64,000 nucleotides of DNA from the NCBI GenBank assembly GCA_029834535.1, contig JAQMWT010000634.1, forward strand, positions 1-64,000. Reading direction: 5' to 3'. The DNA is from Chrysophaeum taylorii. Taxonomy: Eukaryota; Sar; Pelagophyceae; Pelagomonadales; Pelagomonadaceae. A model generated the notes under the pieces. That model worked only from the letters and a program-made list of their open reading frames with translations, had not been told where the DNA came from and did no database searches. The position numbers and the translations under genes are program-made. Positions 1 to 64,000 of the stretch are shown here, piece after piece; positions within the stretch are counted from its first letter, which is position 1, and every line of letters begins with the position of its first letter.

Positions 1-1330
1 TCCCGCGTGGTTCTTTTGATTGAAGTCGATAGAGTTGGCGTAGGCGGGCGCGACCGTGGACGGAACTGTGCCGCCATTGCGCACCGTTTCGACCACGTGC
101 AGATGTCTGGCAATGGTTGCGGTGTGAGGAGGAACTTGTCTCGGGCTTGAGTCCATCCGGAGCGATGACAACGACGCTGCCGTCGGCGTTCTGCACGGTG
201 AGCGACGTGCCGGGGGTCGCCCCTTTCGGGACTTCCACCTCCATTATGCTGCTACTACTACTCCCGTTCACCTTAAGTGGCGGATTTTGGGCTACTCTAC
301 ATATATATAGTACATAGACACAAAGCTCAAAACCAATTCAGACATTCACGGGTAGTAAGTAGGAAACACAAGTGCAGGCCAGTAAGTTCGCCAGTAAGTT
401 CACCCTGGTCCCAATCTCTAACGAGTAAAAGTTCACCTGGTCCCAGTAAGTTCACCTAGTCCCAATCTCTAACCCCAGTAAGTTCGGCGTAAGCCCACTC
501 GTGCTCACATCCACTCACCCCACTCTCCTTCGAGAGCTCGTCGCTCTCACCTCCGCCAATCTAAACTGCTGATCGTACACGCCGCTAGCCTTTGCGTTCA
601 CTCTAAATCCCAGTAAGTTCACGTGGTCCCAGTGAGTTCACCTGGTCACTAAGTTCACCCAGTCCCAATCTCAAACCCCAGTAAGTTCACCTGGTCCCAG
701 TAAGTTCAACTACAGTGCGCGTGTAGCGCCGGGAGGGCTTATCGGTATTGCGCAGCGGTGGGGGTAGGGTGGAGTCGTCGACTCAGAAGAGGATATCCTC
801 GGGGTTGCCGATCGACAGAGAGCCACGTAGAGCTGGACGTGGCTGAAGACGGGCTTCGCCAAGGGACGCCGACCTCGCGGGGCGTCTGGCCCTGGCTCTT
901 GGTGATCGTTTGGCGTCGGCGGGCCTTACGGGATACAGGTTGGAGGAGCCTCGGTGACAACGACACGATCGATCATGTATCTGGTACCGTTGCAGTGGCC
1001 GTGCGACGGGTCGAGGTTGCGAACTTTAAGCTCGCGATCAAAGTCAGCATGCCGTTGGTTGTCAGGGAGTTCAAAACTCGACTCTAAAGAGCGAGGCGTC
1101 GTCTTCCGACCCAACCTAGTCGGTCGAAAGAACTCCGACGCCTCGTCTCCGGGAAAAAGGCCGCGGTCATGCGCGCGTTGTCAGCATCGACAACATCGTT
1201 TCGACGGGCGTGAGAATGGCGCGCTGAAAGAGCCCGCGGGTCGTGGAAATAGTCTGCGAGGTCGCCGTAGACGGCTTGGAGGATCAATGTGTGGCTCGCG
1301 GGCCCACATGATCCTTACCCTAAATCGAGG

Positions 1331-1366
<36 letters not shown>

Positions 1367-1435
1367 TCTGTCGATTAGTAGTTAGGAAGCCACCACGTCG
1401 AAAGATTAGGATGTAACCAAAAAAATCAACGTCTT
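1..1435. other. Non-coding left end with a CAGA microsatellite
   Basis: Apart from the AGTAAGTTCACC repeats, I see no credible gene here. The open frames at 750-1390 overlap on both strands, lack recognisable motifs and look like GC-driven chance frames. A (CAGA)n microsatellite of about 35 bases lies at 1331-1365. Confidence 0.5.
340..715. repeat. Dispersed short repeat, core CCAGTAAGTTCACCTGGTC
   Basis: About ten imperfect copies of a roughly 19-base unit with core CCAGTAAGTTCACCTGGTC lie in two clusters, near 370-490 and 605-715. Short spacers containing 'CCCAATCTCTAAC' separate them. No reading frame crosses the clusters. Each copy contains CAG|GTAAGT-like letters that resemble a 5' splice site, but nothing shows that this matters. 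The function is unknown. Confidence 0.8.
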
Positions 1436-1500
1436 TTGCGTCCCTCCTCACCCGACCCCCGTATCGAGGTTTTAACAAATCCTAACCACCACGCATTGCG

Positions 1501-3142
1501 ATGCGCAAGGGTGGCACGATCAAGGGCGCCGGCGCTGACGATCAGGCCGCGGCAGGCGTTGGGAGAGGGGACGGTCTCCCGAAGCGGCGGCGCCCCCGCC
1601 GAGACGCCGGCCGCATCGCAATGCGTGGAGGAGTACGACGTGGAGAACGAGGTGGTGTCGCTCCGCGGACGTGTCGCGGCGCTCGAGGCGGAGAATGAGC
1701 GGCTGCGGCAGACGGCGACGGGGAGCCGGCGGCGGAGGAATCTGCGTGTGGAGCTGGAGGAAGCTCGACGGCGGGTCGCGGCGGCCGAGGAGGAGAACTT
1801 TGATTGGCAGGCGCAGCTGGCGACGAACGAGGCGGAAAAGACTTACGAGATCGAACGCGGGCTCGAGACTCTGCGCGCCGAGCTGCGGTTCAAGACCGAG
1901 GAGCTCGCGACGGCGCAGCAGTCCGTGGCGCGGCTGCGCGGCAGGGGTCGCTCGTCGGCGGGGGGCGACGGCGGAGGACCGCGGGCGCGCGGCGGCGCGC
2001 GCGGTTCTGGAGGTCGCGTTCCGGGGCGACGCGCCCCCGTCGGCGCAGAATGCCGTCGCCGCCCTCGGGGAAAGCGTTGACGCCCGCGCGCGTCCGCGAA
2101 GCCGCGACGACGGCGCTGTTTTCCTGTCGCCGACGACGCGTGCGACCTGGCCGAAGATCTCGTCGCGGCGCTCCTGCCGTTGCGATGGGCGACCAACGAC
2201 GAGCCCGTGGCCGCGAGAGTGTTCGAGCAAGCGAAACGCAAAATCGCCAGGCACAAGTGGCAGCACCTCAAGGTCGCGGCGGCGCTGGCGCGCGAGGTCC
2301 CGGCGGACGCGATAGCGCCGCTCCTCGTCGCCAAGCTCGATCCCGACTCCCCCGAGACGAGCGTTTGCGTCGAAATTCTTGTGTATCAGGCCTCCGAACC
2401 CCTCCTCGAGTGCGCGCTCGACCTCCTCAGGGTGGCGATCCAGAGCCTCGACGTCGTCGAGACGGATTTGTTTCCGGAAGTCGCCAAGGCCGTCGCCGCC
2501 GCTGCCAAGCGCGAACGCTCGTGCCGCCGCGCGCGACGCGTCGTCGAGACGGCCATCGAGCTCGCGTCGACCCTCGCCATTCGCGACCACGACCTCGCCT
2601 TACGCGTCGTCGCGGGAAAGCCTGCGCGCGCCTTCCTCGAGTACGCCAACGATGCTCTCGACGACGACGACGACGACGACGACGTCAATAACGGAGGCTC
2701 CGAGGCCGCCGCCTCGGTCCTCCACCTCTTCGCACACCTCGTCTTCTACTCTTCCCACAACCACCCCCTCGCTTACCTCATCCTTGGGCACGATGACAAC
2801 CGCGACGACGCCGGGATCGTCCTCGCGAGACACGAGCTCAACGCCCTCTGCGACCGCCTCAAGTACCTCAGACAACAACACCGAGACGACCCGAAACGCC
2901 GCTTCTTCGCCCTCGACCGCGACCTTGACACCCTTCACCTCCATCTCGCCCGCATTAACAATAACACCTCGACACACACCACACCACCACCCGCTGATCG
3001 TCGTCGCCGGGTCTCTTTTTGCGCACAAGCGCGTGTGTCCTCCGTCGTCTCAGACGGGAGGTGTGACGACGACGGGGCGTCGTCCTGCATTGTTTTTTGC
3101 CGTCGTCGTTGTTCTTGCTGCTGCTGCTGCTGCTGCCGCTGA
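1501..3142 (+). CDS. ATRIP-like checkpoint protein (tentative, frame-broken model)
   Basis: In one frame a charged coiled coil is readable from about 1620 to 1940. Its end, with the pattern E-K-T-Y-E-I-E-R-x3-L-x2-L-R-A-E-L-R-F-K-T-E-E-L, resembles the coiled coil of ATRIP, the partner that brings ATR kinase to RPA-coated single-stranded DNA. From about 2115 the same frame gives a mostly helical region to about 2940, ending in low-complexity sequence with a poly-Cys run. Between 1950 and 2115 the likely coding frame shifts at least twice, beside a run of six G, so small introns, indels or decay are involved. No ATG is in frame with the coil. The ATG at 1501 is in another frame and would need a short intron. 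The 3' end overlaps the convergent gene at 2935-3549. Family assignment rests on the coil alone; a generic coiled-coil protein is the alternative. Confidence 0.4.
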
Positions 3143-3549
3143 AGGCGCAGAGACGCGGCTCCCTTCTGCGGCCGTGGCGCCTTGATTTTGTCTACAACGA
3201 GCGTGGGCCAGAGCAGCTTGAGAAAGTGGGCGTGGGGATCGTCGTCAAAAGTCCCCGGAGTTCGCGGATTGAGGAGGGTCTTTACTCCGCCGGCGGCGGC
3301 GGCGCCTCGGCGTCGCGTCGGCGACTTGCTTGCGCCTGGTGTCGTGGGCGTGCGGCAGGCCGTGGAAGAGCGACGAGCCGCGCACGTCGTGGGCGAGCAC
3401 CCGCAGACGGCAGCCAGCCGCCGCCGCGGGGGCGTCTTGGGTTTGATGGCCTCGTTCAAGCCGAAGAAAGACTCGAGCTTGTCGCTGAGGCGCCGAATGA
3501 CCGCTTGCGTTTTGGGGAGAGAAACGCTCTGGGCTGCCCTCGCAACCAT
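2935..3549 (-). CDS. Unknown protein with Gln-rich tail
   Basis: An ATG at 3549 opens a frame of about 204 residues. The N-terminal part (about 40 residues, with L-S-D-K-L-E-S-F-F-G-L) and a later part (K-T-L-L-N-P-R-T-P-G-T-F-D-D-D) look protein-like. Between them, around 3300-3430, a second minus-strand frame reads better (R-V-L-A-H-D-V-R-G-S-S-L-F-H-G-L), so the true model may have a short intron or two indels. A CAG-type repeat at about 3115-3140 gives a run of seven Gln. The end overlaps the 3' end of the ATRIP-like gene on the other strand. I do not recognise the family. Confidence 0.3.
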   Translation of the reverse strand: MVARAAQSVSLPKTQAVIRRLSDKLESFFGLNEAIKPKTPPRRRLAAVCGCSPTTCAARRSSTACRTPTTPGASKSPTRRRGAAAAGGVKTLLNPRTPGTFDDDPHAHFLKLLWPTLVVDKIKAPRPQKGAASLRLQRQQQQQQQEQRRRQKTMQDDAPSSSHLPSETTEDTRACAQKETRRRRSAGGGVVCVEVLLLMRARWR

Positions 3550-3614
3550 ATCCAGTTCCCGGCCTCGCAACCATATAATTCTGGGAGCTAGCTATGGTAA
3601 AGCAAAGAGACACC

Positions 3615-4354
3615 TAACTGTCGTCCTTTTCAAAGCGAACAAAGTACTATACTGTCATGTCGGCACAATGCGTTCTAAGCTGCACCTGCATTGAGGAAGC
3701 ACCAACCGGTTCTGTTTGAATCTTTCATAAAAAGCTAGACCTCATCCGCAACGCGAATGCCAACATTTATCTCCAAGCACGCACGCACATGACGAGCGTG
3801 CACAAAACTTCGACGCATAACCACATTTTATTATTCTCGTTCTCCGCCAAATCAATACCGTTCCCTCTATGAATGCAAGGCAACTTGCCGAGTATGTGCT
3901 AAGATCGAAGGCAACGACAAAGACCACGCTCTAGACTGCAGAGGCAATCAACAGTGTCTTACTCCGCACTTATAGCCTTCTGCAGGAAACACTCAGGCGC
4001 CGGATTTGAATGATGCTGAACGGAATCCTCAAGGCCTCTCGGTACGTAGCGTGACGATACCGCTTTTCTGGCGGCTCTCTCAAGCATCTTGCTGCCGTGA
4101 TGATGCACAAGATAGCAGGTGGTGTGTTCGCCGACCTGGTGGAGGAAATGATGGCCAACGAGGCCTGTACATTTCAGTTGCAGTGGCCCATGTGCGCCGG
4201 AGTGCCAAGACCCCGCGCGTGGCTTGCCCTCGTCGGGCGAGTTTTCTCGGTAGAAGTAGTGAAATGAAAAGCCCTCGACACGCGTGTCGACCTCGTTGTG
4301 TTATGTATGTAGGGGCCGTTTTCGGCCACAAATTGTGCAATTGGAGGAGGGCAA
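3615..4354. other. No gene recognised
   Basis: AT-richer spacer between the Gln-rich gene and the broken glycosyltransferase-like gene. Small open frames exist on both strands but none shows a domain or consistent coding character. Confidence 0.4.
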
Positions 4355-5400
4355 ATGTTGGGCGTAGTTGTAACGCTCGTTTGTGGTAGCGTGTTCGCCT
4401 ACCACGAGGAGCAGAACGAGCTGATCGTGGCGCTGTGCGCGCACGTAGAGCACAAGGCCCCGCTGACCGCGTTTCTGATCGGGGGCCTGAGTCGGGGCTT
4501 CTCGCAGCGTTACTTGACTCTCAAGCGTACCGTTGACGACTGGGGCTCGCCGTCGGAAGTCTTCCTGATGCTCAAAACCTTCGACTACCCCCAGACCGGG
4601 CGTGGGGAACGTACGGCCAGGAAGACGCTGAGGCGCTTTCGCGCGCCGTCGCGGCGTTGCAGCCCGCGCGCGTCGAGCTCTTCTCGGACGAGAATCCGCT
4701 TAAGGCCGCGCCATTTCGCGACTGGGCCAGTCGATGCTTCAAGGGCTGGCCCCACTGGAAAGTCTACAACAGCCGCATGGTCGGGGTCCACGGCTACTGG
4801 GACACGATGATCCGCCTCGTTATCGCGATGCGGGCGCGCGAGGCAGAGAGGTCGCGAGTTCGAACGGGTTTTCTTCGCCCGGCGGACCTCGAGTACGTTG
4901 CGACGCCTGGGCCGTGGTGCGGCTACGACAACCGGGCCTTTCATTCGCGCGGGAGCGACTGCGATGTGCAGTTTCCTTGGGGGCGGCTAACGACAATTGC
5001 CACAAGCACTCGGGCATCGACTTCTGGTGGCTCGGGCCTCGCGAATACGCGGATGTCGTGAAGAAAGTAGCTGACCGCGTCCTCAACTGCAAGGTCGAGA
5101 TCACCAACAACGAACGCGGCTACCACACTCACGTGTGGCCCGAAGCGACGAAACGGCACATTCGAATCTTTGCCGACCAGTCGGCCTTCGCGGGTCTCGC
5201 CGTCGTCGAGCGCCCCTCGACGCCGCTCCACGGCGCCCAGGGCATCGGAGCCATGAGCTTCTTCGCTGGACGCGCGGGCATTTCGCTCCACAAGCTCATC
5301 TACAACGACACTCGTCCGGACTGCTCGGTCTTCGTCACCGCGTGTCGCGAGCGGGCAAGCGGTTGCCCCTCGCACTGCAGGCTTCGTCGTTCTGTAATCC
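4355..5400 (+). pseudogene. Broken secreted glycosyltransferase-like gene
   Basis: The ATG at 4355 starts a signal-peptide-like segment (M-L-G-V-V-V-T-L-V-C-G-S-V-F-A), then F-L-I-G-G-L-S-R-G-F and V-F-L-M-L-K-T, a pattern seen in algal and bacterial polysaccharide glycosyltransferases of uncertain family. Coding character continues in a second frame from about 4603 to 4965 (W-P-H-W-K-V-Y-N-S-R-M-V-G-V-H-G-Y-W) and a third from 5007 to about 5400 (H-S-G-I-D-F-W-W-L-G-P-R-E-Y). The second change fits a 41-nt intron at 4966-5006 (GTGCAG..CACAAG, with CTAAC branch-like sequence). The first change, near 4600 at a GGGG run, fits no sensible intron. Around 4856-4890 another frame reads better for about ten codons. 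Together this suggests a decayed gene rather than one spliced gene. The C-terminus is undefined. Confidence 0.45.
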
Positions 5401-5409
5401 AGCCCCATA

Positions 5410-8061
5410 ATCGAAGCGAGACAGCGGCTTCGAGGCAAAACGCAACGGTCCATGATATTTGCGAGTCTCAGAGCGCAAAGAATGTCTGCTGCACACACCA
5501 CCGCCGTCATTGCCCCGAGAGGTGCGAAGGGTACGCCAATGCCTCCGCTGCCTATTGTGGGCGCCACTCCGTACGAATTTGATATCATCTCTTTGAGTAT
5601 CGGTTTTTTCGGTCGTATTGTTTTCCTGTGGACTTCATCGGGCGAGGACGCGTCTGTAGGGAGCCTGCCCGTGGCGTCTCTTGCGCGGCGTTCGAACATA
5701 TGGTGTGTCGCACCTTTGCAGTCTGGTAAGTGCGAGCAAGTGAAACCCATTGATCATCGCAGAAACTCGCCAACACTTTTCATAATATCACGAGATGCGC
5801 TGTGCTGATCTTGTTGCCGTCGAACGAGAGGTGGCGTGCACGAGAAAGTATGTTGCCCGACATAGAGCGCGTCTCCGCTCGCGTCGCGCCTCGTTTATGT
5901 CTTCGATGCATTTACCCATTTTCCCACACTGCCTGTGTGTCCAAGTAGAGCGGGCGTCCAAACAAACATGCGACGTGCGAGCGATTGCCGATAAGAGAAG
6001 GAGGTCCCAGTCAAATTTCCCATTCAGACCTCTGTGGGACGCACGAGATCGTGTCGAAATTAATACGTCTCGGGCAGCTTCATGCGATGGGTCTCGCACC
6101 ACATCCCAGAGCTCTCTCGTACTTCCGGGTCCAACACCGGATTGCACCCCTACAAAACCATCGCGCAAGCGGCGGCGTACCGTTCGACGGCTAATCGCAA
6201 TCTTTCATCGTGAAACACGACCTGTGACGCCGAAATCAGACCATGCCATTTTCGACACCGCCAGCGACTTTTTCTCTGATCTGGCGGCCGGGGCTCAACA
6301 TCGTCACTCTTGCGAGCCATACGAATCATTGATGTCCTTCGTTTGTTTGCTCCTTCATCTCCAGCAGCGGGCGGGGATCGCCCGAGGTCGAATGCGTCGA
6401 TTGGACAGGGCGTCGACGTCGCCCGCTTATCTGACAACGAATATTAGACAAGGGGTCTGGGAATGAAGTGTCGGATTTGGAGGCAAAGAAGCCCGCTGCA
6501 ACGTGGTTTTTTCTTGGGTTGTCGTGCTCCGAGACAGACAGCTACGATAATGACCACCGCCGAGACGGATTCAGCAGCTCAAACACGCGAGGTACTGTGC
6601 CGCAGCTGGCAAAAAGATCTACTCTAGCAAGTTGGAAAACGACAAAAAAAAATAATGTCGCGGCTGAAGCCGAGAAGCCCGAAGGTTCCATTTTTTGTTG
6701 AGGTTAGTAAGAACATGAAGGCGCAGCTTTTATTCGTGTGCTCGACAGACGACTGCGGTAGCGCACGGGAATGGAAGGAGATATCGTGCACCATGGAACG
6801 TTTTGCGCATCAAAGGCGCCACAAAATTTAATAGCTACGGATCCGTCGTACACTTTGCCGCCATTCTGAAACGCGCGATTTTTCGAAGCGTCGATACACA
6901 TCAAGGTGACTGACACACGGAAACTTAGAGCGACATCAAGACACGCTTCTTGTCAACGCGCGACGGCGAGCAGAAGAACCGGTCTCAGGTTTTATGGTGT
7001 ACTCCAAGCCAGCCTGGGAACGCAACTACCCGTGGCCATTAGATTTCACTCTCGTCAGACCAAGTCGGCATGGTGGCCAGCTGCACTGTTACGAGTAAAT
7101 GCTTATTTCGCTAAGTTGCCATCTCTTGATACAAGCGTGCGGTGTCCTAACCCGGAGTCCGTTCTCAAAGGCTCGGCTCATTGCCGCTTAATTAATGGGA
7201 TCTGCGCTTGGGCGACGGCTCGGATCGCAAGTACGTCTACGGCACGGTTCTCCACAGAGAGTGGTTGAGGGCAGTCTGGAGGAAGTTCCACGACGAGCTG
7301 CGCTGTGGATGGGAACTGTGTTGGACTATCCGTGCTTGGGCTGAGCTGAGCCAAATCAGGCCCTTGGAATTTGTCGGCAGCAGGGCGCTTGCCGCTTGAT
7401 TACGACGACTCGCAGTGCAGGAAGCGAGGCGCAAGTAGCCCGCTTCCCGGATGCTATAATCTTGATTAACTTGGCGGTTCCTCTTGGGGAATTCGGGGAG
7501 CGAAGTCCTTTAAGAAATAATTTAACTTGATTTCGTGCTTGAAAATCTTGATTAAAAAACTGGGGTTTCGGAAGCTACGTTTCAACCCCGATAATTTATT
7601 TCAGCCCTGATGTCGTCGGAAAGCTTCTCGCGTATGACCCCAGCAGCCCTCATCATACCGGCTGCAGAGTCCGAGGATTAATCCTCGCCGATAAAAAAGG
7701 TACTATCATATGGACGAGATTGATCGTTTCACTAGGTAACTTACTAGAGGCCAGCCTAGTGCATAGGTCGTAGGCACGTGTCATTCATCGTATGTGACTT
7801 AATTTGTTCCGATGTGACTCGAAAGTGGTCGCAGTTCCTTTTTTTTCCCTACTACGACGTTCGAAGGTGCTTCTAGCTTCTCTCACCTAAAAAGAACAGC
7901 CTTAGTTTCATTCCCAATTACCCCGTTCACCCCCGCCATTGCCGCCGTAGAGAGAGCCGCATGATGTGACAGGGATTATGTGCGACCCGGCAAGAGTGAA
8001 AAAGCAATTACTAGACGTAGCGCGGCAGCGGTGCCGGGACTTTGCTGGCTGTTTCTTTTTG

Positions 8062-8096
<35 letters not shown>

Positions 8097-8100
8097 TGTG
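5410..8100. other. 2.7 kb without a recognisable gene
   Basis: Open frames up to about 220 codons occur on both strands (for example 5795-6466 plus) but show no conserved motif, signal peptide or coherent composition. A (GCGT)n microsatellite lies at about 8063-8098, just 3' of the antenna gene. I see no RNA gene here. Confidence 0.4.
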
Positions 8101-8102
8101 GT

Positions 8103-8778
8103 TTAGAAGGACGGGATCAAAGGCACGGAGCCCGGGATGAAGTGGGCGGCGGAGAGGGAGATGATGCCGATCATAGCCAGACGGCCGTTCTTGAGTTCCT
8201 TGAGCTGGAATTCGGGGTCGTCCTTTTTGTTGTCGAGGTTCCACCCCAAGTCGCCGGGGGCGCGCTCCATTTTGCCTGCGAGGGGGGAGGGGTGAGAGGC
8301 GAGCTAGAAAAAACTCACCAATCCAAGCGCCTTCAGGGTAGAAGGTGGACTCGGCAAGCCAGATGGAGCAGAGGAGCTGCCACATGCCAAAGGGGTTGGT
8401 GGAGAAGGCCGAGCCGAGGGCCTCCATGGGATTGACGCCCGGCTGGTAGTACCAGCCGCCGAGCGAGCCGGAAAAGGTCCAGTATTGCTGGGCGACGGCG
8501 CCGACGAAGGCGAGCATCGCGACGCGGCAGTGCTTGAGTTCGGCCTCGCGGAGCCACTGGACAGAGGGCCAGACCCCAAAGTGCTCGGGGCTGTCCTTGA
8601 TGAGCTCGTGGATCGAGGCGAAGCCGAGGGGGTCCCAGGGCTCGTTCATGAGGTTAAACTCGATCGATGCACCCGGCAGGTCGTCGAGGGGGGCCGCGTT
8701 TAGGTGAGTCGAGGGCGTCGCCTTGGCCGGGGCCGTGAAGGCGCGCGCCACGGGCAAGAGAGCAAGCCAGGCGATCAT
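8103..8778 (-). CDS. Fucoxanthin chlorophyll a/c-binding (LHC-type) antenna protein
   Basis: Two exons, complement of 8319-8778 and 8103-8275, encode about 210 residues. The 43-nt intron (8276-8318) has GTGAGT and CGCAG ends, and splicing restores G-x-W-I-G-K-M-E-R-A-P-G-D-L-G. The start M-I-A-W-L-A-L-L-P-V-A-R-A-F gives a signal peptide with Phe at +1 of the predicted cleavage site, the bipartite signal of secondary red plastids. Helix 1 carries W-L-R-E-A-E-L-K-H-C-R-V-A-M-L and helix 3, in exon 2, carries L-K-E-L-K-N-G-R-L-A-M, the Glu/Arg chlorophyll-binding signatures. The product should sit in the thylakoid membrane as light-harvesting antenna. Only 42 bp separate its start codon from that of the divergent TRDMT1-type gene. 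Helix 1 has His-Cys where the family usually has His-Gly. Confidence 0.93.
8276..8318 (-). other. 43-nt intron of the antenna gene
   Basis: On the minus strand the intron starts GTGAGT and ends CCCCCCTCGCAG. Removing it joins two exons that each carry one half of the LHC fold in one frame, and it leaves the conserved G-K-M-x-R-A-P-G-D segment intact. Confidence 0.9.
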
Positions 8779-8820
8779 GACGATGACTGGATCGCGGCAC
8801 TTCAAGACGGGTAAGGATGA
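8779..8820. promoter_or_regulatory. 42-bp divergent intergenic region
   Basis: This is all the sequence between two opposite start codons (8778 minus, 8821 plus). Whatever core promoter and 5' UTR elements the two genes need must lie here or inside the neighbouring gene. No TATA-like box is visible. Confidence 0.45.
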
Positions 8821-9903
8821 ATGATACGGTGCGTCGAGTTCTACTCGGGGCTCGGGGGGTGGGCATACGCCGCGGCCCGTTGCGAGGGGCTGGAGATCGT
8901 CTTGAGCGTCGATGTGTCGACGACATGCAACGAGATCTACTTTCACAACTGGGGCCGGCGTCCCGCGCAGCGCCGGATCGAGACGATGGACGCTTCCGAG
9001 TTGCGGGGCTTTGACGTCTGGCTGTTGTCGCCGCCGTGTCAGCCCCACACGCGGCAGCGCGAGGACGGTCGCGTCGACGACCTCGACCCGCGGTCTTGGA
9101 GCCTCGCGCACCTCGCCGGGTTGATGGCCGTGGCGGCGCCGCGGCTCTTCGCGTGCCTCGAGAACGTCGTCGGCTTCGAGAAGTCGAGGAGTTGCGAAGC
9201 GTGGCACTCTGCGCTCCGGGCCGCGGGCTTCGCGGTGCACTGGTGGCACGCGACGCCGACGGACATGGGCACGCCAAACGACCGCCCGCGCTATTTCGAA
9301 TGCGCGGTGCGCGGTGGCCGAGACCCCGCGAAGCCCGGGCGGACCCTCGCGCCGAGACGGCCCGCGCGCCCGCTCGCGGACTTTCTCGAGGCGGGAAATG
9401 AGGGCCTGCGCGTGTCCGAGGCAACCCTCGCCAAGACCGCGGCCTGGTGCCTCGATGTCGTCGCCGCCGACTCGCCGCACCCCGCGTCCTGCTTCACGAA
9501 GTCGTACGGTCGTTACGTTCGCGGCACGGGAAGCGTCTTGTTGTGTCGCGGCGAGCACGCGGACCTCGAGCGGCTGCACCTCGCGCGCGACGATCCAGCG
9601 AAGCGGACGTTTCGCCCGCGGGAAGCCGAGTGGCCGCCGCTACGATACTTTTCTCCCCGAGAAATCGCCAACCTCCTTGGCTTTCCGCCCGCTGGAGGAA
9701 GGGCCCCGCGCCACTTCGAGTTCCCGAGCTCCATCTCGACGAGGGCTGCGTGGGCGACGCTCGGCAACTCGCTCCACATCCCGACGGCCGTTGCCGTCAT
9801 CCGATTCGGTCTCAGAGAAGGATTCCACGGCGACGACGACGATGATGTCGGGCACTCGAGGAGAAGTGAGGCTGGTGAGTCTGCTGGCGATGTTTCACGA
9901 TGA
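8821..9903 (+). CDS. TRDMT1: DNMT2/TRDMT1-type tRNA (cytosine-5) methyltransferase
   Basis: Single exon, 360 residues, ATG at 8821. DNMT2 methylates C5 of cytosine 38 in tRNA-Asp and some other tRNAs using S-adenosylmethionine. Visible motifs in order are E-F-Y-S-G-L-G-G-W-A (SAM-binding motif I, residues 6-15), P-P-C-Q with catalytic Cys at residue 73, E-N-V at 114-116, and the DNMT2-specific C-F-T with following K-S-Y-G-R-Y-V-R-G-T-G-S near 224. L-L-G-F-P at about 285 and L-G-N-S-L near 314 form motif X. Length fits the family (about 340-400). The C-terminal tail after about residue 335 is acidic and low complexity. The CFT motif makes DNMT2 far more likely than a DNA methyltransferase. Confidence 0.93.
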   Translation: MIRCVEFYSGLGGWAYAAARCEGLEIVLSVDVSTTCNEIYFHNWGRRPAQRRIETMDASELRGFDVWLLSPPCQPHTRQREDGRVDDLDPRSWSLAHLAGLMAVAAPRLFACLENVVGFEKSRSCEAWHSALRAAGFAVHWWHATPTDMGTPNDRPRYFECAVRGGRDPAKPGRTLAPRRPARPLADFLEAGNEGLRVSEATLAKTAAWCLDVVAADSPHPASCFTKSYGRYVRGTGSVLLCRGEHADLERLHLARDDPAKRTFRPREAEWPPLRYFSPREIANLLGFPPAGGRAPRHFEFPSSISTRAAWATLGNSLHIPTAVAVIRFGLREGFHGDDDDDVGHSRRSEAGESAGDVSR

Positions 9904-10405
9904 TAATGATGCTCTATCACATATCTAGTACTGGTACTATTACGTCCTAGGGTGGTTGGCGTCTACGTCGTGCGTGCCATGATATGACCGGGCCTGCGCG
10001 AGGAGAAGGAGGAGGTGGTGGTGGTGGAGACAAAGAAAGAGTCATGCTGCCGGATCGCGCGACAACGAGCCCCCTCCCCCCCGCACTGAGTGCCCGTGCT
10101 GCTGCTGCTGCTGCTGCAGTAGGGGGGAAGGCACTCGACGCATCATTGCAGGCGTGCTTTGGTAGAGAGGGTATGGTATCGTATCGAAGGATGGGAAGCA
10201 CGCGCGTAGGGTCATTCATTCATGCATCACTTTCGCCAGTGGTGGTGGTATGAAGGAAGGGGCCGAATAGCATTAAAAAAAAAAACTCCAGAGGCGCGGT
10301 GCGGTGCGGTGAGGTGGGGTGGGGTGGGGTGAGGTGAGGTGTGGGCTCGGTTCTTGGTCAGCTCGTGGTCCAAACAAACAAACAAGAGGAAAGAGATGCG
10401 GCGGC
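9904..10405. other. Low-complexity spacer between convergent genes
   Basis: The spacer holds a GGAGGTGGTGGTGGTGG tract near 10005, a short CTG run near 10100, an A run near 10275 and GGTGGGGT/GGTGAGGT repeats at 10295-10340. No gene is seen. It should contain the 3' ends of the convergent TRDMT1-type gene and the large minus-strand gene. Confidence 0.5.
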
Positions 10406-13400
10406 TCAGTTGCCCGAGCCGGAGAATGTGACGTCGGGCGTGATGGGAACGTCGGCCGTCCCCTTTTTGAGATCGCGGCGGGCGGTCATCTCAGACCAGG
10501 TCGAGGCGAGGTCGCGCGCCGTTTCTTCTTTCGCCTTGGCGGAGAGAAAGGGGAGACAGCCCTGTTTCTTTCCCTTTGCGGTCGTAAATCGAAGCGCGCC
10601 GCACGCAGCGAGCGAGAGTACGGCAACAAAGACGCCGGCGATGATCAAGGACGCGAGGCTGTCGCCCCCCGAGGTGACCTCGGGGTCCATCTGAAAAGGG
10701 CCCGGCTGCGACTTGACGAAACCGATCGCCTTGTCGTCGTCGTCCGCGAACGACGGCTTTTTGTTGTTGGGAGCCCTGGGGGGTGCTCCGGCGCCGGTCG
10801 CGTTCTCGTCCTTCAAGAAATCGGCGTAGTCGGCGTAGTAGTAAAAGTCGTCGAAGCCGCTCCGCATGTAATCGTCCCAGTAGTCGTCTTCAAAGTACCA
10901 ATTTTCGGCATCGTCGTCCCAGAACTCGTCGTCGTACTTGGTAAAGTTGTCCGCGCCGACCGGGCCGCAGTCCTGGCAGTCGGTGCCCGTGTCGCAGTAC
11001 GCCGGCATGTTGTCGCGACCGTCGTCGCAGTAGCCGTCTCGGGCATAGACGCACGTGTTGTCGCAAGTCGCGTCGGGAACCTCCTTTAGCCACGCGTCGC
11101 CGCCGCGCGGCTGGCAGTCGGTGCAGTCGGTGCCGACGGGGCATGCTGCGAGCCTTGCGGATTGCCCGCGGTCTATAGCGTCGTCGTCCTCGTCGAAGTC
11201 ACGCATAAAGCCGTAGCCGTAGTCGTCGTATCCCATGTAGTGCGCGCCGTCGAACCCGTACGGGCCGTAGTACCTGCGGATAGCTAACTTTTTTCTCAAC
11301 AAGAGGGGGGGACGCACATGTCGTCGTCGTCGTCGTCATATCGGAAACCGCCGTAATCGTCGTCGAATCTCGCGCCGCGAAACCGCCGGTTGCTCGCGAA
11401 ATCGTCGTCGTACGCGAACGGCCGCGTCCCGTCGTCGCAGACGCCGTCGTTCGCCCACTCGCACGAGTCGTCGCAAATGTCGCCCTCGGGCTCGCGGAAG
11501 ACGGTGGCGACGACGACCGCCTTTTTTTTGTTGAAGGCAACCTCGCCCGCGCTCGTGTCGATTTTCGTCACCTTGAGCGGCACGCCCGAGCCGTCGGCGG
11601 GGAGGTCCGACTCGGCGACCCACGCCGCCTCCTCGCCCTCGACGAGCTCGAGGGCGATAAAGTCTTCGAGGCACTCGACGACGCGGTAGGCGTTCGGCGG
11701 CGTCGGCGAGAGCGTGAGCTGCGTGTCGTCGACCGAGAAGCCCGAACCGCGCACGACGAGGCGGCGCGAGTGGTGCGCGTAGAGCTTGAGGTCTTCGTGA
11801 GCCTCGACGCTCGGGTCGGGGTAGACGGTCGCGACGCCCACGCCCTCGCCCCCCGCGAACTCGGCGGCCCCCCTGTCCTTCGCGTCGCACGCGAGGGACT
11901 TGACTTTGAGCGTTCCGACGGGCCACCGCTGGTCCTTGTTGAGGTCGAGCGTGATGTGCGTCGGCGTGATCTTGGTCACCGTAAACACCTCGGCCTGGTC
12001 GATCTCCGGGACGAAGCCGAGCCTGACGTCCTGCGGCATGACAACCTTGTTGTCGTCGCCAGCGCACAGCTTCTCGCCCGTCACCGTCAGCTTCTTGAGG
12101 TTGGGCGTCTCGTACAGGAGCTGCGACGTCACGGTCCGCGTGATGGACGCGCCCGTAGAGTGCGACGCGTCGGCCGCGACGGTCGCCAGCACGACGGGCG
12201 CGTCGGGGGTTACGTAGTCCACCGGGCCCGCGCCCGTGTCGAGGCCCGTGCACACCAGCACGCTGTCATCGTCCGGCGCCCACGCCTTGCCGTCGCGCAA
12301 CCAGAACCGCGCGTGCGTCGTGTTGAAGACGACGAGCAGGTAGTCGACGAACTGCGTGAGCGGCGTCGTCTTGCCGCCGTCCTTGGTGCTCTTGGCGCTC
12401 AGGTCGAAATTCGTCTCCCCGCGGGTCAGGCCATCGCCAACGACCCACAACTCGTGCGTCAAAGTGCGGAAGATCTTGGTCTCGGGGGTCGCTGTGAGCC
12501 GGGGGTCGGCGTAGATGGTCGCGACGACGCGGCCCTTCTTCGCCTCGGTCGCGCCAACCGGCACCGGTCCGGCGCCGGCGTTGACGGCGAGCAACGTCAG
12601 AGGCCCGGGCAGGTTGGCCGCGTTGGCGCGCCAGTGGCTCCCCGCCGTCAGCTTCAAGCGGAGCTCGTTCGCGTGCGCCTCGACGATGGTGTAGTTGACG
12701 CCGCGGCCCCGGAGCGAGTTGGCCCAGCGTAGAGTATTGCCGCCCGCGCCCGTCGTCGCGTTGAAGCCCTTTCCCAAAATAGACAGCACCGGCGAAGACT
12801 GGTACAGCTTCTTGTCCGATGTCGTCTCGACCGTCACCCCGTGCGCTCCCAAATCCGCCTGGACCTCGGCGACCGTCACGCCCCCGAACTTGGCGTCGAT
12901 CCGCAAGTCGCCCGCGCCCGTCGACAACCGCTTCACCTTGAGCGGACCCGGCACGCCGTCGCTACGCCACTTCCGACCCGTTTTCAACGTCAATTGCGCG
13001 ACCTTGGGCGACTTGACTTCCATCACGTAGTCCACATCGCGGTACAACGGCGGATCAAATACGAACTGCGTCTCCTTGGGCCGAAAATTCGTCCCGTTGA
13101 TGTACAGCCGCACAGTGCCCGTCATGTAGATGAGCTTGTCGTCGCGCTTCATGATCGACGGCGTCCCGAGGATGGTGGCCACGGGTGTGGCATCGCGCAT
13201 CATCTCCTCGTTGGGGTCCTCATTCAAGTCGTTCTTCATCGAGCTTACGTACAGCGTCGTCTCCGTGAAACCAGGAGAGAGAGGCCACCGGTTCCCCCCC
13301 TTGATCAACACCGCCATCGCCGTCGGCGAATTCACCACCACGCTGTACGCCTTGGTCGATATCGGCGGGACGAACTGGAGGTGGATGTTCGTCCCGTCCC

Positions 13401-13548
13401 CCTCGAACCCCTCCCCCTCGATTCTCAGCTTTGGGGTCACGTCCTGGTAAATCTTGGTCACTCGCGGATTGATCGCCATGCCCACGGGCTCGAGCTCCTC
13501 GACCTGGGCGCGGGCCGCGACCAACAGCGCCAAAACGACACACCGCAT
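10406..13548 (-). CDS. Large type I membrane protein with repeated beta-type domains and Notch-like Cys motifs
   Basis: Exons at complement of 11318-13548 and 10406-11273 encode about 1032 residues. The 44-nt intron (11274-11317, GTGCGT..CCGCAG) removes an in-frame stop. The ATG at 13548 begins a signal peptide (M-R-C-V-V-L-A-L-L-V-A-A-R-A-Q). The ectodomain has about six repeats of some 110 residues following a pattern L-x-I-x-G-x-G-F ... Y-x-V-V-x-S ... G-x-x-W, compatible with an IPT/TIG-like immunoglobulin fold, though I cannot prove that. Two Cys motifs follow, C-D-D-S-C-E-W-A-N-D-G-V-C-D-D-G and C-V-Y-A-R-D-G-Y-C-D-D-G, resembling Lin12-Notch repeats common in algal surface proteins, then Asp/Tyr-rich stretches. 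One transmembrane helix (L-I-I-A-G-V-F-V-A-V-L-S-L) precedes a basic tail of about 70 residues. A cell-surface or secretory-pathway role is inferred; the ligand is unknown. Confidence 0.75.
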
Positions 13549-13834
13549 CTTCGTGTCTGAGACACAACAACAACAACAACAACAAATCGCTCCCCAACAC
13601 ACAAGGTGCCTGGGGCGGTGCTTGCTCAAATTTCTCACGCCGCGCGCCCTCTCGCGATGCGTGGTTTTGTTACGCCCTTCGCCTACTCGTAATAGTACAA
13701 AAGCAGAAGCCTGGGTTCCCAGTATCTAGCCCTCGATAAAAAAAAAGATTCTTGAGGTATATGACTCATAGTGGTATGTATCCAGTCGCCACCACCTGGA
13801 ACCGTTTCTTTTGATGCCGTCTTGAACTTGCGTA

Positions 13835-13886
13835 TCGTTTATTAAAACTACTGTTGTAGTTCGTTTATTAAAACTACTGTTGTAGT
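13835..13886. repeat. Perfect 26-bp tandem duplication
   Basis: A 26-base unit beginning TCGTTTATTAAAAC occurs twice head to tail (13835-13860 and 13861-13886). It lies just beyond the 3' end of the channel gene, in AT-rich spacer. Confidence 0.9.
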
Positions 13887-13929
13887 ACATATTGTACATG
13901 CGAAGACAAATGAATTTGTTGTTTGATTT

Positions 13930-13985
13930 TCAATCCGTTCCGGGGGAGGGGTTCGAAGCCGGCGGCGAGAGGTGTGGTGGTTCAA

Positions 13986-14031
<46 letters not shown>

Positions 14032-15194
14032 GCCGTCGTCATTCCGCTGCGCGATAGGGTCTAGCTCGGTGATAGTCGCAGTCGCGGGTAGAGGGCATGG
14101 GCTCAAGGGATGAGGGGGGCTCGAGACGCTTCTCGCAAGCTTTGGCCTACGCGAGAAGACGCGCTGGCGGAAGCGATTGGCTCTCTTGAGGATCTCGGGG
14201 GGCTTCGTGGGTCTAGTTGGGACGAGGGTGTGCAAGGCACGGCGCAAGAGGACGGCCGCCGAGCGCCACTTGACGCGGAGAATGAGCGAGGTTCGGAGGG
14301 CGCGGAGGATGCGGGCGACGGCGCCGACGACGGTCGGTCCCGAGATGAGGACCTGGCGCAGTCGGCCGCGGCGTTTGGCAAAAGCGAGGGTGCGCGGCAC
14401 GATGAAACGCGCCCGGTGCCAAACCATTCTTGCAGCCCGGAGCGGACCGCGGCGCGGCGGCGGGCAGTACGCGAGGGACGTCTCGCACGTGTCGTCGAGA
14501 ACTGGCTGCCAGTCGCGCGGCGTCGCGCACCAGAGGTCGAGCGCGAAGCATCCAAACAAGTAGTTGAGCGCGATGCGGCGTTTTGACATAATGAGGACGC
14601 CGCGGCGGTCGACGTAGCCGGTCACGAAGTTAAGAAAAATGTCGACGATGAACCAGACGTGCATGAAGGAGGCGAGCACCGGACCGATCGCCTCGACCCC
14701 GTCTAGAGCGAGGTCGCCGAGTACGCCCCACAGTCCGCCCTTATGGCGGAGACTCGCTCGTGCGAGCACGTCAGCCTCGCCCGCGAAGACGCACATCACC
14801 GAGAAGACCGACGTCAGCACGTCCCAGCGCCTAGAGCGAGTCGCGACGACGAGGGCAAAACGCACCGCTTAAACGCCGAGTTCGGATGGATCGCGCGGTA
14901 CCGCTTCATCTTGGGTTCCGGGGGACACTCCTCGACTACCGTGTGGAAAGCTTTTTCGCGCCGCGCCGGCAGCCGCCGCAGCCCGCCGACCACGAACTGC
15001 GAGAGCCTCACCTCGCTTTGCCGCTCGAGCTCGACGCACGCCCTGGCTAGCTCGTCTGCTGTCGTGCGCAGCGATGACGCGAGGGCCTCCTCGCTCGCCG
15101 TGGACGCCACCCGCCGGATGTCGCGCTCGCACCCCCATAGCCGCGCGACAACCGATGCACGTGAGCACACTTCATCTCTCGCCGCTCCTTCCAT
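13930..15194 (-). CDS. Truncated voltage-gated (EAG/CNG-like) channel protein with poly-His tail
   Basis: Exons at complement of 14866-15194 and 13930-14830 encode about 409 residues. The 35-nt intron (14831-14865, GTGCGT..CTCTAG) joins A-I-H-P-N-S-A-F-K-R to R-W-D-V-L-T-S, which is how EAG/HCN/CNG-type channels enter S1. Next come F-M-H-V-W-F-I-V-D-I-F-L-N-F (S2-S3), G-V-L-I-M-S-K-R-R-I-A-L-N-Y-L, and a basic segment (V-A-R-I-L-R-A-L-R-T-S-L-I-L-R) that may be S4. I see no pore signature, S6 or cyclic-nucleotide domain before the stop. Near the C-terminus a (CAT)n tract encodes about 15 consecutive His. The start at 15194 is the first in-frame ATG. It could be a truncated relic or a voltage-sensor-only protein. 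Confidence 0.65.
13985..14032 (-). repeat. (CAT)n microsatellite encoding poly-His
   Basis: On the plus strand this is an uninterrupted run of ATG/GAT trinucleotides. On the minus strand it is read in frame as about 15 His codons within the last 60 residues of the channel-like protein. Confidence 0.9.
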
Positions 15195-15955
15195 CAGGGA
15201 CCACGTGCCGTTGAGGACTGTTCTGCGAAGAGGAGTGTGACAAGCACAACTAAGGCGTTTTCGAAGCCGACGTCGAAGCGTCTTTTTGAAGTCGACTGCC
15301 AAGAGGCGGGGCGCGAACGGGTGCCCAGGCGTTTCGGGGGTTGGGGGATTGTATGGAGACGTGAGGGATGCCTTGAAGGCGGAGGTGCCCCGTTCAGAGT
15401 CTTGGGGGATTGTGCGGAGAGGTGAGGGATGCCTGGAATGCGGGGCCTAATCGGGGTCATCGCCGAGCCGTCGAAAGGGGTTTCTATAGCTCGACTGCAA
15501 AGAGGGCGGTTGGGAGCGAGGGCACGCAGGGTGCCGTAGTCCTTCGTTCTTCGAAGGGTTTTTACGACTGCTTAAAAAGGGAGAGAGATGTTGCGCGCGA
15601 GGGGCTTGGGAAAGGTGTGAGTGGCTGACTAGGCCAAGGTAATACACAGTGGGCACTTAGGAGGCGGATGTACCCCGACGCCACATCGGGTTCATGGCCG
15701 AGCCGCGGGGCAGGCGATGAGAGGAGGGGCCCCGCCCGCAGGTCTTACGTATTCTGCCGTCGGACATACGCGCGACGGCTTGCGACGTCCTGTTGGGCGC
15801 GGGTGGCCTGGGTGGGGCTGCCCGAGGCGGCGACGCGGTTGAGGCCGGTGATGGCGCGGCGTGCTCGGCCCGAGGCAGTGGCGATAGCCCAGAAGAGGGA
15901 GTTAGTTCAAAGGTGGATTGAGGGCGAGTTGATGGTCTGTCGCCATTTGTCACTG
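15195..15955. other. No gene recognised; diverged local duplication
   Basis: Two related segments, near 15325-15375 and 15380-15440 (sharing GGGGGATTGTxxGGAGA and GTGAGGGATGCCT), form an imperfect tandem duplication. No convincing coding sequence is seen. Confidence 0.4.
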
Positions 15956-15959
15956 TCTT

Positions 15960-17640
15960 GAGCGAGGGAGTACCAGATCTTCGTTGATGTTTGGAATTGG
16001 GATCTTTTAGGACTCGTGGAGTATCGAGCTGTAAGCGTGAATGGCGAAATAACACGGATGTATCGTAGACCAAAGGCCACCAGTTCTGTGCCGCGAGATC
16101 GAGGGGGGCCTTGAACCACTCGGGGCCCAGCTCTTTGTTTTTTTTTGTGAAGTTGAATTGGATTGCGAAGAACTCAAAAAAGAAGCTGCAAACATTGACT
16201 TGTGGCTCTAAGCCGCGGCGCGTAATCAAATACCACAAGGCATCATCAACAAAGCATAAGCTGGCCGTGTTGTGATTGCGGTCAAGGGTGGCAAGAGTGG
16301 GAACACAAGTAGAACCAAACTCGGGAGGGCGCCGCAATCCCGCCCCCGTGACTTCGAGATGGCCCTCGGGAAAAGGACGCCGTTTGCATATCCGACAGTA
16401 TAGACTAAGATGCCAACCAGATACTAGGGGAGTCGAACGCACCTTGGGCAGTACCGCGGGCAAAAGAGAAGGGCCACTCATCGTCCCCCAAGAGGGATGT
16501 TGATGTGCCGTGCGCTGTGACCACCTGCGCCTGATTCCAACATCCTGTTGTAGGTATTCGTCGTTAAAATAGCGAGGTAGTCCAAGCAACGTAAGGCCAT
16601 CTCCTTGCCTAACCAAACAGGAACACTATCGTAGGCGTTCGAAATGTCTTGGGCAACTGTAAGCAAGGGCACATGGTCCGCATAGGCCAATTCAGACGAT
16701 GGAACAGCCAGTGCAAGCGGCGTCTGAACATCATTTGCGGCCCGTGAGCCATATTGCTCGGCATCGGGGAAAATGCAATGTTCCCAGATAGGTGAATTGC
16801 GGCCGAAGATCACCGCCCAGTAGGCATTCATGATAGTGTCCAACAGCGTGATGGAATGCGACGTCTCTACGCTCGGATTGCCTGGGATCTTTGGGATTGG
16901 AATAATAGCCCACTCCATCGACTCCGAGAAGATTTGGCGCGTAGCGCAGGCGGCATCTAGTAAACGCAAAGGGTCGTCGTGTTGCTCTGGATGAAGGCCT
17001 TGACCATGCCAACCGTGACACCAGAGGGGCCTGGTGTTTTACCCGAACGCCGCGTAGACCAGTAGTGTAGTGCGATTCATACGCATTTCGCTCGCGGCGC
17101 AAATGGTCTTGCAGGGACACCCGCAGCTGCAAGGTCGATGTTGGATCCAAACTCCGGCATTTGTCGACGTAGGTGTCGTCCACGAAGGCTCGGGTAAACG
17201 GGTCATCTAGAGCTGTGGTCTAGTACCAGAAACGCCGTGAACCTCCGCCCATCCAGCTGCGGAAACGGCGGACCAAAACGCGGGCGACACCCGCTGTTTC
17301 GCTATAGATCCGCAGTTCGTCGGAGTCACGGGTGACGATCGAAGCCCTTTCGGCCTCGCGCGAAGACGGTACGAACCAGGTTACGAACAAGAGCGCAATC
17401 AACCTCGTCGCGCTTTTCGGTGTGCTCGATTAAAAGCTCCCGTTCTGCCGCGTGGGGTTGTGAGTGGTAGTCGGAGTCCACGTGATTGAGCTGAAGTTGC
17501 CAATGTGCGCGGTGCTGATCAAGCCGGACACGAGCGTCCGTACGTCGTTGGCGGGCGACGGCATCCGCGTCTTGGTTTGGGACCGATGAGCCCACCATGA
17601 GATCACCCCCCTTTGAGAGGTCAACGCCCAGGAAGTTCAG
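15960..17640 (-). mobile_element. Decayed non-LTR (LINE) reverse transcriptase
   Basis: Read on the minus strand, fragments of a LINE-type reverse transcriptase appear in order but in different frames. They are I-P-I-P-K-I-P-G-N-P with I-T-L-L-D-T near 16850-16910, box A L-T-V-A-Q-D-I-S-N-A-Y-D-S-V-P near 16610-16660, box B G-T-A-Q-G-A-F-D-S-P-S near 16420-16460, and box C C-F-V-D-D-A-L-W-Y (the Y/F-x-D-D catalytic motif) near 16225-16255. Upstream, 17200-17640 is open and may represent the region between endonuclease and RT. Several frameshifts show it is inactive. Ends, poly-A tail and target duplication were not found. An autonomous relative could have mobilised the TTAG-tailed retroposons of this window, but that is inference. 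Confidence 0.65.
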
Positions 17641-17659
17641 CGTAATGGTGTTCTCGCGT

Positions 17660-20600
17660 GCTAGTTGCGCAAACGCGCGAGCGCGGTGACCATGCCCCCT
17701 TTACCCGACACGATCAGCAAGTTACGTAGGGCACGTCGACGAAGACGTATCTCGGTCGTAGCATCTTGGTTGCACAGGCTGACATGGTACGCAAAACGCC
17801 GGCATCCTTCAGTCTCAACAGCAGCAGCAACGCCAGTCTCACATCCCATAAGATCCGAGCACAATGCAGCGAGAACGGCAGTGTCGTCGGAACCGGTGAG
17901 AAAGCGGAGACGCCGTGAGGTTTGCTTCCTGCCAGAGGTGAGATACACAACCCTCTTATAGATCCATAAGCAACGTCGTCATTGAGCCGAGCGGCGAGGG
18001 CGGTAGGGTTTTAGTGCCTTGGTAGGATCCGGGGCGCAGCTTCATCGCCCCCAAGGACACTGTCTAGATTGAGCTCCACGGCTATTGACCAGTACGGGTA
18101 CGGGTAATCAGATTTCCGAACTGGACTGCATTATGGTTAGAAACACCCTGGCCCGAATATTGTGGTTTGCAACTCCCGTGCTCACTGAGCTAGAATGGAT
18201 GAGCGCAGAGAAAAGCAAAGAAGAAGCAAGAGCGCAAAGGGAGGCGGCAGAAGTACGAAGGGGGAGGCGAGTGCGGACAGCAAAAAAGGGAGCTGGAAGA
18301 GAGCAAAAGAAAAGAGAGCAAAATGGAGGAGGAGATGGAAGGTGAAGAACGCCACAAGAAGGGGGTGCGCAAGCCGAGTTCAAAGGAATAGACGAAAGAA
18401 AAAGAAACAAGTAGAAAGACTAGCGGCAATAATGTTATTACTATTACTACTATTACTATTACTATGGTGTGCTACTCCCAGGCTCAAAAAGCCAGAATGG
18501 AAGAGCGCTGAGCGAAACAAAGGAGCAAGAACGCAGAGAAGGGCGGAAGGAGTCGGTAGGGGAAGGACAAGTGAGGACAGCAAGAGAGGGAGCACGAAGA
18601 GAGATTGCACGAAGAGAGCCTGAAATAAAGAGAGCAAAATGGGGAAGCAAGGAAGGAAGGTGAAGAAAGTTATTACGTTGACGCAAGAGGATTTGAAAAG
18701 AGTAGGCGAAACAAAAGAAAAGAAGCAGGAAGAATGTGGCTATAAAGAAAGGCACGAGAAGACGACGCTAGACGGTCGCAACACGATGCCAGACCTCCCA
18801 ATCACGAAGACTAACTTGGTCCTGGCTAGGCGGCAAAATGTCGCGAGAAAACAAGTTAATTACATGTCATCAGCATTAACGGCACGAGCAACAAGGATGT
18901 GAGTAAGCTCCGCTGCCCGGCAAGCAACCGCGCACGAAGTTATAAGCAGCGTTGGTGCCCCTATGCAACGGGGAGAGCAGACGAACGTCGCGTCCGCAAA
19001 AAAAAAAGGAGAAAAGGGGGTTGAGACGGGAAGTCAACCAGTCCTGTAAAGTCATGATCGCGAGCAAAAGAGGATAAAGCAGCAGAGTGTCCACATAACT
19101 CTGTCTTTCCGTCTACAAGGGATGTGGGCATGAAGCCAGAGGATGGTGTAGCGATTCGGAAGGGCTGTGCGAAGGCCGCTTCACGCCAGGAGGGGGTTGC
19201 ACGAGGACACGAAGGACCTCCCCCTTCCCCAGCACGAAAATTTGGCGCTGGGGTGTCGGCGACCCCTCCCCCGGAGCTAGTCAGTAGCGCCAGGTTGTCT
19301 CCGACCCCCGCACACACACGGGACGACTGGCATTGCTGCGTTAAAAAGTCTCTATCGTCAAGCTTCAGATCAGCAGGGAATTTGGGGCTGAAGAGAGGGT
19401 TATGGCGTGCGACGGTGACCACGAAGAAGCCCCACGGGTGCACCTCGAGTGCTCAGGTCTCACCGATGTCCCGCTTGGGCCCTGGGAATGCCCCCCATGC
19501 ACTGCGGCAGATCTTCGCATCCCTGAAACTGAAGAAAGTAAGCGATCCGAGCATTGAATACCTCCGCAAGTACTAGGGCTCGGAGTCGCGCGTTTTGCTG
19601 CGGATCAACGATCTCTCTGCAGCAGAGCTCCCTCTGATTCGAGCCTGCAACGCTCGTGCCCGAGAAGAGCGCGAGGCTCTCAGAGGTGCTCCCCCCAGAC
19701 AGAGCCGCCGGGCCCTGGTTAGCGGCGGTCAGTAGAACGGTAGCTCTGAAGATCGCCTAGCAAGCAAGGCAAGTCAACCATCGCGTATATGACCTCCTCG
19801 CGACTAGCGACGACTACAGACTGGCGCGTAAGCGTAGGTGCGCGCTCCTAGTACGTGTGCGTGGCCAGGACTACAGCCCTTCCCAGTTTGAAATTTTAGC
19901 GCTCGGGGGTCGCAGACCTCTCCCACAGCACGAAACGTTAGCGCTGGGGGCCCCCGCCCAGCATCTCGTTGTCCCCCCCCCACCCCCCCTCCGTGAAGCG
20001 GTCTTCGCACAGCCAAGAACCAGGGCGGCGACAACAGCGACACGTACGATCAGGAACGAAAACCCCCAGGCAGCAGAGTGCTGTCGAGTGGCTTATGGCG
20101 CCATGGGGAACTTAACCTGCATAGCGCGCGTCGCGACGGACTTGCGCGGGCCGGCAAAACATGTCCGGGCGAACTAAGACAGAGGATCGACAATCACAGG
20201 CTCGTATGCACAATGGCGCGTAACGCCGAGCTGCGTGAGCGAAGTCGAGCAAGCCCCATCAAAAAGACGGCTGTTGGATGGTGACAAACCAGCGATGGCC
20301 ATGACAGAGGTGCGTGCAATAAGGTTCATCCGCACCAGTCGAACACAAGCCACAGGCCGCAGGACACTAGCAAGATGTTGGAGAGACTCGACAAAGGCCA
20401 TCTGGGCAGAGGAAGGACTTGCGGCGTTTGGGGTGGCCGCGCACCCATTCGAGGTCGTATGAACCAAAATGCGCCGCTTGGGCCTGAGCGGCATGGCGCG
20501 GAGTGAAGTGCGCAGTCTCATCCCAAATATCGCCGTATGCGACGGGCACGCGCTGCGAGAGTCAGGAACGTATGAGCACAGCGCCCTTCTTGTCAAGAAC

Positions 20601-21180
20601 AGCCTTCACGGGTCGCCGAGGGAGCACATCACGAAGGGGCCAAGGTGCAGCTTGTGCGACATTGATGCTCGTAACTTCAGCGCGATACGCAGATGGAGCT
20701 CCAGGGCCGGAATGGGCCTGCAATGCCACAGTGTACGGGGACGGGGTTGCTGGGTCGAACAGGTACAAAAAAGCGGCGGCGGCCCACCCTTAGATCTCTG
20801 CAAACGGATCCATCGTTTTGTTGTGGTCTGCAAGTCCCAGGCTAAAAGCGCCGCCGGAATGCAATTACCTCGAGATTACATGCAATTATTATTTTGGTTA
20901 GCAAGTGACAGAGTCGTTATAAAGAGGTGAGCGCTGTGTCACCGATATCACGGGAGGATTATGCCAGTTTCCGACGCAGGTGCCGACCTAGATAAAGTTG
21001 GTGTGTGGTGTGTGCGGACGTCGTGCTAACAGGAGCAACTGGCATATTGTTGTTCGCGATGACCACACGTTCGACCAACCATATGTTCAAATGACGGATC
21101 TCATCTCAATCTTGAAAGTCGAAAAGCATTGATGATCGGGCGGCATAACTGCGCACACCATTGTCTTCCATCGAAAACCA
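17660..21180. other. Gene-poor region with purine-rich duplicated segments
   Basis: I find no credible gene in 3.5 kb. Segments at about 18180-18340 and 18480-18660 are strongly purine-rich on the plus strand and look like diverged copies (both run A-G-A-A-T-G-G-A then GAGCGC then AG-rich sequence). A TTA/CTA trinucleotide tract lies at 18433-18463. Another weak duplication pairs about 19200-19280 with 19880-19960 (AGCACGAAA..TAGCGCTGGGG-type words). Open frames such as 20174-20596 minus show no motif. Confidence 0.4.
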
Positions 21181-21184
21181 AACC

Positions 21185-24100
21185 TCAAGCATTGTCCACC
21201 TCATTGACCTCAACAGCCACGTCCTCTTTTCCTTCGTTGGCTGAGGCTTTGTCAAGCTTGTCTTGAGAGTACTTTTCCACGTCAGCATGCACAAGCTTGT
21301 CCGATTCCGCTTCGAGTTCCTTGTTGTGCTCCTTAATGCTCATCACCTTGTAGTAACCCCAGACGAACGTGATAACCCAGAACGCAAACCACGTAATGAC
21401 CTCGAGGCGACTCGGTGACGGCCGATACCAGAAGAGTGTCATCAACCTACGAGGAGTAGTTAATACGCGCGACTGTACGATTACTTACAAGAAGAAGAAC
21501 CAGTTGTCGGTGTCGCAGCACGACTCGATGTCGTAAACTTCATGGTTGACCCAGGCAATCGACTGACCCTTATCGTCGCACGAGTTCATGCGACTGGTAC
21601 GGAGTTGTCGGCGATACGAGTGCCAGCCGTCGTCGTCGTCCTCTTCGCACTCTTCCTCGACGAGCGACTCCCCCGCAATCGCCTCAAGGTCGTCGTAGTA
21701 TTCGGCGTCGTCGTCCACCGAAGAACCGTCAGAGCACGGCTCCATACCCGAAACATAAGAGTCGCCATCGAGCAGACCTCCAACGTCCGAGCAGCTGATC
21801 GTGAGACAGGAATAGGTAGACTCGATAGCGCTCTTGACGGCCGCGTAGCCATCGGGCACTGTGGAAGCGAAGTCAGAAAGGGAGGCGGGAATTATCATGT
21901 TGCGCGTCAAGACGTCGGCGGCATCGGTGTCGCACGCGTAGATACGAGGCACCAAGGCCATCGCAAACGCGTTAAATTCGGCGAGAGCCTTGCCGTCCGA
22001 GCTGAGCGTCTCGTTGTTGCCGTTGGGGTCCGAACGCCAGGCGTAGCGCAGGGTGCCTTGCACGAGCGGCACGGTCATCTGCGCGACGATGCGCTCGACG
22101 TACTCGCGGCCCTCGTTGCAGCGTGTCGCGTCACGCATCGCCTGGAGACCGGCGCGGTAGAGGCGCAGGAGCTTGGCATTGGCGTTCGAATTTGCACCGT
22201 CGTCGCTCGTGCGCCAGCTTGGGAGAGGTTCGTCGTCGACGCACGTCCCAAAGTTCGAGCACCGCTTGTCGGCAAGCGCGTACGTCAACACGCCAGACGC
22301 CTTGCCGTCAATGCCCGCGAGCGAACCCGCGTAAAAGGCCCAGCCCTCGTCCCATGCATGCGGCGCACCCGACGCGTCGTCAACGTTACCGTCGTTGCAC
22401 TTTTCCAGCGCCGAATAAAGCTCGTGGGTCGAATAGATCCACGTGTTTTGGTATTGTGCTCCCTTGTACGCGAGCTGGTACGCCATAACATCGGTTAGCG
22501 TGATGTCGCTCCAGAGGTCGGGGCGACCGTCAGTCTTGGCACTGCTCGTGTCCGAAAGACGGTCCCAGAGCGCGGCGCGAATGTAGTCGTCAGCGTAGAG
22601 CGCGTTGCCGTGGTACGCGTAGTACTCGTCGTAGGTGGCCTCCCCGCCGAGGTCCGTCGAGAAGCCGCGGACAGTGCGGTACGTCGGAGTTCCGGCCGCG
22701 TCAGTTGACTTGACCGAGTTACCGCCGTCGGCGTACGCCGACCACGCCACATCCCAATCGTAGGCTTTGAGTGCCCCTTCCATGGCGGCGACGTCTTCGT
22801 CGATCGCCGCGTGCTCGGTAACGTCGGATACGGGCACGTATGACGCGATAGCAGGCCGTGCCCCCTCTGCGATCGCTTCGAGGTTGTCGTAGTAGACGGC
22901 GTCGTCGTCGACCGTCGAGCCATCGTCGCACGGCTCCATGCCAGTAACATACGCGTCGCCGTCGAGGAGACCGCCGACGTCGGCGCAGACGATACCTAGA
23001 CACGAGTACGTGGACTCGATGGCGCTCTTGACGGCGGCAAAGCCGTCTGGCACGATGGAGGCATCATCTGCAAGAGAGGCGGGGATCATCATATTACGGG
23101 TCAAAACGTCGGCGGCATCCGTGTCGCACGCGTAGAGGCGGGGCACCAACGCCGTCGCGAACGCGTTGAATTCCGCAAAAGCCTTGCCGTCCGAGCCGAG
23201 CGTCTCGTTGTTGCCGTGTGGGTCCGAACGCCACGCGTAGCGCAGGGTGCCTTGGACGAGCGGCACGGTCATCTGCGCGACGATGCGTTCGACGTAGCTT
23301 TCGCCCTCGTCGCAGCGCGTCTCGTCGCGCATCGCCCTTTGACCCGCGCGGTAGAGTCGAAGGAGCTTGGCGTTGACGTTCGAGTTAGCACCATCATCGG
23401 TGTCGCGCCAGCTGGGGAGCGGGAGGTTGTCAACGCAAGTGCCGAAGTTGGAACATCGCTTGTCGGCAAGCGCGTACGACAACACGCCGCTGTCCTTACC
23501 ATCTTCGCCCGCGAGCGAACCGGCGTAGAAGGCCCAGCCCTCGTCCCACGCGTGCGGCGCGCCCGAATCGTCGTCGACGTTGCCGTCGTTGCACTTCTCG
23601 AGCGCCGAATAGAGCTCGTGGGTCGAGTAGATCCACGTGTTTTGATATTGCGCTCCCTTGTAGGCGAGCTGGTACGCCATAACATCGGTCAGCGAGATGT
23701 CACTCCAGAGGTCGGGGCGAGCGTCCGTCTTGGCGCTGCTCGAATCAGCGACACGGTCCCAGAGCGCGGCGCGAATGTAATCGTCCGCGTAGAGCGCGTT
23801 GCCGTGGTACGCGTAGTACTCGTCGTAGGTGGCCTCCCCGCTGAGGTCAGTCGAGAAGCCACGGACGGTGCGGTACGTCGGAGTTCCAGCCGAGTCGTAA
23901 GACTTAACCGAGTTGCCGCCGTCGGCGTACGATGACCACGCCGTATCCCACTCAGCGGCATCGAGCGCCTCGTCCATCGCGGCGACGTCGAGGTCGATCG
24001 CCGCGTGAACGGTCACGTCGGATATCGGAACGTACGAAGCGATGGCAGTGTACCCCGACGTCGCGGCAGCGAAGTCGTCGTCGAGCGACAGGAAGACCGT

Positions 24101-24888
24101 CTCGCACTTGCGCTGGCAGCTCCACGTCCCGAAAAACTCCCCTTTCTGATATTCGTACGAGGCGTGAGCGGCGAGGCCCGCCGCGATGAGCGCCAAAAAT
24201 GCCGCGCTCACTTTGAAAAAGGCGCTGAGGTCGAGAGACTTCGACCCGCGGAACATGATGGCGCCGCAAGCAACCCCGATCAAAACGCCGGCCAGCACAC
24301 TGCCAGGCAGCGCGGTGGGCTCGCAAGACGCGCCGATGCCGACGATGAACACGCACGTCTCGAAACCCTCGCGGATGACCGACGAGAACGAAAGGAAAAA
24401 AAAGCCGTAACGCTGGGTCGCCGAGTTCTGGATCATCGCCTCCAAATTCTTCTCCCACTTGGTCTGCCACGTCCCCTTCTGCTTCATGCCGGGGGCCAAG
24501 TGCGTCACCCTGAGCGACGGCTTACGACGCGATGCCTCAAGACTCACAAGAAGTAGGCGATGCAGATGGCAGCGACCCCGAGCATCGTACCCTCGACAAG
24601 ACTCTCCGTCGACCCGCCCAGCTTTTCTGTTTGCGTGTAGTATATCGACAAGATGATTGCCGCCATGCAAAACGAGATGCCCGTGCCCAGCGCCGCGCCC
24701 ATCCACACATCTCGGATGAGCTGCTTTTCGCCGCGCCGCTGGAGGTACTGGATGAGGACGGCGACGAGAACCGCCGCCTCCAGAGTCTCGCGGAACACCT
24801 GCCACAGTCTCTCGTGACGAGCGCGGACACTACGTACGATAATCACGATCGGTATGCAGATAATGTCGTAAAACGTCAAACCCGACAT
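21185..24888 (-). CDS. FTR1-type iron permease fused to two FEA1-like domains
   Basis: Three exons (complement of 24548-24888, 21489-24509, 21185-21446) encode 1207 residues. Introns of 38 nt (24510-24547, GTGAGT..CTCAG) and 42 nt (21447-21488, GTAAGT..TCGTAG) each remove an in-frame stop. The start is the ATG at 24888. The N-terminal permease has the paired iron-binding motifs of FTR1/EfeU, R-E-T-L-E-A (residues 33-38) and R-E-G-F-E (160-164), in membrane helices. The large loop before the last helix holds two tandem repeats of about 390 residues (about 267-661 and 662-1060). Their signatures, H-A-W-D-E-G-W-A-F-Y-A-G-S, Y-A-L-A-D-K-R-C-S-N-F-G-T-C and Q-G-T-L-R-Y-A-W, I recognise as FEA1-like, the algal low-iron-induced periplasmic family related to phytotransferrin. 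Exon 3 supplies the last helix and an acidic cytosolic tail. Likely role: capture and import of ferric iron at the plasma membrane. Confidence 0.85.
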
Positions 24889-25505
24889 GCTTTTGTTGTT
24901 GCCTCTAGCTCTCGTCGAAGAAGAGGCGACCTTCAACAATCCGCCGACTCGAGTCTCTCGATCCTCTTAGAGAGGAAGCTTCTTGGCGTGAGTCAGCGGT
25001 TTTAGGAGCTGGTCAAGGACAATTGAATATGACATTTGTGCACGCGCAATCCAGATGTTTTAAGCGCGTGCGCCTCAGCACGTGCGCAATTATTTATTGG
25101 GAAAATTTAAATACTTTGCTATTGGTTCAAGAACAGAAAGCGCACGTGCACCTCTTGACCTTGAATGAAATCACAAAGCGGGTTTGAGGATAAATCCGAT
25201 TTCAGTTCGCGCTAAACTAAACGCCACCCCCCCATCGGACCTGGCCGGACAGGCGGCGGCCGACAGAGTCGTCGTCGGAAGGGGTGTGTTTTGGGCGGCC
25301 CGTGAAGATTCGAATGGGGCCCGGCGGACGCGGTGATATCGTATTTTCCGTCCGGGGCGGCGATTTTGCGACTTCGGGAGGTTTATCGTAGACACAACTC
25401 CTCCATACCATCCGATTATTTCGAAGCGGATTCGCGTTCGCGAGACAGCCAACAAGCCCTCCCGATCACCCTCGAGAAGAGGTATCGGCAGATGTGTATT
25501 AAAGT
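24889..25505. other. Upstream region of the iron permease gene; no gene
   Basis: Holds an AT-rich stretch near 25090-25130 and no credible coding sequence. The promoter of the permease gene should lie here, but I cannot identify a specific iron-responsive element. Confidence 0.4.
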
Positions 25506-25509
25506 CGTG

Positions 25510-26690
25510 ATATGCTCATGTTTCCGCCTCGTCGAGGCGCTCGCGCAAGCTCACTTTGCGGGATAGAGCGATGCGTGTGGTCTTCCCGGCGGAGTTTCTG
25601 GGTCTGCTTGGCGGCGGCCTCGATGGCGGTGTTGTCCATTTCGGCGCCACCACCTCGGTTTTCGCTGGCGTATCAAGTGCCCGGTCTAAAAGTCCCATTC
25701 TTGGCGGTGCCGGATTTAGCGATGGTCGTCCTGCTGTAGGACTCGGACATGAGGTCCTCCATGCCCATGCCAATGATGTACCGTTCAAAGTTCGGCGCTT
25801 GAGCTCAATCATTCACATTACGTAACCGGGAAAACTGCTCGAGGGCGGAAGTTGAGGGCGCGTCGACGGTCGAGGTCTTCTTCGTCTCGTTGCGCGAGCG
25901 CGGCCTCGTCGACGAGGGGTTCGACGTGCGTTTCCATCGCTAGCCTTGGCGGAGCCGGCGATCTGCCGCTCGAGCATCTCTTCGACGGTCTTGGCGCGTC
26001 TGGCCCGGGGTGGTCGATGGTGGCTTTCCGACGCGCGTCGGCCTCCCCCGCGTGTTCCGTGCGGCCGAGACGAGCTGCCTCGATGACGGCCAGCCCGATG
26101 TCCGCGCCGATATCGTCGAGACATCCCGATCGGTTCTTCGCCCGTCGTGTCGCCGGTGTCGGAGACACTCTTCTGACGCTTCGCGGAATAAGTATCGGCG
26201 CTGAAAACGCTGTCGAGCTGACACGAGCCGACGCCGGACGCGCTTTCGAGATGCATGTTGGAAAAGATCCCGGCGTAGTAATTGAGGGAGCTGAACTCGC
26301 TGTCTACCCAATTCGTGACGCGGCGCGAGCTCTCGTGTCTTGTTGAAAGAAAGGAGGTCGCCGTCGCCGACGTAGCGCATTGCCTGGCCTTCCTCAAAGG
26401 CGTGGATGCATCCCTGGACCCAGGCTTCGAGTACCTGGAGGAGCATGGTCTTGGTTTCCGGATTCTCGTCCACGTCAACTCGAACACACTCCGCTGTCGC
26501 CACGATCTGTGCGTTGTTCCAGCGTGTCTCTCGATGGTTTAATTCGCAGCAATGATTCCCGTCCGTTCGAGAACAACACACGAGAGGAAGCATCGGATAT
26601 GATTCCGCTCTTCTTCCAAGTCATCATCAGACCGTTAACCTGTGATTGATTCAACACGCCCTCGAAACCCTTTTCCTTCTTGACTATCGC
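25510..26690 (-). pseudogene. Decayed unknown gene
   Basis: Minus-strand coding character is clear in short blocks that hop between frames. They include K-S-A-I-V-K-K-E-K-G-F-E-G-V-L-N-Q-S near 26660, M-L-L-Q-V-L-E-A-W-V-Q-G-C-I near 26420, L-N-Y-Y-A-G-I-F-S-N-M-H near 26265, I-G-L-A-V-I-E-A-A-R-L-G near 26090, V-E-E-M-L-E-R-Q-I-A-G near 25980, and R-Y-I-I-G-M-G-M-E-D-L-M near 25775. The alternation between the same two frames argues for repeated single-base indels (decay, or assembly error in a GC-rich stretch) rather than introns. A stop also falls after F-R-P-G-T near 25675. I do not recognise the family. The truncated retroelement fragment lies directly upstream (higher coordinates) of it. 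Confidence 0.4.
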
Positions 26691-26694
26691 ACTC

Positions 26695-27995
26695 TTGAGT
26701 TCTTCGGTGTCTACGGCAGGGGAAAAGGCGGTGCGTCGTCATCCTGGTGCGCAGCAGGGTCACTTGGAGGTGCATCCTCATCATCACGAGTAACGAGAGT
26801 ATCTTCGTAGGACGAAGATATATAGTTTAACGACATTCCGGTCAAGCAGTTGCTGGAAATAGACATCATGAAAGCTTGTGCCAGAGACAAGGTATCTGTG
26901 CTGCACGTGGTGGAAGCTTGATTAATGGTCATGAAATTGGATACATAGGATTTCTTAGTCACTGCAGCAGTATGTTGGAAGGTAGGGTCCAACATAAGGG
27001 ATTTAATATCGGCAACGAGGAGCGAAAGGTGCTTGTACAGAGTGCTGTACGTACCGGCAGGCAGAGCATTGCTGAGCATGTCACAGCAAAGGTCATGGCG
27101 TAGAGACAAGAGGAAAGATTCCTGTTGTTTGGTGTGGTTGTTAGCACGAATCAATCAACTCCGGTCGAGTGGGGTAGCGTAATTTCCCGTTGCGAGGGTC
27201 GAGTAAAATAATATTGGCATACCCTCGGACGGTGGGCAATGGAGCAAGCACGGAGTGGATTTTAGAGCCGAGTTTGCGGTCACTTCCACGAAGGTACCCT
27301 ATGTAGCGACTATGAGATAGGTGGTGATCTTCCAGAGCAAAATGAGAATCCTTGTAATCGAAAGAGTTGTCGGCGGCCTTTTAGGTAAGGCAGCCAGGCA
27401 TCACAAGAGAGCGTCTGGACAAGAGCTTTTGTATGGCGGTGCCATAGGTGGCAGCGGAGCCAACTTGGGGAAGGGCTTGGACTATCCACAAGTAACCTAT
27501 AAACGGCTCCAGATATATGGACCTGTCCCGGTCGCGGGTGGTGTCGGAAGCAGTGAACGTATACGTGCTTCCAAAAGCGTCGATGGAAGTCTGATATTTG
27601 GTGGTGGCGTTCTCTATGGTGAGGTTGCCGTCGGAATGGTGGCCACTAGTTAAGAAGTAGGCGTTGTGTGATGTTGATGAGGCTGTAAGTAATAACCTGT
27701 GTGACGGTTGGTTAGTTTCGAAAACGGTTATGTAATAGGACACAGAAGTGGGTGAGTTAGTGTGTAAGCTGGCAAACAAGTTATATAGAGGATTGTAAAA
27801 ACTTTGACGTGTGTAGGGCACGTTGCATTGGGTAGCGGCTCCATAGAGGAGCGTTTAAAGCACAACTGATGACACGTACACTCGGATTGAACAGAGTGAG
27901 TACGTTGCTCGTGAGCCTGTTGTGAGTGAAGGCGAAGCAGTAACATATTGAGGGATTCAAAGTCAGCCATAGTAAGCTGAGCAGCCAATCATCAA
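26695..27995 (-). mobile_element. Truncated retroelement fragment: C-terminal part of a C5-methyltransferase
   Basis: Read on the minus strand this stretch parallels 56730-58400 plus nearly word for word, for example L-R-H-D-L-C-C-D-M-L-S-N-A-L-P-A-G-T and L-T-G-M-S-L-N-Y. It spans the presumed target-recognition domain, motif IX (P-T-V-R-G-Y-A-N-I-I-L-L) and motif X (S-N-A-L-P-A-G) and the linker towards integrase, then stops. The 5' side begins abruptly at about 27995. The longest open piece (27381-27821) is more intact than its counterpart. Near 26985-27010 it carries the uninterrupted target site into which a TTAG-tailed retroposon is inserted in the other copy. No LTR is attached. Confidence 0.75.
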
Positions 27996-28235
27996 GGTGA
28001 TCGACGAGACTTGAGCACTTGACTTGACTGGGCTCGAAATAATAATAAGTCAAGCCGAGATAATAATAATAATAACTACAGTTTGCAAGTCGCAGGCTCC
28101 ACAGTAATATGGAATTGACATTATACAAATACTACAACTAGTACTAATTCGTCTACGCTGTGGTTCGTTTCCGAAGCATCGTCACGTCGATCACCTCTAC
28201 AACAACGGCGGTTTCGACCACCGACGGGCCGTGCG

Positions 28236-29435
28236 CTAGCAGAGGCCTTGATGGATGGCGAGGCGCTCGTATTGCGCCGCTTCGTGGAGGTTGAGGTAGA
28301 GGGATCGGCACGAGCGTGCATGGTCAGAGTTCCGCTTGGCGAGGGTGTGGGAGAGGCGGGAAGCGGCGGCATTGGGCATGGGGCCGAAGTCGAGGTAGAG
28401 TCGATGGTGCCAAAAGTAGGGGGAGCAGAGGGCGGCGCGCTCGAAAGCGCGGCAGGTCGGGGAAATGGCGACGACGTCGGGCGTCGGGAGGTAGTTGAGG
28501 AGTCTCGTGACTGTGGCCTCGTCGTTGAGGACCGCGTTGGCCACGCGGCGGGACCGCTCGATTTTGGCGAGGAGCGCGGGCTCGTCGGCGAGAAAGTCGG
28601 TCTTGTCGTCGTCGTCGAGGCTGATCCAGTTCTCCGTGACGGCGAGGGCCGTGTCGAGGTTGAGGACGGCGTGGATCCATCCCGCGGGGACATAAACGAG
28701 CTCGCCGGGTCGTTGGACGAATTCGATGTAGGGGAAGCGGCGCTTGATGTCGTCGCGTCGACGCCAGAAGAAGGTCGCCGCCGGTTCGTGGTCGCGGTAG
28801 TCTATCAGCGTGCCGGGCGGAAGCAAGAGCCAGAGTTTGCGGCCCTCGAACAAGTGGACCCAGGCGTGCGAGCAGAGCGGGTCGACGTGGGGACCGGTCC
28901 CAGACCTCGGGCCGCCGAGGAGAATCCAGCGCCAGGGAGGCCTCTGGTCGGGCGCGAGACGTAGAGCGCTTAGATAACACGCCGCCGAAGCGAAGCCCGG
29001 CCGGTCGTACTCGAGGCGCTCGAGCGGCGAGACGTCGTCCTTGAACTGCGAGTCGTAGAGCGAGAGCGGCGCGTCGTCCGCGGTCGTCCCGGCGTAGTCG
29101 AGGTAGTCGCGGACGCCGACCATCGCTCCGTGCTTGTCGGAGACGCGCATCATGACGTCCCCCAGGTCGTCGCGCAGCGTGTCGACGGACCACGCAGGCT
29201 GCGTGCCGTGGCGCTCGACGAGCATCGGCAATCGTCTCGTCTCGTAGAGCCGCGAAAACCGCCCCCTTGACGGCGTCACCGTCTCGACCCCGAAAGGGGG
29301 GACGCCGCCGCCGCAGTCGACGTAGCGCCTGTCTTCAGCGAATGACGCGACCAGGGACGGCCACCAGTCCGCGGCGAGGCCTTCGGCCGCCCAATCCGAC
29401 ATCTCGGGCCTTTCGGCCGCCTTGGCGTCATCCAT
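28236..29435 (-). CDS. JmjC-domain oxygenase (JMJD6-like) with F-box-like C-terminus
   Basis: Single exon, 399 residues, from the ATG at 29435. The JmjC fold of JMJD6-type Fe(II)/2-oxoglutarate hydroxylases or demethylases is clear: G-P-R-S-G-T-G-P-H-V-D-P (iron ligands His183 and Asp185), H-L-F-E-G-R-K-L-W-L-L-L-P (Lys200, the likely 2-oxoglutarate contact), and V-Y-V-P-A-G-W-I-H with distal ligand His255. Residues about 308-345 (L-L-N-Y-L-P-T-P-D-V-V-A-I-S, then F-E-R-A) resemble an F-box, normally at the N-terminus of such fusions, so here the order would be reversed. The gene is divergent from the twin-methyltransferase gene with almost no space between them. Substrate (histone, splicing factor or other) cannot be told. 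Confidence 0.8.
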   Translation of the reverse strand: MDDAKAAERPEMSDWAAEGLAADWWPSLVASFAEDRRYVDCGGGVPPFGVETVTPSRGRFSRLYETRRLPMLVERHGTQPAWSVDTLRDDLGDVMMRVSDKHGAMVGVRDYLDYAGTTADDAPLSLYDSQFKDDVSPLERLEYDRPGFASAACYLSALRLAPDQRPPWRWILLGGPRSGTGPHVDPLCSHAWVHLFEGRKLWLLLPPGTLIDYRDHEPAATFFWRRRDDIKRRFPYIEFVQRPGELVYVPAGWIHAVLNLDTALAVTENWISLDDDDKTDFLADEPALLAKIERSRRVANAVLNDEATVTRLLNYLPTPDVVAISPTCRAFERAALCSPYFWHHRLYLDFGPMPNAAASRLSHTLAKRNSDHARSCRSLYLNLHEAAQYERLAIHQGLC

Positions 29436-30741
29436 ATGCACTGGATCTCCTACGGCAGATCCTAACCTCTCGCACCGGTGGAAAGCACCGTGTACCTCCT
29501 GTGATCAAACCAAGCTGGAGTACGAGGAGCTCTGGGGGCCGCGAGAGATAAGGGTTGGTGGCCTTTCCGTGCAAGGGAGCGACGAGTGCGTCGAGTTCGG
29601 GGGTGAGGTGTGGCCCGGAGCCAAGGCCATCGCGAGATTGCTCGCCGAACGGCCCGATCTCGTGCGCGGGCGCCGCGTCGTCGAACTCGGGTGTGGCGCG
29701 GGCCTCGCCGGACTCACGGCGGCGAGCCTCGGCGCCGCCTCGGTGACCTTGACGGACCTCGAGCCCAACTTGGGTCTAGCGGCCGCGAACGCCCGCGCCA
29801 ACGGCCTCGTCGTTTCGTGCGAGCCGCTCGATTGGCGGCGCCACGAAGCGCGCCTCGAGTGCGACGTCGTCCTCGCCGCCGACGTAGTCTACAAACCCTC
29901 CCTCGTCGCTCCCCTGCTGTGCGCTCTCCGGGAGATCGCCTACGGCCTCCTCGTGCTCGCCAACGACGAGCGATCCGCGAATCAGAGGCGATTCGCGACG
30001 TGCCTCGAGTCGTGCGGCTTCCGCCTGCTCGAAGAGCACGCGACCGACGTCCTTCTCCAGCTCTACGGGCCGCCGCCGTCTTCTTCGAGTGGTCAAATGA
30101 CCGAGGTGCGGTTCGCCGACCTCGCCGTCCGCCAGGACGCCACCGAGGGCCTCGGAGGCTTAGTGTGGCCGGGCGCCGTCGCGCTCGCGAGGTACCTTCG
30201 CACCCTAGACCTTACAGGATCATCAGTCCTCGAGCTCGGCTGCGGCGCGGGTCTCGTCGGCTTGGCTATCGCCGATCGCGTCGCCTCCGTCGTGCTCTCG
30301 GACGAGCTCGTCGGTTTGGCCGCGACCAACGCGAGGACCTTCGACAACGCGACGGTGCGAGTCCTCGTCTGGGGTCTTCGCCGCGGCGAGGACGACCAGT
30401 CCTTCGACCTCGTCATCGGCGCCGAGCTCACGCCCTACCTCGACGCCCACGACGACCTCGCCGCCGAGATAGCACACCGCCTCCGACCAACCGGCCGCGC
30501 TTTTCTCACCGCCGCGCCCTTTCGGTCCGGCAAGAATGATTGCAAGACGACGACCTGCGCGACCCACAACTTCATCAACACGGCGGCGCGCCATCGCCTC
30601 GTCGTCGACCGCGTCCTCCAAGCCCCCATACTCGACGACAAGAATGGCGACGTCCAAGGTCTCGACCTCGCGCTCGACGACGGCTTCGACCATACCCTCA
30701 TCCTCGAACTACGCTTGGCATCATCATCATCATTACCCTAG
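29422..30741 (+). CDS. Tandem METTL21/FAM86-type (Methyltransf_16) methyltransferase; start unresolved
   Basis: The open frame holds two consecutive SAM-dependent methyltransferase domains of the protein-lysine type. The first is at about 29520-30080 (E-F-G-G-E-V-W-P-G-A, V-V-E-L-G-C-G-A-G-L-A-G-L, A-A-D-V-V-Y). The second is at about 30095-30735 (G-L-V-W-P-G-A-V-A-L-A, V-L-E-L-G-C-G-A-G-L-V-G-L, I-G-A-E-L-T-P-Y). W-P-G and E-L-G-C-G-x-G in both support an internal duplication. No ATG is in frame before the first domain; the only in-frame Met lies at the domain boundary (about 30097). Either a short 5' exon was missed (CCTAAC at 29471 and AG at 29485 could be a branch and acceptor) or only the second domain is made. 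Stop at 30741 is 21 bp before the CTF8 ATG. Confidence 0.75.
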   Translation: MASSICTGSPTADPNLSHRWKAPCTSCDQTKLEYEELWGPREIRVGGLSVQGSDECVEFGGEVWPGAKAIARLLAERPDLVRGRRVVELGCGAGLAGLTAASLGAASVTLTDLEPNLGLAAANARANGLVVSCEPLDWRRHEARLECDVVLAADVVYKPSLVAPLLCALREIAYGLLVLANDERSANQRRFATCLESCGFRLLEEHATDVLLQLYGPPPSSSSGQMTEVRFADLAVRQDATEGLGGLVWPGAVALARYLRTLDLTGSSVLELGCGAGLVGLAIADRVASVVLSDELVGLAATNARTFDNATVRVLVWGLRRGEDDQSFDLVIGAELTPYLDAHDDLAAEIAHRLRPTGRAFLTAAPFRSGKNDCKTTTCATHNFINTAARHRLVVDRVLQAPILDDKNGDVQGLDLALDDGFDHTLILELRLASSSSLP

Positions 30742-30762
30742 TTTTTGTTTTTAAATTCAAAA

Positions 30763-31308
30763 ATGGCTGCTGCCGCTCCTCCACCACCTCCTCGAGAAGA
30801 AGAAGAAGAAGAACGTGAAGAGTCGGAGAAGGAGCCGTCGGCGAAGAAACAGCGCGTGGAGCTGAGTAAAGAGCTCGTGCACATCCCGGTCGTCAACGAG
30901 GGCGGGCTCGAGAACGAGGTGATGCTTTTTGAGCTCCAGGGGAAACTGATGAGCGCTGACGGCAAGTTTGCTGGACATAAAGTCGGGGACCTGGAGACGC
31001 GCGAGGGCACGCCCTACCTCACCATCGGCATCCACCAACTCGAAGGCAAGTTTGTGGACCTCGAGAAGCCCGTGCTGATCCTAAAGCGCGAAGACGCCGC
31101 CGCGGAGACCAAGTTTGTGATCGAGGCCATCGTCAGGCGCAAGGTCTTGTTCAAGACGAGGCCGAAACTCCTCATCCGCAAGGAAGCGGCGACGGTGGCG
31201 GCCGCCGACCCTGCGCGAAAGCGCACGCCGCTCTTCTATGCCGAGGGCGAGGACCCCCCGGACGCGGAGACACGCGTCGCGGGGGTGCTTGGCATGACGC
31301 TCGGTTAG
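30763..31308 (+). CDS. CTF8: CTF8 subunit of the alternative clamp loader
   Basis: Single exon, 181 residues, ATG at 30763. After a Pro- and Glu-rich N-terminus (about 35 residues), the Ctf8 core is plain: V-M-L-F-E-L-Q-G-K-L, P-Y-L-T-I-G-I-H-Q-L-E-G-K and L-E-K-P-V-L-I-L-K-R. With Ctf18 and Dcc1, Ctf8 forms the RFC variant that loads or unloads PCNA and supports sister-chromatid cohesion in the nucleus. It sits in a same-strand run with intergenic gaps of only 21 and 20 bp, so 5' UTRs must be very short or overlap the upstream gene. Confidence 0.85.
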   Translation: MAAAAPPPPPREEEEEEREESEKEPSAKKQRVELSKELVHIPVVNEGGLENEVMLFELQGKLMSADGKFAGHKVGDLETREGTPYLTIGIHQLEGKFVDLEKPVLILKREDAAAETKFVIEAIVRRKVLFKTRPKLLIRKEAATVAAADPARKRTPLFYAEGEDPPDAETRVAGVLGMTLG

Positions 31309-31328
31309 TTAGTTACCCTTCCCCTAGA

Positions 31329-32309
31329 ATGGTGGTGGTTTGGTTGTTGACGATGGCGGTTGGTTCCGAGGCTGCCGCCGCGAACAAGAGCGTAGTGTTC
31401 GTGAAGACGTACAAGACGGGATCGACTACGGTCGCCGAATTCCTGAGCAGCGTCGGCGCGCGCGAGGGGCTGCACTCGCTCCACCCGGAACAAAACGGCG
31501 CGTTTGCGGAGGGAGAGCTCGCCCGGCGCGCCAAGCGCGGCGAGCGCTACGATCTCGTGTACCGCCATCCAACGCCGAGACTCGACGAAGCCTCGCTGGC
31601 GACTCTGGTGCCGAACGCGCTGTGGGTAACTATCATCCGCGAACCCGTGTCGCGCTTTCTCTCGACGCTCGACTTCGTGCAGCGCGTCTCGCGAAGATAC
31701 GGCGGATCGCCGCGGCGCGTCGTCGACGCGGCACGCCGCGGCATCCTCCCCGCGGCCGACGCCAACACGTTTTGCAACAATTTCGCGTGGGTCTTGAGCG
31801 GCAGAGGCTCCGCGGAGGAGTCGCTCGCGTTTGCCCGGCGGTCCTCGCCTGTCTACTCGCGCCTCCTCGCCCACCTCGACGCCAACTACCTCGTGCTCGT
31901 CCAGGACGACATGCTCACCTCCCTGTCTCTCGTGGCGCGAGCGATGCGCTGGGACGTCCACGGCCTCAACGTCGGCGAGGCCCGGCGAAGTCGGAAAAAG
32001 CGAGTCGCCCCTGGGGCAGCAGCAGCAGCACCAGCAACAGCAACAGGAGAGTGCGGCCCCGACTGCGAGGCGATCCTCACGTGCAACCAGCTCGACCAAC
32101 CCCTCTACGCCCACTTCAAGAAAAAATTTGACTCGCGAGCGCGCGACCCCGCCCTCGACCCCATCAAGCGCGCGTTCCTCGCAGCAACACCCGCCACTCG
32201 AGAGTCTCTGCTGCGCCATTACCCGATCAACTGCCAAATCCCCGGTACGGGACCGGCGGACCGTCAGGGATGGAAAACCCTTCACTCCTGTTCTGGTAGG
32301 AATCGTTGA
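31329..32309 (+). CDS. Golgi-type carbohydrate sulfotransferase (galactosylceramide/Gal-3-O-sulfotransferase-like)
   Basis: Single exon, 326 residues, ATG at 31329. A short hydrophobic N-terminus (V-V-V-W-L-L-T-M-A-V-G) could be a signal peptide. F-V-K-T-Y-K-T-G-S-T-T-V is the 5'-phosphosulfate loop for the donor PAPS, and I-I-R-E-P-V-S-R-F-L-S-T is the 3'-phosphate motif. The family transfers sulfate to galactose of glycolipids or glycans in the Golgi lumen; the acceptor here is unknown. A CAG-type repeat near 32020-32050 encodes a low-complexity insert (A-A-A-A-A-P-A-T-A-T). Confidence 0.82.
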   Translation: MVVVWLLTMAVGSEAAAANKSVVFVKTYKTGSTTVAEFLSSVGAREGLHSLHPEQNGAFAEGELARRAKRGERYDLVYRHPTPRLDEASLATLVPNALWVTIIREPVSRFLSTLDFVQRVSRRYGGSPRRVVDAARRGILPAADANTFCNNFAWVLSGRGSAEESLAFARRSSPVYSRLLAHLDANYLVLVQDDMLTSLSLVARAMRWDVHGLNVGEARRSRKKRVAPGAAAAAPATATGECGPDCEAILTCNQLDQPLYAHFKKKFDSRARDPALDPIKRAFLAATPATRESLLRHYPINCQIPGTGPADRQGWKTLHSCSGRNR

Positions 32310-32453
32310 AGTGTTGGAGGATTCGTGGAAAACGGATGTTGTCAAACGGCGAAAACGGCAGCGCCAACAAGCAGCCCAAGCCAATCGTTTTCTGTTTTCC
32401 GCCGGTGCTGCTGCTGCTGCTGCTGCTACCACTGCTGATTAGAAATCTTGAAG

Positions 32454-33136
32454 ATGCCGAGCTTTGGGGTTGAGCAGCTCCCGCTCGTAGGTGGAGCAGG
32501 AGGCGCGTCGTGAATGAGGTGTATTGTGGTCCTGTCTCAAAAAAAGTCGCCGTAGGCTCGTTCCCTAAGACGAAGGAGTTTATCAACAAGCATTCGAAGA
32601 AGGTGAAGGAAGTTGCCGAGAAGCGCGAATTTTGCGTGGTCGCGCTCTGGTTCGCGACGGTGCTGCCCTGGTTCCACACCTTTGGGGTCTGGGTCGTTCC
32701 AGTGGGCCTCGTGCTTTTGCTGATCGCCAAGCTCGTGCCGCCGCTCCAGTTTCTCGCGACGGGCGTCGGCTTCGCGCTCGCGCTCCTCGGCCTCATGGGA
32801 CCCGGCGATGTCTTCAAGAGCTTGATCGGCCTCCTCGAGCTCGGTCCCAAAATGATTCCGATGTTGATCTTCCTCGTCGTCTACGGCCTCAGCGTCATCC
32901 TGTTCAGTTTCAAGCCCATGCTGAAGATCATCGACGTCATCAAGTACCAGTATCTCGCCGCAGGTGCGGGCGTCGCGGCCATTGCCGCGCTCGCGCTCCT
33001 CCTCTCGGACGGACCCAAGCGCCCGGGAAGCGGCCTCGTCGTCGGTATCTTCGCCTCGGCTTGGGCCTTTAAACGCTCCCGCGACGACTTCGACCCCGGC
33101 AGCCCCGGCGGCGGCTACAGCGGCGTCTCCTCCTAA
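32454..33136 (+). CDS. Polytopic membrane protein of unknown family
   Basis: Best model: exon 1 32454-32490 (ATG at 32454), intron 32491-32555 (65 nt, GTGGAG..CGTAG), exon 2 32556-33136. This gives the start M-P-S-F-G-V-E-Q-L-P-L-V-G and bypasses the lack of an in-frame ATG in exon 2. An alternative acceptor at 32545-32546 would add three residues. The protein has a basic segment (F-I-N-K-H-S-K-K-V-K), then about five hydrophobic stretches between residues 40 and 180, and a Gly/Ser tail. I do not recognise it. Its stop is about 90 bp from the convergent kinase-PP2C gene. Confidence 0.6.
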
Positions 33137-33229
33137 CTAAGAAGAAGATGGTCTTGGAACACCGGCGGCGGCGACGAGATGGCACTGCGCGGCGCCGCCG
33201 CCGCCGCCGCCGCCTTCACGAAGTAACTA

Positions 33230-35107
33230 TTACATTTCGTCGACGAAAGAGGACTCGATAATAATGTGCGGCGGGAGATGGCGGTCGTCGAAATAGACGA
33301 CGACCACGGCGACGTTGTCGCCGTTTGCATCGTGGCAGAGGGCGGCCGCAACGAGCGCTCTAGCAGCTAAGTCGGCCCGAGGCGCGGTCTTCCAGAGCAC
33401 CGCCGCGACGTCGGCGTTCGAGAGGTGGGCGAAGAGGCCGTCGGACCCCAGGACGAGGCACACCGCGTCCTCGGGCATCTCGAATTCAGCAGCGTCGGGG
33501 ACGGTCGTCACGCCAGCAAAGCGCCGGGCAGACGCGCCGACGGCGCGCGCGACAGAGATGTCTTTGCTTCGGGAAGAATGGTCGCGCGTCGAAAAACCGC
33601 GGCTGTCGCACAACAATAGGGCGCGACAATCGCCGACGTGGACCGTCCAGAGGCGTCGTCCGACGACGAGGGCGGCAACGACGCACGCGCCCGCGGTCGG
33701 CTCGTCGGTCGCGAGGCGCTGAAAGTCTTCGACCCCCCGCTTCGGGCTCTCTGTTGCTAACAGGGCTCGCGCGAGCAACGGGGGCAGCGCGGTCGCGGCG
33801 AGGCGCGCGACGCGGTCGCCGTCGTGTCCGTCGGCGACGACGTAGCACGCGCATCGCTCGGACCACTCGACGCGCGCCGCGAAATCCTCCATCGCGTCCC
33901 TGCGGCCGACGGCGGCCTCGTCGGCGGATGACCGCCGCGGGCCTCCAGCTCCTCCTCCGAGCCCCTCGAGCGCGCGAAGCTCCTCCGAGCTTAGCGGCCG
34001 CGCGTCGTTTTCCGCCGGAGGAAGAAGCGGCGGCGGCGGGACCGCCGCGTCGACGTACGGCCGTCGTACGTCGGCCGGGATCACCAGCGTGTCTGTCCGG
34101 AGGTTGGAACTCGCGCGGCGCAACGCGGGCTCGAAGCCAACAATCTGCCGGGACGACGACAAGGCATGGTCGAGCATTCCGCGAAGAAAGTCGTTCGCCG
34201 CGCGACGATCGTCGGGGCGCTGCGCCCAACCGCTCCTCACGAGGGCTCGCGACGCCGCGATCGAGTCTCCGAGCAAGGTCGGCCTCTTGCCCTCGATGAC
34301 GTCGCGGCAGATCGCGCGCGGCGTGTACGACACCTCGACAACGGTCTGCGAGGAGACGGGCACGCGCTGGTCGGAGAAGGGCGGGACGGTCGTCGCTATT
34401 TCGTTGATCGTCACGGCTAGAGCGTAAACGTCGCTCTTCGAGGTGGAGGCGGCGCGCATCGGGTCCGGGCCTTCCCCAAAAAAGTACGCCGCGAGCTGCT
34501 CGGGGCTCAGGTACTCGGGGGTCCCCTCGAACCGCCTGCGCTTGCGACTCGGTCCGCACCTCGCCTCCAAAACGACGGGCGCTTCGAGCTCCTCGGGCGT
34601 GCCCGCGAGCTCCAAGTCGCACAACCGGCCGACGCCCGCCTCGTCCACCAGAATGTTCGCGGGCTTGACGTCGCGGACGACGATTCCGGCGGCGTGCGCG
34701 GCGGCGACTCCGGTCGCCGCGTCCAATGCGAGCGCGACGCGCCACGCCTCGTCCGCTCTCGCCACCACGACGTCGAGGCTGCCGAGGCTGCAGTACGGCA
34801 GCGCGAGCGCCATCACGGGTGGCGAGCATATGGTGGCGATGGGCTGGACGACGTTGGGCGTGAGAGCCGCGAGGCGCCACAAGTGCCGCCGTTCTGCCGC
34901 GAACAGGTGAGACGCCCAGTCCAGCGTCGCTCGCCGCGTCGCTCCCTTGAACCGCTTCAGCACCACCTCTTGCCGCCGCACCACCACGGCGCGCTCCGAC
35001 TCCCACAGCACTTCGGTTGCGTCGCCCTCCTCCCACGCTGAAGCCGGCCACCACACTTCCTCTTCTGATGATGGAAAAACAACATGGTGATGATCTTTTT
35101 CCGTCAT
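33230..35107 (-). CDS. Protein kinase - PP2C phosphatase fusion
   Basis: Single exon, 625 residues, ATG at 35107. Kinase domain at about 30-330: V-V-L-K-R (Lys51), V-V-R-D-V-K-P-A-N-I-L (catalytic loop, Asp146), D-L-E at 164-166 in place of D-F-G, G-T-P-E-Y-L-S-P-E (activation segment). The catalytic loop has Val instead of His, and the D-L-E change may weaken Mg binding, so activity is uncertain. PP2C domain at about 385-615: R-R-D-A-M-E-D, V-V-A-D-G-H-D-G (metal Asp426), V-H-V-G-D-C-R-A, L-G-S-D-G-L and N-G-D-N. All PP2C metal-binding aspartates appear present. A combined kinase and phosphatase suggests a self-resetting signalling switch (inference). The promoter region is a CAAA/TAAC simple repeat. 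Confidence 0.88.
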   Translation of the reverse strand: MTEKDHHHVVFPSSEEEVWWPASAWEEGDATEVLWESERAVVVRRQEVVLKRFKGATRRATLDWASHLFAAERRHLWRLAALTPNVVQPIATICSPPVMALALPYCSLGSLDVVVARADEAWRVALALDAATGVAAAHAAGIVVRDVKPANILVDEAGVGRLCDLELAGTPEELEAPVVLEARCGPSRKRRRFEGTPEYLSPEQLAAYFFGEGPDPMRAASTSKSDVYALAVTINEIATTVPPFSDQRVPVSSQTVVEVSYTPRAICRDVIEGKRPTLLGDSIAASRALVRSGWAQRPDDRRAANDFLRGMLDHALSSSRQIVGFEPALRRASSNLRTDTLVIPADVRRPYVDAAVPPPPLLPPAENDARPLSSEELRALEGLGGGAGGPRRSSADEAAVGRRDAMEDFAARVEWSERCACYVVADGHDGDRVARLAATALPPLLARALLATESPKRGVEDFQRLATDEPTAGACVVAALVVGRRLWTVHVGDCRALLLCDSRGFSTRDHSSRSKDISVARAVGASARRFAGVTTVPDAAEFEMPEDAVCLVLGSDGLFAHLSNADVAAVLWKTAPRADLAARALVAAALCHDANGDNVAVVVVYFDDRHLPPHIIIESSFVDEM

Positions 35108-35123
35108 CCTTTGCCCCACACAC

Positions 35124-35238
35124 CTTAGCAGTCGACCTTTAAAGACAAACAAACAAACAAACAAACAAACAAACAAACAAACAAACAAACAAACAAACAA
35201 ACAAACTAACCAACTAACTAACTAACTAAATAACTAAA

Positions 35239-35278
<40 letters not shown>

Positions 35279-35300
35279 AAACTAAAAAACTAACAAACAA
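35124..35300. repeat. Dispersed TTTAAAGACA motif followed by CAAA/TAAC simple repeat
   Basis: CTTAGCAGTCGACCTTTAAA (from 35124) matches copies near 43378, 51862 and, inverted, 43772. It is followed by (CAAA)n at about 35147-35204 and (CTAA)n with variants to about 35300. The simple repeat abuts the 5' end of the kinase-PP2C gene. Confidence 0.85.
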
Positions 35301-35329
35301 ATATCTGCCACTTAGTAGTAAGGTTTGAA

Positions 35330-35705
35330 TAAGGAAACTCAAAGGGTAAGGCAGGGGAGTGAACTCAAAGGATAATATTGAAGGGGGGCGGATCAGAGCG
35401 TTGATTGACTGACGACCGCTGAGCAGAGCGGGGGGTTAAGGAGTAAAACCAAAGGGCAGAGCGGGCGCTGCTATAAGCAGCTCAGATTGGTGGGGGTTGT
35501 TAAGGAGTAAACTCAAGGGTTAAGGGCAGAGCGTGCTCTAATCTAAGCTGCTCAGATTTGCGAGGCTCGGCGCGTCGAGCGTGAAGGAGGGTGAGTGGTA
35601 GACGCAAGGGACGGCATTGCGCAGGGGTTTAGGAGTAAACTCAAGGGCTAGGGCGGAGCGTGCGCTTATTATCAAAGCAGCTTGGATTGGCGGGGGTGAG
35701 AGCAG
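35330..35705. repeat. Imperfect tandem repeats, about 100 bp period
   Basis: Four related segments each contain GGAGTAAACTCAAGGG-like sequence, then GGCAGAGCG, GC and an AGCAGCTCAGATTGG-like block. They lie near 35380-35400, 35435-35490, 35500-35575 and 35625-35690. They lie immediately upstream of the phosphoglycerate mutase gene. No coding potential is seen. Confidence 0.7.
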
Positions 35706-35748
35706 CTGAAAGGAGTGCGCAGGGGTTTAGCGTTCTCCGGTGGCAGCC

Positions 35749-36804
35749 ATGATAGCCTTGTTGTTCGTCGTTTCTGCGGAGGGCCTCATGCCGCAGCCGA
35801 TCCGGATGTCGCTGACCGAGGAGGTCAAGGTGACGACGAGCGCGAACAGAAACAAATGCGGGACGCTGATCTTGCTGCGGCACGCGGAGAGCATCTGGAA
35901 CGTCCCGCACGACGAGCGGTTCACGGGCTGGACGGACGTGCCGTTGACGCGCAAGGGCGAGTTCGACGCGACGGCCGCGGGCAAGACCCTGAACGATCGC
36001 GGGGTCGAGGTCGAAGTCGCCTTCACGTCCCTTCTGCAACGCGCCTCGCGAACGCTCGATCTCGCTCTCGCGTCTTGCGAGGCTCCTGGCGTCTCTATTC
36101 GAAAATCGTGGCGACTTAACGAAAGGCACTACGGGGCACTGCAGGGGCTCAACAAGGCCCAAGCCGCGATCGACATGGGCCATGACATTGTGCGGGAGTG
36201 GCGGCGCTCCTGGGATGTTCCCCCCCCCGCGATGACGCCGTCTCATCCGCTCTGGGACTCGATCTACGGCCACCCAATGTACGCCAAACTCGACGTCCCC
36301 GTCGCAGATCTCCCGCACGGCGAGTCTGTTGCCCAGTGCGCCACACGCCTCGAGCCCTACTGGTTCTCCGACATCGTCCCCGTCTTACGAAGCGGCAAGT
36401 GCACCATGGTCTGCGCTCACGCCAACTCCCTACGCGCGCTCCTCCGAATCATCTTCCGCCGCCAAGTTACCGACCACCAAATTCGCTCCGTCAAAATACC
36501 CACGGGCGTCCCACTCATCTACCGCCTCGAAGAGGTACCGCGCGACGAGTGCGATCCTATTCTCGTCGGCCCAGACCCCGTCCTCGACCTCTGCGAGGGC
36601 CTCTCCGAGAATCCAGACTACGACCTCGTCCCCCAGCCCCCGCCTCCCGGCTGCGAGGACCTCACCGGCGAAATGCTCTGGCCGCTCGAAGAGTGCCCCA
36701 TCATATACCACGACTGGAAGCTCGAAGCGGCGCAGATCAAGGCCGAGGCGATCAAAGCGGCGACGCAATCTAAGCTCATTCTCCCGCGACCAACTACAGA
36801 CTAG
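35749..36804 (+). CDS. 2,3-bisphosphoglycerate-dependent phosphoglycerate mutase, secretory/plastid-type leader
   Basis: Single exon, 351 residues, ATG at 35749. The enzyme interconverts 3- and 2-phosphoglycerate. L-L-R-H-A-E-S-I-W-N (phospho-His45), G-W-T-D-V-P-L-T, L-N-E-R-H-Y-G-A-L-Q-G and V-C-A-H-A-N-S-L-R-A-L-L (second catalytic His) are the family landmarks; the usual H-G-N-S is H-A-N-S here. The start M-I-A-L-L-F-V-V-S-A-E-G-L looks like a signal peptide, which could lead to the plastid in a secondary alga, though no clear A-x-A-F is visible. About 100 residues beyond the usual family length form a C-terminal extension rich in Pro and acidic residues. Confidence 0.88.
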   Translation: MIALLFVVSAEGLMPQPIRMSLTEEVKVTTSANRNKCGTLILLRHAESIWNVPHDERFTGWTDVPLTRKGEFDATAAGKTLNDRGVEVEVAFTSLLQRASRTLDLALASCEAPGVSIRKSWRLNERHYGALQGLNKAQAAIDMGHDIVREWRRSWDVPPPAMTPSHPLWDSIYGHPMYAKLDVPVADLPHGESVAQCATRLEPYWFSDIVPVLRSGKCTMVCAHANSLRALLRIIFRRQVTDHQIRSVKIPTGVPLIYRLEEVPRDECDPILVGPDPVLDLCEGLSENPDYDLVPQPPPPGCEDLTGEMLWPLEECPIIYHDWKLEAAQIKAEAIKAATQSKLILPRPTTD

Positions 36805-38612
36805 CGCGCGCGCGCGCGCGCGTTTTGGCCCTTTCCCAAGACTGATAATTGGGGGACTGCGTTTTATCCCGCGTGTTGTGACTACCGTGTGCATGCTGTG
36901 GGTACCTGGGATGCTCACGCACTAATACACGATGTTCTGTGGCTTTTTGCGCTTGCGAGATAAATAGTGTTCAGCAGATACTACGAATCACTGTGCCAAG
37001 CTAAATTTCTTCGGGGCACCGTCTGCGCTTATCCGTAGGCTTATCGAACTAGGCGACTCTAGGCACCTGGCGTTGACAATTGTTTGACATCAATGCTATT
37101 TTTGGATGACGTGCGCCAACTAAAGCACTGACGACCGCGGCAAGAAGAAGAAAAGTCGCGAACGCTCGAACCACTATGTGGCTCTCTTTCCTTTTGTAAA
37201 AATAGTGCTCGGGTAGTTGACGCCCGCCTGTGTCACTCAACAACGTTGTGCTTTCGGTCGAGGACCTCAATGTTGGCTTTCTGCTGGTTGATCAGCTAAG
37301 CCAGCGGCGAATCATACTGTAGGTATGCCGCGTGATGCGTGCGCTTATGGCTGCAGCATGAGGTCTTTGGCGTCGCGATTGTCGTTGGCACGTGTCAGCC
37401 GATGGCAGATGGTCTCGTTGTGAACGCACACGAGGCTGTGGGCGCAGGCACACGTCTTCTTAATGCCGCCGATCCCACTAGAACAGGCTACGACCGTAAC
37501 CTGGCGAATAAGCGCTGTGCCTCCTCAAGTTGCAAAGGCGCCGCGTCTCCTCGTTGAACTGACGTCAATGGCGCCGCTCGATGTGTTTGCGTTCATTTAA
37601 GTAGTCGCGGTCGATTGTCCTGATCAACCAACGGTGCTTCCGCTCAAGCTCGGTCCCACATCATCGAGCTTGCACTTGGTCTCTGTTTATGCGAGCTCGG
37701 TTCGGGTCGAAACAACTTGAACTCGAGCGCAATTCTTGAACTTCGCGTCGAACGGTCCGGGTTTGGAGGAGGAGACCAGCATGTCGTCCTCGTGAAAAAG
37801 AAGTGGGAAGGACACGCACGTATCTCTGCGAACTCCTGTGCGAACGTCTGGGCAGTGAGGAATCGACTTCGAACCAGGACTCGTACGCGGCGCCCACGTA
37901 GACCTCGCCACAGAGCTTGGTCCACGCGGCAACCGCGGCTTTAGATAGTGCGCGCCATTATGGCGTGGTATGGCACCGGGCTCAGGAGGCCATGTATCAC
38001 GTACCTTTGTGCGTTATCTGCCCAGTTTTTGGACGCTTTCATGAGCGCAGTCAGTGGACGCACTGAACGCGACTGCGACGAGGTTTTCAGATTGCCGACA
38101 CATGAATTCGCCGTCGTGAAGACTACCGCCCGGTGCTTAGAATTTGGCGGCGCGCCACGATCCATCTCTCCATCTCGCGTGCCGGGAGGGAGCAAACGTA
38201 TATCAACGTCGATCCTCTCGACGCCCACGAGATGGATGGCGTGATGGGTTCTCCCCGGCGGACAAGGAGGTCATTTCTTAAATTACCGACAGCCGTTGTT
38301 ATCGCCGCGTCGACGATCGGCGATTGGCACCGACACGGAGCCCCACTAGCAGCAGCAGCAGCGCACGGAGATGCGAGACAGGACCGGTCCGGGCCGACCA
38401 TGGTCGGCATTCCAAAAAAAAAACCCACTGCCCCCCTGGCCTGGACGCGCGCAGATTGTAGCGACCACGTCACATAGATAGTCGCGCGGCTCGCTCGCTC
38501 GCGCGAAAGTAGGCACGTAGGAGGAGGTGCAATATCTGTGCGCGATGACGAGAACGATAGACGACGCGAAGCAGGGTGTGGGGCGGATCCGAGAAAAAAA
38601 ACAGAGAGGGCG
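36805..38612. other. 1.8 kb without a clear gene; GC dinucleotide repeat
   Basis: A (GC)n run lies at 36804-36823, just after the mutase stop. Several minus-strand frames at 37640-37930 overlap and share reading blocks (for example F-H-E-D-D-M-L-V-S-S-S-K-P-G), hinting at a decayed gene, but I cannot assign it. Nothing else convincing. Confidence 0.35.
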
Positions 38613-39311
38613 CTATGATGAGGGCGTCGTCGAGACGAGACCGGTTTGGACGAAGGCGCGAACGGGAGAAAGGTCGTCGTTCTTGACGGATATGGGGAGA
38701 AAGGTGATCGGGCAGGGGGAATGTTGGTCGAAGGAAAAGACCCTACCCTCGACGCCCAGCTGGGCGGGTTGTTGTTTGTCGTCGTCGTCGTCGATCGAGC
38801 GGAGCGCGTGAGCCGTCTTCCGAAGCGTTTCGATTTCGTTCATGAGCATGAGCTTGACGCGCTGCGGTGTTTTTGCCGTAGCTTTGTCGGTCTTGTTGCA
38901 GATGAGGAGGACGGGCGGGGGTCGCTTGGCGTTTTGGAAAGCGGTGAGGACCTGGAAGAGGAGCTCGGCGGCTGGCTTGGCCTGCGCGGCCATAGCTGCC
39001 GCGTCGACGAGCATGACGAGCTTGGTTGCTCGGTCGAGTTCGTCCTTGAGTCCCCCGCGAAGGCGGTAGTGTCCCGGAAAGTCGACGAGGGCGACGTCGC
39101 CGACTTGACCCTGGTTGCTCTGCATCGAACTGACCGTGTCGCAGTGCTCGTCCTCGGTGAGGCGATAGAACAGCAGCGTCTTGCCGGCGCCGCAGGGTCC
39201 AATCAGGACGACGGCCGCGGGGCGCCGCGGCGTGCGGAGAGCAAAGATGGCCACGGCGGTGACGAGCACCGCGACAAATAGCAGCAGCAACAAACTCCCC
39301 CACCACCACAT
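38613..39311 (-). CDS. SRPRB: Signal recognition particle receptor beta subunit
   Basis: Single exon, 232 residues, ATG at 39311. An N-terminal membrane anchor (L-L-L-L-L-F-V-A-V-L-V-T-A-V-A) is followed by a small GTPase: V-L-I-G-P-C-G-A-G-K-T-L-L-F (P-loop), V-D-F-P-G-H-Y-R-L-R (D-x-x-G), and C-N-K-T-D-K-A (N-K-x-D). This layout is typical of SRP receptor beta, which anchors the alpha subunit at the ER membrane for cotranslational targeting. ARF-like GTPases lack the N-terminal helix. The gene is divergent from the EF-hand-like gene with about 80 bp between starts. Confidence 0.85.
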   Translation of the reverse strand: MWWWGSLLLLLFVAVLVTAVAIFALRTPRRPAAVVLIGPCGAGKTLLFYRLTEDEHCDTVSSMQSNQGQVGDVALVDFPGHYRLRGGLKDELDRATKLVMLVDAAAMAAQAKPAAELLFQVLTAFQNAKRPPPVLLICNKTDKATAKTPQRVKLMLMNEIETLRKTAHALRSIDDDDDKQQPAQLGVEGRVFSFDQHSPCPITFLPISVKNDDLSPVRAFVQTGLVSTTPSS

Positions 39312-39393
39312 CTGAGAAGCAGCAGCTTTGTGTTTTCAACGGCTCACCAACGGTCCTCGAGGGCTTCGCGGAAGTCGGGCCGCCGCCGCCGCT

Positions 39394-40209
39394 ATGGCAG
39401 AAGTTGAGGACCAGAGGCTGGTGCGGACCGATACGACGGTGGACCGATTTTCCGAGTTGTGCCTGAAAGATGCGACGGATCAAGCCGAGTTTTTTCTCAA
39501 GTCGTTCATCTTCGCCTTGGGGGATTCATGGAAGGAAGTTCCCGCGCTGTGCAGCGAGTTCACGAAGCACGCGAAAGCGACGGGACCCTCGGATCGGTAC
39601 ATGAGCCACATCCAGGCGGCAGACTTTTTGCAAAAGAATGACATCACGCGGACGGGTCTCGAGCGGCGCCGAGAAATCGAGGACATTGACTTTAACCACG
39701 ACGGCAAGATCGTCTTCGTCGAGTATTTGCTCATGCACTACAAGGTGATGATCTTGCGGGAATTTTACTCGCGCCACCAGAAGGAACCCGAGGAGGACTT
39801 GACGGGGACGGGGGTCGGACTCGTCGGGGTCGGCGACAAGCTCCTCGAGGAACTGTTTACCATGCCGCACGGTCTCTCGCCGCAGCTCGAGGCCGCGCTC
39901 GAGGAGTTCACGGCCGACAAGAAGAAGCGCGAGGAAAAGGTCAAGACCCTCGAAGACAAGGCGGCCAAGGGGGGGGTCCTCGGCATGGCGGCGAAGAACG
40001 AGCTCATTATCCTCAACCAGGCAGACACGACCGAGCTCAATCGCATCGAACTCACGCTCAACGCCGCCAAGCGCAAGGCCGCCAAGCAGAGCGGCGAGGA
40101 GGCTGTCACCAAAGCGAAGGAGGCCGAGGAAAAGGCGAAAAAGGAAGAGCACGCGCGCCGCCGAGCCACGATGAAACAGCGCGCTTCCATCTTCGAAAAA
40201 CCCAAGTAG
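39394..40209 (+). CDS. EF-hand-like protein with charged coiled-coil tail
   Basis: Single exon, 271 residues, ATG at 39394. D-I-D-F-N-H-D-G-K-I-V-F-V-E-Y-L is a canonical-looking EF-hand loop (Asp/Asn/Asp/Lys/Glu positions) at about residues 97-112; a partner hand is not obvious. The segment before it is helical. Residues about 180-271 are Lys/Glu/Ala-rich and probably coiled coil. Proteins of this layout occur in protists, but I know no defined function, so calcium sensing is inference. Confidence 0.65.
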   Translation: MAEVEDQRLVRTDTTVDRFSELCLKDATDQAEFFLKSFIFALGDSWKEVPALCSEFTKHAKATGPSDRYMSHIQAADFLQKNDITRTGLERRREIEDIDFNHDGKIVFVEYLLMHYKVMILREFYSRHQKEPEEDLTGTGVGLVGVGDKLLEELFTMPHGLSPQLEAALEEFTADKKKREEKVKTLEDKAAKGGVLGMAAKNELIILNQADTTELNRIELTLNAAKRKAAKQSGEEAVTKAKEAEEKAKKEEHARRRATMKQRASIFEKPK

Positions 40210-40639
40210 GCCCGTCTTCTTCTTCGCGGCGACGACGGACGACGGCGAGAGAGTGAGAGAGAGAAAACAGGAGGAGGAGGACGACTCGCGAGAGTACCAC
40301 TTGCGCAAGCAGCAACTACGACCAACCGACCGACCACCACCACCGCCAAGCCAAACACACGCTCTCGTGTGTGTTGCGCCGTTAGGTACTACACCACGGT
40401 AGTGCTACCACGACGTCATAATATATCATATTATATTTGTGCCCCCCCCCCCTTCCTCTCTCCTTCTCTCTGGGCAGTGGTTTCTTCTTCGGGAACACCG
40501 TTAATTAGTAAGAAGCGGCTGCGGCGGCGGCGGCGGCGGCGGCTAGGGCTGTGGACAAACATGGCCAGGTTTTTTGGTGCGTGCTCTCGAGCTTTTAAAA
40601 GCGGAAGAAGGCGGCATCGACAGGCGGGGCACCACACGC
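40210..40639. other. 3' intergenic region, low complexity
   Basis: Region between the convergent EF-hand-like and second antenna genes. It contains GAGA-rich, C-run (near 40441) and GGC-repeat (near 40523-40545) sequence and no gene. Confidence 0.5.
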
Positions 40640-41242
40640 TTAAAAGTAGGGGAAGCCCTTGCCGGTGAGCACTGCCTGCGTGACAACACCCGAGAACGCA
40701 AACATGGCGAGGCGGCAGTGAGTAATTTCCTTGAGCTGCATGTCGGCCTTGGCTTCGGGCGTGCCAGCCCAGTCGAGCGGGTCGAGGCTGAAGTCGCCAG
40801 GTTCGCGGTCCGAGCCCTCCCACATCATCTGGGAGACAGCAATGGTGGAGAAGGTCTCGGCGAAGCCGATCCAGAGGAGGAGTTGCTGCATCGCGCCGTA
40901 GGAAGTAGCGACGTCGTGGGCGGCAACCGAGGAGACCTTGTGCATCTCCCCCGGGAGCGTCAAGCCGAGGTCGGTCGCGACGAAGCCCGTCCACGCGAGC
41001 ATGCAGATCCGGCCGTGCTTGAGCTCGGCTTCGCGCAGCCACTTGATGTCGAACACCTCCGAGAAGCCCAGGGGATCGAAGCCAACATCGCCAGCGTAAG
41101 TACCGTCGAGCGCCGCCGGCTTCTCCATGAAGGGAAGGGCCTTGGACGCCTCGTTCAGCACGACCTTGGAGGGGGTCTGCTGGGCGGGGGTGTGGATGAA
41201 GGCGGCGACCGGCGCGGCGAGCAGGACAACCTTGCTGAACAT
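40640..41242 (-). CDS. Fucoxanthin chlorophyll a/c-binding (LHC-type) antenna protein, intronless
   Basis: Single exon, 200 residues, ATG at 41242. M-F-S-K-V-V-L-L-A-A-P-V-A-A-F is a signal peptide with Phe at +1, the plastid-targeting signature. V-G-F-D-P-L-G-F, then W-L-R-E-A-E-L-K-H-G-R-I-C-M-L (helix 1) and L-K-E-I-T-H-C-R-L-A-M-F-A-F (helix 3) give the Glu/Arg chlorophyll-ligand pairs. It differs from the antenna gene at 8.1-8.8 kb by having no intron and by T-H-C-R rather than K-N-G-R in helix 3, so the two are separate family members rather than a recent duplication. Thylakoid light-harvesting role. Confidence 0.93.
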   Translation of the reverse strand: MFSKVVLLAAPVAAFIHTPAQQTPSKVVLNEASKALPFMEKPAALDGTYAGDVGFDPLGFSEVFDIKWLREAELKHGRICMLAWTGFVATDLGLTLPGEMHKVSSVAAHDVATSYGAMQQLLLWIGFAETFSTIAVSQMMWEGSDREPGDFSLDPLDWAGTPEAKADMQLKEITHCRLAMFAFSGVVTQAVLTGKGFPYF

Positions 41243-41398
41243 CGCGCAGCGATCTGTGTTTGAAGCACAAAGGATCGTCTACTAATAAAGGGGTTCGGAT
41301 GAACGAATATTATTATCCTCCTCCGCCAACACGTCCCAACACTTTCTGACACCCTGCTCGAAAAAGGGGGGCTCGACGACATGACGCGGGTTCGTTGC

Positions 41399-43265
41399 TC
41401 AAATACGAGAGGTCGTCTCGGCCGGCATCCGAGACTGATGCGCAGATGACGAGGAGGCCGCGGGCGCCGCCGACGCGGGTTTTGGAGCGGGAGGGGGGGC
41501 GATGAAGCGGTGCTTGATGCAGTCCGAAATGAGGGGTCGATTGTCGGGGTTGAGCGCCGAGCACTGCTCGAGGAGATCCGCGAGGTCGAGGACGGCCTTG
41601 TGGTCGTCGGCGCCCGCTTTCTTGGCGAGAAATAGCTGGGAGATCGTCGTTTTTGGTTTGAGGATGTCGACGAACGTGAGGCGGGCCTCGTTCGTCCGCT
41701 CGTCGACGGTGCGCTGCTGGAACTTGAACGTGCCGTCGAGATCCTGGAAGTGCGGGTCCAACACCAACAAGTCCCGGTAGACGCGGACGTGGGCCTTGAG
41801 CATCTTCACGGGAAACCGTCCTTTGAGGTCCATCATCTTGGCGAGCATCTGGTTGTTGTTGACGCCAACGAACATAACGCGACCGGCGTACAACTCGAAT
41901 AAACACGTCGCGACGGACCAAAGGTCGATGCGCGCGTCGTACTTGAGGCCCAGAATGATCTCGGGCGCGCGATAGAATCTCGAGACGAGGTATGGCGCGG
42001 GGTCGGCGGGGTCGCTCTCGCGAAAGGCCGACCCGAAGTCGCACACCTTGACGATCGAGTTGTTGTCGCTGACGAGGATATTGTCGGGCTTGATGTCGGC
42101 GTGAACGATCTGGGTCTTTCTCAGATGACGGAGCGCGGCGAACAACTGCCTCGCGTAGGCGCGCACGGCGATGATGTTGATCCCCACGTTCTTGCCGTAC
42201 TTGCGCAACACCTCCCTCAGGTTCATCGCCATGGACTCGAAAACGAGCGCCGTGTGGTTCCGGTGCTGCGTCGACGAGAGCAACCGCACGCAGTGGCACT
42301 TGTCGTCGGGGTCCTTGGCCGCGATTTCGTGCAAGATCTGAATCTCCTTGACGGCGGCCTTGGTCATCGTCTCGTTGTTCCTAATCATCTTGACGGCGAC
42401 GAGCCGCTCGCCCGCCTCGTGGTCCTTGGCGCGCAGCACCGAAGAGAACACGCCGCGGCCCACAACGCCGAGGACGCGGTACCGGTCGTCGATCATCTCG
42501 CCCGGGCGCGCCATGTAGTACCCCTCGCCGTCGTCCCAGTTCGTCTGTTCCTCCGCGAGCTGCGCGGCCGTCGCGCGACGCGCCAAGTGCGGATTCTCGA
42601 CCACCTCCGACGGCTCGTCCTCGCCAAACATGTCGAACGTTGCGCTCTCCTTTCGCTCCTCCGCGAGACCCAGAGACGTTTGCTTGTACTTGATCGGCTC
42701 GACCACCGCCTCGGAGGGGGCGGCAGCCGGCGACGTAGCCTCGACGACTTCTTCCTCGAATTCCTTTTCCTTGCATCGATGCTTGGCGACCTGCGATACG
42801 CGCCAGAGGTCACGACAATCACAGAGCTTTTAAGTTGACCTCCTCGTGGAGCTGCGACGCCGGAGCCCCACGATCGCCTGCGCGAGGACACGCGCTCAGT
42901 ATCTCGAGACGCTCGGGACCTACCTCGCGTTTCGCGCGTCGTTCCGCAGCCCTCCGCGCCTCGACTTCTTCGTCATCCTCCTCGTCCCCGAACCCCGCGA
43001 GCTCTGCTTCGTCGATCTCCTCTTCCTCGTCCTCCTCAACCGCCACTTCGTCCAACTTCTTCGAGCTCGGCGCCTTCTTCTCGATCCGCGACCGTTCCCG
43101 CGGCGAGATGCCATAATGGTCGTCGCTCCGACGCCGCCGATCAGGCGACCGATACCGCCGCCGCTTCGACCCTTCGTCGCGATGATGGTGGTTCCGATCG
43201 CGCCGCCGACGCCGGTCCCTGTCCTCGTCGCGACGCCTGTCCTCTTCGCGCCTGCGTCGCTCCAT
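41399..43265 (-). CDS. PRPF4B: PRP4-type splicing-associated protein kinase
   Basis: Two exons, complement of 42840-43265 and 41399-42790, encode 605 residues. The 49-nt intron (42791-42839, GTCAAC..ATCGCAG) removes a stop and is phase 0; its donor is weak. Exon 1 from the ATG at 43265 is Arg/Asp-rich (R-R-R-R-E-E-D-R-R), with R-Y-R-S-P-D-R-R, like the RS-type N-terminus of PRP4. Exon 2 has the kinase: V-A-V-K-M-I-R, I-V-H-A-D-I-K-P-D-N-I-L, V-C-D-F-G-S-A-F and S-R-F-Y-R-A-P-E-I-I-L-G, the dual-specificity CMGC pattern that fits PRP4. H-A-D-I-K instead of H-R-D-x-K is itself a PRP4 trait. Role: phosphorylation of spliceosome components in the nucleus. Confidence 0.88.
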
Positions 43266-43343
43266 TGCCTGAAAACAACAATATAACCACTACATGCATA
43301 CATAAATATATACATATATACAGCAAGCCCCACAAAACCACCC

Positions 43344-43404
43344 ACATCCTTCATGCCCCCCACACACACCCCCTTCTTAGCAGTCGGACCTTTAAAGACA
43401 CACA
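43344..43404 (+). repeat. Dispersed CATGCCCCCCACACAC..TTTAAAGACAC repeat
   Basis: About 60 bp closely matching 51829-51889. It starts ATCCTTCATGCCCCCC, runs through a CA/C-rich stretch, then CTTAGCAGTCGGACCTTTAA. It directly precedes the target duplication of the Copia element. Confidence 0.85.
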
Positions 43405-43409
43405 AATCC
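43405..43409. repeat. 5-bp target-site duplication (AATCC), left copy
   Basis: AATCC at 43405-43409 before the left LTR equals AATCC at 48963-48967 after the right LTR, the expected size for Copia integration. Confidence 0.85.
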
Positions 43410-43821
43410 TGTGAGGAAGCTATGACACTTACCCCTGCACCACGTATCCATATCCCTACGTCATTCCCTTAATACAGGGTCGGATAAGAAAGTTCGTACG
43501 AGCCGTTAACTATGTTTCAGTTTGTACTAAGACATACTCAACGGATCGCTGAGCTATGTTCATTTGTACTCAAGCAGTATGTGCCGCCACGCCGCGAGAT
43601 CGTCGCGATGGAACTAGTCCCCATAGTGAAGTCGGCATCCTTTCGTCCCCTCATGCAAAAAAAGGAAAAAGCCCACGCGTTGTAGGACCCGTCGTTGCGG
43701 CGCGGGCTAGTCTCGTTTTCTTATCCGACCCTAACCTGGGCCTTATCGCTAGAGTAACGCCCACACTCCTGTTGTCTTTAAATGTCGACTGGTAAGAGGG
43801 GGGGGCACTCCTGTAGTCACA
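43410..43821 (+). repeat. Left LTR, enlarged by an insertion
   Basis: Compared with the 95-bp right LTR it is 412 bp. The extra length comes from an inverted-repeat element (43476-43732) and about 40 bp near 43772-43810 containing an inverted copy of the dispersed TTTAAAGACA repeat. Outer ends (TG..CA) match the right LTR. Confidence 0.8.
43476..43732. mobile_element. MITE-like element with 16-bp terminal inverted repeats inside the LTR
   Basis: AGGGTCGGATAAGAAA at 43476-43491 is the exact inverse of the 16 bases at 43717-43732. No protein is encoded in the 257 bp. TA dinucleotides flank it (43473-43474 and 43732-43733), as in mariner-type elements. However, comparison with the right LTR suggests a longer CCTTA duplication, so the exact ends are uncertain. 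It post-dates the retrotransposon insertion. Confidence 0.75.
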
Positions 43822-43833
43822 TGGCAGCAGGTG
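43822..43833 (+). promoter_or_regulatory. Primer-binding site of the Copia element
   Basis: TGGCAGCAGGTG starts directly after the LTR's terminal CA. TGG pairs with the CCA end of a tRNA primer. Which tRNA is used cannot be told without the host tRNA set. Confidence 0.65.
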
Positions 43834-43922
43834 TTCTCCACGGTCGACCCTCTGCTTGACTTCGTGGCGACTCCTCCTCGGCTTCAGTTCATTGCTACGT
43901 GTTCGGTTCGTTCTCGTCTATC

Positions 43923-45119
43923 ATGTCCTCGATCGAAATTAAAGATAGCAAGCTTTCGCAAAAACTTGATGCCTTCAGCGGTGAGCGACATCTTTTCCAC
44001 CAATGGACACGGCGCCTTGAAAACATGATCATTTCCACCGGCGATCGCATTATTTTGACCAACGACACTTGGACAAGCATTTCCACCTCTGGCTGCTCTC
44101 AAGAAGAATTTGGTGTCAAGCAGCAACGTTGGTACTCTGCACTGTTCATGGCGCTCCCCATGCATGATACTGATCGTGCGGATATCCATGAAAACCGCGA
44201 TATGAACTTCACGCGGCTTTACAAGCGCATTACCGATGTTTACATGGGCCATGGGGATCGTGTCGCTCAGTCTGCAATTACTTCCTTGCATTCCTTGGTA
44301 TGCAACAATATCGATGAACTTGAGTCTTTTCTTAACAAGTTCATCACCGGTGTTCAAGTTGCTCGGCATCATCAAGATTTCCCTGACACTCTTGCATTGC
44401 AATTGCTTCAGACAAAAATCCCCGACTCGATCTTGTCTAAGGATCTCATTGCACTTGACCCTAAACTGCGCACATATGATGGTTTCGTTGATCGCCTCAA
44501 CAGTAAAGTCTTCGATTATCTTCAGACCAAGTCTGCGCTTGTCCATGCTACGCTCCGTGAGGGTCCCCGCCGTCGTGAACGTTGCAACTTTTGCGGTCGT
44601 ACCAACCATCCTTCGGATAAATGCCTTCATCGTCTCAATGCTTTGCGCTCCCAACAACGTTCACGCCCTCGCCCACCTTTCCGTTCCAGGCCTTCGCCTC
44701 CATTTTCCCGTGGCTCTTTCCATCGCAAGCGCCCACGCCCTACTGACCTTTGTCACTTTTGTGGCATTCCTTACCATCACCAGAAGGATTGTCGTAAGCG
44801 CCAGCGCTATCTTCTCTCTCAAGCCTCAGCCCGCCCTCGCCCTCGCCCTCGTCCCCAATACCCACCTCGACCCCATCCACCATTCTACCAAAACTATCTT
44901 TCCGCCCCCATCCCACTCTTGCCCCCCTCTCAACCCTCTCCGCCGCTTCTTGCGTTGCCACCCTCCACCACACCCTCTGTCCCGCCTTCCACCGCCGTCT
45001 CCCCTCCTGACCCATCTCTTTCTGCACCCACCTATCCGTCTTTCAATTTCCATCTCCCCCTCCATTCACCAAGTCCTTTCCTCCACCAATGCCCTTACCG
45101 CTCTGCTCACCGCCCGTGA
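43923..45119 (+). CDS. Copia Gag with two zinc knuckles
   Basis: 398 residues from the ATG at 43923. The N-terminal half resembles Copia Gag (W-T-R-R-L-E-N-M-I, then S-L-V-C-N-N-I-D-E-L-E-S-F). Two C-x2-C-x4-H-x4-C knuckles, C-N-F-C-G-R-T-N-H-P-S-D-K-C and C-H-F-C-G-I-P-Y-H-H-Q-K-D-C, bind nucleic acid. The C-terminus is Pro/Ser-rich. The pol frame is +1 relative to gag and overlaps it, so Pol may be made by a +1 shift. I found no Ty1-type CTTAGGC slip site in the overlap. Confidence 0.85.
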   Translation: MSSIEIKDSKLSQKLDAFSGERHLFHQWTRRLENMIISTGDRIILTNDTWTSISTSGCSQEEFGVKQQRWYSALFMALPMHDTDRADIHENRDMNFTRLYKRITDVYMGHGDRVAQSAITSLHSLVCNNIDELESFLNKFITGVQVARHHQDFPDTLALQLLQTKIPDSILSKDLIALDPKLRTYDGFVDRLNSKVFDYLQTKSALVHATLREGPRRRERCNFCGRTNHPSDKCLHRLNALRSQQRSRPRPPFRSRPSPPFSRGSFHRKRPRPTDLCHFCGIPYHHQKDCRKRQRYLLSQASARPRPRPRPQYPPRPHPPFYQNYLSAPIPLLPPSQPSPPLLALPPSTTPSVPPSTAVSPPDPSLSAPTYPSFNFHLPLHSPSPFLHQCPYRSAHRP

Positions 45120-48100
45120 GCGCGACTACCTGCACAGCAACAACCTTCGCCTCGTTGTCTACGATACAGGTGCCAACGTCAATCTCTTCAATTCCCCTGC
45201 TGGTTTCACTGACCTTGACAACACTCAACAGCACTCAATCACTTCTGCTATCGGCACTGGCTCTGTTTCCGGTTCTGGCACTGCTCACTTAACGTTCCCT
45301 TCAATTGGTCCTCTTGACAATCGTGGTCTTCCTTCTCCTGCACCCACTCTTTCCGCCCCTCATGACATCCATGTCGCGTTCCCGCATACCCTCATCTCTC
45401 CTGGCCTAGGTGACAAACGGATTCTTTCGGATCATGCCCTTGAGCAAGTTGGTTACGATTGTCATACGATTCAGGATGTTGGCCCTACTCATCCGCAACG
45501 ACTCTTACGTCATCGCCAAACGCATCACGTTATTCCCCTGCTTCGTCGCTGTGGTCTTCTTTTGATCGTCTGTTGGATCGGCAATACGACCGCTGCGCCC
45601 TACGCGGACTTCGTTTCACCTTTTGTGGCATTTTCTTCTTGCCCTCGCGTACATGACCCTTGTGCGTTTCCCGTTGTGTCTCAACGCACCCAACTTACCT
45701 TCGACCTTTGGCATGCTCGTCTTGGTCACTATAGTCCCTCTTACATCCGACGTTTGTCTTCTCTCGCCGTTGGCGCACCGCTTTTCCCCAGCTCCGCGTC
45801 TCCTTCTTTTCGTCATGCTTGTGCTCTAGGTAAATTGCATGCTGCGCATGTTGGCCCACGTAAAGCACATGCCTCCACATCCACTTCTCTTCTTGCCACC
45901 GATCCTTTGTCCCGTCCACGTGCCGTTGCTCCTTATCTTATTATCCACGCTGATCTCATGTATACCGGTATTCCTTCTTTCATCTACCAAGACCGCGCCA
46001 TCCTTACGTTTGTTGATGATCATACGCGCCGCCGCACACGTTACTTTGCCCCCCGCCACGATGCACTTACGAACGCTCGTCAACTCGAACTTTTTCTGTC
46101 TACCGTAGTTCGCCCATTTGGATATCGCATCGCCCTCATCTACACCGATCGTGACCGCTCTCTTATGGGCCAATTCGAAACCTTCTGTCTGGGCAACAAC
46201 ATCGCCCTCAAACGGGCTCCTGCTGCTCAGTCCAAAACTACACAGGCGCACGCTTTTTCTGGTGTTGTGGAACGCTCTCATCGCGCAACTGCTGATATTA
46301 CTCGCACTCTTTTAGTGCATGCGCACCGCCCACCTGATTTTTGGCGTTGGGCCATGGAAACGGCTGACTTCATCTCCGAGCGCATGCCAAACGCCTCTAA
46401 CCCTGGTTCCATGACGCCATATGAAATGCTGCACGAGGCTCTGCCCCGTGTCGATTTTCTTCGTGTTTGGGGCTGTCCTGCTGCTATTCTTACTGGCGAC
46501 AAATGGCATACCAAAGCTATAACCGGTATCTTCATTGGGTATCCCTCTGCCGGACCCGGTTATCGCATATTGCTTCAACGCACCACTGGTCCCGTCATCC
46601 ATACATCTATTCACGTTGTTTTTGACGAAAATTTTGCCATGCGTAAGTCTCTGTCCTCCCAACCCCTTCCTCCTTTTCTTGTGGATTCTCGTTTCCCTGA
46701 CTTATTTTATTATGACCCTCGTTTGTCTTCCGCTGTTGCTCCCTTGTCTTCTGTTTTTGATGCTCAGGAGCCGGCCTTATCGGGACTGATCACCCCAGAA
46801 ACAATACCACAACCGTCAACGGACAATACGAAAAGTGCACCATTACGTCGAGCCAAACGGGGCAGACCGCGCAAAGTCGACCAAAGCGCATTACCAACAA
46901 CCACGAACAAACCATCGAACTTTCATTCTAGCGTTTGTCCACAACGCAACGTCAATTCTGTTTGCCCCCAACGTAATGTCGATTCTGTTTCCTCCTGTCA
47001 CTCTCTGTATGTCTCTTATTCTAGCTTTCGTTTGTTAGTTCATTATGTCTTCCTTCCCCTTTGTCTAGCTCATACCATTGTTGATCCCCATGCTGTCCAT
47101 GTCCATTATTCTGCTTCTGAAGAAACCTCTCAGTATTCATACAATGACGATGGAGCTATCACTTCCACCCATTTACGCGAAGCTTTAGCTCAGACAAATC
47201 CTGAGCGCCCTGGCTGGTTGCAAGCCATCGCCAAAGAATATCATTCCCTCGGTCAGCTTGGTTGTTGGGATGTTGTTCGCGTTCCTTCGACTTTTTCTGG
47301 CAACATCTGTACCCTCAAGTGGATCCTCCGCAAGAAGTATGAATCTGGCCGCTTCAAATCGTACAAGGCTCGCCTCGTTGTCCGCGGTTACACCCAGGTT
47401 CACGGCATTGATTATCACGATACTTATTCCCTAGTTGCCAACATCGTCACCATCCGTTTCTTTCTAACTTTTGTTGCTGTTCATGACTGGGATTTGCACA
47501 AGTTGGATGTCAGCTCCGCTTTTATCCAAGCTCCCATTGACGAAGACATCTATGTCTGGCCACCCGAAGGCTATGCTCCTCGCCAACCCACCGATGGTTC
47601 CAAAATCGTTTACAAGCTCCGTCGCTCTTGGTATTGTTGCAAACAAGCTTGTCGTAATTGGCGGCTTTATTTGGAACGCTTCCTTGTCAATGATTGTGGT
47701 TTCGTCCGCGGATCTGGTGACACTTGCAGTTACAAGCTCGTACTTAATTCTACCGTTGTCCTACGTCTCGTTCTTGTCGTTGATGATCTTCTTGTGGCGC
47801 ACCCTCGTCATTGCCTTGGCCATTACCAAGCCTTCTTCCTCCGTTTCCGAACCTTCACTGACGTCAACGAGCTTGATCTAACCACTTACGTTGGTCTCCG
47901 CATTGCGCGTGATCGCCCACGTCGCACGCTCACTATCGACCAATCCCATGCTATCCGTGAAATCCTTACCGAACATCGCTTCATCAACAGTAAACCAGAA
48001 CTGACTCCCGCTCCCAAAGGTCTTCATCTTTCTGCGGCTGATTGTCCTGCTCCTGGCTCTCCCGATCACGTCTTCATGGCACGCATCCCTTTTCGTCGTA

Positions 48101-48375
48101 TTGTTGGCTGTGTTTTATTTATTTCCGTTATGACTCGCCCTGACATCACTTGGTCCGTCAATCAGTGTGCGCGTTTTCACACAATCCTGGTAAACCCCAC
48201 TGGCACGCTTTATCTCACACCCTCCGTTATCTCAATGGTTCTCAACATCCTGCCCTTGTTCTTGGTCGCGATTCTACCCTTCGTCTATGTGGTTATTCCG
48301 ACTCCAGCTGGGCCGACGACCCTGATGACCGCCACTCCACTACTGGCTTTTGTTTTCTCCTTGCTGGCTCTATGA
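44236..48375 (+). CDS. Copia Pol: protease, integrase, reverse transcriptase
   Basis: The open frame runs from within gag; recognisable domains start near 45100. Protease V-V-Y-D-T-G-A-N-V (active Asp at 45163) is followed by GAG-pre-integrase L-W-H-A-R-L-G-H-Y near 45710. Integrase has H-A-D-L-M-Y, Y-T-D-R-D-R and G-V-V-E-R-S-H-R as the D, D, E triad (45945-46290). A G-R-P-R-K AT-hook-like motif lies near 46860. Reverse transcriptase shows W-I-L-R-K-K-Y and K-A-R-L-V-V-R-G-Y-T-Q near 47310-47400 and V-L-V-V-D-D-L-L-V at about 47775. The frame ends at 48375 only because a one-base loss at a TTTT run near 48185 throws it off before RNase H. Confidence 0.9.
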   Translation: MFTWAMGIVSLSLQLLPCIPWYATISMNLSLFLTSSSPVFKLLGIIKISLTLLHCNCFRQKSPTRSCLRISLHLTLNCAHMMVSLIASTVKSSIIFRPSLRLSMLRSVRVPAVVNVATFAVVPTILRINAFIVSMLCAPNNVHALAHLSVPGLRLHFPVALSIASAHALLTFVTFVAFLTITRRIVVSASAIFSLKPQPALALALVPNTHLDPIHHSTKTIFPPPSHSCPPLNPLRRFLRCHPPPHPLSRLPPPSPLLTHLFLHPPIRLSISISPSIHQVLSSTNALTALLTARERDYLHSNNLRLVVYDTGANVNLFNSPAGFTDLDNTQQHSITSAIGTGSVSGSGTAHLTFPSIGPLDNRGLPSPAPTLSAPHDIHVAFPHTLISPGLGDKRILSDHALEQVGYDCHTIQDVGPTHPQRLLRHRQTHHVIPLLRRCGLLLIVCWIGNTTAAPYADFVSPFVAFSSCPRVHDPCAFPVVSQRTQLTFDLWHARLGHYSPSYIRRLSSLAVGAPLFPSSASPSFRHACALGKLHAAHVGPRKAHASTSTSLLATDPLSRPRAVAPYLIIHADLMYTGIPSFIYQDRAILTFVDDHTRRRTRYFAPRHDALTNARQLELFLSTVVRPFGYRIALIYTDRDRSLMGQFETFCLGNNIALKRAPAAQSKTTQAHAFSGVVERSHRATADITRTLLVHAHRPPDFWRWAMETADFISERMPNASNPGSMTPYEMLHEALPRVDFLRVWGCPAAILTGDKWHTKAITGIFIGYPSAGPGYRILLQRTTGPVIHTSIHVVFDENFAMRKSLSSQPLPPFLVDSRFPDLFYYDPRLSSAVAPLSSVFDAQEPALSGLITPETIPQPSTDNTKSAPLRRAKRGRPRKVDQSALPTTTNKPSNFHSSVCPQRNVNSVCPQRNVDSVSSCHSLYVSYSSFRLLVHYVFLPLCLAHTIVDPHAVHVHYSASEETSQYSYNDDGAITSTHLREALAQTNPERPGWLQAIAKEYHSLGQLGCWDVVRVPSTFSGNICTLKWILRKKYESGRFKSYKARLVVRGYTQVHGIDYHDTYSLVANIVTIRFFLTFVAVHDWDLHKLDVSSAFIQAPIDEDIYVWPPEGYAPRQPTDGSKIVYKLRRSWYCCKQACRNWRLYLERFLVNDCGFVRGSGDTCSYKLVLNSTVVLRLVLVVDDLLVAHPRHCLGHYQAFFLRFRTFTDVNELDLTTYVGLRIARDRPRRTLTIDQSHAIREILTEHRFINSKPELTPAPKGLHLSAADCPAPGSPDHVFMARIPFRRIVGCVLFISVMTRPDITWSVNQCARFHTILVNPTGTLYLTPSVISMVLNILPLFLVAILPFVYVVIPTPAGPTTLMTATPLLAFVFSLLAL

Positions 48376-48743
48376 TAGCCTACTGCTCCCGCTCGCAGTA
48401 CCTCCTCGCCCGCTCCTCTTTTGCAGCTGAATTGCTCGCTCTTTACGCCGCTACTGCTGAGCTCTCTTGGCTTCTCAAACTTTTTGATGACTTTGATCTC
48501 TCTCGTCACACGGTACCAATGTATGTCGATAATAGCACCACCGTCACACAAGTCCGTCTCCAATGTCTCACGCGGCGCACCCGCCATATTGACATTCGCT
48601 TTTACAGCACCGCCGAATATCATCGCGACCACATCATTGATCTCCAACACATTCCCCGCCTTGACAACCTTAGCGATATCTTCACCCGCAGTACGGAAGC
48701 TCCTTCCTTCCTCCGGCTTCGTGCTCGTTACCTCACCTCGTGA
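48180..48743 (+). pseudogene. Copia RNase H, out of frame with Pol
   Basis: Continuation of Pol one frame over: W-H-A-L-S-H-T-L-R-Y-L-N-G-S, C-G-Y-S-D-S-S-W-A-D-D, S-F-A-A-E-L-L-A-L-Y and the closing R-T-R-H-I-D-I-R-F are the standard Copia RNase H landmarks. A single indel separates it from the RT frame. Everything else is intact, so the lesion is either recent or an assembly error. Confidence 0.85.
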
Positions 48744-48867
48744 CTTCGCCCGATATCTCCTGTCTCTTTCTGCCACAATGCCTCTCCTGACGTCTTCCTT
48801 CAAGCTTCTCCTCTGTGAGCGTCTCACTTACCCCTTTTTCTTCCTTTTCTTTCTTTTCCAGCACCTG

Positions 48868-48962
48868 TGTGAGGAAGCTATGACACTTACCCCTGCACCA
48901 CGTATCCAGTATCCCTACGTTATCCCCTTATGCTAGAGTAACGCCCCACTCCTGTTGTCACA
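48868..48962 (+). repeat. Right LTR (95 bp)
   Basis: TGTGAGGAAGCTATGACAC..GTTGTCACA. It matches the left LTR outside the latter's insertions and is followed by the second AATCC duplication. Unusually short for an LTR. Confidence 0.85.
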
Positions 48963-49023
48963 AATCCTGTTGTTAAAAACTCGGGCTTTTGTGGAGCTCT
49001 GGGGACTGCGCTGCCCAACGCTC

Positions 49024-50013
49024 CTACGCCACCACCTCGGTTGGGACGGCCCAATACGCAGCGCCTTCGACGCCAAACGCCCCAGGAGGTGTTTCGTTGG
49101 CCGCGGGCCAGACCCAAGCGTCGTTGAAATAGCGGTTCGCGAAGTCCGGCCGGTCGGCCCACCGACGACCTTTGATGCCGAACAGCACCTGGATCGCGCC
49201 GCCAACGTACACCGCCGAGGCGCCGTGCGCCGTATGTATGTGGTGCATCAACGGAAGCCCTGATGTAATAGACGCGTGATTGTTATCTTCGTGGCGTCGC
49301 AGCTCACCGTACGCGCCGCAGCCAAGCAACGCGACGTCAAACGGAGCTACGTCCGCGACGTCGCGTTTGAGTGCGTCTAAAGTTTCCGACCACGACGCGT
49401 GAGGCTTTGGTGAGTCGGCCAAGGTCAGATAAGCTGACACGGTGACAAGCTCGAAGCGAGGCAAGACGTCGGGGTCGGCCCATAGTCGACGTCCCGAGAT
49501 GTGCTTGCTGTACTGAGACAGAATTGTGGCCGCAAACGGGTGCACCACGAGCACGCGCCGCCCCGCGAGCTGCGAGGACCACGGCTCGTCCCCTTGGAAA
49601 TAAAAAGGTTCTAACGCTCGATTCGCCACAAACGTAGCTGTCGGACAAAATCGATCGAGGATGAACGTCTCTCGGGCGTGCCACTCGCCGCCAAACCGTG
49701 CGACAATGCGACTCGCGTTGAGGCTCGAAAGGTAGTCGTGCACAAACCGCGTGGCCTCTTCGGCCATTCGTGGATACACCCCAGCGTTGTTGCCCAGGCT
49801 CTCGAGGTCGGCGTAATCCCGTCGTCCGTTGGCGTAGTCGATCGACGCTGACATCTCGGCGCCCAGCGATAGGCGAGCGATCATCAGCGGCTCGCGCGCG
49901 CCTGCAAATACTTCGCGCAACTGCCGTCCAATGAGCAAGTTCCCAGTCGCTGCATCAAGCGGGGGGCCCGTCACGTGGCCAATGCGAAACTCGGGGGCAG
50001 TCCACCATCGCAT
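49024..50013 (-). CDS. Bacterial-type putative glycosyltransferase (GT-D-like) protein
   Basis: Single exon, 329 residues, ATG at 50013. Landmarks are G-R-R-V-L-V-V-H-P-F-A-A-T-I, P-F-D-V-A-L-L-G-C-G-A-Y-G, Y-V-G-G-A-I-Q-V-L-F-G-I-K-G-R-R-W, N-D-A-W-V-W-P and F-G-V-E-G-A-A-Y-W. This set I associate with bacterial polysaccharide-locus proteins of the GT-D fold group; the assignment is from memory of pattern, not a search. Activity and acceptor are unknown. The stop lies about 60 bp from the Copia target duplication, so the retroelement landed just 3' of this gene. No introns. Candidate for lateral origin. Confidence 0.55.
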   Translation of the reverse strand: MRWWTAPEFRIGHVTGPPLDAATGNLLIGRQLREVFAGAREPLMIARLSLGAEMSASIDYANGRRDYADLESLGNNAGVYPRMAEEATRFVHDYLSSLNASRIVARFGGEWHARETFILDRFCPTATFVANRALEPFYFQGDEPWSSQLAGRRVLVVHPFAATILSQYSKHISGRRLWADPDVLPRFELVTVSAYLTLADSPKPHASWSETLDALKRDVADVAPFDVALLGCGAYGELRRHEDNNHASITSGLPLMHHIHTAHGASAVYVGGAIQVLFGIKGRRWADRPDFANRYFNDAWVWPAANETPPGAFGVEGAAYWAVPTEVVA

Positions 50014-50095
50014 CGTTGTACGTTCGTAGTGACGTCAAGACCCTATTTGTGTGTGACGCAAACGCCGTCTACGGCTTTTCAGGAGGCTCTGCGAG

Positions 50096-50512
50096 TGCCG
50101 TCCGCGCGTTGGCCGCCGCCGCCGCCGCACCGACTACGCGACTGAAGCGACAATCAATCCGACCGAGCCCATCGCCGCGCAGCTCGCACCCTTCGCAGTC
50201 GTCCGACTTGTGTCGAGAGCGGTCGCAGAGGAGCTCCGGCCAAGACCGCCCTCCGTCGCCGACGTGATTGCCGCGCCGGCTCCGTCAGCGCAAGTGAAAG
50301 AACGAGCAACATCCAACGGAGGAGGTCTGCCGTTGATATTCAAGTTTGCCTCGACGATCCACCATCTCTGCTGTCTTTGCCCCGACTCGACTGTCGCCTG
50401 TCTCAGAGCTGCCATCTGCAATGCAACGGGCATTGACCCTGCCAAGCAGAATCTCGCCTTCAAGGCGGCTAGTCTCCTTGAGGATTCGACGCGCCGACTT
50501 TACGTCACCTAG
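50096..50512 (+). CDS. Ubiquitin-like C-terminal fragment, possibly SF3A1-like (tentative)
   Basis: One frame reads from about 50100 (I-N-P-T-E-P-I-A-A-Q-L-A-P-F-A-V-V) to the stop at 50512. The last about 45 residues, with T-V-A-C-L-R-A-A-I-C-N-A-T-G-I-D-P-A-K-Q-N-L, fit a ubiquitin-like fold and recall the C-terminus of splicing factor SF3A1. Most of an SF3A1 protein is missing and no ATG is evident, so this could be a fragment, a spliced terminal exon or a small UBL protein. Divergent from the glycosyltransferase-like gene. Confidence 0.3.
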   Translation, partial: CRPRVGRRRRRTDYATEATINPTEPIAAQLAPFAVVRLVSRAVAEELRPRPPSVADVIAAPAPSAQVKERATSNGGGLPLIFKFASTIHHLCCLCPDSTVACLRAAICNATGIDPAKQNLAFKAASLLEDSTRRLYVT

Positions 50513-50823
50513 CTTCCACCTCACAACCTCATGCTCACGTTACCCTCACCTGCCGAGCATCGGCCGTAAAGAGCACTAAGACGACTTATTGCGCCTCCAC
50601 TCCCGCACGCTAGCTCCACCACGAGGGGCAGTCGGGGATACCAGAAATATTTTAAAACATAATCAAATCCAACGAAAAGGCATATCATTGTACTTTCCCA
50701 ACGAAAAAGACTTGTCCAGACGAAATCGCGTTCAAAGAGAGGGGGGCTACTGCTCAGCAACGTGTGTGATGTCTGTTCGTTCGCCTCACTTTCCAGTTGC
50801 TTCCGACTCGCGTTGGTGTTGGC

Positions 50824-51525
50824 TCAGGGGTTGCACAGCACGACGACGATTGGATCAACAGACTCACCGTCGCTGGCTTTTAAAGTGGGCAAGTTGGACG
50901 TCTTCACCGGCTTGTCGTCCACTGCGCGATCTACTCGCGTCTTCACCGGCTTGTCGTGCGCCGCGGGCTCCGCCGGCGGCTTTATCGACACAGTCTTAGC
51001 CGGCTTGCCATCAGCAGCACGCTCCTCCACCACAACGACCGTAGGGTGGTTGACCACCGGACCCTTCCTATCTTCCTCGACAGGCACCGGCTCGAGCTTT
51101 GATGGGTCGGTGAGTTCTTCCTTGGTCCCATTATCCTCAAACTTCGGCGTCTTCATGGGCGAGTCGTCAGCTGCGGGCTCCATCGGCTTGTCAAAACCCT
51201 CGGCGGCATGGACCACAGGCGGTTCGACCACTGGCTCCTTTCTGTCTTCCTCCACAGGCAAACCTTGCTTCACTAGCAACGGCTGGACCTTGAGCGGCTT
51301 GGCCGGCTCCTCCTTGGTCTCCTCTTCAAACTTCGGCGCCTCACGCACGCTGGAATCAGTCTTGAGGAGCGAATTCCTCGCCTTGCCGCTCAGAAAACCA
51401 TGCAATCCTGTTAATCGAGCCGCCTTTTTCCTTACCAAACGAAGCGAGGACTTCGGCTTGAGCAAAGTCTTCTCCAGCGGTGCTGCCATCTCTTGCGAGT
51501 CACGCGCGGAGCGGATGGTCGACAT
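50824..51525 (-). CDS. Small disordered protein, Lys/Glu/Pro-rich
   Basis: 233 residues from the ATG at 51525. It has a basic N-terminus (K-S-S-L-R-L-V-R-K-K-A-A-R-L), then a repetitive region in which E-E-D-R-K-x-P-V-V and D-K-P-V-K-T units recur. No folded domain is visible. The plus strand is also open here but gives a Ser/Thr/Gly low-complexity product and no repeats that make more sense, so I prefer the minus reading. Function unknown. Confidence 0.4.
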   Translation of the reverse strand: MSTIRSARDSQEMAAPLEKTLLKPKSSLRLVRKKAARLTGLHGFLSGKARNSLLKTDSSVREAPKFEEETKEEPAKPLKVQPLLVKQGLPVEEDRKEPVVEPPVVHAAEGFDKPMEPAADDSPMKTPKFEDNGTKEELTDPSKLEPVPVEEDRKGPVVNHPTVVVVEERAADGKPAKTVSIKPPAEPAAHDKPVKTRVDRAVDDKPVKTSNLPTLKASDGESVDPIVVVLCNP

Positions 51526-51828
51526 CGTAAGCAAGCGACTATGGGTTTCTGATAAGATACGTGGGTTAAGGTACGTATATACTGTCGCAGTCGAGACACA
51601 AAATCAAGCCACATCAGCGTACTGAGTTCTGAGTTCGGGTGCTGTCGTGTGCGGTGTCAGAAATGTCAGAAAAGTGTGACATCTATAGAGGGTATTGGGA
51701 CAGCTCTTTCGCTAACTCATGGGACAGCTGTTTTGCGACGTATGGGACAGCTGTTTCGCTAACCATCAGGGCATACCACGCAACACACCAAACTCGAGCC
51801 AAAACGTTCAAGCAACCCACACGCACCC

Positions 51829-51889
51829 CTATCCTTCATGCCCCCCCCACACACCCCCCTCTTAGCAGTCGACATTTAAAGACACACGC
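51829..51889 (+). repeat. Second copy of the CATGCCCC..TTTAAAGACAC dispersed repeat
   Basis: Matches 43344-43404 apart from small differences in the C/CA run and GTCGACATTTAAAG in place of GTCGGACCTTTAAAG. It is followed by a C-run and a partial second unit (GTCTTAGCACTCGG near 51901). Confidence 0.85.
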
Positions 51890-51899
51890 ACCCCCCCCC

Positions 51900-52780
51900 C
51901 GTCTTAGCACTCGGTGGAGAGAGGGTGCCCAATGAGGGGGATCCAAGGTGCCGCCACACCCTTCGGCTGGAGGGTTTGACATCATACGTGAAGCCGCTCC
52001 CGGGCTGTACTGGCGGCGTTGACTGTATAGAATTTGGTGTAGAGAAATCTGCTGCCTCTTAACCTTATCCGTCCGTTGAGAACGTGATCTCTTCCTTACC
52101 CTTCTTCTTCCTTTCTACACAATCAAATAGTCCTCTGATTTGTGCTTACGCTCATCATCATGGTCTAGCGCGTCCCGGGGTATGTAGCACTATAAACTTT
52201 ACCTTTCTCGTGTAGTTCTAGATGCCGCCTGTCGTGTTCTGAGGATATAGGGAACATGCCCTTTCATTCCCCGAATTAAATACTGCCAGACGTTCATGAT
52301 GAGACGGGATGGTTTCCCAGGTGACTTACCACTGCTTGCTAAATGCTCTGCAGGTTATGGGCCCAGGCGGGTCCCTGAGAAACCATGTGTTAAAACGCGC
52401 ACGTAACCTATGGGTATTGGGCTGTTACCGCGCCGGCCCAGCCTCGCCACGTAAACACGCTTGTGAATATTACGCCATTACCATTGGGCTGTATATAACA
52501 CATTTTGCACACGTGATCGTGCAACCTGGGGTGCACCTGTTCATAGTATCGTATTGTCATGTCAATGTTGATGTGTGTGTAATTGGCTAACCTGTGCTCT
52601 TGCACACATGTTATGGAATATTTTGGGTACGTCCACTCGTACATTCCATGGCAATGCACTTAGCAAGCTCCTTGAGAGCACCAAAACTAACCAGCTGCCT
52701 GAGTGACTACGCTTAGCGACACTACTCTGGACTCACAGCTTGCACAGTCATCAAATAGACATTTTTCCATCGAAAACGAT
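51900..52780. other. No gene; may contain the unrecognised 5' LTR of the next element
   Basis: No credible coding sequence. Because the following Copia-type element starts with gag near 52783, its left LTR and primer site should lie here, but without a second LTR in the window I cannot delimit it. Confidence 0.35.
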
Positions 52781-52782
52781 GA

Positions 52783-54600
52783 GTGTACATAGACACCGAT
52801 AGACAGACCCCCTTAGAATGTTTAGACAGTGTCAACTGCGTGACTGAACCCACAGGTTCCCCGTCAACTGCTACGGCAGAACACGCAGCACGAGTCGCAC
52901 CCAAGGCGATCACAGGTGCGGATATATTGAAGCTGGAAGCTCCTGTAGTTGAGTTTCTTAACGATGGAAATCGATTTCAGCTTCAGACTCGCAAGGTATC
53001 CTTGCAAATCAAGCATATTAAGCAATTGTTACGGTCCAGTCATGCCGATGCCTTCCTCGAGTACGACTCGTACGACTCGTACGAAGCATATACTCGGTGA
53101 TGCAAGGACTATGAGATCCTCCGGAATCAAATTCTCGATCGCGTTTTCCTGGAATGGAAGACCGATAGGGCTGCTGATCTCCGTTTAGCTGTTGATGAAT
53201 TGCCCCCTGAGTATCAGGAATGGCATTTCACCAACGAAGCTTTCCCCAACTTACCGGAAGCAGAAGTATCTCAGCTAGCTACTGTCTGTTACGACAATGA
53301 AGTCACGGCATTACGTCCTGAAATCAATGCTCGTTTCTTAGAAGAGGAACGAATCTTAAATCGCGCGCACCCGAAAGCATTAGCTTTCGACACCCGTGTT
53401 CGTGCCCCTGTTACTATGTTTTCGTTAACTGCTGCTGACTGGCACACTTATCAGAACACGTATGCTACATTCTTGCATACTTACTTCAATCTTGAAAGTG
53501 TTGGAAAACCAGCACTTGCGGCCTGGCCCGCCATCAATGAGGCATATAACAAAAGTTATTTACCCAACAAGGCTCGAGCCATGATGCTCATCGCCTTTAG
53601 TCACTACGAGTCTGTTACGACTACTGATGTGTCCTATTTGAAACAGCAATTTAACTCTGTTGTTTATAATCCTAACTGGTATGTCCATGTATTTATCGAA
53701 GCTGTCCTAGCATTTAGGCAAATCTCTTACCAACTTAACCAGGAAGAGACTGACCTTCAATTCGACTTTGGTGCTCTTTGTAGAAAAATCTATGAAGAGA
53801 TACATCGGCATTATGCCGATAATACCAGCAACAATCGTTACGATCGTGGGGGTGGGTGGTTGGGTAGATTGGTGTTATATGTATGAAACCCGATCTTCAT
53901 CTCGGCCTGTGCCAGAAGCTGAACGATTGTGTCACCCTACCAACCCTAGCTACATTTTAGAGTACGCATTATACTTATACAATGTAGTATCAAATGGGTC
54001 AAACGAAAGACGCTTAGAACGCCCCGTTTCTTGGCAACCCTATGTCGACGGTTTATCATCTCAACCAAAGCCAAAGTTACTACTTACAAATACGCTGGAT
54101 TTAGCAGACAAAAGTCTGACTCAAACTGCTAACACACTCGCCCTCATCACTGCGTCTCAACCTGGTACATCTTCCACGTTTAATGCTAGACGCTTGCGTA
54201 ACTCTAATGATGCTCGCCAGCCTTTCTCTCGCAGCGACTTATCGTATTTTCGTTCTGGTGATTCTTACGTCACCAAGAAAACTGCTGGACAGTCCCATGA
54301 CCGTCCAATTTACCCCCGCACTTTGGACAGGTCCTCTCGGTCTAACATGAAATTATTAGATCGAACAAATCACACCTTAAACACCCTGCGAGAACAGTGT
54401 AGTGAACTTACGAAGCATGTGACAGATAATGATACCACGGCTCAGCTACAACAGAATATCAACAAGTTATTTGAGACTCTATTACAATCAGCTGACATTC
54501 TGTCAACGACATCTACTGAGGACAACAGTAACTTACTTCGTCTAAACGAACAACTCATGTTTGTAGAAGACATCATTTATGATGTAGACGTTCATCTATC
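52783..54600 (+). pseudogene. Gag-like region of the methyltransferase-bearing element
   Basis: One frame runs 52783-53886 with a single TGA at 53098-53100 (upstream E-A-Y-T-R, downstream C-K-D-Y-E-I-L-R-N-Q). The frame then shifts by one near 53850, beside a G-rich stretch, and continues to the protease. Recognisable features are few: a helical capsid-like part (Y-L-P-N-K-A-R-A-M-M-L-I-A-F) and a long Ser/Thr/Gln-rich linker with a coiled-coil-like part (L-R-E-Q-C-S-E-L-T-K-H-V). I see no zinc knuckle, unlike the neighbouring Copia. Assignment to Gag is by position. Confidence 0.6.
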
Positions 54601-54629
54601 CTCGACCGAAAAGTCGTTAAACTACGTGG

Positions 54630-55513
54630 AGCCACAACATCATACTGTTGTTACTGCTCCCACCCCAAAGGCAACTCCTCCTACTACAGACACGAAGAAT
54701 CCCCCCAACACACAGGGCAATCCTTCCAATATTGTGCCTAGCCTCTTTACTGCTTCCGCCATCTCGGCTTTACCACCAGCGTTACTGTCCTCGCTGTCTT
54801 CACAGGTCCAATCTGCCCTCAACTTACCACCACAAGCCGAAACCAAAAGGGATGCCGATCATACTTCGCTATCGTCATTTGATGAAAAGCACGGCATGGC
54901 TGATGAGGCTGACGAACCATCACCACCTGTTCAACCGATTATCATTCCAACGAATCTGCTATTGCTGGAGAACTTCTTCACAGCCAGCCTCTCCACCACT
55001 TGCACACATTCGGAAAACGCCTTCCTCACCAACTACATGAAGGTAAACAGCGTCCCTCCTCATTGCTCTTTTCTATATTTTGACTCTTGTGCTACCATCT
55101 CATTGATGTCCACTTACGATTTTGCAATACCCAATCATATTATTCCACTGGACTCCAAATACGCGCCGATTGTTATTCAAACAGCCACTGGACAACAACG
55201 TGCCTCACACATGATGTTAACACGTAACATTGTTGCTCCCCTACCAGATCATCCACAAGTTGGCTATGTTAAGATCGACTTCGCTTTATGTCTTCAGCCA
55301 GTGCATGACAGACATCTCGCTATCCTGAGCATGCTCGAGTGGAACCAGACGAACCTGACCACTGTGTTCAATGATCGAGCTGAGCCAAAGCTCAGCGCTG
55401 TCACGAGCCGCATAGACAAAGATGTACGTATTCCCATACACTACATAGCAGCTAATTTACCTGCTCTCCTTGTCTCACTTACAACATCGCTCGCGACATC
55501 TCACGCCCAGTGA
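54630..55513 (+). pseudogene. Retropepsin-like protease with D-S-C-A active site
   Basis: C-S-F-L-Y-F-D-S-C-A-T-I-S-L-M (Asp codon at 55082) sits where Copia proteases have Y-x-D-S/T-G-A. It is followed by V-I-Q-T-A-T-G-Q-Q and Q-P-V-H-D-R-H-L-A-I-L-S-M-L, like the flap and second strand region. Cys replaces the usual Gly of the active triad. The region after 54990 is fully open to 55513. The preceding 54630-54990 is Pro/Thr-rich linker. Confidence 0.65.
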
Positions 55514-55539
55514 TTCTCTCACAAGAGTCCAATCTCCGC

Positions 55540-57710
55540 AAACCCTCTGCCATGTTACTTTGTTCTGGTTTGTCAACCCCGGCGTTCCTGTCTCAAGCCA
55601 CTAATGACTTAGGCTTAAATATCAATGTAAAAGTTGTTGTTGAGTCTGATGATACACTTGTTCGTATGTTACGCCACCGTTTCCCTACTGTATTATTATT
55701 TGAATATCTCCCCGCCTTTATTAACCATCTTCACCTAATCTCACCAGAGGAAAGGCGCACATTCTATTGTGATATAATTGAGATCACTCCTCCCTGCACG
55801 AACAGGAATTTACCAAAACAGCATAAGACAGAAGACTTACACAGCCTGCTGGACGATTCTCTTTTCGACAGCATGTTGTCTGTCATCATGTTACTCCAGC
55901 CCTTGGTACTACTGGCTGAGATGACGCCTCCACATAAGTACTGTCATCAAGACCACATCACAGTGGCCAATCTTATCCATGCAACACTTGATTACTGTGT
56001 CGATCTTGTTGATAGGTTCCCGACACTGCGATCGCTAACCGTTGGTTGCGATGGAGGACGGCGCCTAACACCGTGCGATCGCTAACCGTTGGTTGCGATG
56101 GAGGACGGCGCCTAACACGCTTGCTCCCTGCGGCGGCCCCGGCCGTCCCGGAGTGAGACGGTGCCTGCTCGCCTCCCGGGCTGGCCGGTTAGCACCCGGA
56201 AAGTCCGCGCTGGGATGGGGTTCGCTCGGTTGGGCAGAACGCGACGGACAGGTCGATTGTTCGTGGACCAACACGTTTGCGGCCTGCGATGCTTTTGCAC
56301 GACTTCGCACAAGACCGCGCGCAGTGGCGGTCCGTCATCAACGAGTCCTCGTCCCTCGCCTCAGCCCCAACTGCGTGATTTTCCTCTGTGATTCCGGATC
56401 GGCTCCTGCCTGTCCGGCCTGGCTCCCATGCTCGGGAGAGGTCTGAAGTTAGTTAGTTAGTTAGTTCCCGACATACCTCTGTGGCGACTACCAATCTAGA
56501 GAAAGATGGATATGCATCGCACGCAGGTATTCTACTGGACCAGTTAAAATATTGTCGTGGCCTATCCTCCATCCACGCCCCTTCCTAAAGATCGTGGGTG
56601 ATCTACAAGCTATTCCCAAGCGCCTTTGGCTCCCTAAACACGTATCCAAAGACTGATCCGGGTGTTCCCGATCCTCCATATATCCCCGTTCCTAAAGCGT
56701 TTGCACCTTACTACACAGGTTCTGCTCAGCTCACTATGGCTGACCTTGAATCCCTCAATATGTTACTGCCGCCTTCACTCACAACAGGCTCACGAGCAAC
56801 GTACTCACTCTGTTCAACTTATACCATCAGCTGTGCTTTAAACGCTCCTCTATGGAGCCGCTACCCAATGCAACCTACCCTATACATGTCAAGGTTTTTT
56901 ACAATGCTCTATAACTTGTTTGCCAGCTTACACACTAACTCACCCACTCCTGTGTCTTATAACATAACCGTTTTCGAAACTAAACTAACCAACCGTCACA
57001 CAGGTTACTTCTTACTACCTCATCAACATCAAACAACTCCCACTTCTTAACTGGTGGCCACCACTCTGACGGCAACCTCACCATAGAGAACGCCACCACC
57101 AAATATCATGCTTCTATTGACGCGTTTGGAAGCACGTATACGCTCACTGCTTCCGACATTCCCCGCGACCGCGACAGGTCCATATATTTGGAGCCGTTTA
57201 TGGGTCACTTGTGGATAGTCCGAGCCCTTCCCCAAGTTGGCTCCGCTGCCACCTATGGCACCGCCATACAAAAGCTCTTGTCCAGACGCTCTCTTGTGAT
57301 GCCTGGCTGCTGCCTTACCTACAAGGCCACCGCTAGCTCTTTCGACTACAAGGACTCTCATTTTGCTCTGGAAGACCACCACTTATCTCATAGTCGCTAT
57401 ATAGGGTACCTTCGTGGAAGTGACCGCAAACTCGGCTCTAAAATCCACTCCATGCATGCTCCTTTGCCCACCGTCCGAGGGTACGCCAATATGATTTTAC
57501 TGGACCCCCGCAACGGGAAATTGCGCTACCCCACTCGACCGGAGTTGATTCGTGCTAACAACCACACCAAACAACCGGAATCCTTCCTCTTGTCTCTACG
57601 CCATGACCTTTGCTGTGACATGCTCAGCAATGCTCTGCCTGCCGGTACGTACAGTACTCTGCACAAGCACCTCTCGCTCCTCGTTGCCGATATTAAATCC
57701 CTTATGTTGG
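55540..57710 (+). pseudogene. Retroelement-encoded C5-cytosine methyltransferase, split by a retroposon
   Basis: Motif I is L-L-C-S-G-L-S-T-P-A-F-L with V-V-V-E-S-D-D-T-L-V-R-M-L-R-H-R-F-P (about 55550-55690). Motif IV is P-P-C with the catalytic Cys (55789-55797). Motif VI is L-L-A-E-M-T-P-P (55910-55932). The frame is interrupted at 56026-56463 by a short retroposon; ignoring it and one copy of its duplication, the same frame continues into motif VIII D-Y-Q-S-R-E-R-W-I (56486-56512). A one-base shift follows near 56650, then the presumed target-recognition region, motif IX P-T-V-R-G-Y-A-N (about 57467) with G-K-L-R-Y-P-T-R-P-E-L, and motif X S-N-A-L-P-A-G (57625). Active copies would presumably methylate DNA; the target is unknown. 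Motif VI has E-M-T in place of E-N-V. DNMT2 at 8.8 kb is unrelated in detail. Confidence 0.75.
56026..56463 (+). mobile_element. TTAG-tailed short retroposon, copy 1
   Basis: Flanked by the 10-bp duplication GTTCCCGACA (56016-56025 and 56464-56473). The head is a tandem duplication of about 45 bp starting TGCGATCGCTAACC; the tail is (TTAG)n. No convincing protein. It interrupts the methyltransferase between motifs VI and VIII. Direct target repeats, a short-repeat tail and small size are the marks of a SINE mobilised by a LINE. Confidence 0.88.
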
Positions 57711-57716
57711 ACCCTA

Positions 57717-58114
57717 ACCCTGCGATCGCTAACCGTTGGTTGCGATGGAGGACGGCGCCTAACACGCTTGCTCCCTGCGGCGGCCCCGGCCGTCCCGGAG
57801 TGAGACGGTGCCTGCTCGCCTCCCGGGCTGGCCGGTTAGCACCCGGAAAGTCCGCGCTGGGCTGGGGTTCGCTCGGTTTGGCAGAACGCGACGGACAGGT
57901 CGATTGTTCGTGGACCAACACGTTTGCGGCCTGCGACGCTCTTGCACGACTTCGCACAAGACCGCGCGCAGTGGCGGTCCGTCATCAACGAGTCCTCGCC
58001 CCTCGCCTCTGCCCCAACTGCGTGATTGTCCTCTGTGATTCCGGATCGGCTCCTGCCTGTCCGGCCTGGCTCCCATGCTCGGGAGAGGTCTGGAGTTAGT
58101 TAGTTAGTTAGTTA
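57717..58114 (+). mobile_element. TTAG-tailed short retroposon, copy 2
   Basis: About 398 bp flanked by GTTGGACCCTA (57706-57716 and 58115-58125). Nearly identical to copy 1 but with a single head. The uninterrupted site is preserved in the related fragment at about 26985-27010 (minus), which proves both the boundaries and the direct repeat. It lies just after motif X of the methyltransferase. GGTTCGCTCGG near 57863 loosely recalls a Pol III B box but is not convincing. Confidence 0.92.
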
Positions 58115-58125
58115 GTTGGACCCTA

Positions 58126-60366
58126 CCTTCCAACATACTGCTGCCGTGACGAAGAAATCCTATGTATCCAATTTCATGACCGTTGATCAAGCTTCCACCA
58201 CGTGCAGCACAGATACCTCGCCTTTGGCACAAGCTTTTATGATGTCTATTTCCAGCAACTGCTTGACCGAAATGTCGTTAAACTATATATCTTCGTCCTA
58301 CGAAGATACTCTCGTTACTCGTGATGATGAGGATGCACATCCGAGTGACCCTGCTGCACACCAGGATGACGACGCACCGCCTTCCCCTGCCTTAGACACC
58401 GAACTCAAGTTCGATGTTCGGCGCAAATGGCATGTTCCCGCTCATCCCATTCCTCGTAAGTCCCTCGCACACGGATCCACCGAATATCTCAATGCCAAAG
58501 AACGTGCCAATCGCTTCCACCGGGTGCATCACTGCCCCGACAACGTCGCTGCCAAGGCCCCAATGTACTTGCTCGCCCTGGATTCTCTGCCTTTGACATA
58601 CCATATCGCGACTTATGCACCGACTGCATCGCACACAACAAGCGCCACCCGCACAAGCATTTCAATGCGACCGAGCCTCTTTTGAGCAAACTCACAAAGC
58701 CGGCGAAGTCGCGTGCGACGGCGGCTATGTGACCATCCCATCCGAATGGGAGGCTTCACACATATCATCGTCTTCAAGGAACTCATTTCGAAATTTCTCT
58801 TGGTGTACTTTACACGCACCACCAACGCCACGGAGTTCACTCAAGCTCATGATTTTGTGTATGACTTCTGTCGTACACAACTCAACGTGCTCATGCGCAC
58901 CCTCTACTCTGATGCCTTCAAGCCCTACTTTAGCCAGCACATTACCTCCCCGCCCCGCGTCGATAAAGGCATTCACTCATCGCCTTCCCGCCGTACATGC
59001 ACCACTTTAACTTTGAAGTTGAGTCCGCCATCGGTTTCATCGCCTCCGCCTCCTCAACTCGCCTTCGTTCTCTCCTTAATGCTCACTATCGTGGCGCCAA
59101 GATCGTGGAACCAGCCATCATGTTTCCGTGGGCGGTGATACACACCGTTCAAAGCTACAACCTTCTCCCGAACGCCACGCTCGAGCGCATTCATCATGCT
59201 ATCCTGAGTCCGCAACAGCTACTCTACAACCAACTCAACACTCCCCAACATGACATGCTCAAGATTTTGGCGCTGAATGTTACCTTCTATTGGAGCCCCA
59301 TGAACACCACAAGTGGGAACCGTGCCGCCGCAAATATTTATATCTCTGTTGCGCCAACGCGCAAAACCCGCTCGTCTCCCCACGCGTCGACCATCTCGCT
59401 GACGTCGTCCTCAACCCTGAAAACGGACAAATTCGTGTTTCGTCCAAGCTGCAATTCCTCTACATGCTGCAGCATCCTACTCCTGATCCTGAACTTGCTC
59501 CTCCGCCTCACGCTCCTCCGCGCCTTTCTCGCTCACACCCCACGCCGCTATCCAAGACCATGTCATTCAGAGGGGGACAAGGTCTCATCCTCAGAGGGGG
59601 CACTCCCCACCTCCTTCAGCTCCTTCTTCGTCCCCTGCTCCTGCTTCTTCTCTCTTCTGACGCTCGCCGACGATTCTGGCTCTATGTCACCGCCGCCCTT
59701 GCTTCCTTCTTACAGACATCTTTGCACAAGATGACCTCATTCTTGTCCCAGGTTCCAAACAACCCAACACCCGCAAGGCCACTCTATGAAACTATCCAAG
59801 CCCGGCTACAAGCGTCTACTATTGGTGCTTAGCCGCTGGTGGCAAACTCGCCGATTTCCGCTGGGATCTTCGCCCCCTTACGTTCAAGTCTCCCGCCCTC
59901 TCCGCCCTTCATCTTAATGGTGGTATCCTCTGGTCTGCTATCTGCTCAGAGGGGGAACATGCGTTGTCGCCTGTCTTCTTCTCCCGTTGCGCCTACTTAC
60001 TTGCCCGCTACCCGCACGTCGATGGTTACTTCGCCCACGCAAGTGCGCATCCAGCATCCCAGCTGCCTTTAATCGCTGATGGTTCACCTACGTGCCCCAT
60101 TCCGCCCTTTTATCTGCGTTCACTGAACACGCTGCTGCCTTTGGCACTTCTTCCACAATATGCACTTACGTACCTGGCGCCGACCAGCTATTGATCACAC
60201 CCTCCGAGTTTGGCGTACTTCTGCATCTCTGGCTGACTTGGGAAGCCTTCTGGTCTCTACAGAGTTTATCACCCGGTCTTACACACCGACCCTACTATCC
60301 ATATTCAACTGAATCTGCCCTCTCCACCCTACTGACTTCCGCTTATCCTGAAGTTGCGCACACTGC
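58126..60366 (+). pseudogene. Linker, GAG-pre-integrase and integrase of the large element
   Basis: Pieces in changing frames: linker to L-T-E-M-S-L-N-Y (58263-58286), then K-E-R-A-N-R-F-H-R-V-H-H-C-P-D-N-V (GAG-pre-integrase-like, about 58495). Integrase core follows, G-G-F-T-H-I-I-V-F-K-E and L-V-Y-F-T-R-T-T-N-A-T-E-F-T (58745-58860), L-Y-S-D-A-F (about 58905), then V-E-S-A-I-G-F-I-A and F-P-W-A-V-I-H-T-V-Q-S-Y-N-L-L-P-N (59020-59175). Stops and shifts are frequent. The region 59500-60360 is too degraded to assign. Confidence 0.65.
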
Positions 60367-60389
60367 CTGACTGCAACGTCGCTAAACCA

Positions 60390-61260
60390 TAATTCACCAG
60401 CCATTGTTGGTCCTGACGAATAAGGTCCAAGAAGATGTTCCATTGACGAATATAACTCAAGTGCCTCCACGGTTTGTCGCCTGAAAACAGGCACGCCTAC
60501 TCAAGGCCATCGCCAAGGAACTCACACATTATCCGCTTTGGCTGCTTCAAACTCTTTTACCCGACGGTGTCTCTCGTCCTATTGACAGCAAGATGGTGCT
60601 GAAGATTAAAACAGACTCTGCAGGCACGTCAAGCACAAGCTCGCCTCGTGCTACGTGGCTTCCTAGCATCTCTTGGCGCCGATCTTTGGCACCTTCAGCC
60701 CCATGGCCATGACCGCAATCCGGGTACTACTAGCTATTGCAGCATACGCAATTGTTGTCTACCATGCAGACGTCCCTGAACGCCTGTTCAGTCTGACATT
60801 GATGCCAACGTCTATGTTCAGTTACCAGACGGCATCGCTTATCGACCCCGATGACGCTAAGTACAAGGGCCGACGCTACCGAAACTCTGAAGTCACTTTA
60901 TGGACTTCGGCAACCATCCTTTGGAACGAGATACGGCTTTTCCGTAGCCTTACAAAACGCCTGCATTCACTCTTGCTATATGCTCGAGTATCCGCACATG
61001 CTAAGTTCGCTGCGCGTCTGTTGTAGACGACATTGTTGTTGTGTCCAATGACGACCCTCTTCGTACTGATTACGATGCCCTCCACGTCTATGCGCTATAG
61101 CAGTTTGAACCTGTCCGCACCCTCCTAGGCATGTGTGTCGCACATCTGATGGCCCATTTCTCTCTGATGCAAGCTGCTGGATGAACTCTTCGCTGATCCC
61201 AGTCTTGCAGCAACTGACCCCGCTAAATATCCTATGTCATCGTCCTTCAAGTATAAAGAT
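60390..61260 (+). pseudogene. Reverse transcriptase of the large element
   Basis: L-L-K-A-I-A-K-E-L-T-H-Y-P and S-K-M-V-L-K-I-K (60495-60615), I-R-V-L-L-A-I-A-A-Y-A and V-Y-H-A-D-V-P (60718-60780), K-S-L-Y-G-L-R-Q (about 60887) and V-D-D-I-V-V-V (61023-61043, the catalytic pair) appear in the Copia order across at least three frames. The match to Copia RT is clear despite the shifts. Confidence 0.75.
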
Positions 61261-61589
61261 GGCACTCCCAGCTCTGAAACAGTTGTACATCAATTCGCAC
61301 TTTGCCACTTGGCAAGCTGGTGTTCATGCAAGTTGCCTGCAGACCTGACTTCGCAAGCCTTGGGCAGATGTTCGCGTGGTATGCATGCACTCGTATGTTC
61401 ACGTCCAAATGCAGAGCATTTGCTTCTTGCTACCTCAAGAAGCCGGAAAACCGCTCACTTCGCCTCTGGTTCCATCCTGGTAATGCCATTGAAGCTCACC
61501 TCGCGCACTGTCTCCGCTAATCGAATTGATCCATCCACTGTGGTCGACTACCAACCGCAGGATGGATGTATCCACTGACATTTGATCCC

Positions 61590-62190
61590 TTAGTTGTGGT
61601 TGGCTGACAACGCCCCTTCCTTAGCACAGGAAGATAGAAATCTACCACCGGGTTTGTCTTCTATCTTTTCAACTGCCTTATTGGTTGGAAAAGCAAACCA
61701 ACCGATTGTCTCCTGCTCAACTCACGAAGCTGAGTTGATTGCCCCCTCAGTATTTGTGCTGATGAGCTGTTTGGCTACGCCTGTTGTTGGAACTCTCCTT
61801 GTCGTCAACCCACCTTCTACGTCAATGCTAATGGTGAGAACACCGCTGACCCTGTTGACTTCGATGACAATGACAACCCAATTGCTGATATGCGCTTCAT
61901 CAGAAGCTCACCTCTCTTGTCTGACAATGCTGCCGCTGTTCGTTCCCAATAACCCAGATGGTCTTCGATCCAAGGCACTGTCGACCGATGGTTTAAGATC
62001 CGCAGCATCTCCTACAGAAAATACGAGTCCATCATGTTCCGGCAAGCTAAACGTGGCGGATGGTTTTACGCCACTTGCTGCTGAGTTCTCCACCTTTCGC
62101 TTCTACTCGGTATGCATCATGCCTCTGACGATCATTTACAGGATTGAAGATGCCTCACCTCTAGTGACCGCAACGTCGTTAAACTAGCAA
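61590..62190 (+). pseudogene. RNase H of the large element
   Basis: K-A-N-Q-P-I-V-S-C-S-T-H-E-A-E-L-I-A (about 61690-61745) is the Copia RNase H block with its catalytic Glu. A degraded remainder ends in V-T-A-T-S-L-N and a stop at 62185-62187. Earlier segments are degraded. Confidence 0.65.
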
Positions 62191-62199
62191 ACTAGCCCT

Positions 62200-64000
62200 G
62201 GCCCTACCTTCTGCCACAATTTTTTGTACGCGTCGTGTGAGTGTCGCTCATGTCTTTTCTTAACTCCCGTGGCCGTGGCGTATATCTCCAGTCGTTCGAA
62301 GACAATTCCACGCTCGCTTTCCACGGCCGACCTTCTCCCAAGTTGTCGCAAAAGCGACACCCATGACCACTGTTACTCCTGCTACCTTCAGGCTGCTGCT
62401 GTCGCACTGACACCAGCGAAATGCCATCTTACGCCCTCAATCCCTAACACCCATGATGGCCTCAACGGATTTTCCCCTGTTTGAACGAAACTCTTCTCGA
62501 GAACTTCCGTGTCCCTGCCACCCCTTTCTCTTGTTTTATGCGAGCGAAATCTTACGGCACTCAACTCGATCTATCAGCTACGACCTTCACTGTTTGTGGA
62601 ACTAACAACATTCATATCCATGCACCTACCCATTACTATATCTTGGGAAGCTGCTCCTGCTATTGCTTCTATTGGCTGCTACAGAGGCCCCAAACGTGAA
62701 CGTTTCATTTTGTCATCCTACCGTGCGCAATGCCTCAACTAGCTAACTAACTAACTTCGGACCTCTCCCGGGCATGGGAGCCAGGCTGGGCCGGCAGTAG
62801 CCGGTCCAGGATCACAGAGCAAAAATCACACAGTTGGGGTAGAGGTTGCGGATGAGGCGCAGATGGCGGACCGCCACTGCGCGCGGTCTTTGCGTCGTGC
62901 CACGAGTTGAAGGGGATGTCGCATTTCCGGAGTGCCATGGCGAGCGACCTCCCGTACGTCATCTGCGGAGCCCCCGTTTCATTTTGTCATCCTACTGTCC
63001 GGGCGCCCTGCAACAATTTGGGTACGTAACCTACCTTCTCGCCCTACCACGTTCGAAGTCACAGCTGCACCTCGTGAACTCCCCACTGAAGTGCTGAGTC
63101 ACCTCAACACGGACGACCACAAGAAGAATGGTCACATCCCCATCTCGACTATTACCATGAACATTTGCTGCGCTTGTCACNACGCACCCGATCAGGTGCC
63201 TACACACCTACTGTATGTGCCCGCCACGCCTTCCTTCCCTTCTGTTATGTGTCAGCTGGTCATATACGCGCAACCATCATACGCACTCTATCATTTGCCA
63301 AAGGAGTACATACTTTTATGATCAATCTAACGCAATATCCGTCGCTTGCTATTAACTATCGGTTCGATGCAGTCACAGATTTGTTCACTCAACTGCCATT
63401 CGCACTGGATCTTGCCACTCAGCTGCACCTTGAGCATCTTAATTTCTTAACTCTTGTTCGAACACAGCCTGCAAAGCCTGCGCTATGTTCCAGCCCAAAT
63501 CCACCATGTGATTAATACTGTTGCCCAATCGCGGGTACAACATCTTGGTACTACGTATCATCCTCAGATGATAAAACCGCCATCACTCCGATAACGTTCG
63601 GCCCCACTATACCCGGCAGAACATCAGACTTTCACTTTCTAAACGCGAATACCCCCTACTCACGCCCATGTGTTGACCGAGACGTCGTTTAACCTCTTCC
63701 TTACATCAGAACCTACTGGAGCAAACCTCGCCATCGACTCACCCTGCCTCTTCTGCCTCGGTTGATGTCTATGCCTTACGTCTCAGCAAGTCGGCAACTC
63801 CAGGTCCTCGCCTATACATCCGCAAAATCACACCTCAGCGCTGAATCTATCCTCGCGCCTGATCTACAGTCTGCCATTGGGCATCATTTTCCTGAGAACC
63901 GGTCTTTCCTCCACTGCCAATGCACCACGCCTTATGCCACCTGCAAGTGCTGTTAAACACTGAGCTGTTGTCTGTTCTTATGCCGATGATCAATATGCTG
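62200..64000 (+). pseudogene. Unidentified module downstream of RNase H
   Basis: Copia elements usually end in RNase H and the LTR. Here coding-like sequence continues for at least 1.7 kb: P-R-P-T-F-S-Q-V-V-A near 62325, T-I-W-V-R-N-L-P-S-R-P near 63010, H-L-N-T-D-D-H-K-K-N-G-H-I-P near 63102, and Y-V-S-A-G-H-I-R-A-T-I-I near 63250. Then L-T-E-T-S-F-N-L (63673-63696) and more. I do not recognise a domain. It is interrupted by retroposon copy 3. It could be an accessory protein of the element or the start of another element. Confidence 0.4.
62722..62974 (-). mobile_element. TTAG-tailed short retroposon, copy 3 (5'-truncated, inverted)
   Basis: Related to the 3' half of copies 1 and 2 (GACCGCGCGCAGTGGCGGTC and CTCCCATGCxCGGGAGAGGT) but on the minus strand and more diverged. 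The tail at 62736-62756 is (CTAA)n on the plus strand. A perfect 21-bp direct repeat flanks it (62701-62721 and 62975-62995). 5' truncation with an intact tail is typical of LINE-type target-primed insertion. Confidence 0.85.

Follow-up and report, generated by a model that had tools for sequence, protein, structure and literature searches.

A cytosine C5-methyltransferase domain is a family-wide part of Pol in a Copia-type (RVT_2) retrotransposon of Chrysophaeum taylorii, where it lies between a protease-like stretch and the integrase. Both the identity of the domain and its place in the element are, in our judgement, close to certain. The copy described first lies in a window of 64,000 nucleotides (C634:1-64000, the whole stretch of DNA that was analysed) from a genome of 70.8 Mb in 697 contigs, and it is dead, bearing two SINE-like inserts, frameshifts and a deletion. 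Cytosine methylation is usually directed at transposons, and here an abundant element keeps a methyltransferase of its own; it may write the marks that hosts normally use for silencing it. The full account, in which a dead copy represents a multicopy Copia-type family whose Pol normally includes the methyltransferase and acts by the mechanism set out below, is on balance probable.

Anatomy of the window copy

Motifs I, II, IV, VI, VIII, IX and X of a C5-methyltransferase occur in order between 55552 and 57652, and all those named by the first-pass annotation, which had proposed a C5-methyltransferase embedded in a Copia element, are among them. The canonical order from I to X, including the catalytic cysteine, is preserved. 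The element and the related features of the window are the following.

52951..54034, + strand: Gag-like 5' part, interrupted by a frameshift (tblastn with the sibling copy L037, 91-92% identity, two frames)
54038..55468, + strand: Gag C-terminal and protease-like part (tblastn, 92% to L037)
55079-55105, + strand: motif FDSCATISL in the protease-like part, a putative retropepsin by position and motif
55498..56025, + strand: C5-methyltransferase domain, first piece, with motifs I, II, IV and VI (92% to L037)
55552-55590: motif I, MLLCSGLSTPAFL
55633-55653: motif II, VVVESDD
55780-55809: motif IV, EITPPCTNRN
55909-55935: motif VI, LLAEMTPPH
56028..56465, + strand: SINE-like insert whose head is duplicated and whose tail is (TTAG)n (repeat search; end placed by eye)
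56453..57715, + strand: C5-methyltransferase domain, second piece, with motif VIII, the presumed target-recognition region (frameshifted), IX and X (70% to L037, single frame)
56480-56509: motif VIII, CGDYQSRERW
57524-57562: motif IX, RYPTRPELIRANN
57617-57652: motif X, DMLSNALPAGTY
57722..58115, + strand: the SINE-like insert once more, with TTGGACCCTA as its flanking repeat (98% identity to the first over 300 nt; end placed by eye)
58416..59517, + strand: integrase region in three frames (tblastn with L037)
60456..61278, + strand: reverse transcriptase remnant, RVT_2 type (tblastn with L037, whose own RT scores 144.9 bits with PF07727)
61603..62144, + strand: RNase-H-like remnant, named by position (tblastn with L037; no Pfam match)
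26843..27985, - strand: second lineage-A methyltransferase fragment, second half of the domain (tblastn, 88-94% to L037, two frames)
44236..48375, + strand: ordinary Copia Pol with gag_pre-integrs, SH3_retrovirus and RVT_2 over the cut-off and the protease motif DTGAN

The first insert, about 440 nt long (56028 to ~56465) and bordered on either side by the 9-nt direct repeat TTCCCGACA, splits the domain between motifs VI and VIII, which is why the motifs of the window copy stand in two frames. The repeats flanking the SINE-like inserts measure 9-10 nt, and an Rfam scan of the window gave no match. An apparent reversed piece of the GC-rich insert was seen by eye near 62745-62990. At the junction of protease and methyltransferase the window copy (L029) is shortened, which has removed the stop codon found there in its relatives.

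The annotation had also placed a retropepsin-like protease upstream of the domain and integrase, RT and RNase H downstream. A protease-like stretch does precede it, although its assignment as a retropepsin gains little support (the motif FDSCATISL, with no relevant protease match in Pfam); integrase and RT follow as proposed, by tblastn with L037, and the RNase H is identified by position, with no Pfam match.

A host C5-methyltransferase in one open frame of the window at 8821-9903 (+; PF00145, 69.6 bits), which we take from its motifs to be DNMT2-like, adjoins a light-harvesting match at 8148-8637 (-). For the window's LHC the best PDB match is a chain named FCP6/FCP10, and further fucoxanthin chlorophyll a/c proteins rank high. 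Antennae of this type fit a stramenopile, without proving one. PF00504 has 84 matches in the genome, some of which are parts of a single gene, and tandem light-harvesting arrays with equal or near-equal scores occur at C88:35406-41267 and C539:24843-30127. A frame at 21485-24805 (-) combines FTR1 iron permease and Fea1 domains in a possible iron-uptake fusion, and another at 29422-30741 (+) holds two methyltransferase stretches, of the Methyltransf_16 and Methyltransf_25 types.

Copy number, lineages and identity of the domain

Related domains were found in lineages A, B and C. In lineage A, to which the window copy belongs, the stretch 55510-56085 has at least 150 genome matches (itself included) at 77-100% identity. 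Lineage C, whose domain is 48% identical to that of A (L042 to L041), has 126 genome matches to the second half of the domain, of which 123 were used, three second pieces of split matches being excluded. For lineage B a genome search with PF00145, in which 123 of 474 candidates were scored and exon-split genes may be missed, yielded 57 matches over the cut-off, or 55 once the two host genes (C634:8824 and C621) are subtracted. The 25 loci fetched for this lineage correspond to 22 of these 55 places, three having been fetched twice, and in tblastn the lineage-B domain matches every one of the 22.

Long open frames place the domain within Pol. In L037 (lineage A) a single frame of 1691 aa contains the methyltransferase, the integrase region and RVT_2 (144.9 bits), and in L010 (lineage B) a single frame of 1952 aa contains PF00145 (32.1 bits), a weak rve match and RVT_2 (133.2 bits). 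The RVT_2-type reverse transcriptase of both assigns them to Ty1/Copia. The integrase stands upstream of the RT, with its zinc-binding and D-D-E residues recognised by eye; the rve and SH3_retrovirus matches of L037 and L042 fall below the cut-off. A search for long terminal repeats in five stretches, which may fall short of the element ends, found no such repeats, just the inserts and a tandem of 217 nt. The best 150 RVT_2 places of the genome (150 of 1670 candidates scored) include 69 with a same-strand methyltransferase match of lineage A or C lying 2.5-6.5 kb upstream: 47 have A, 23 have C, and one place has both. A strand-swapped control gave 0. The spacing is narrow in many of them, 4247-4275 bases in 23 of the 47 places with A and 3477-3529 bases in 12 of the 23 with C. 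The remaining 81 places may still carry the domain, given that the count covers A and C and, for A, the 150 matches listed; five of them (C431, C331, C149, C466 and C131) have a lineage-A junction match 3.5-4.4 kb upstream. The ordinary Copia Pol of the window, by comparison, has no PF00145 match, which makes it at least one Copia element that lacks the domain.

The copy number excludes a chance motif pattern. That a host gene was inserted privately into one element, or that the motifs arose by accident, is a reading that the window copy taken alone, with no Pfam match, might invite; it was rejected in view of the at least 150, 126 and 55 matches of lineages A, C and B, the long open frames and the order of methyltransferase before integrase and RT, and its probability is negligible. 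Together with low pN/pS, these genome-wide copies mark the domain as a regular component of the family's Pol.

Motifs by themselves are insufficient to establish what the domain is, because PF00145 matches neither the ten window pieces scanned nor the domain in L041 (lineage A) or in L042 (lineage C); Pfam and NCBIfam together gave no match for the lineage A and C domains themselves. Identity is settled by homologues, profile comparison and fold. The homologue P0004 reaches 23.0 bits with PF00145, over the cut-off of 22, and P0003 remains below it at 20.2; at E <= 10 three of the ten members of alignment A5 match the profile, P0003 and P0004 among them. The profile of lineage A aligns with that of lineage B from motif I to X at E 2e-6 (negative control 0.68), and lineage B, the sister lineage of A, passes the PF00145 cut-off. 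In the predicted structure of P0004, all 50 structures among the matches listed belong to the C5-methyltransferase family. It is on this homologue only that the predicted C5-methyltransferase fold is seen, the full-length model of the lineage-A domain being poor (pLDDT 40.3), with Foldseek pointing to Rossmann-type folds generally and to DNMT3A at rank 19. The proposed family membership is supported by homologues, profile and the modelled fold of P0004, and the PF00145 search that the annotation had suggested as a check succeeds for lineage B and P0004 and fails for the window pieces, L041 and L042.

A second-round protein search returned the same two homologues, and a search with the lineage-B polyprotein region none at E <= 0.001 among 7996 candidates scored. 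Sequence searches of the PDB gave no match with the A profile, one C5-methyltransferase with the B profile (E 0.039), and HhaI/HaeIII at E 0.03-0.12 with L003, alongside an unrelated channel at 0.093. Pattern matches in viral contigs and prokaryote genomes were not confirmed by tblastn in any case. Among the host enzymes, hhalign relates the lineage-A profile to the DNMT5-like one at E 0.003 and to the DNMT2-like one at 0.023, both weak; for lineage B the values against the two are 0.44 and 0.16. All these values are too weak for a class assignment of the very divergent domain; of the two host enzymes tried, the DNMT5-like one is the nearer to the lineage-A profile. The cysteine of motif IV and the glutamate of motif VI are invariant in the compared rows of A, B, C and the two outside homologues, motif VI reads AEM/MEM instead of ENV in lineages A and C (the asparagine is lost), and lineage B has lost the QxRxR of motif VIII.

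Selection, the Gag-Pol stop and a possible role

The copies compared look as if they were under purifying selection on the domain. Pairwise Nei-Gojobori estimates give a pooled pN/pS of 0.221 for six copies of lineage A (out of 13 loci; pair ratios 0.14-0.36) and of 0.250 for nine copies of lineage B (out of 22 places), values that are biased downwards, in all domains alike, because copies were chosen for open frames; between A and C synonymous sites are saturated. Constraint is strongest over motifs I-VIII in either lineage, with 0.103 in A and 0.179 in B. The presumed target-recognition part, the stretch from VIII to IX, is less constrained at 0.27-0.29 (0.289 in A, 0.271 in B), and the IX-X part stands at 0.238 and 0.216, respectively. 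For comparison, lineage A gives 0.095 in the integrase (4 copies), 0.085 in the RT (3 copies) and 0.128 in the protease part (11 copies).

In 11 of the 13 lineage-A loci a TGA between the protease part and METHYLTRANSFERASE separates Gag-PR from MT-IN-RT, and in the other two the junction, as read, has been altered by an insertion (L038) or a deletion (in L029, which is the window copy). A 29-base junction pattern has 147 genome matches (control 0), and among the best 100 of these, chosen for the fewest mismatches, TGA is present in 99 and a CTA directly after it in 97. The pattern's 24 remaining fixed columns contain 40 changes, a rate that predicts about five for the three columns of the TGA; one is seen, a modest deficit. 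Variation at the junction is greatest at two third codon positions, but the pattern had not fixed such positions. Over the 19 codons from the stop to the first ATG, pN/pS is 0.42 in frame against 2.69 and 1.60 in the two alternative frames (10 copies, few sites). UGA-CUAG is a readthrough context tested in mammals, according to the relevant part of PMC4132726. The conservation of UGA-CUA, taken with this mammalian context, makes readthrough of the lineage-A stop plausible, although the base that follows is C in lineage A, unlike the G of UGA-CUAG. The single lineage-C copy read has TGA at the matching place, with CGC instead of CTA as the next codon, and motif I is not preceded by an ATG. In three loci of lineage B (L010, L018 and L021) there is a 37-nt overlap between gag and pol, the two frames standing in a -1 relation, with no convincing slippery heptamer in the overlap; a fourth locus, L016, differs. 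In the first three (L010:3094, L018:3699 and L021:3368) the pol frame starts right after TGACTAC, the preceding frame not being open. This heptamer is the same as that of the lineage-A stop.

A lasting CpG footprint was sought in C/T mismatches sorted by the next base, which amount to CA 0.059, CC 0.062, CG 0.083 and CT 0.090 in 11 copies of lineage A, and to 0.075, 0.094, 0.122 and 0.127 in nine copies of lineage B. CG exceeds CA and CC but not CT, and the rates hence give no firm sign of lasting CpG methylation. The observed/expected ratio of CpG lies at 0.86-1.05 in 14 element loci and at 0.94 in the window element, as against 1.06 in the Copia without the domain and 1.29 in window positions 1-43000; the elements are lower in CpG than host DNA, but the Copia without the domain is likewise. 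The C/T data speak against long-lasting CpG methylation of integrated copies, and the self-methylation envisaged by the annotation drew no clear signal from this decay test. A methyl mark, if made, may be short-lived, set in another context, or placed on RNA.

As regards function, the domain would be produced as part of Pol and in no other form, which in lineage A would call for readthrough of the conserved UGA-CUA stop, and it could be carried into the particle with RT and integrase. There it may methylate cytosines of the fresh cDNA or of the integration site, and the insertion would arrive pre-marked; a host maintenance enzyme, DNMT5-like with an SNF2 domain, could then keep or lose the mark, presumably to the benefit of the element. 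A candidate exists at C621 (L009:4468-9999), where PF00145 and SNF2 share a single frame, and DNMT5 enzymes are described in pelagophytes, diatoms and haptophytes in the part concerned of PMC9998398. Three things favour methylation of cDNA or insertion site: where the domain lies in Pol, the selection on it, and the de novo methylation that two retrotransposon DNMTs are reported to perform in yeast in the relevant section of PMC5890265. Even so, we put this mechanism at slightly under an even chance. A bolder version is unlikely, though worth stating: the lineage would have made the methyltransferase the first domain of Pol, gated by UGA-CUA readthrough and hence supplied in Pol amounts, and the element would be the main source of de novo methylation, leaving maintenance to the host. 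What suggests it is that DNMT2-like and DNMT5-like enzymes are the only host C5-methyltransferases seen with PF00145 (123 of 474 candidates scored).

Methylation of RNA, either the primer tRNA or the genomic RNA, in the manner of DNMT2 would be a different use of the same domain. We regard it as improbable, given that the profile matches the DNMT2-like host enzyme (E 0.023) no more closely than it does the DNMT5-like one (E 0.003); the VIII-to-IX stretch of about 300 aa, which we take to be longer than in DNMT2, presumably also counts against it. An inactive domain that guides integration by binding DNA or chromatin would fit the lost asparagine of motif VI in A and C and the lost QxRxR in B, and is doubtful to much the same degree, in the face of the invariant motif IV cysteine and motif VI glutamate in the compared rows of A, B, C and the two outside homologues and of the strongest constraint falling on motifs I-VIII in A and B. 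Under the same anatomy the element might instead damp itself or its competitors, methylated integrated copies limiting copy number and sparing the host. A slowing of retrotransposition is an option raised in the part concerned of PMC5890265, and the host has a DNMT5-like maintenance candidate; such damping is very unlikely, given that the genome of 70.8 Mb contains over 300 matches and that the decay test at CpG gave no clear signal. Methylation of the element's own cDNA or of its insertion site remains the reading that we prefer.

Comparison with known systems

In the sections concerned, PMC5890265 describes retrotransposon DNMTs in LINE and DIRS elements of Symbiodinium and in a Gypsy element of Klebsormidium. 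KnitGypsy-Dnmt3 of Klebsormidium nitens is similar in layout, an LTR element with a DNMT within the Pol frame, and it is likewise under purifying selection (Ka/Ks < 0.2, as compared with 0.14-0.36 in our six lineage-A copies); it is, however, a Gypsy element with an enzyme of the DNMT3 family, whereas here a very divergent domain sits between the protease-like part and the integrase of a Copia element, in an alga with antennae of the FCP type. SymbioDIRS-Dnmt3 and SymbioLINE-Dnmt share with the present family the hundreds of intronless copies, the location of the DNMT within the coding region and a microalgal host, but are DIRS and LINE elements with another domain order (PMC5890265). 'LTR Copia' and DIRS elements with DNMT3 are named in one sentence of PMC12344493, which brings Copia and DNMT together, gives no detail of position or lineage and cites the 2018 paper; the LTR element of that paper is a Gypsy in the sections concerned. 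Sola1-1_Ec32 of Ectocarpus is also a methyltransferase-bearing mobile element of a stramenopile, yet the part concerned of PMC12477816 presents it as a DNA transposon with a ParB-methyltransferase accessory protein, encoded by a separate gene and predicted to modify N4-C or N6-A.

Searches of open-licence literature turned up no Copia element with such a domain between protease and integrase and no stramenopile case of a retrotransposon C5-methyltransferase, an absence that is weak evidence. Similar captures may hide in other genomes, since the lineage-A domain escapes Pfam. The family offers a natural system for asking why retroelements carry this enzyme, and since its element class and its host both differ from those of the published cases consulted, the enzyme is perhaps useful to retroelements more widely than known.
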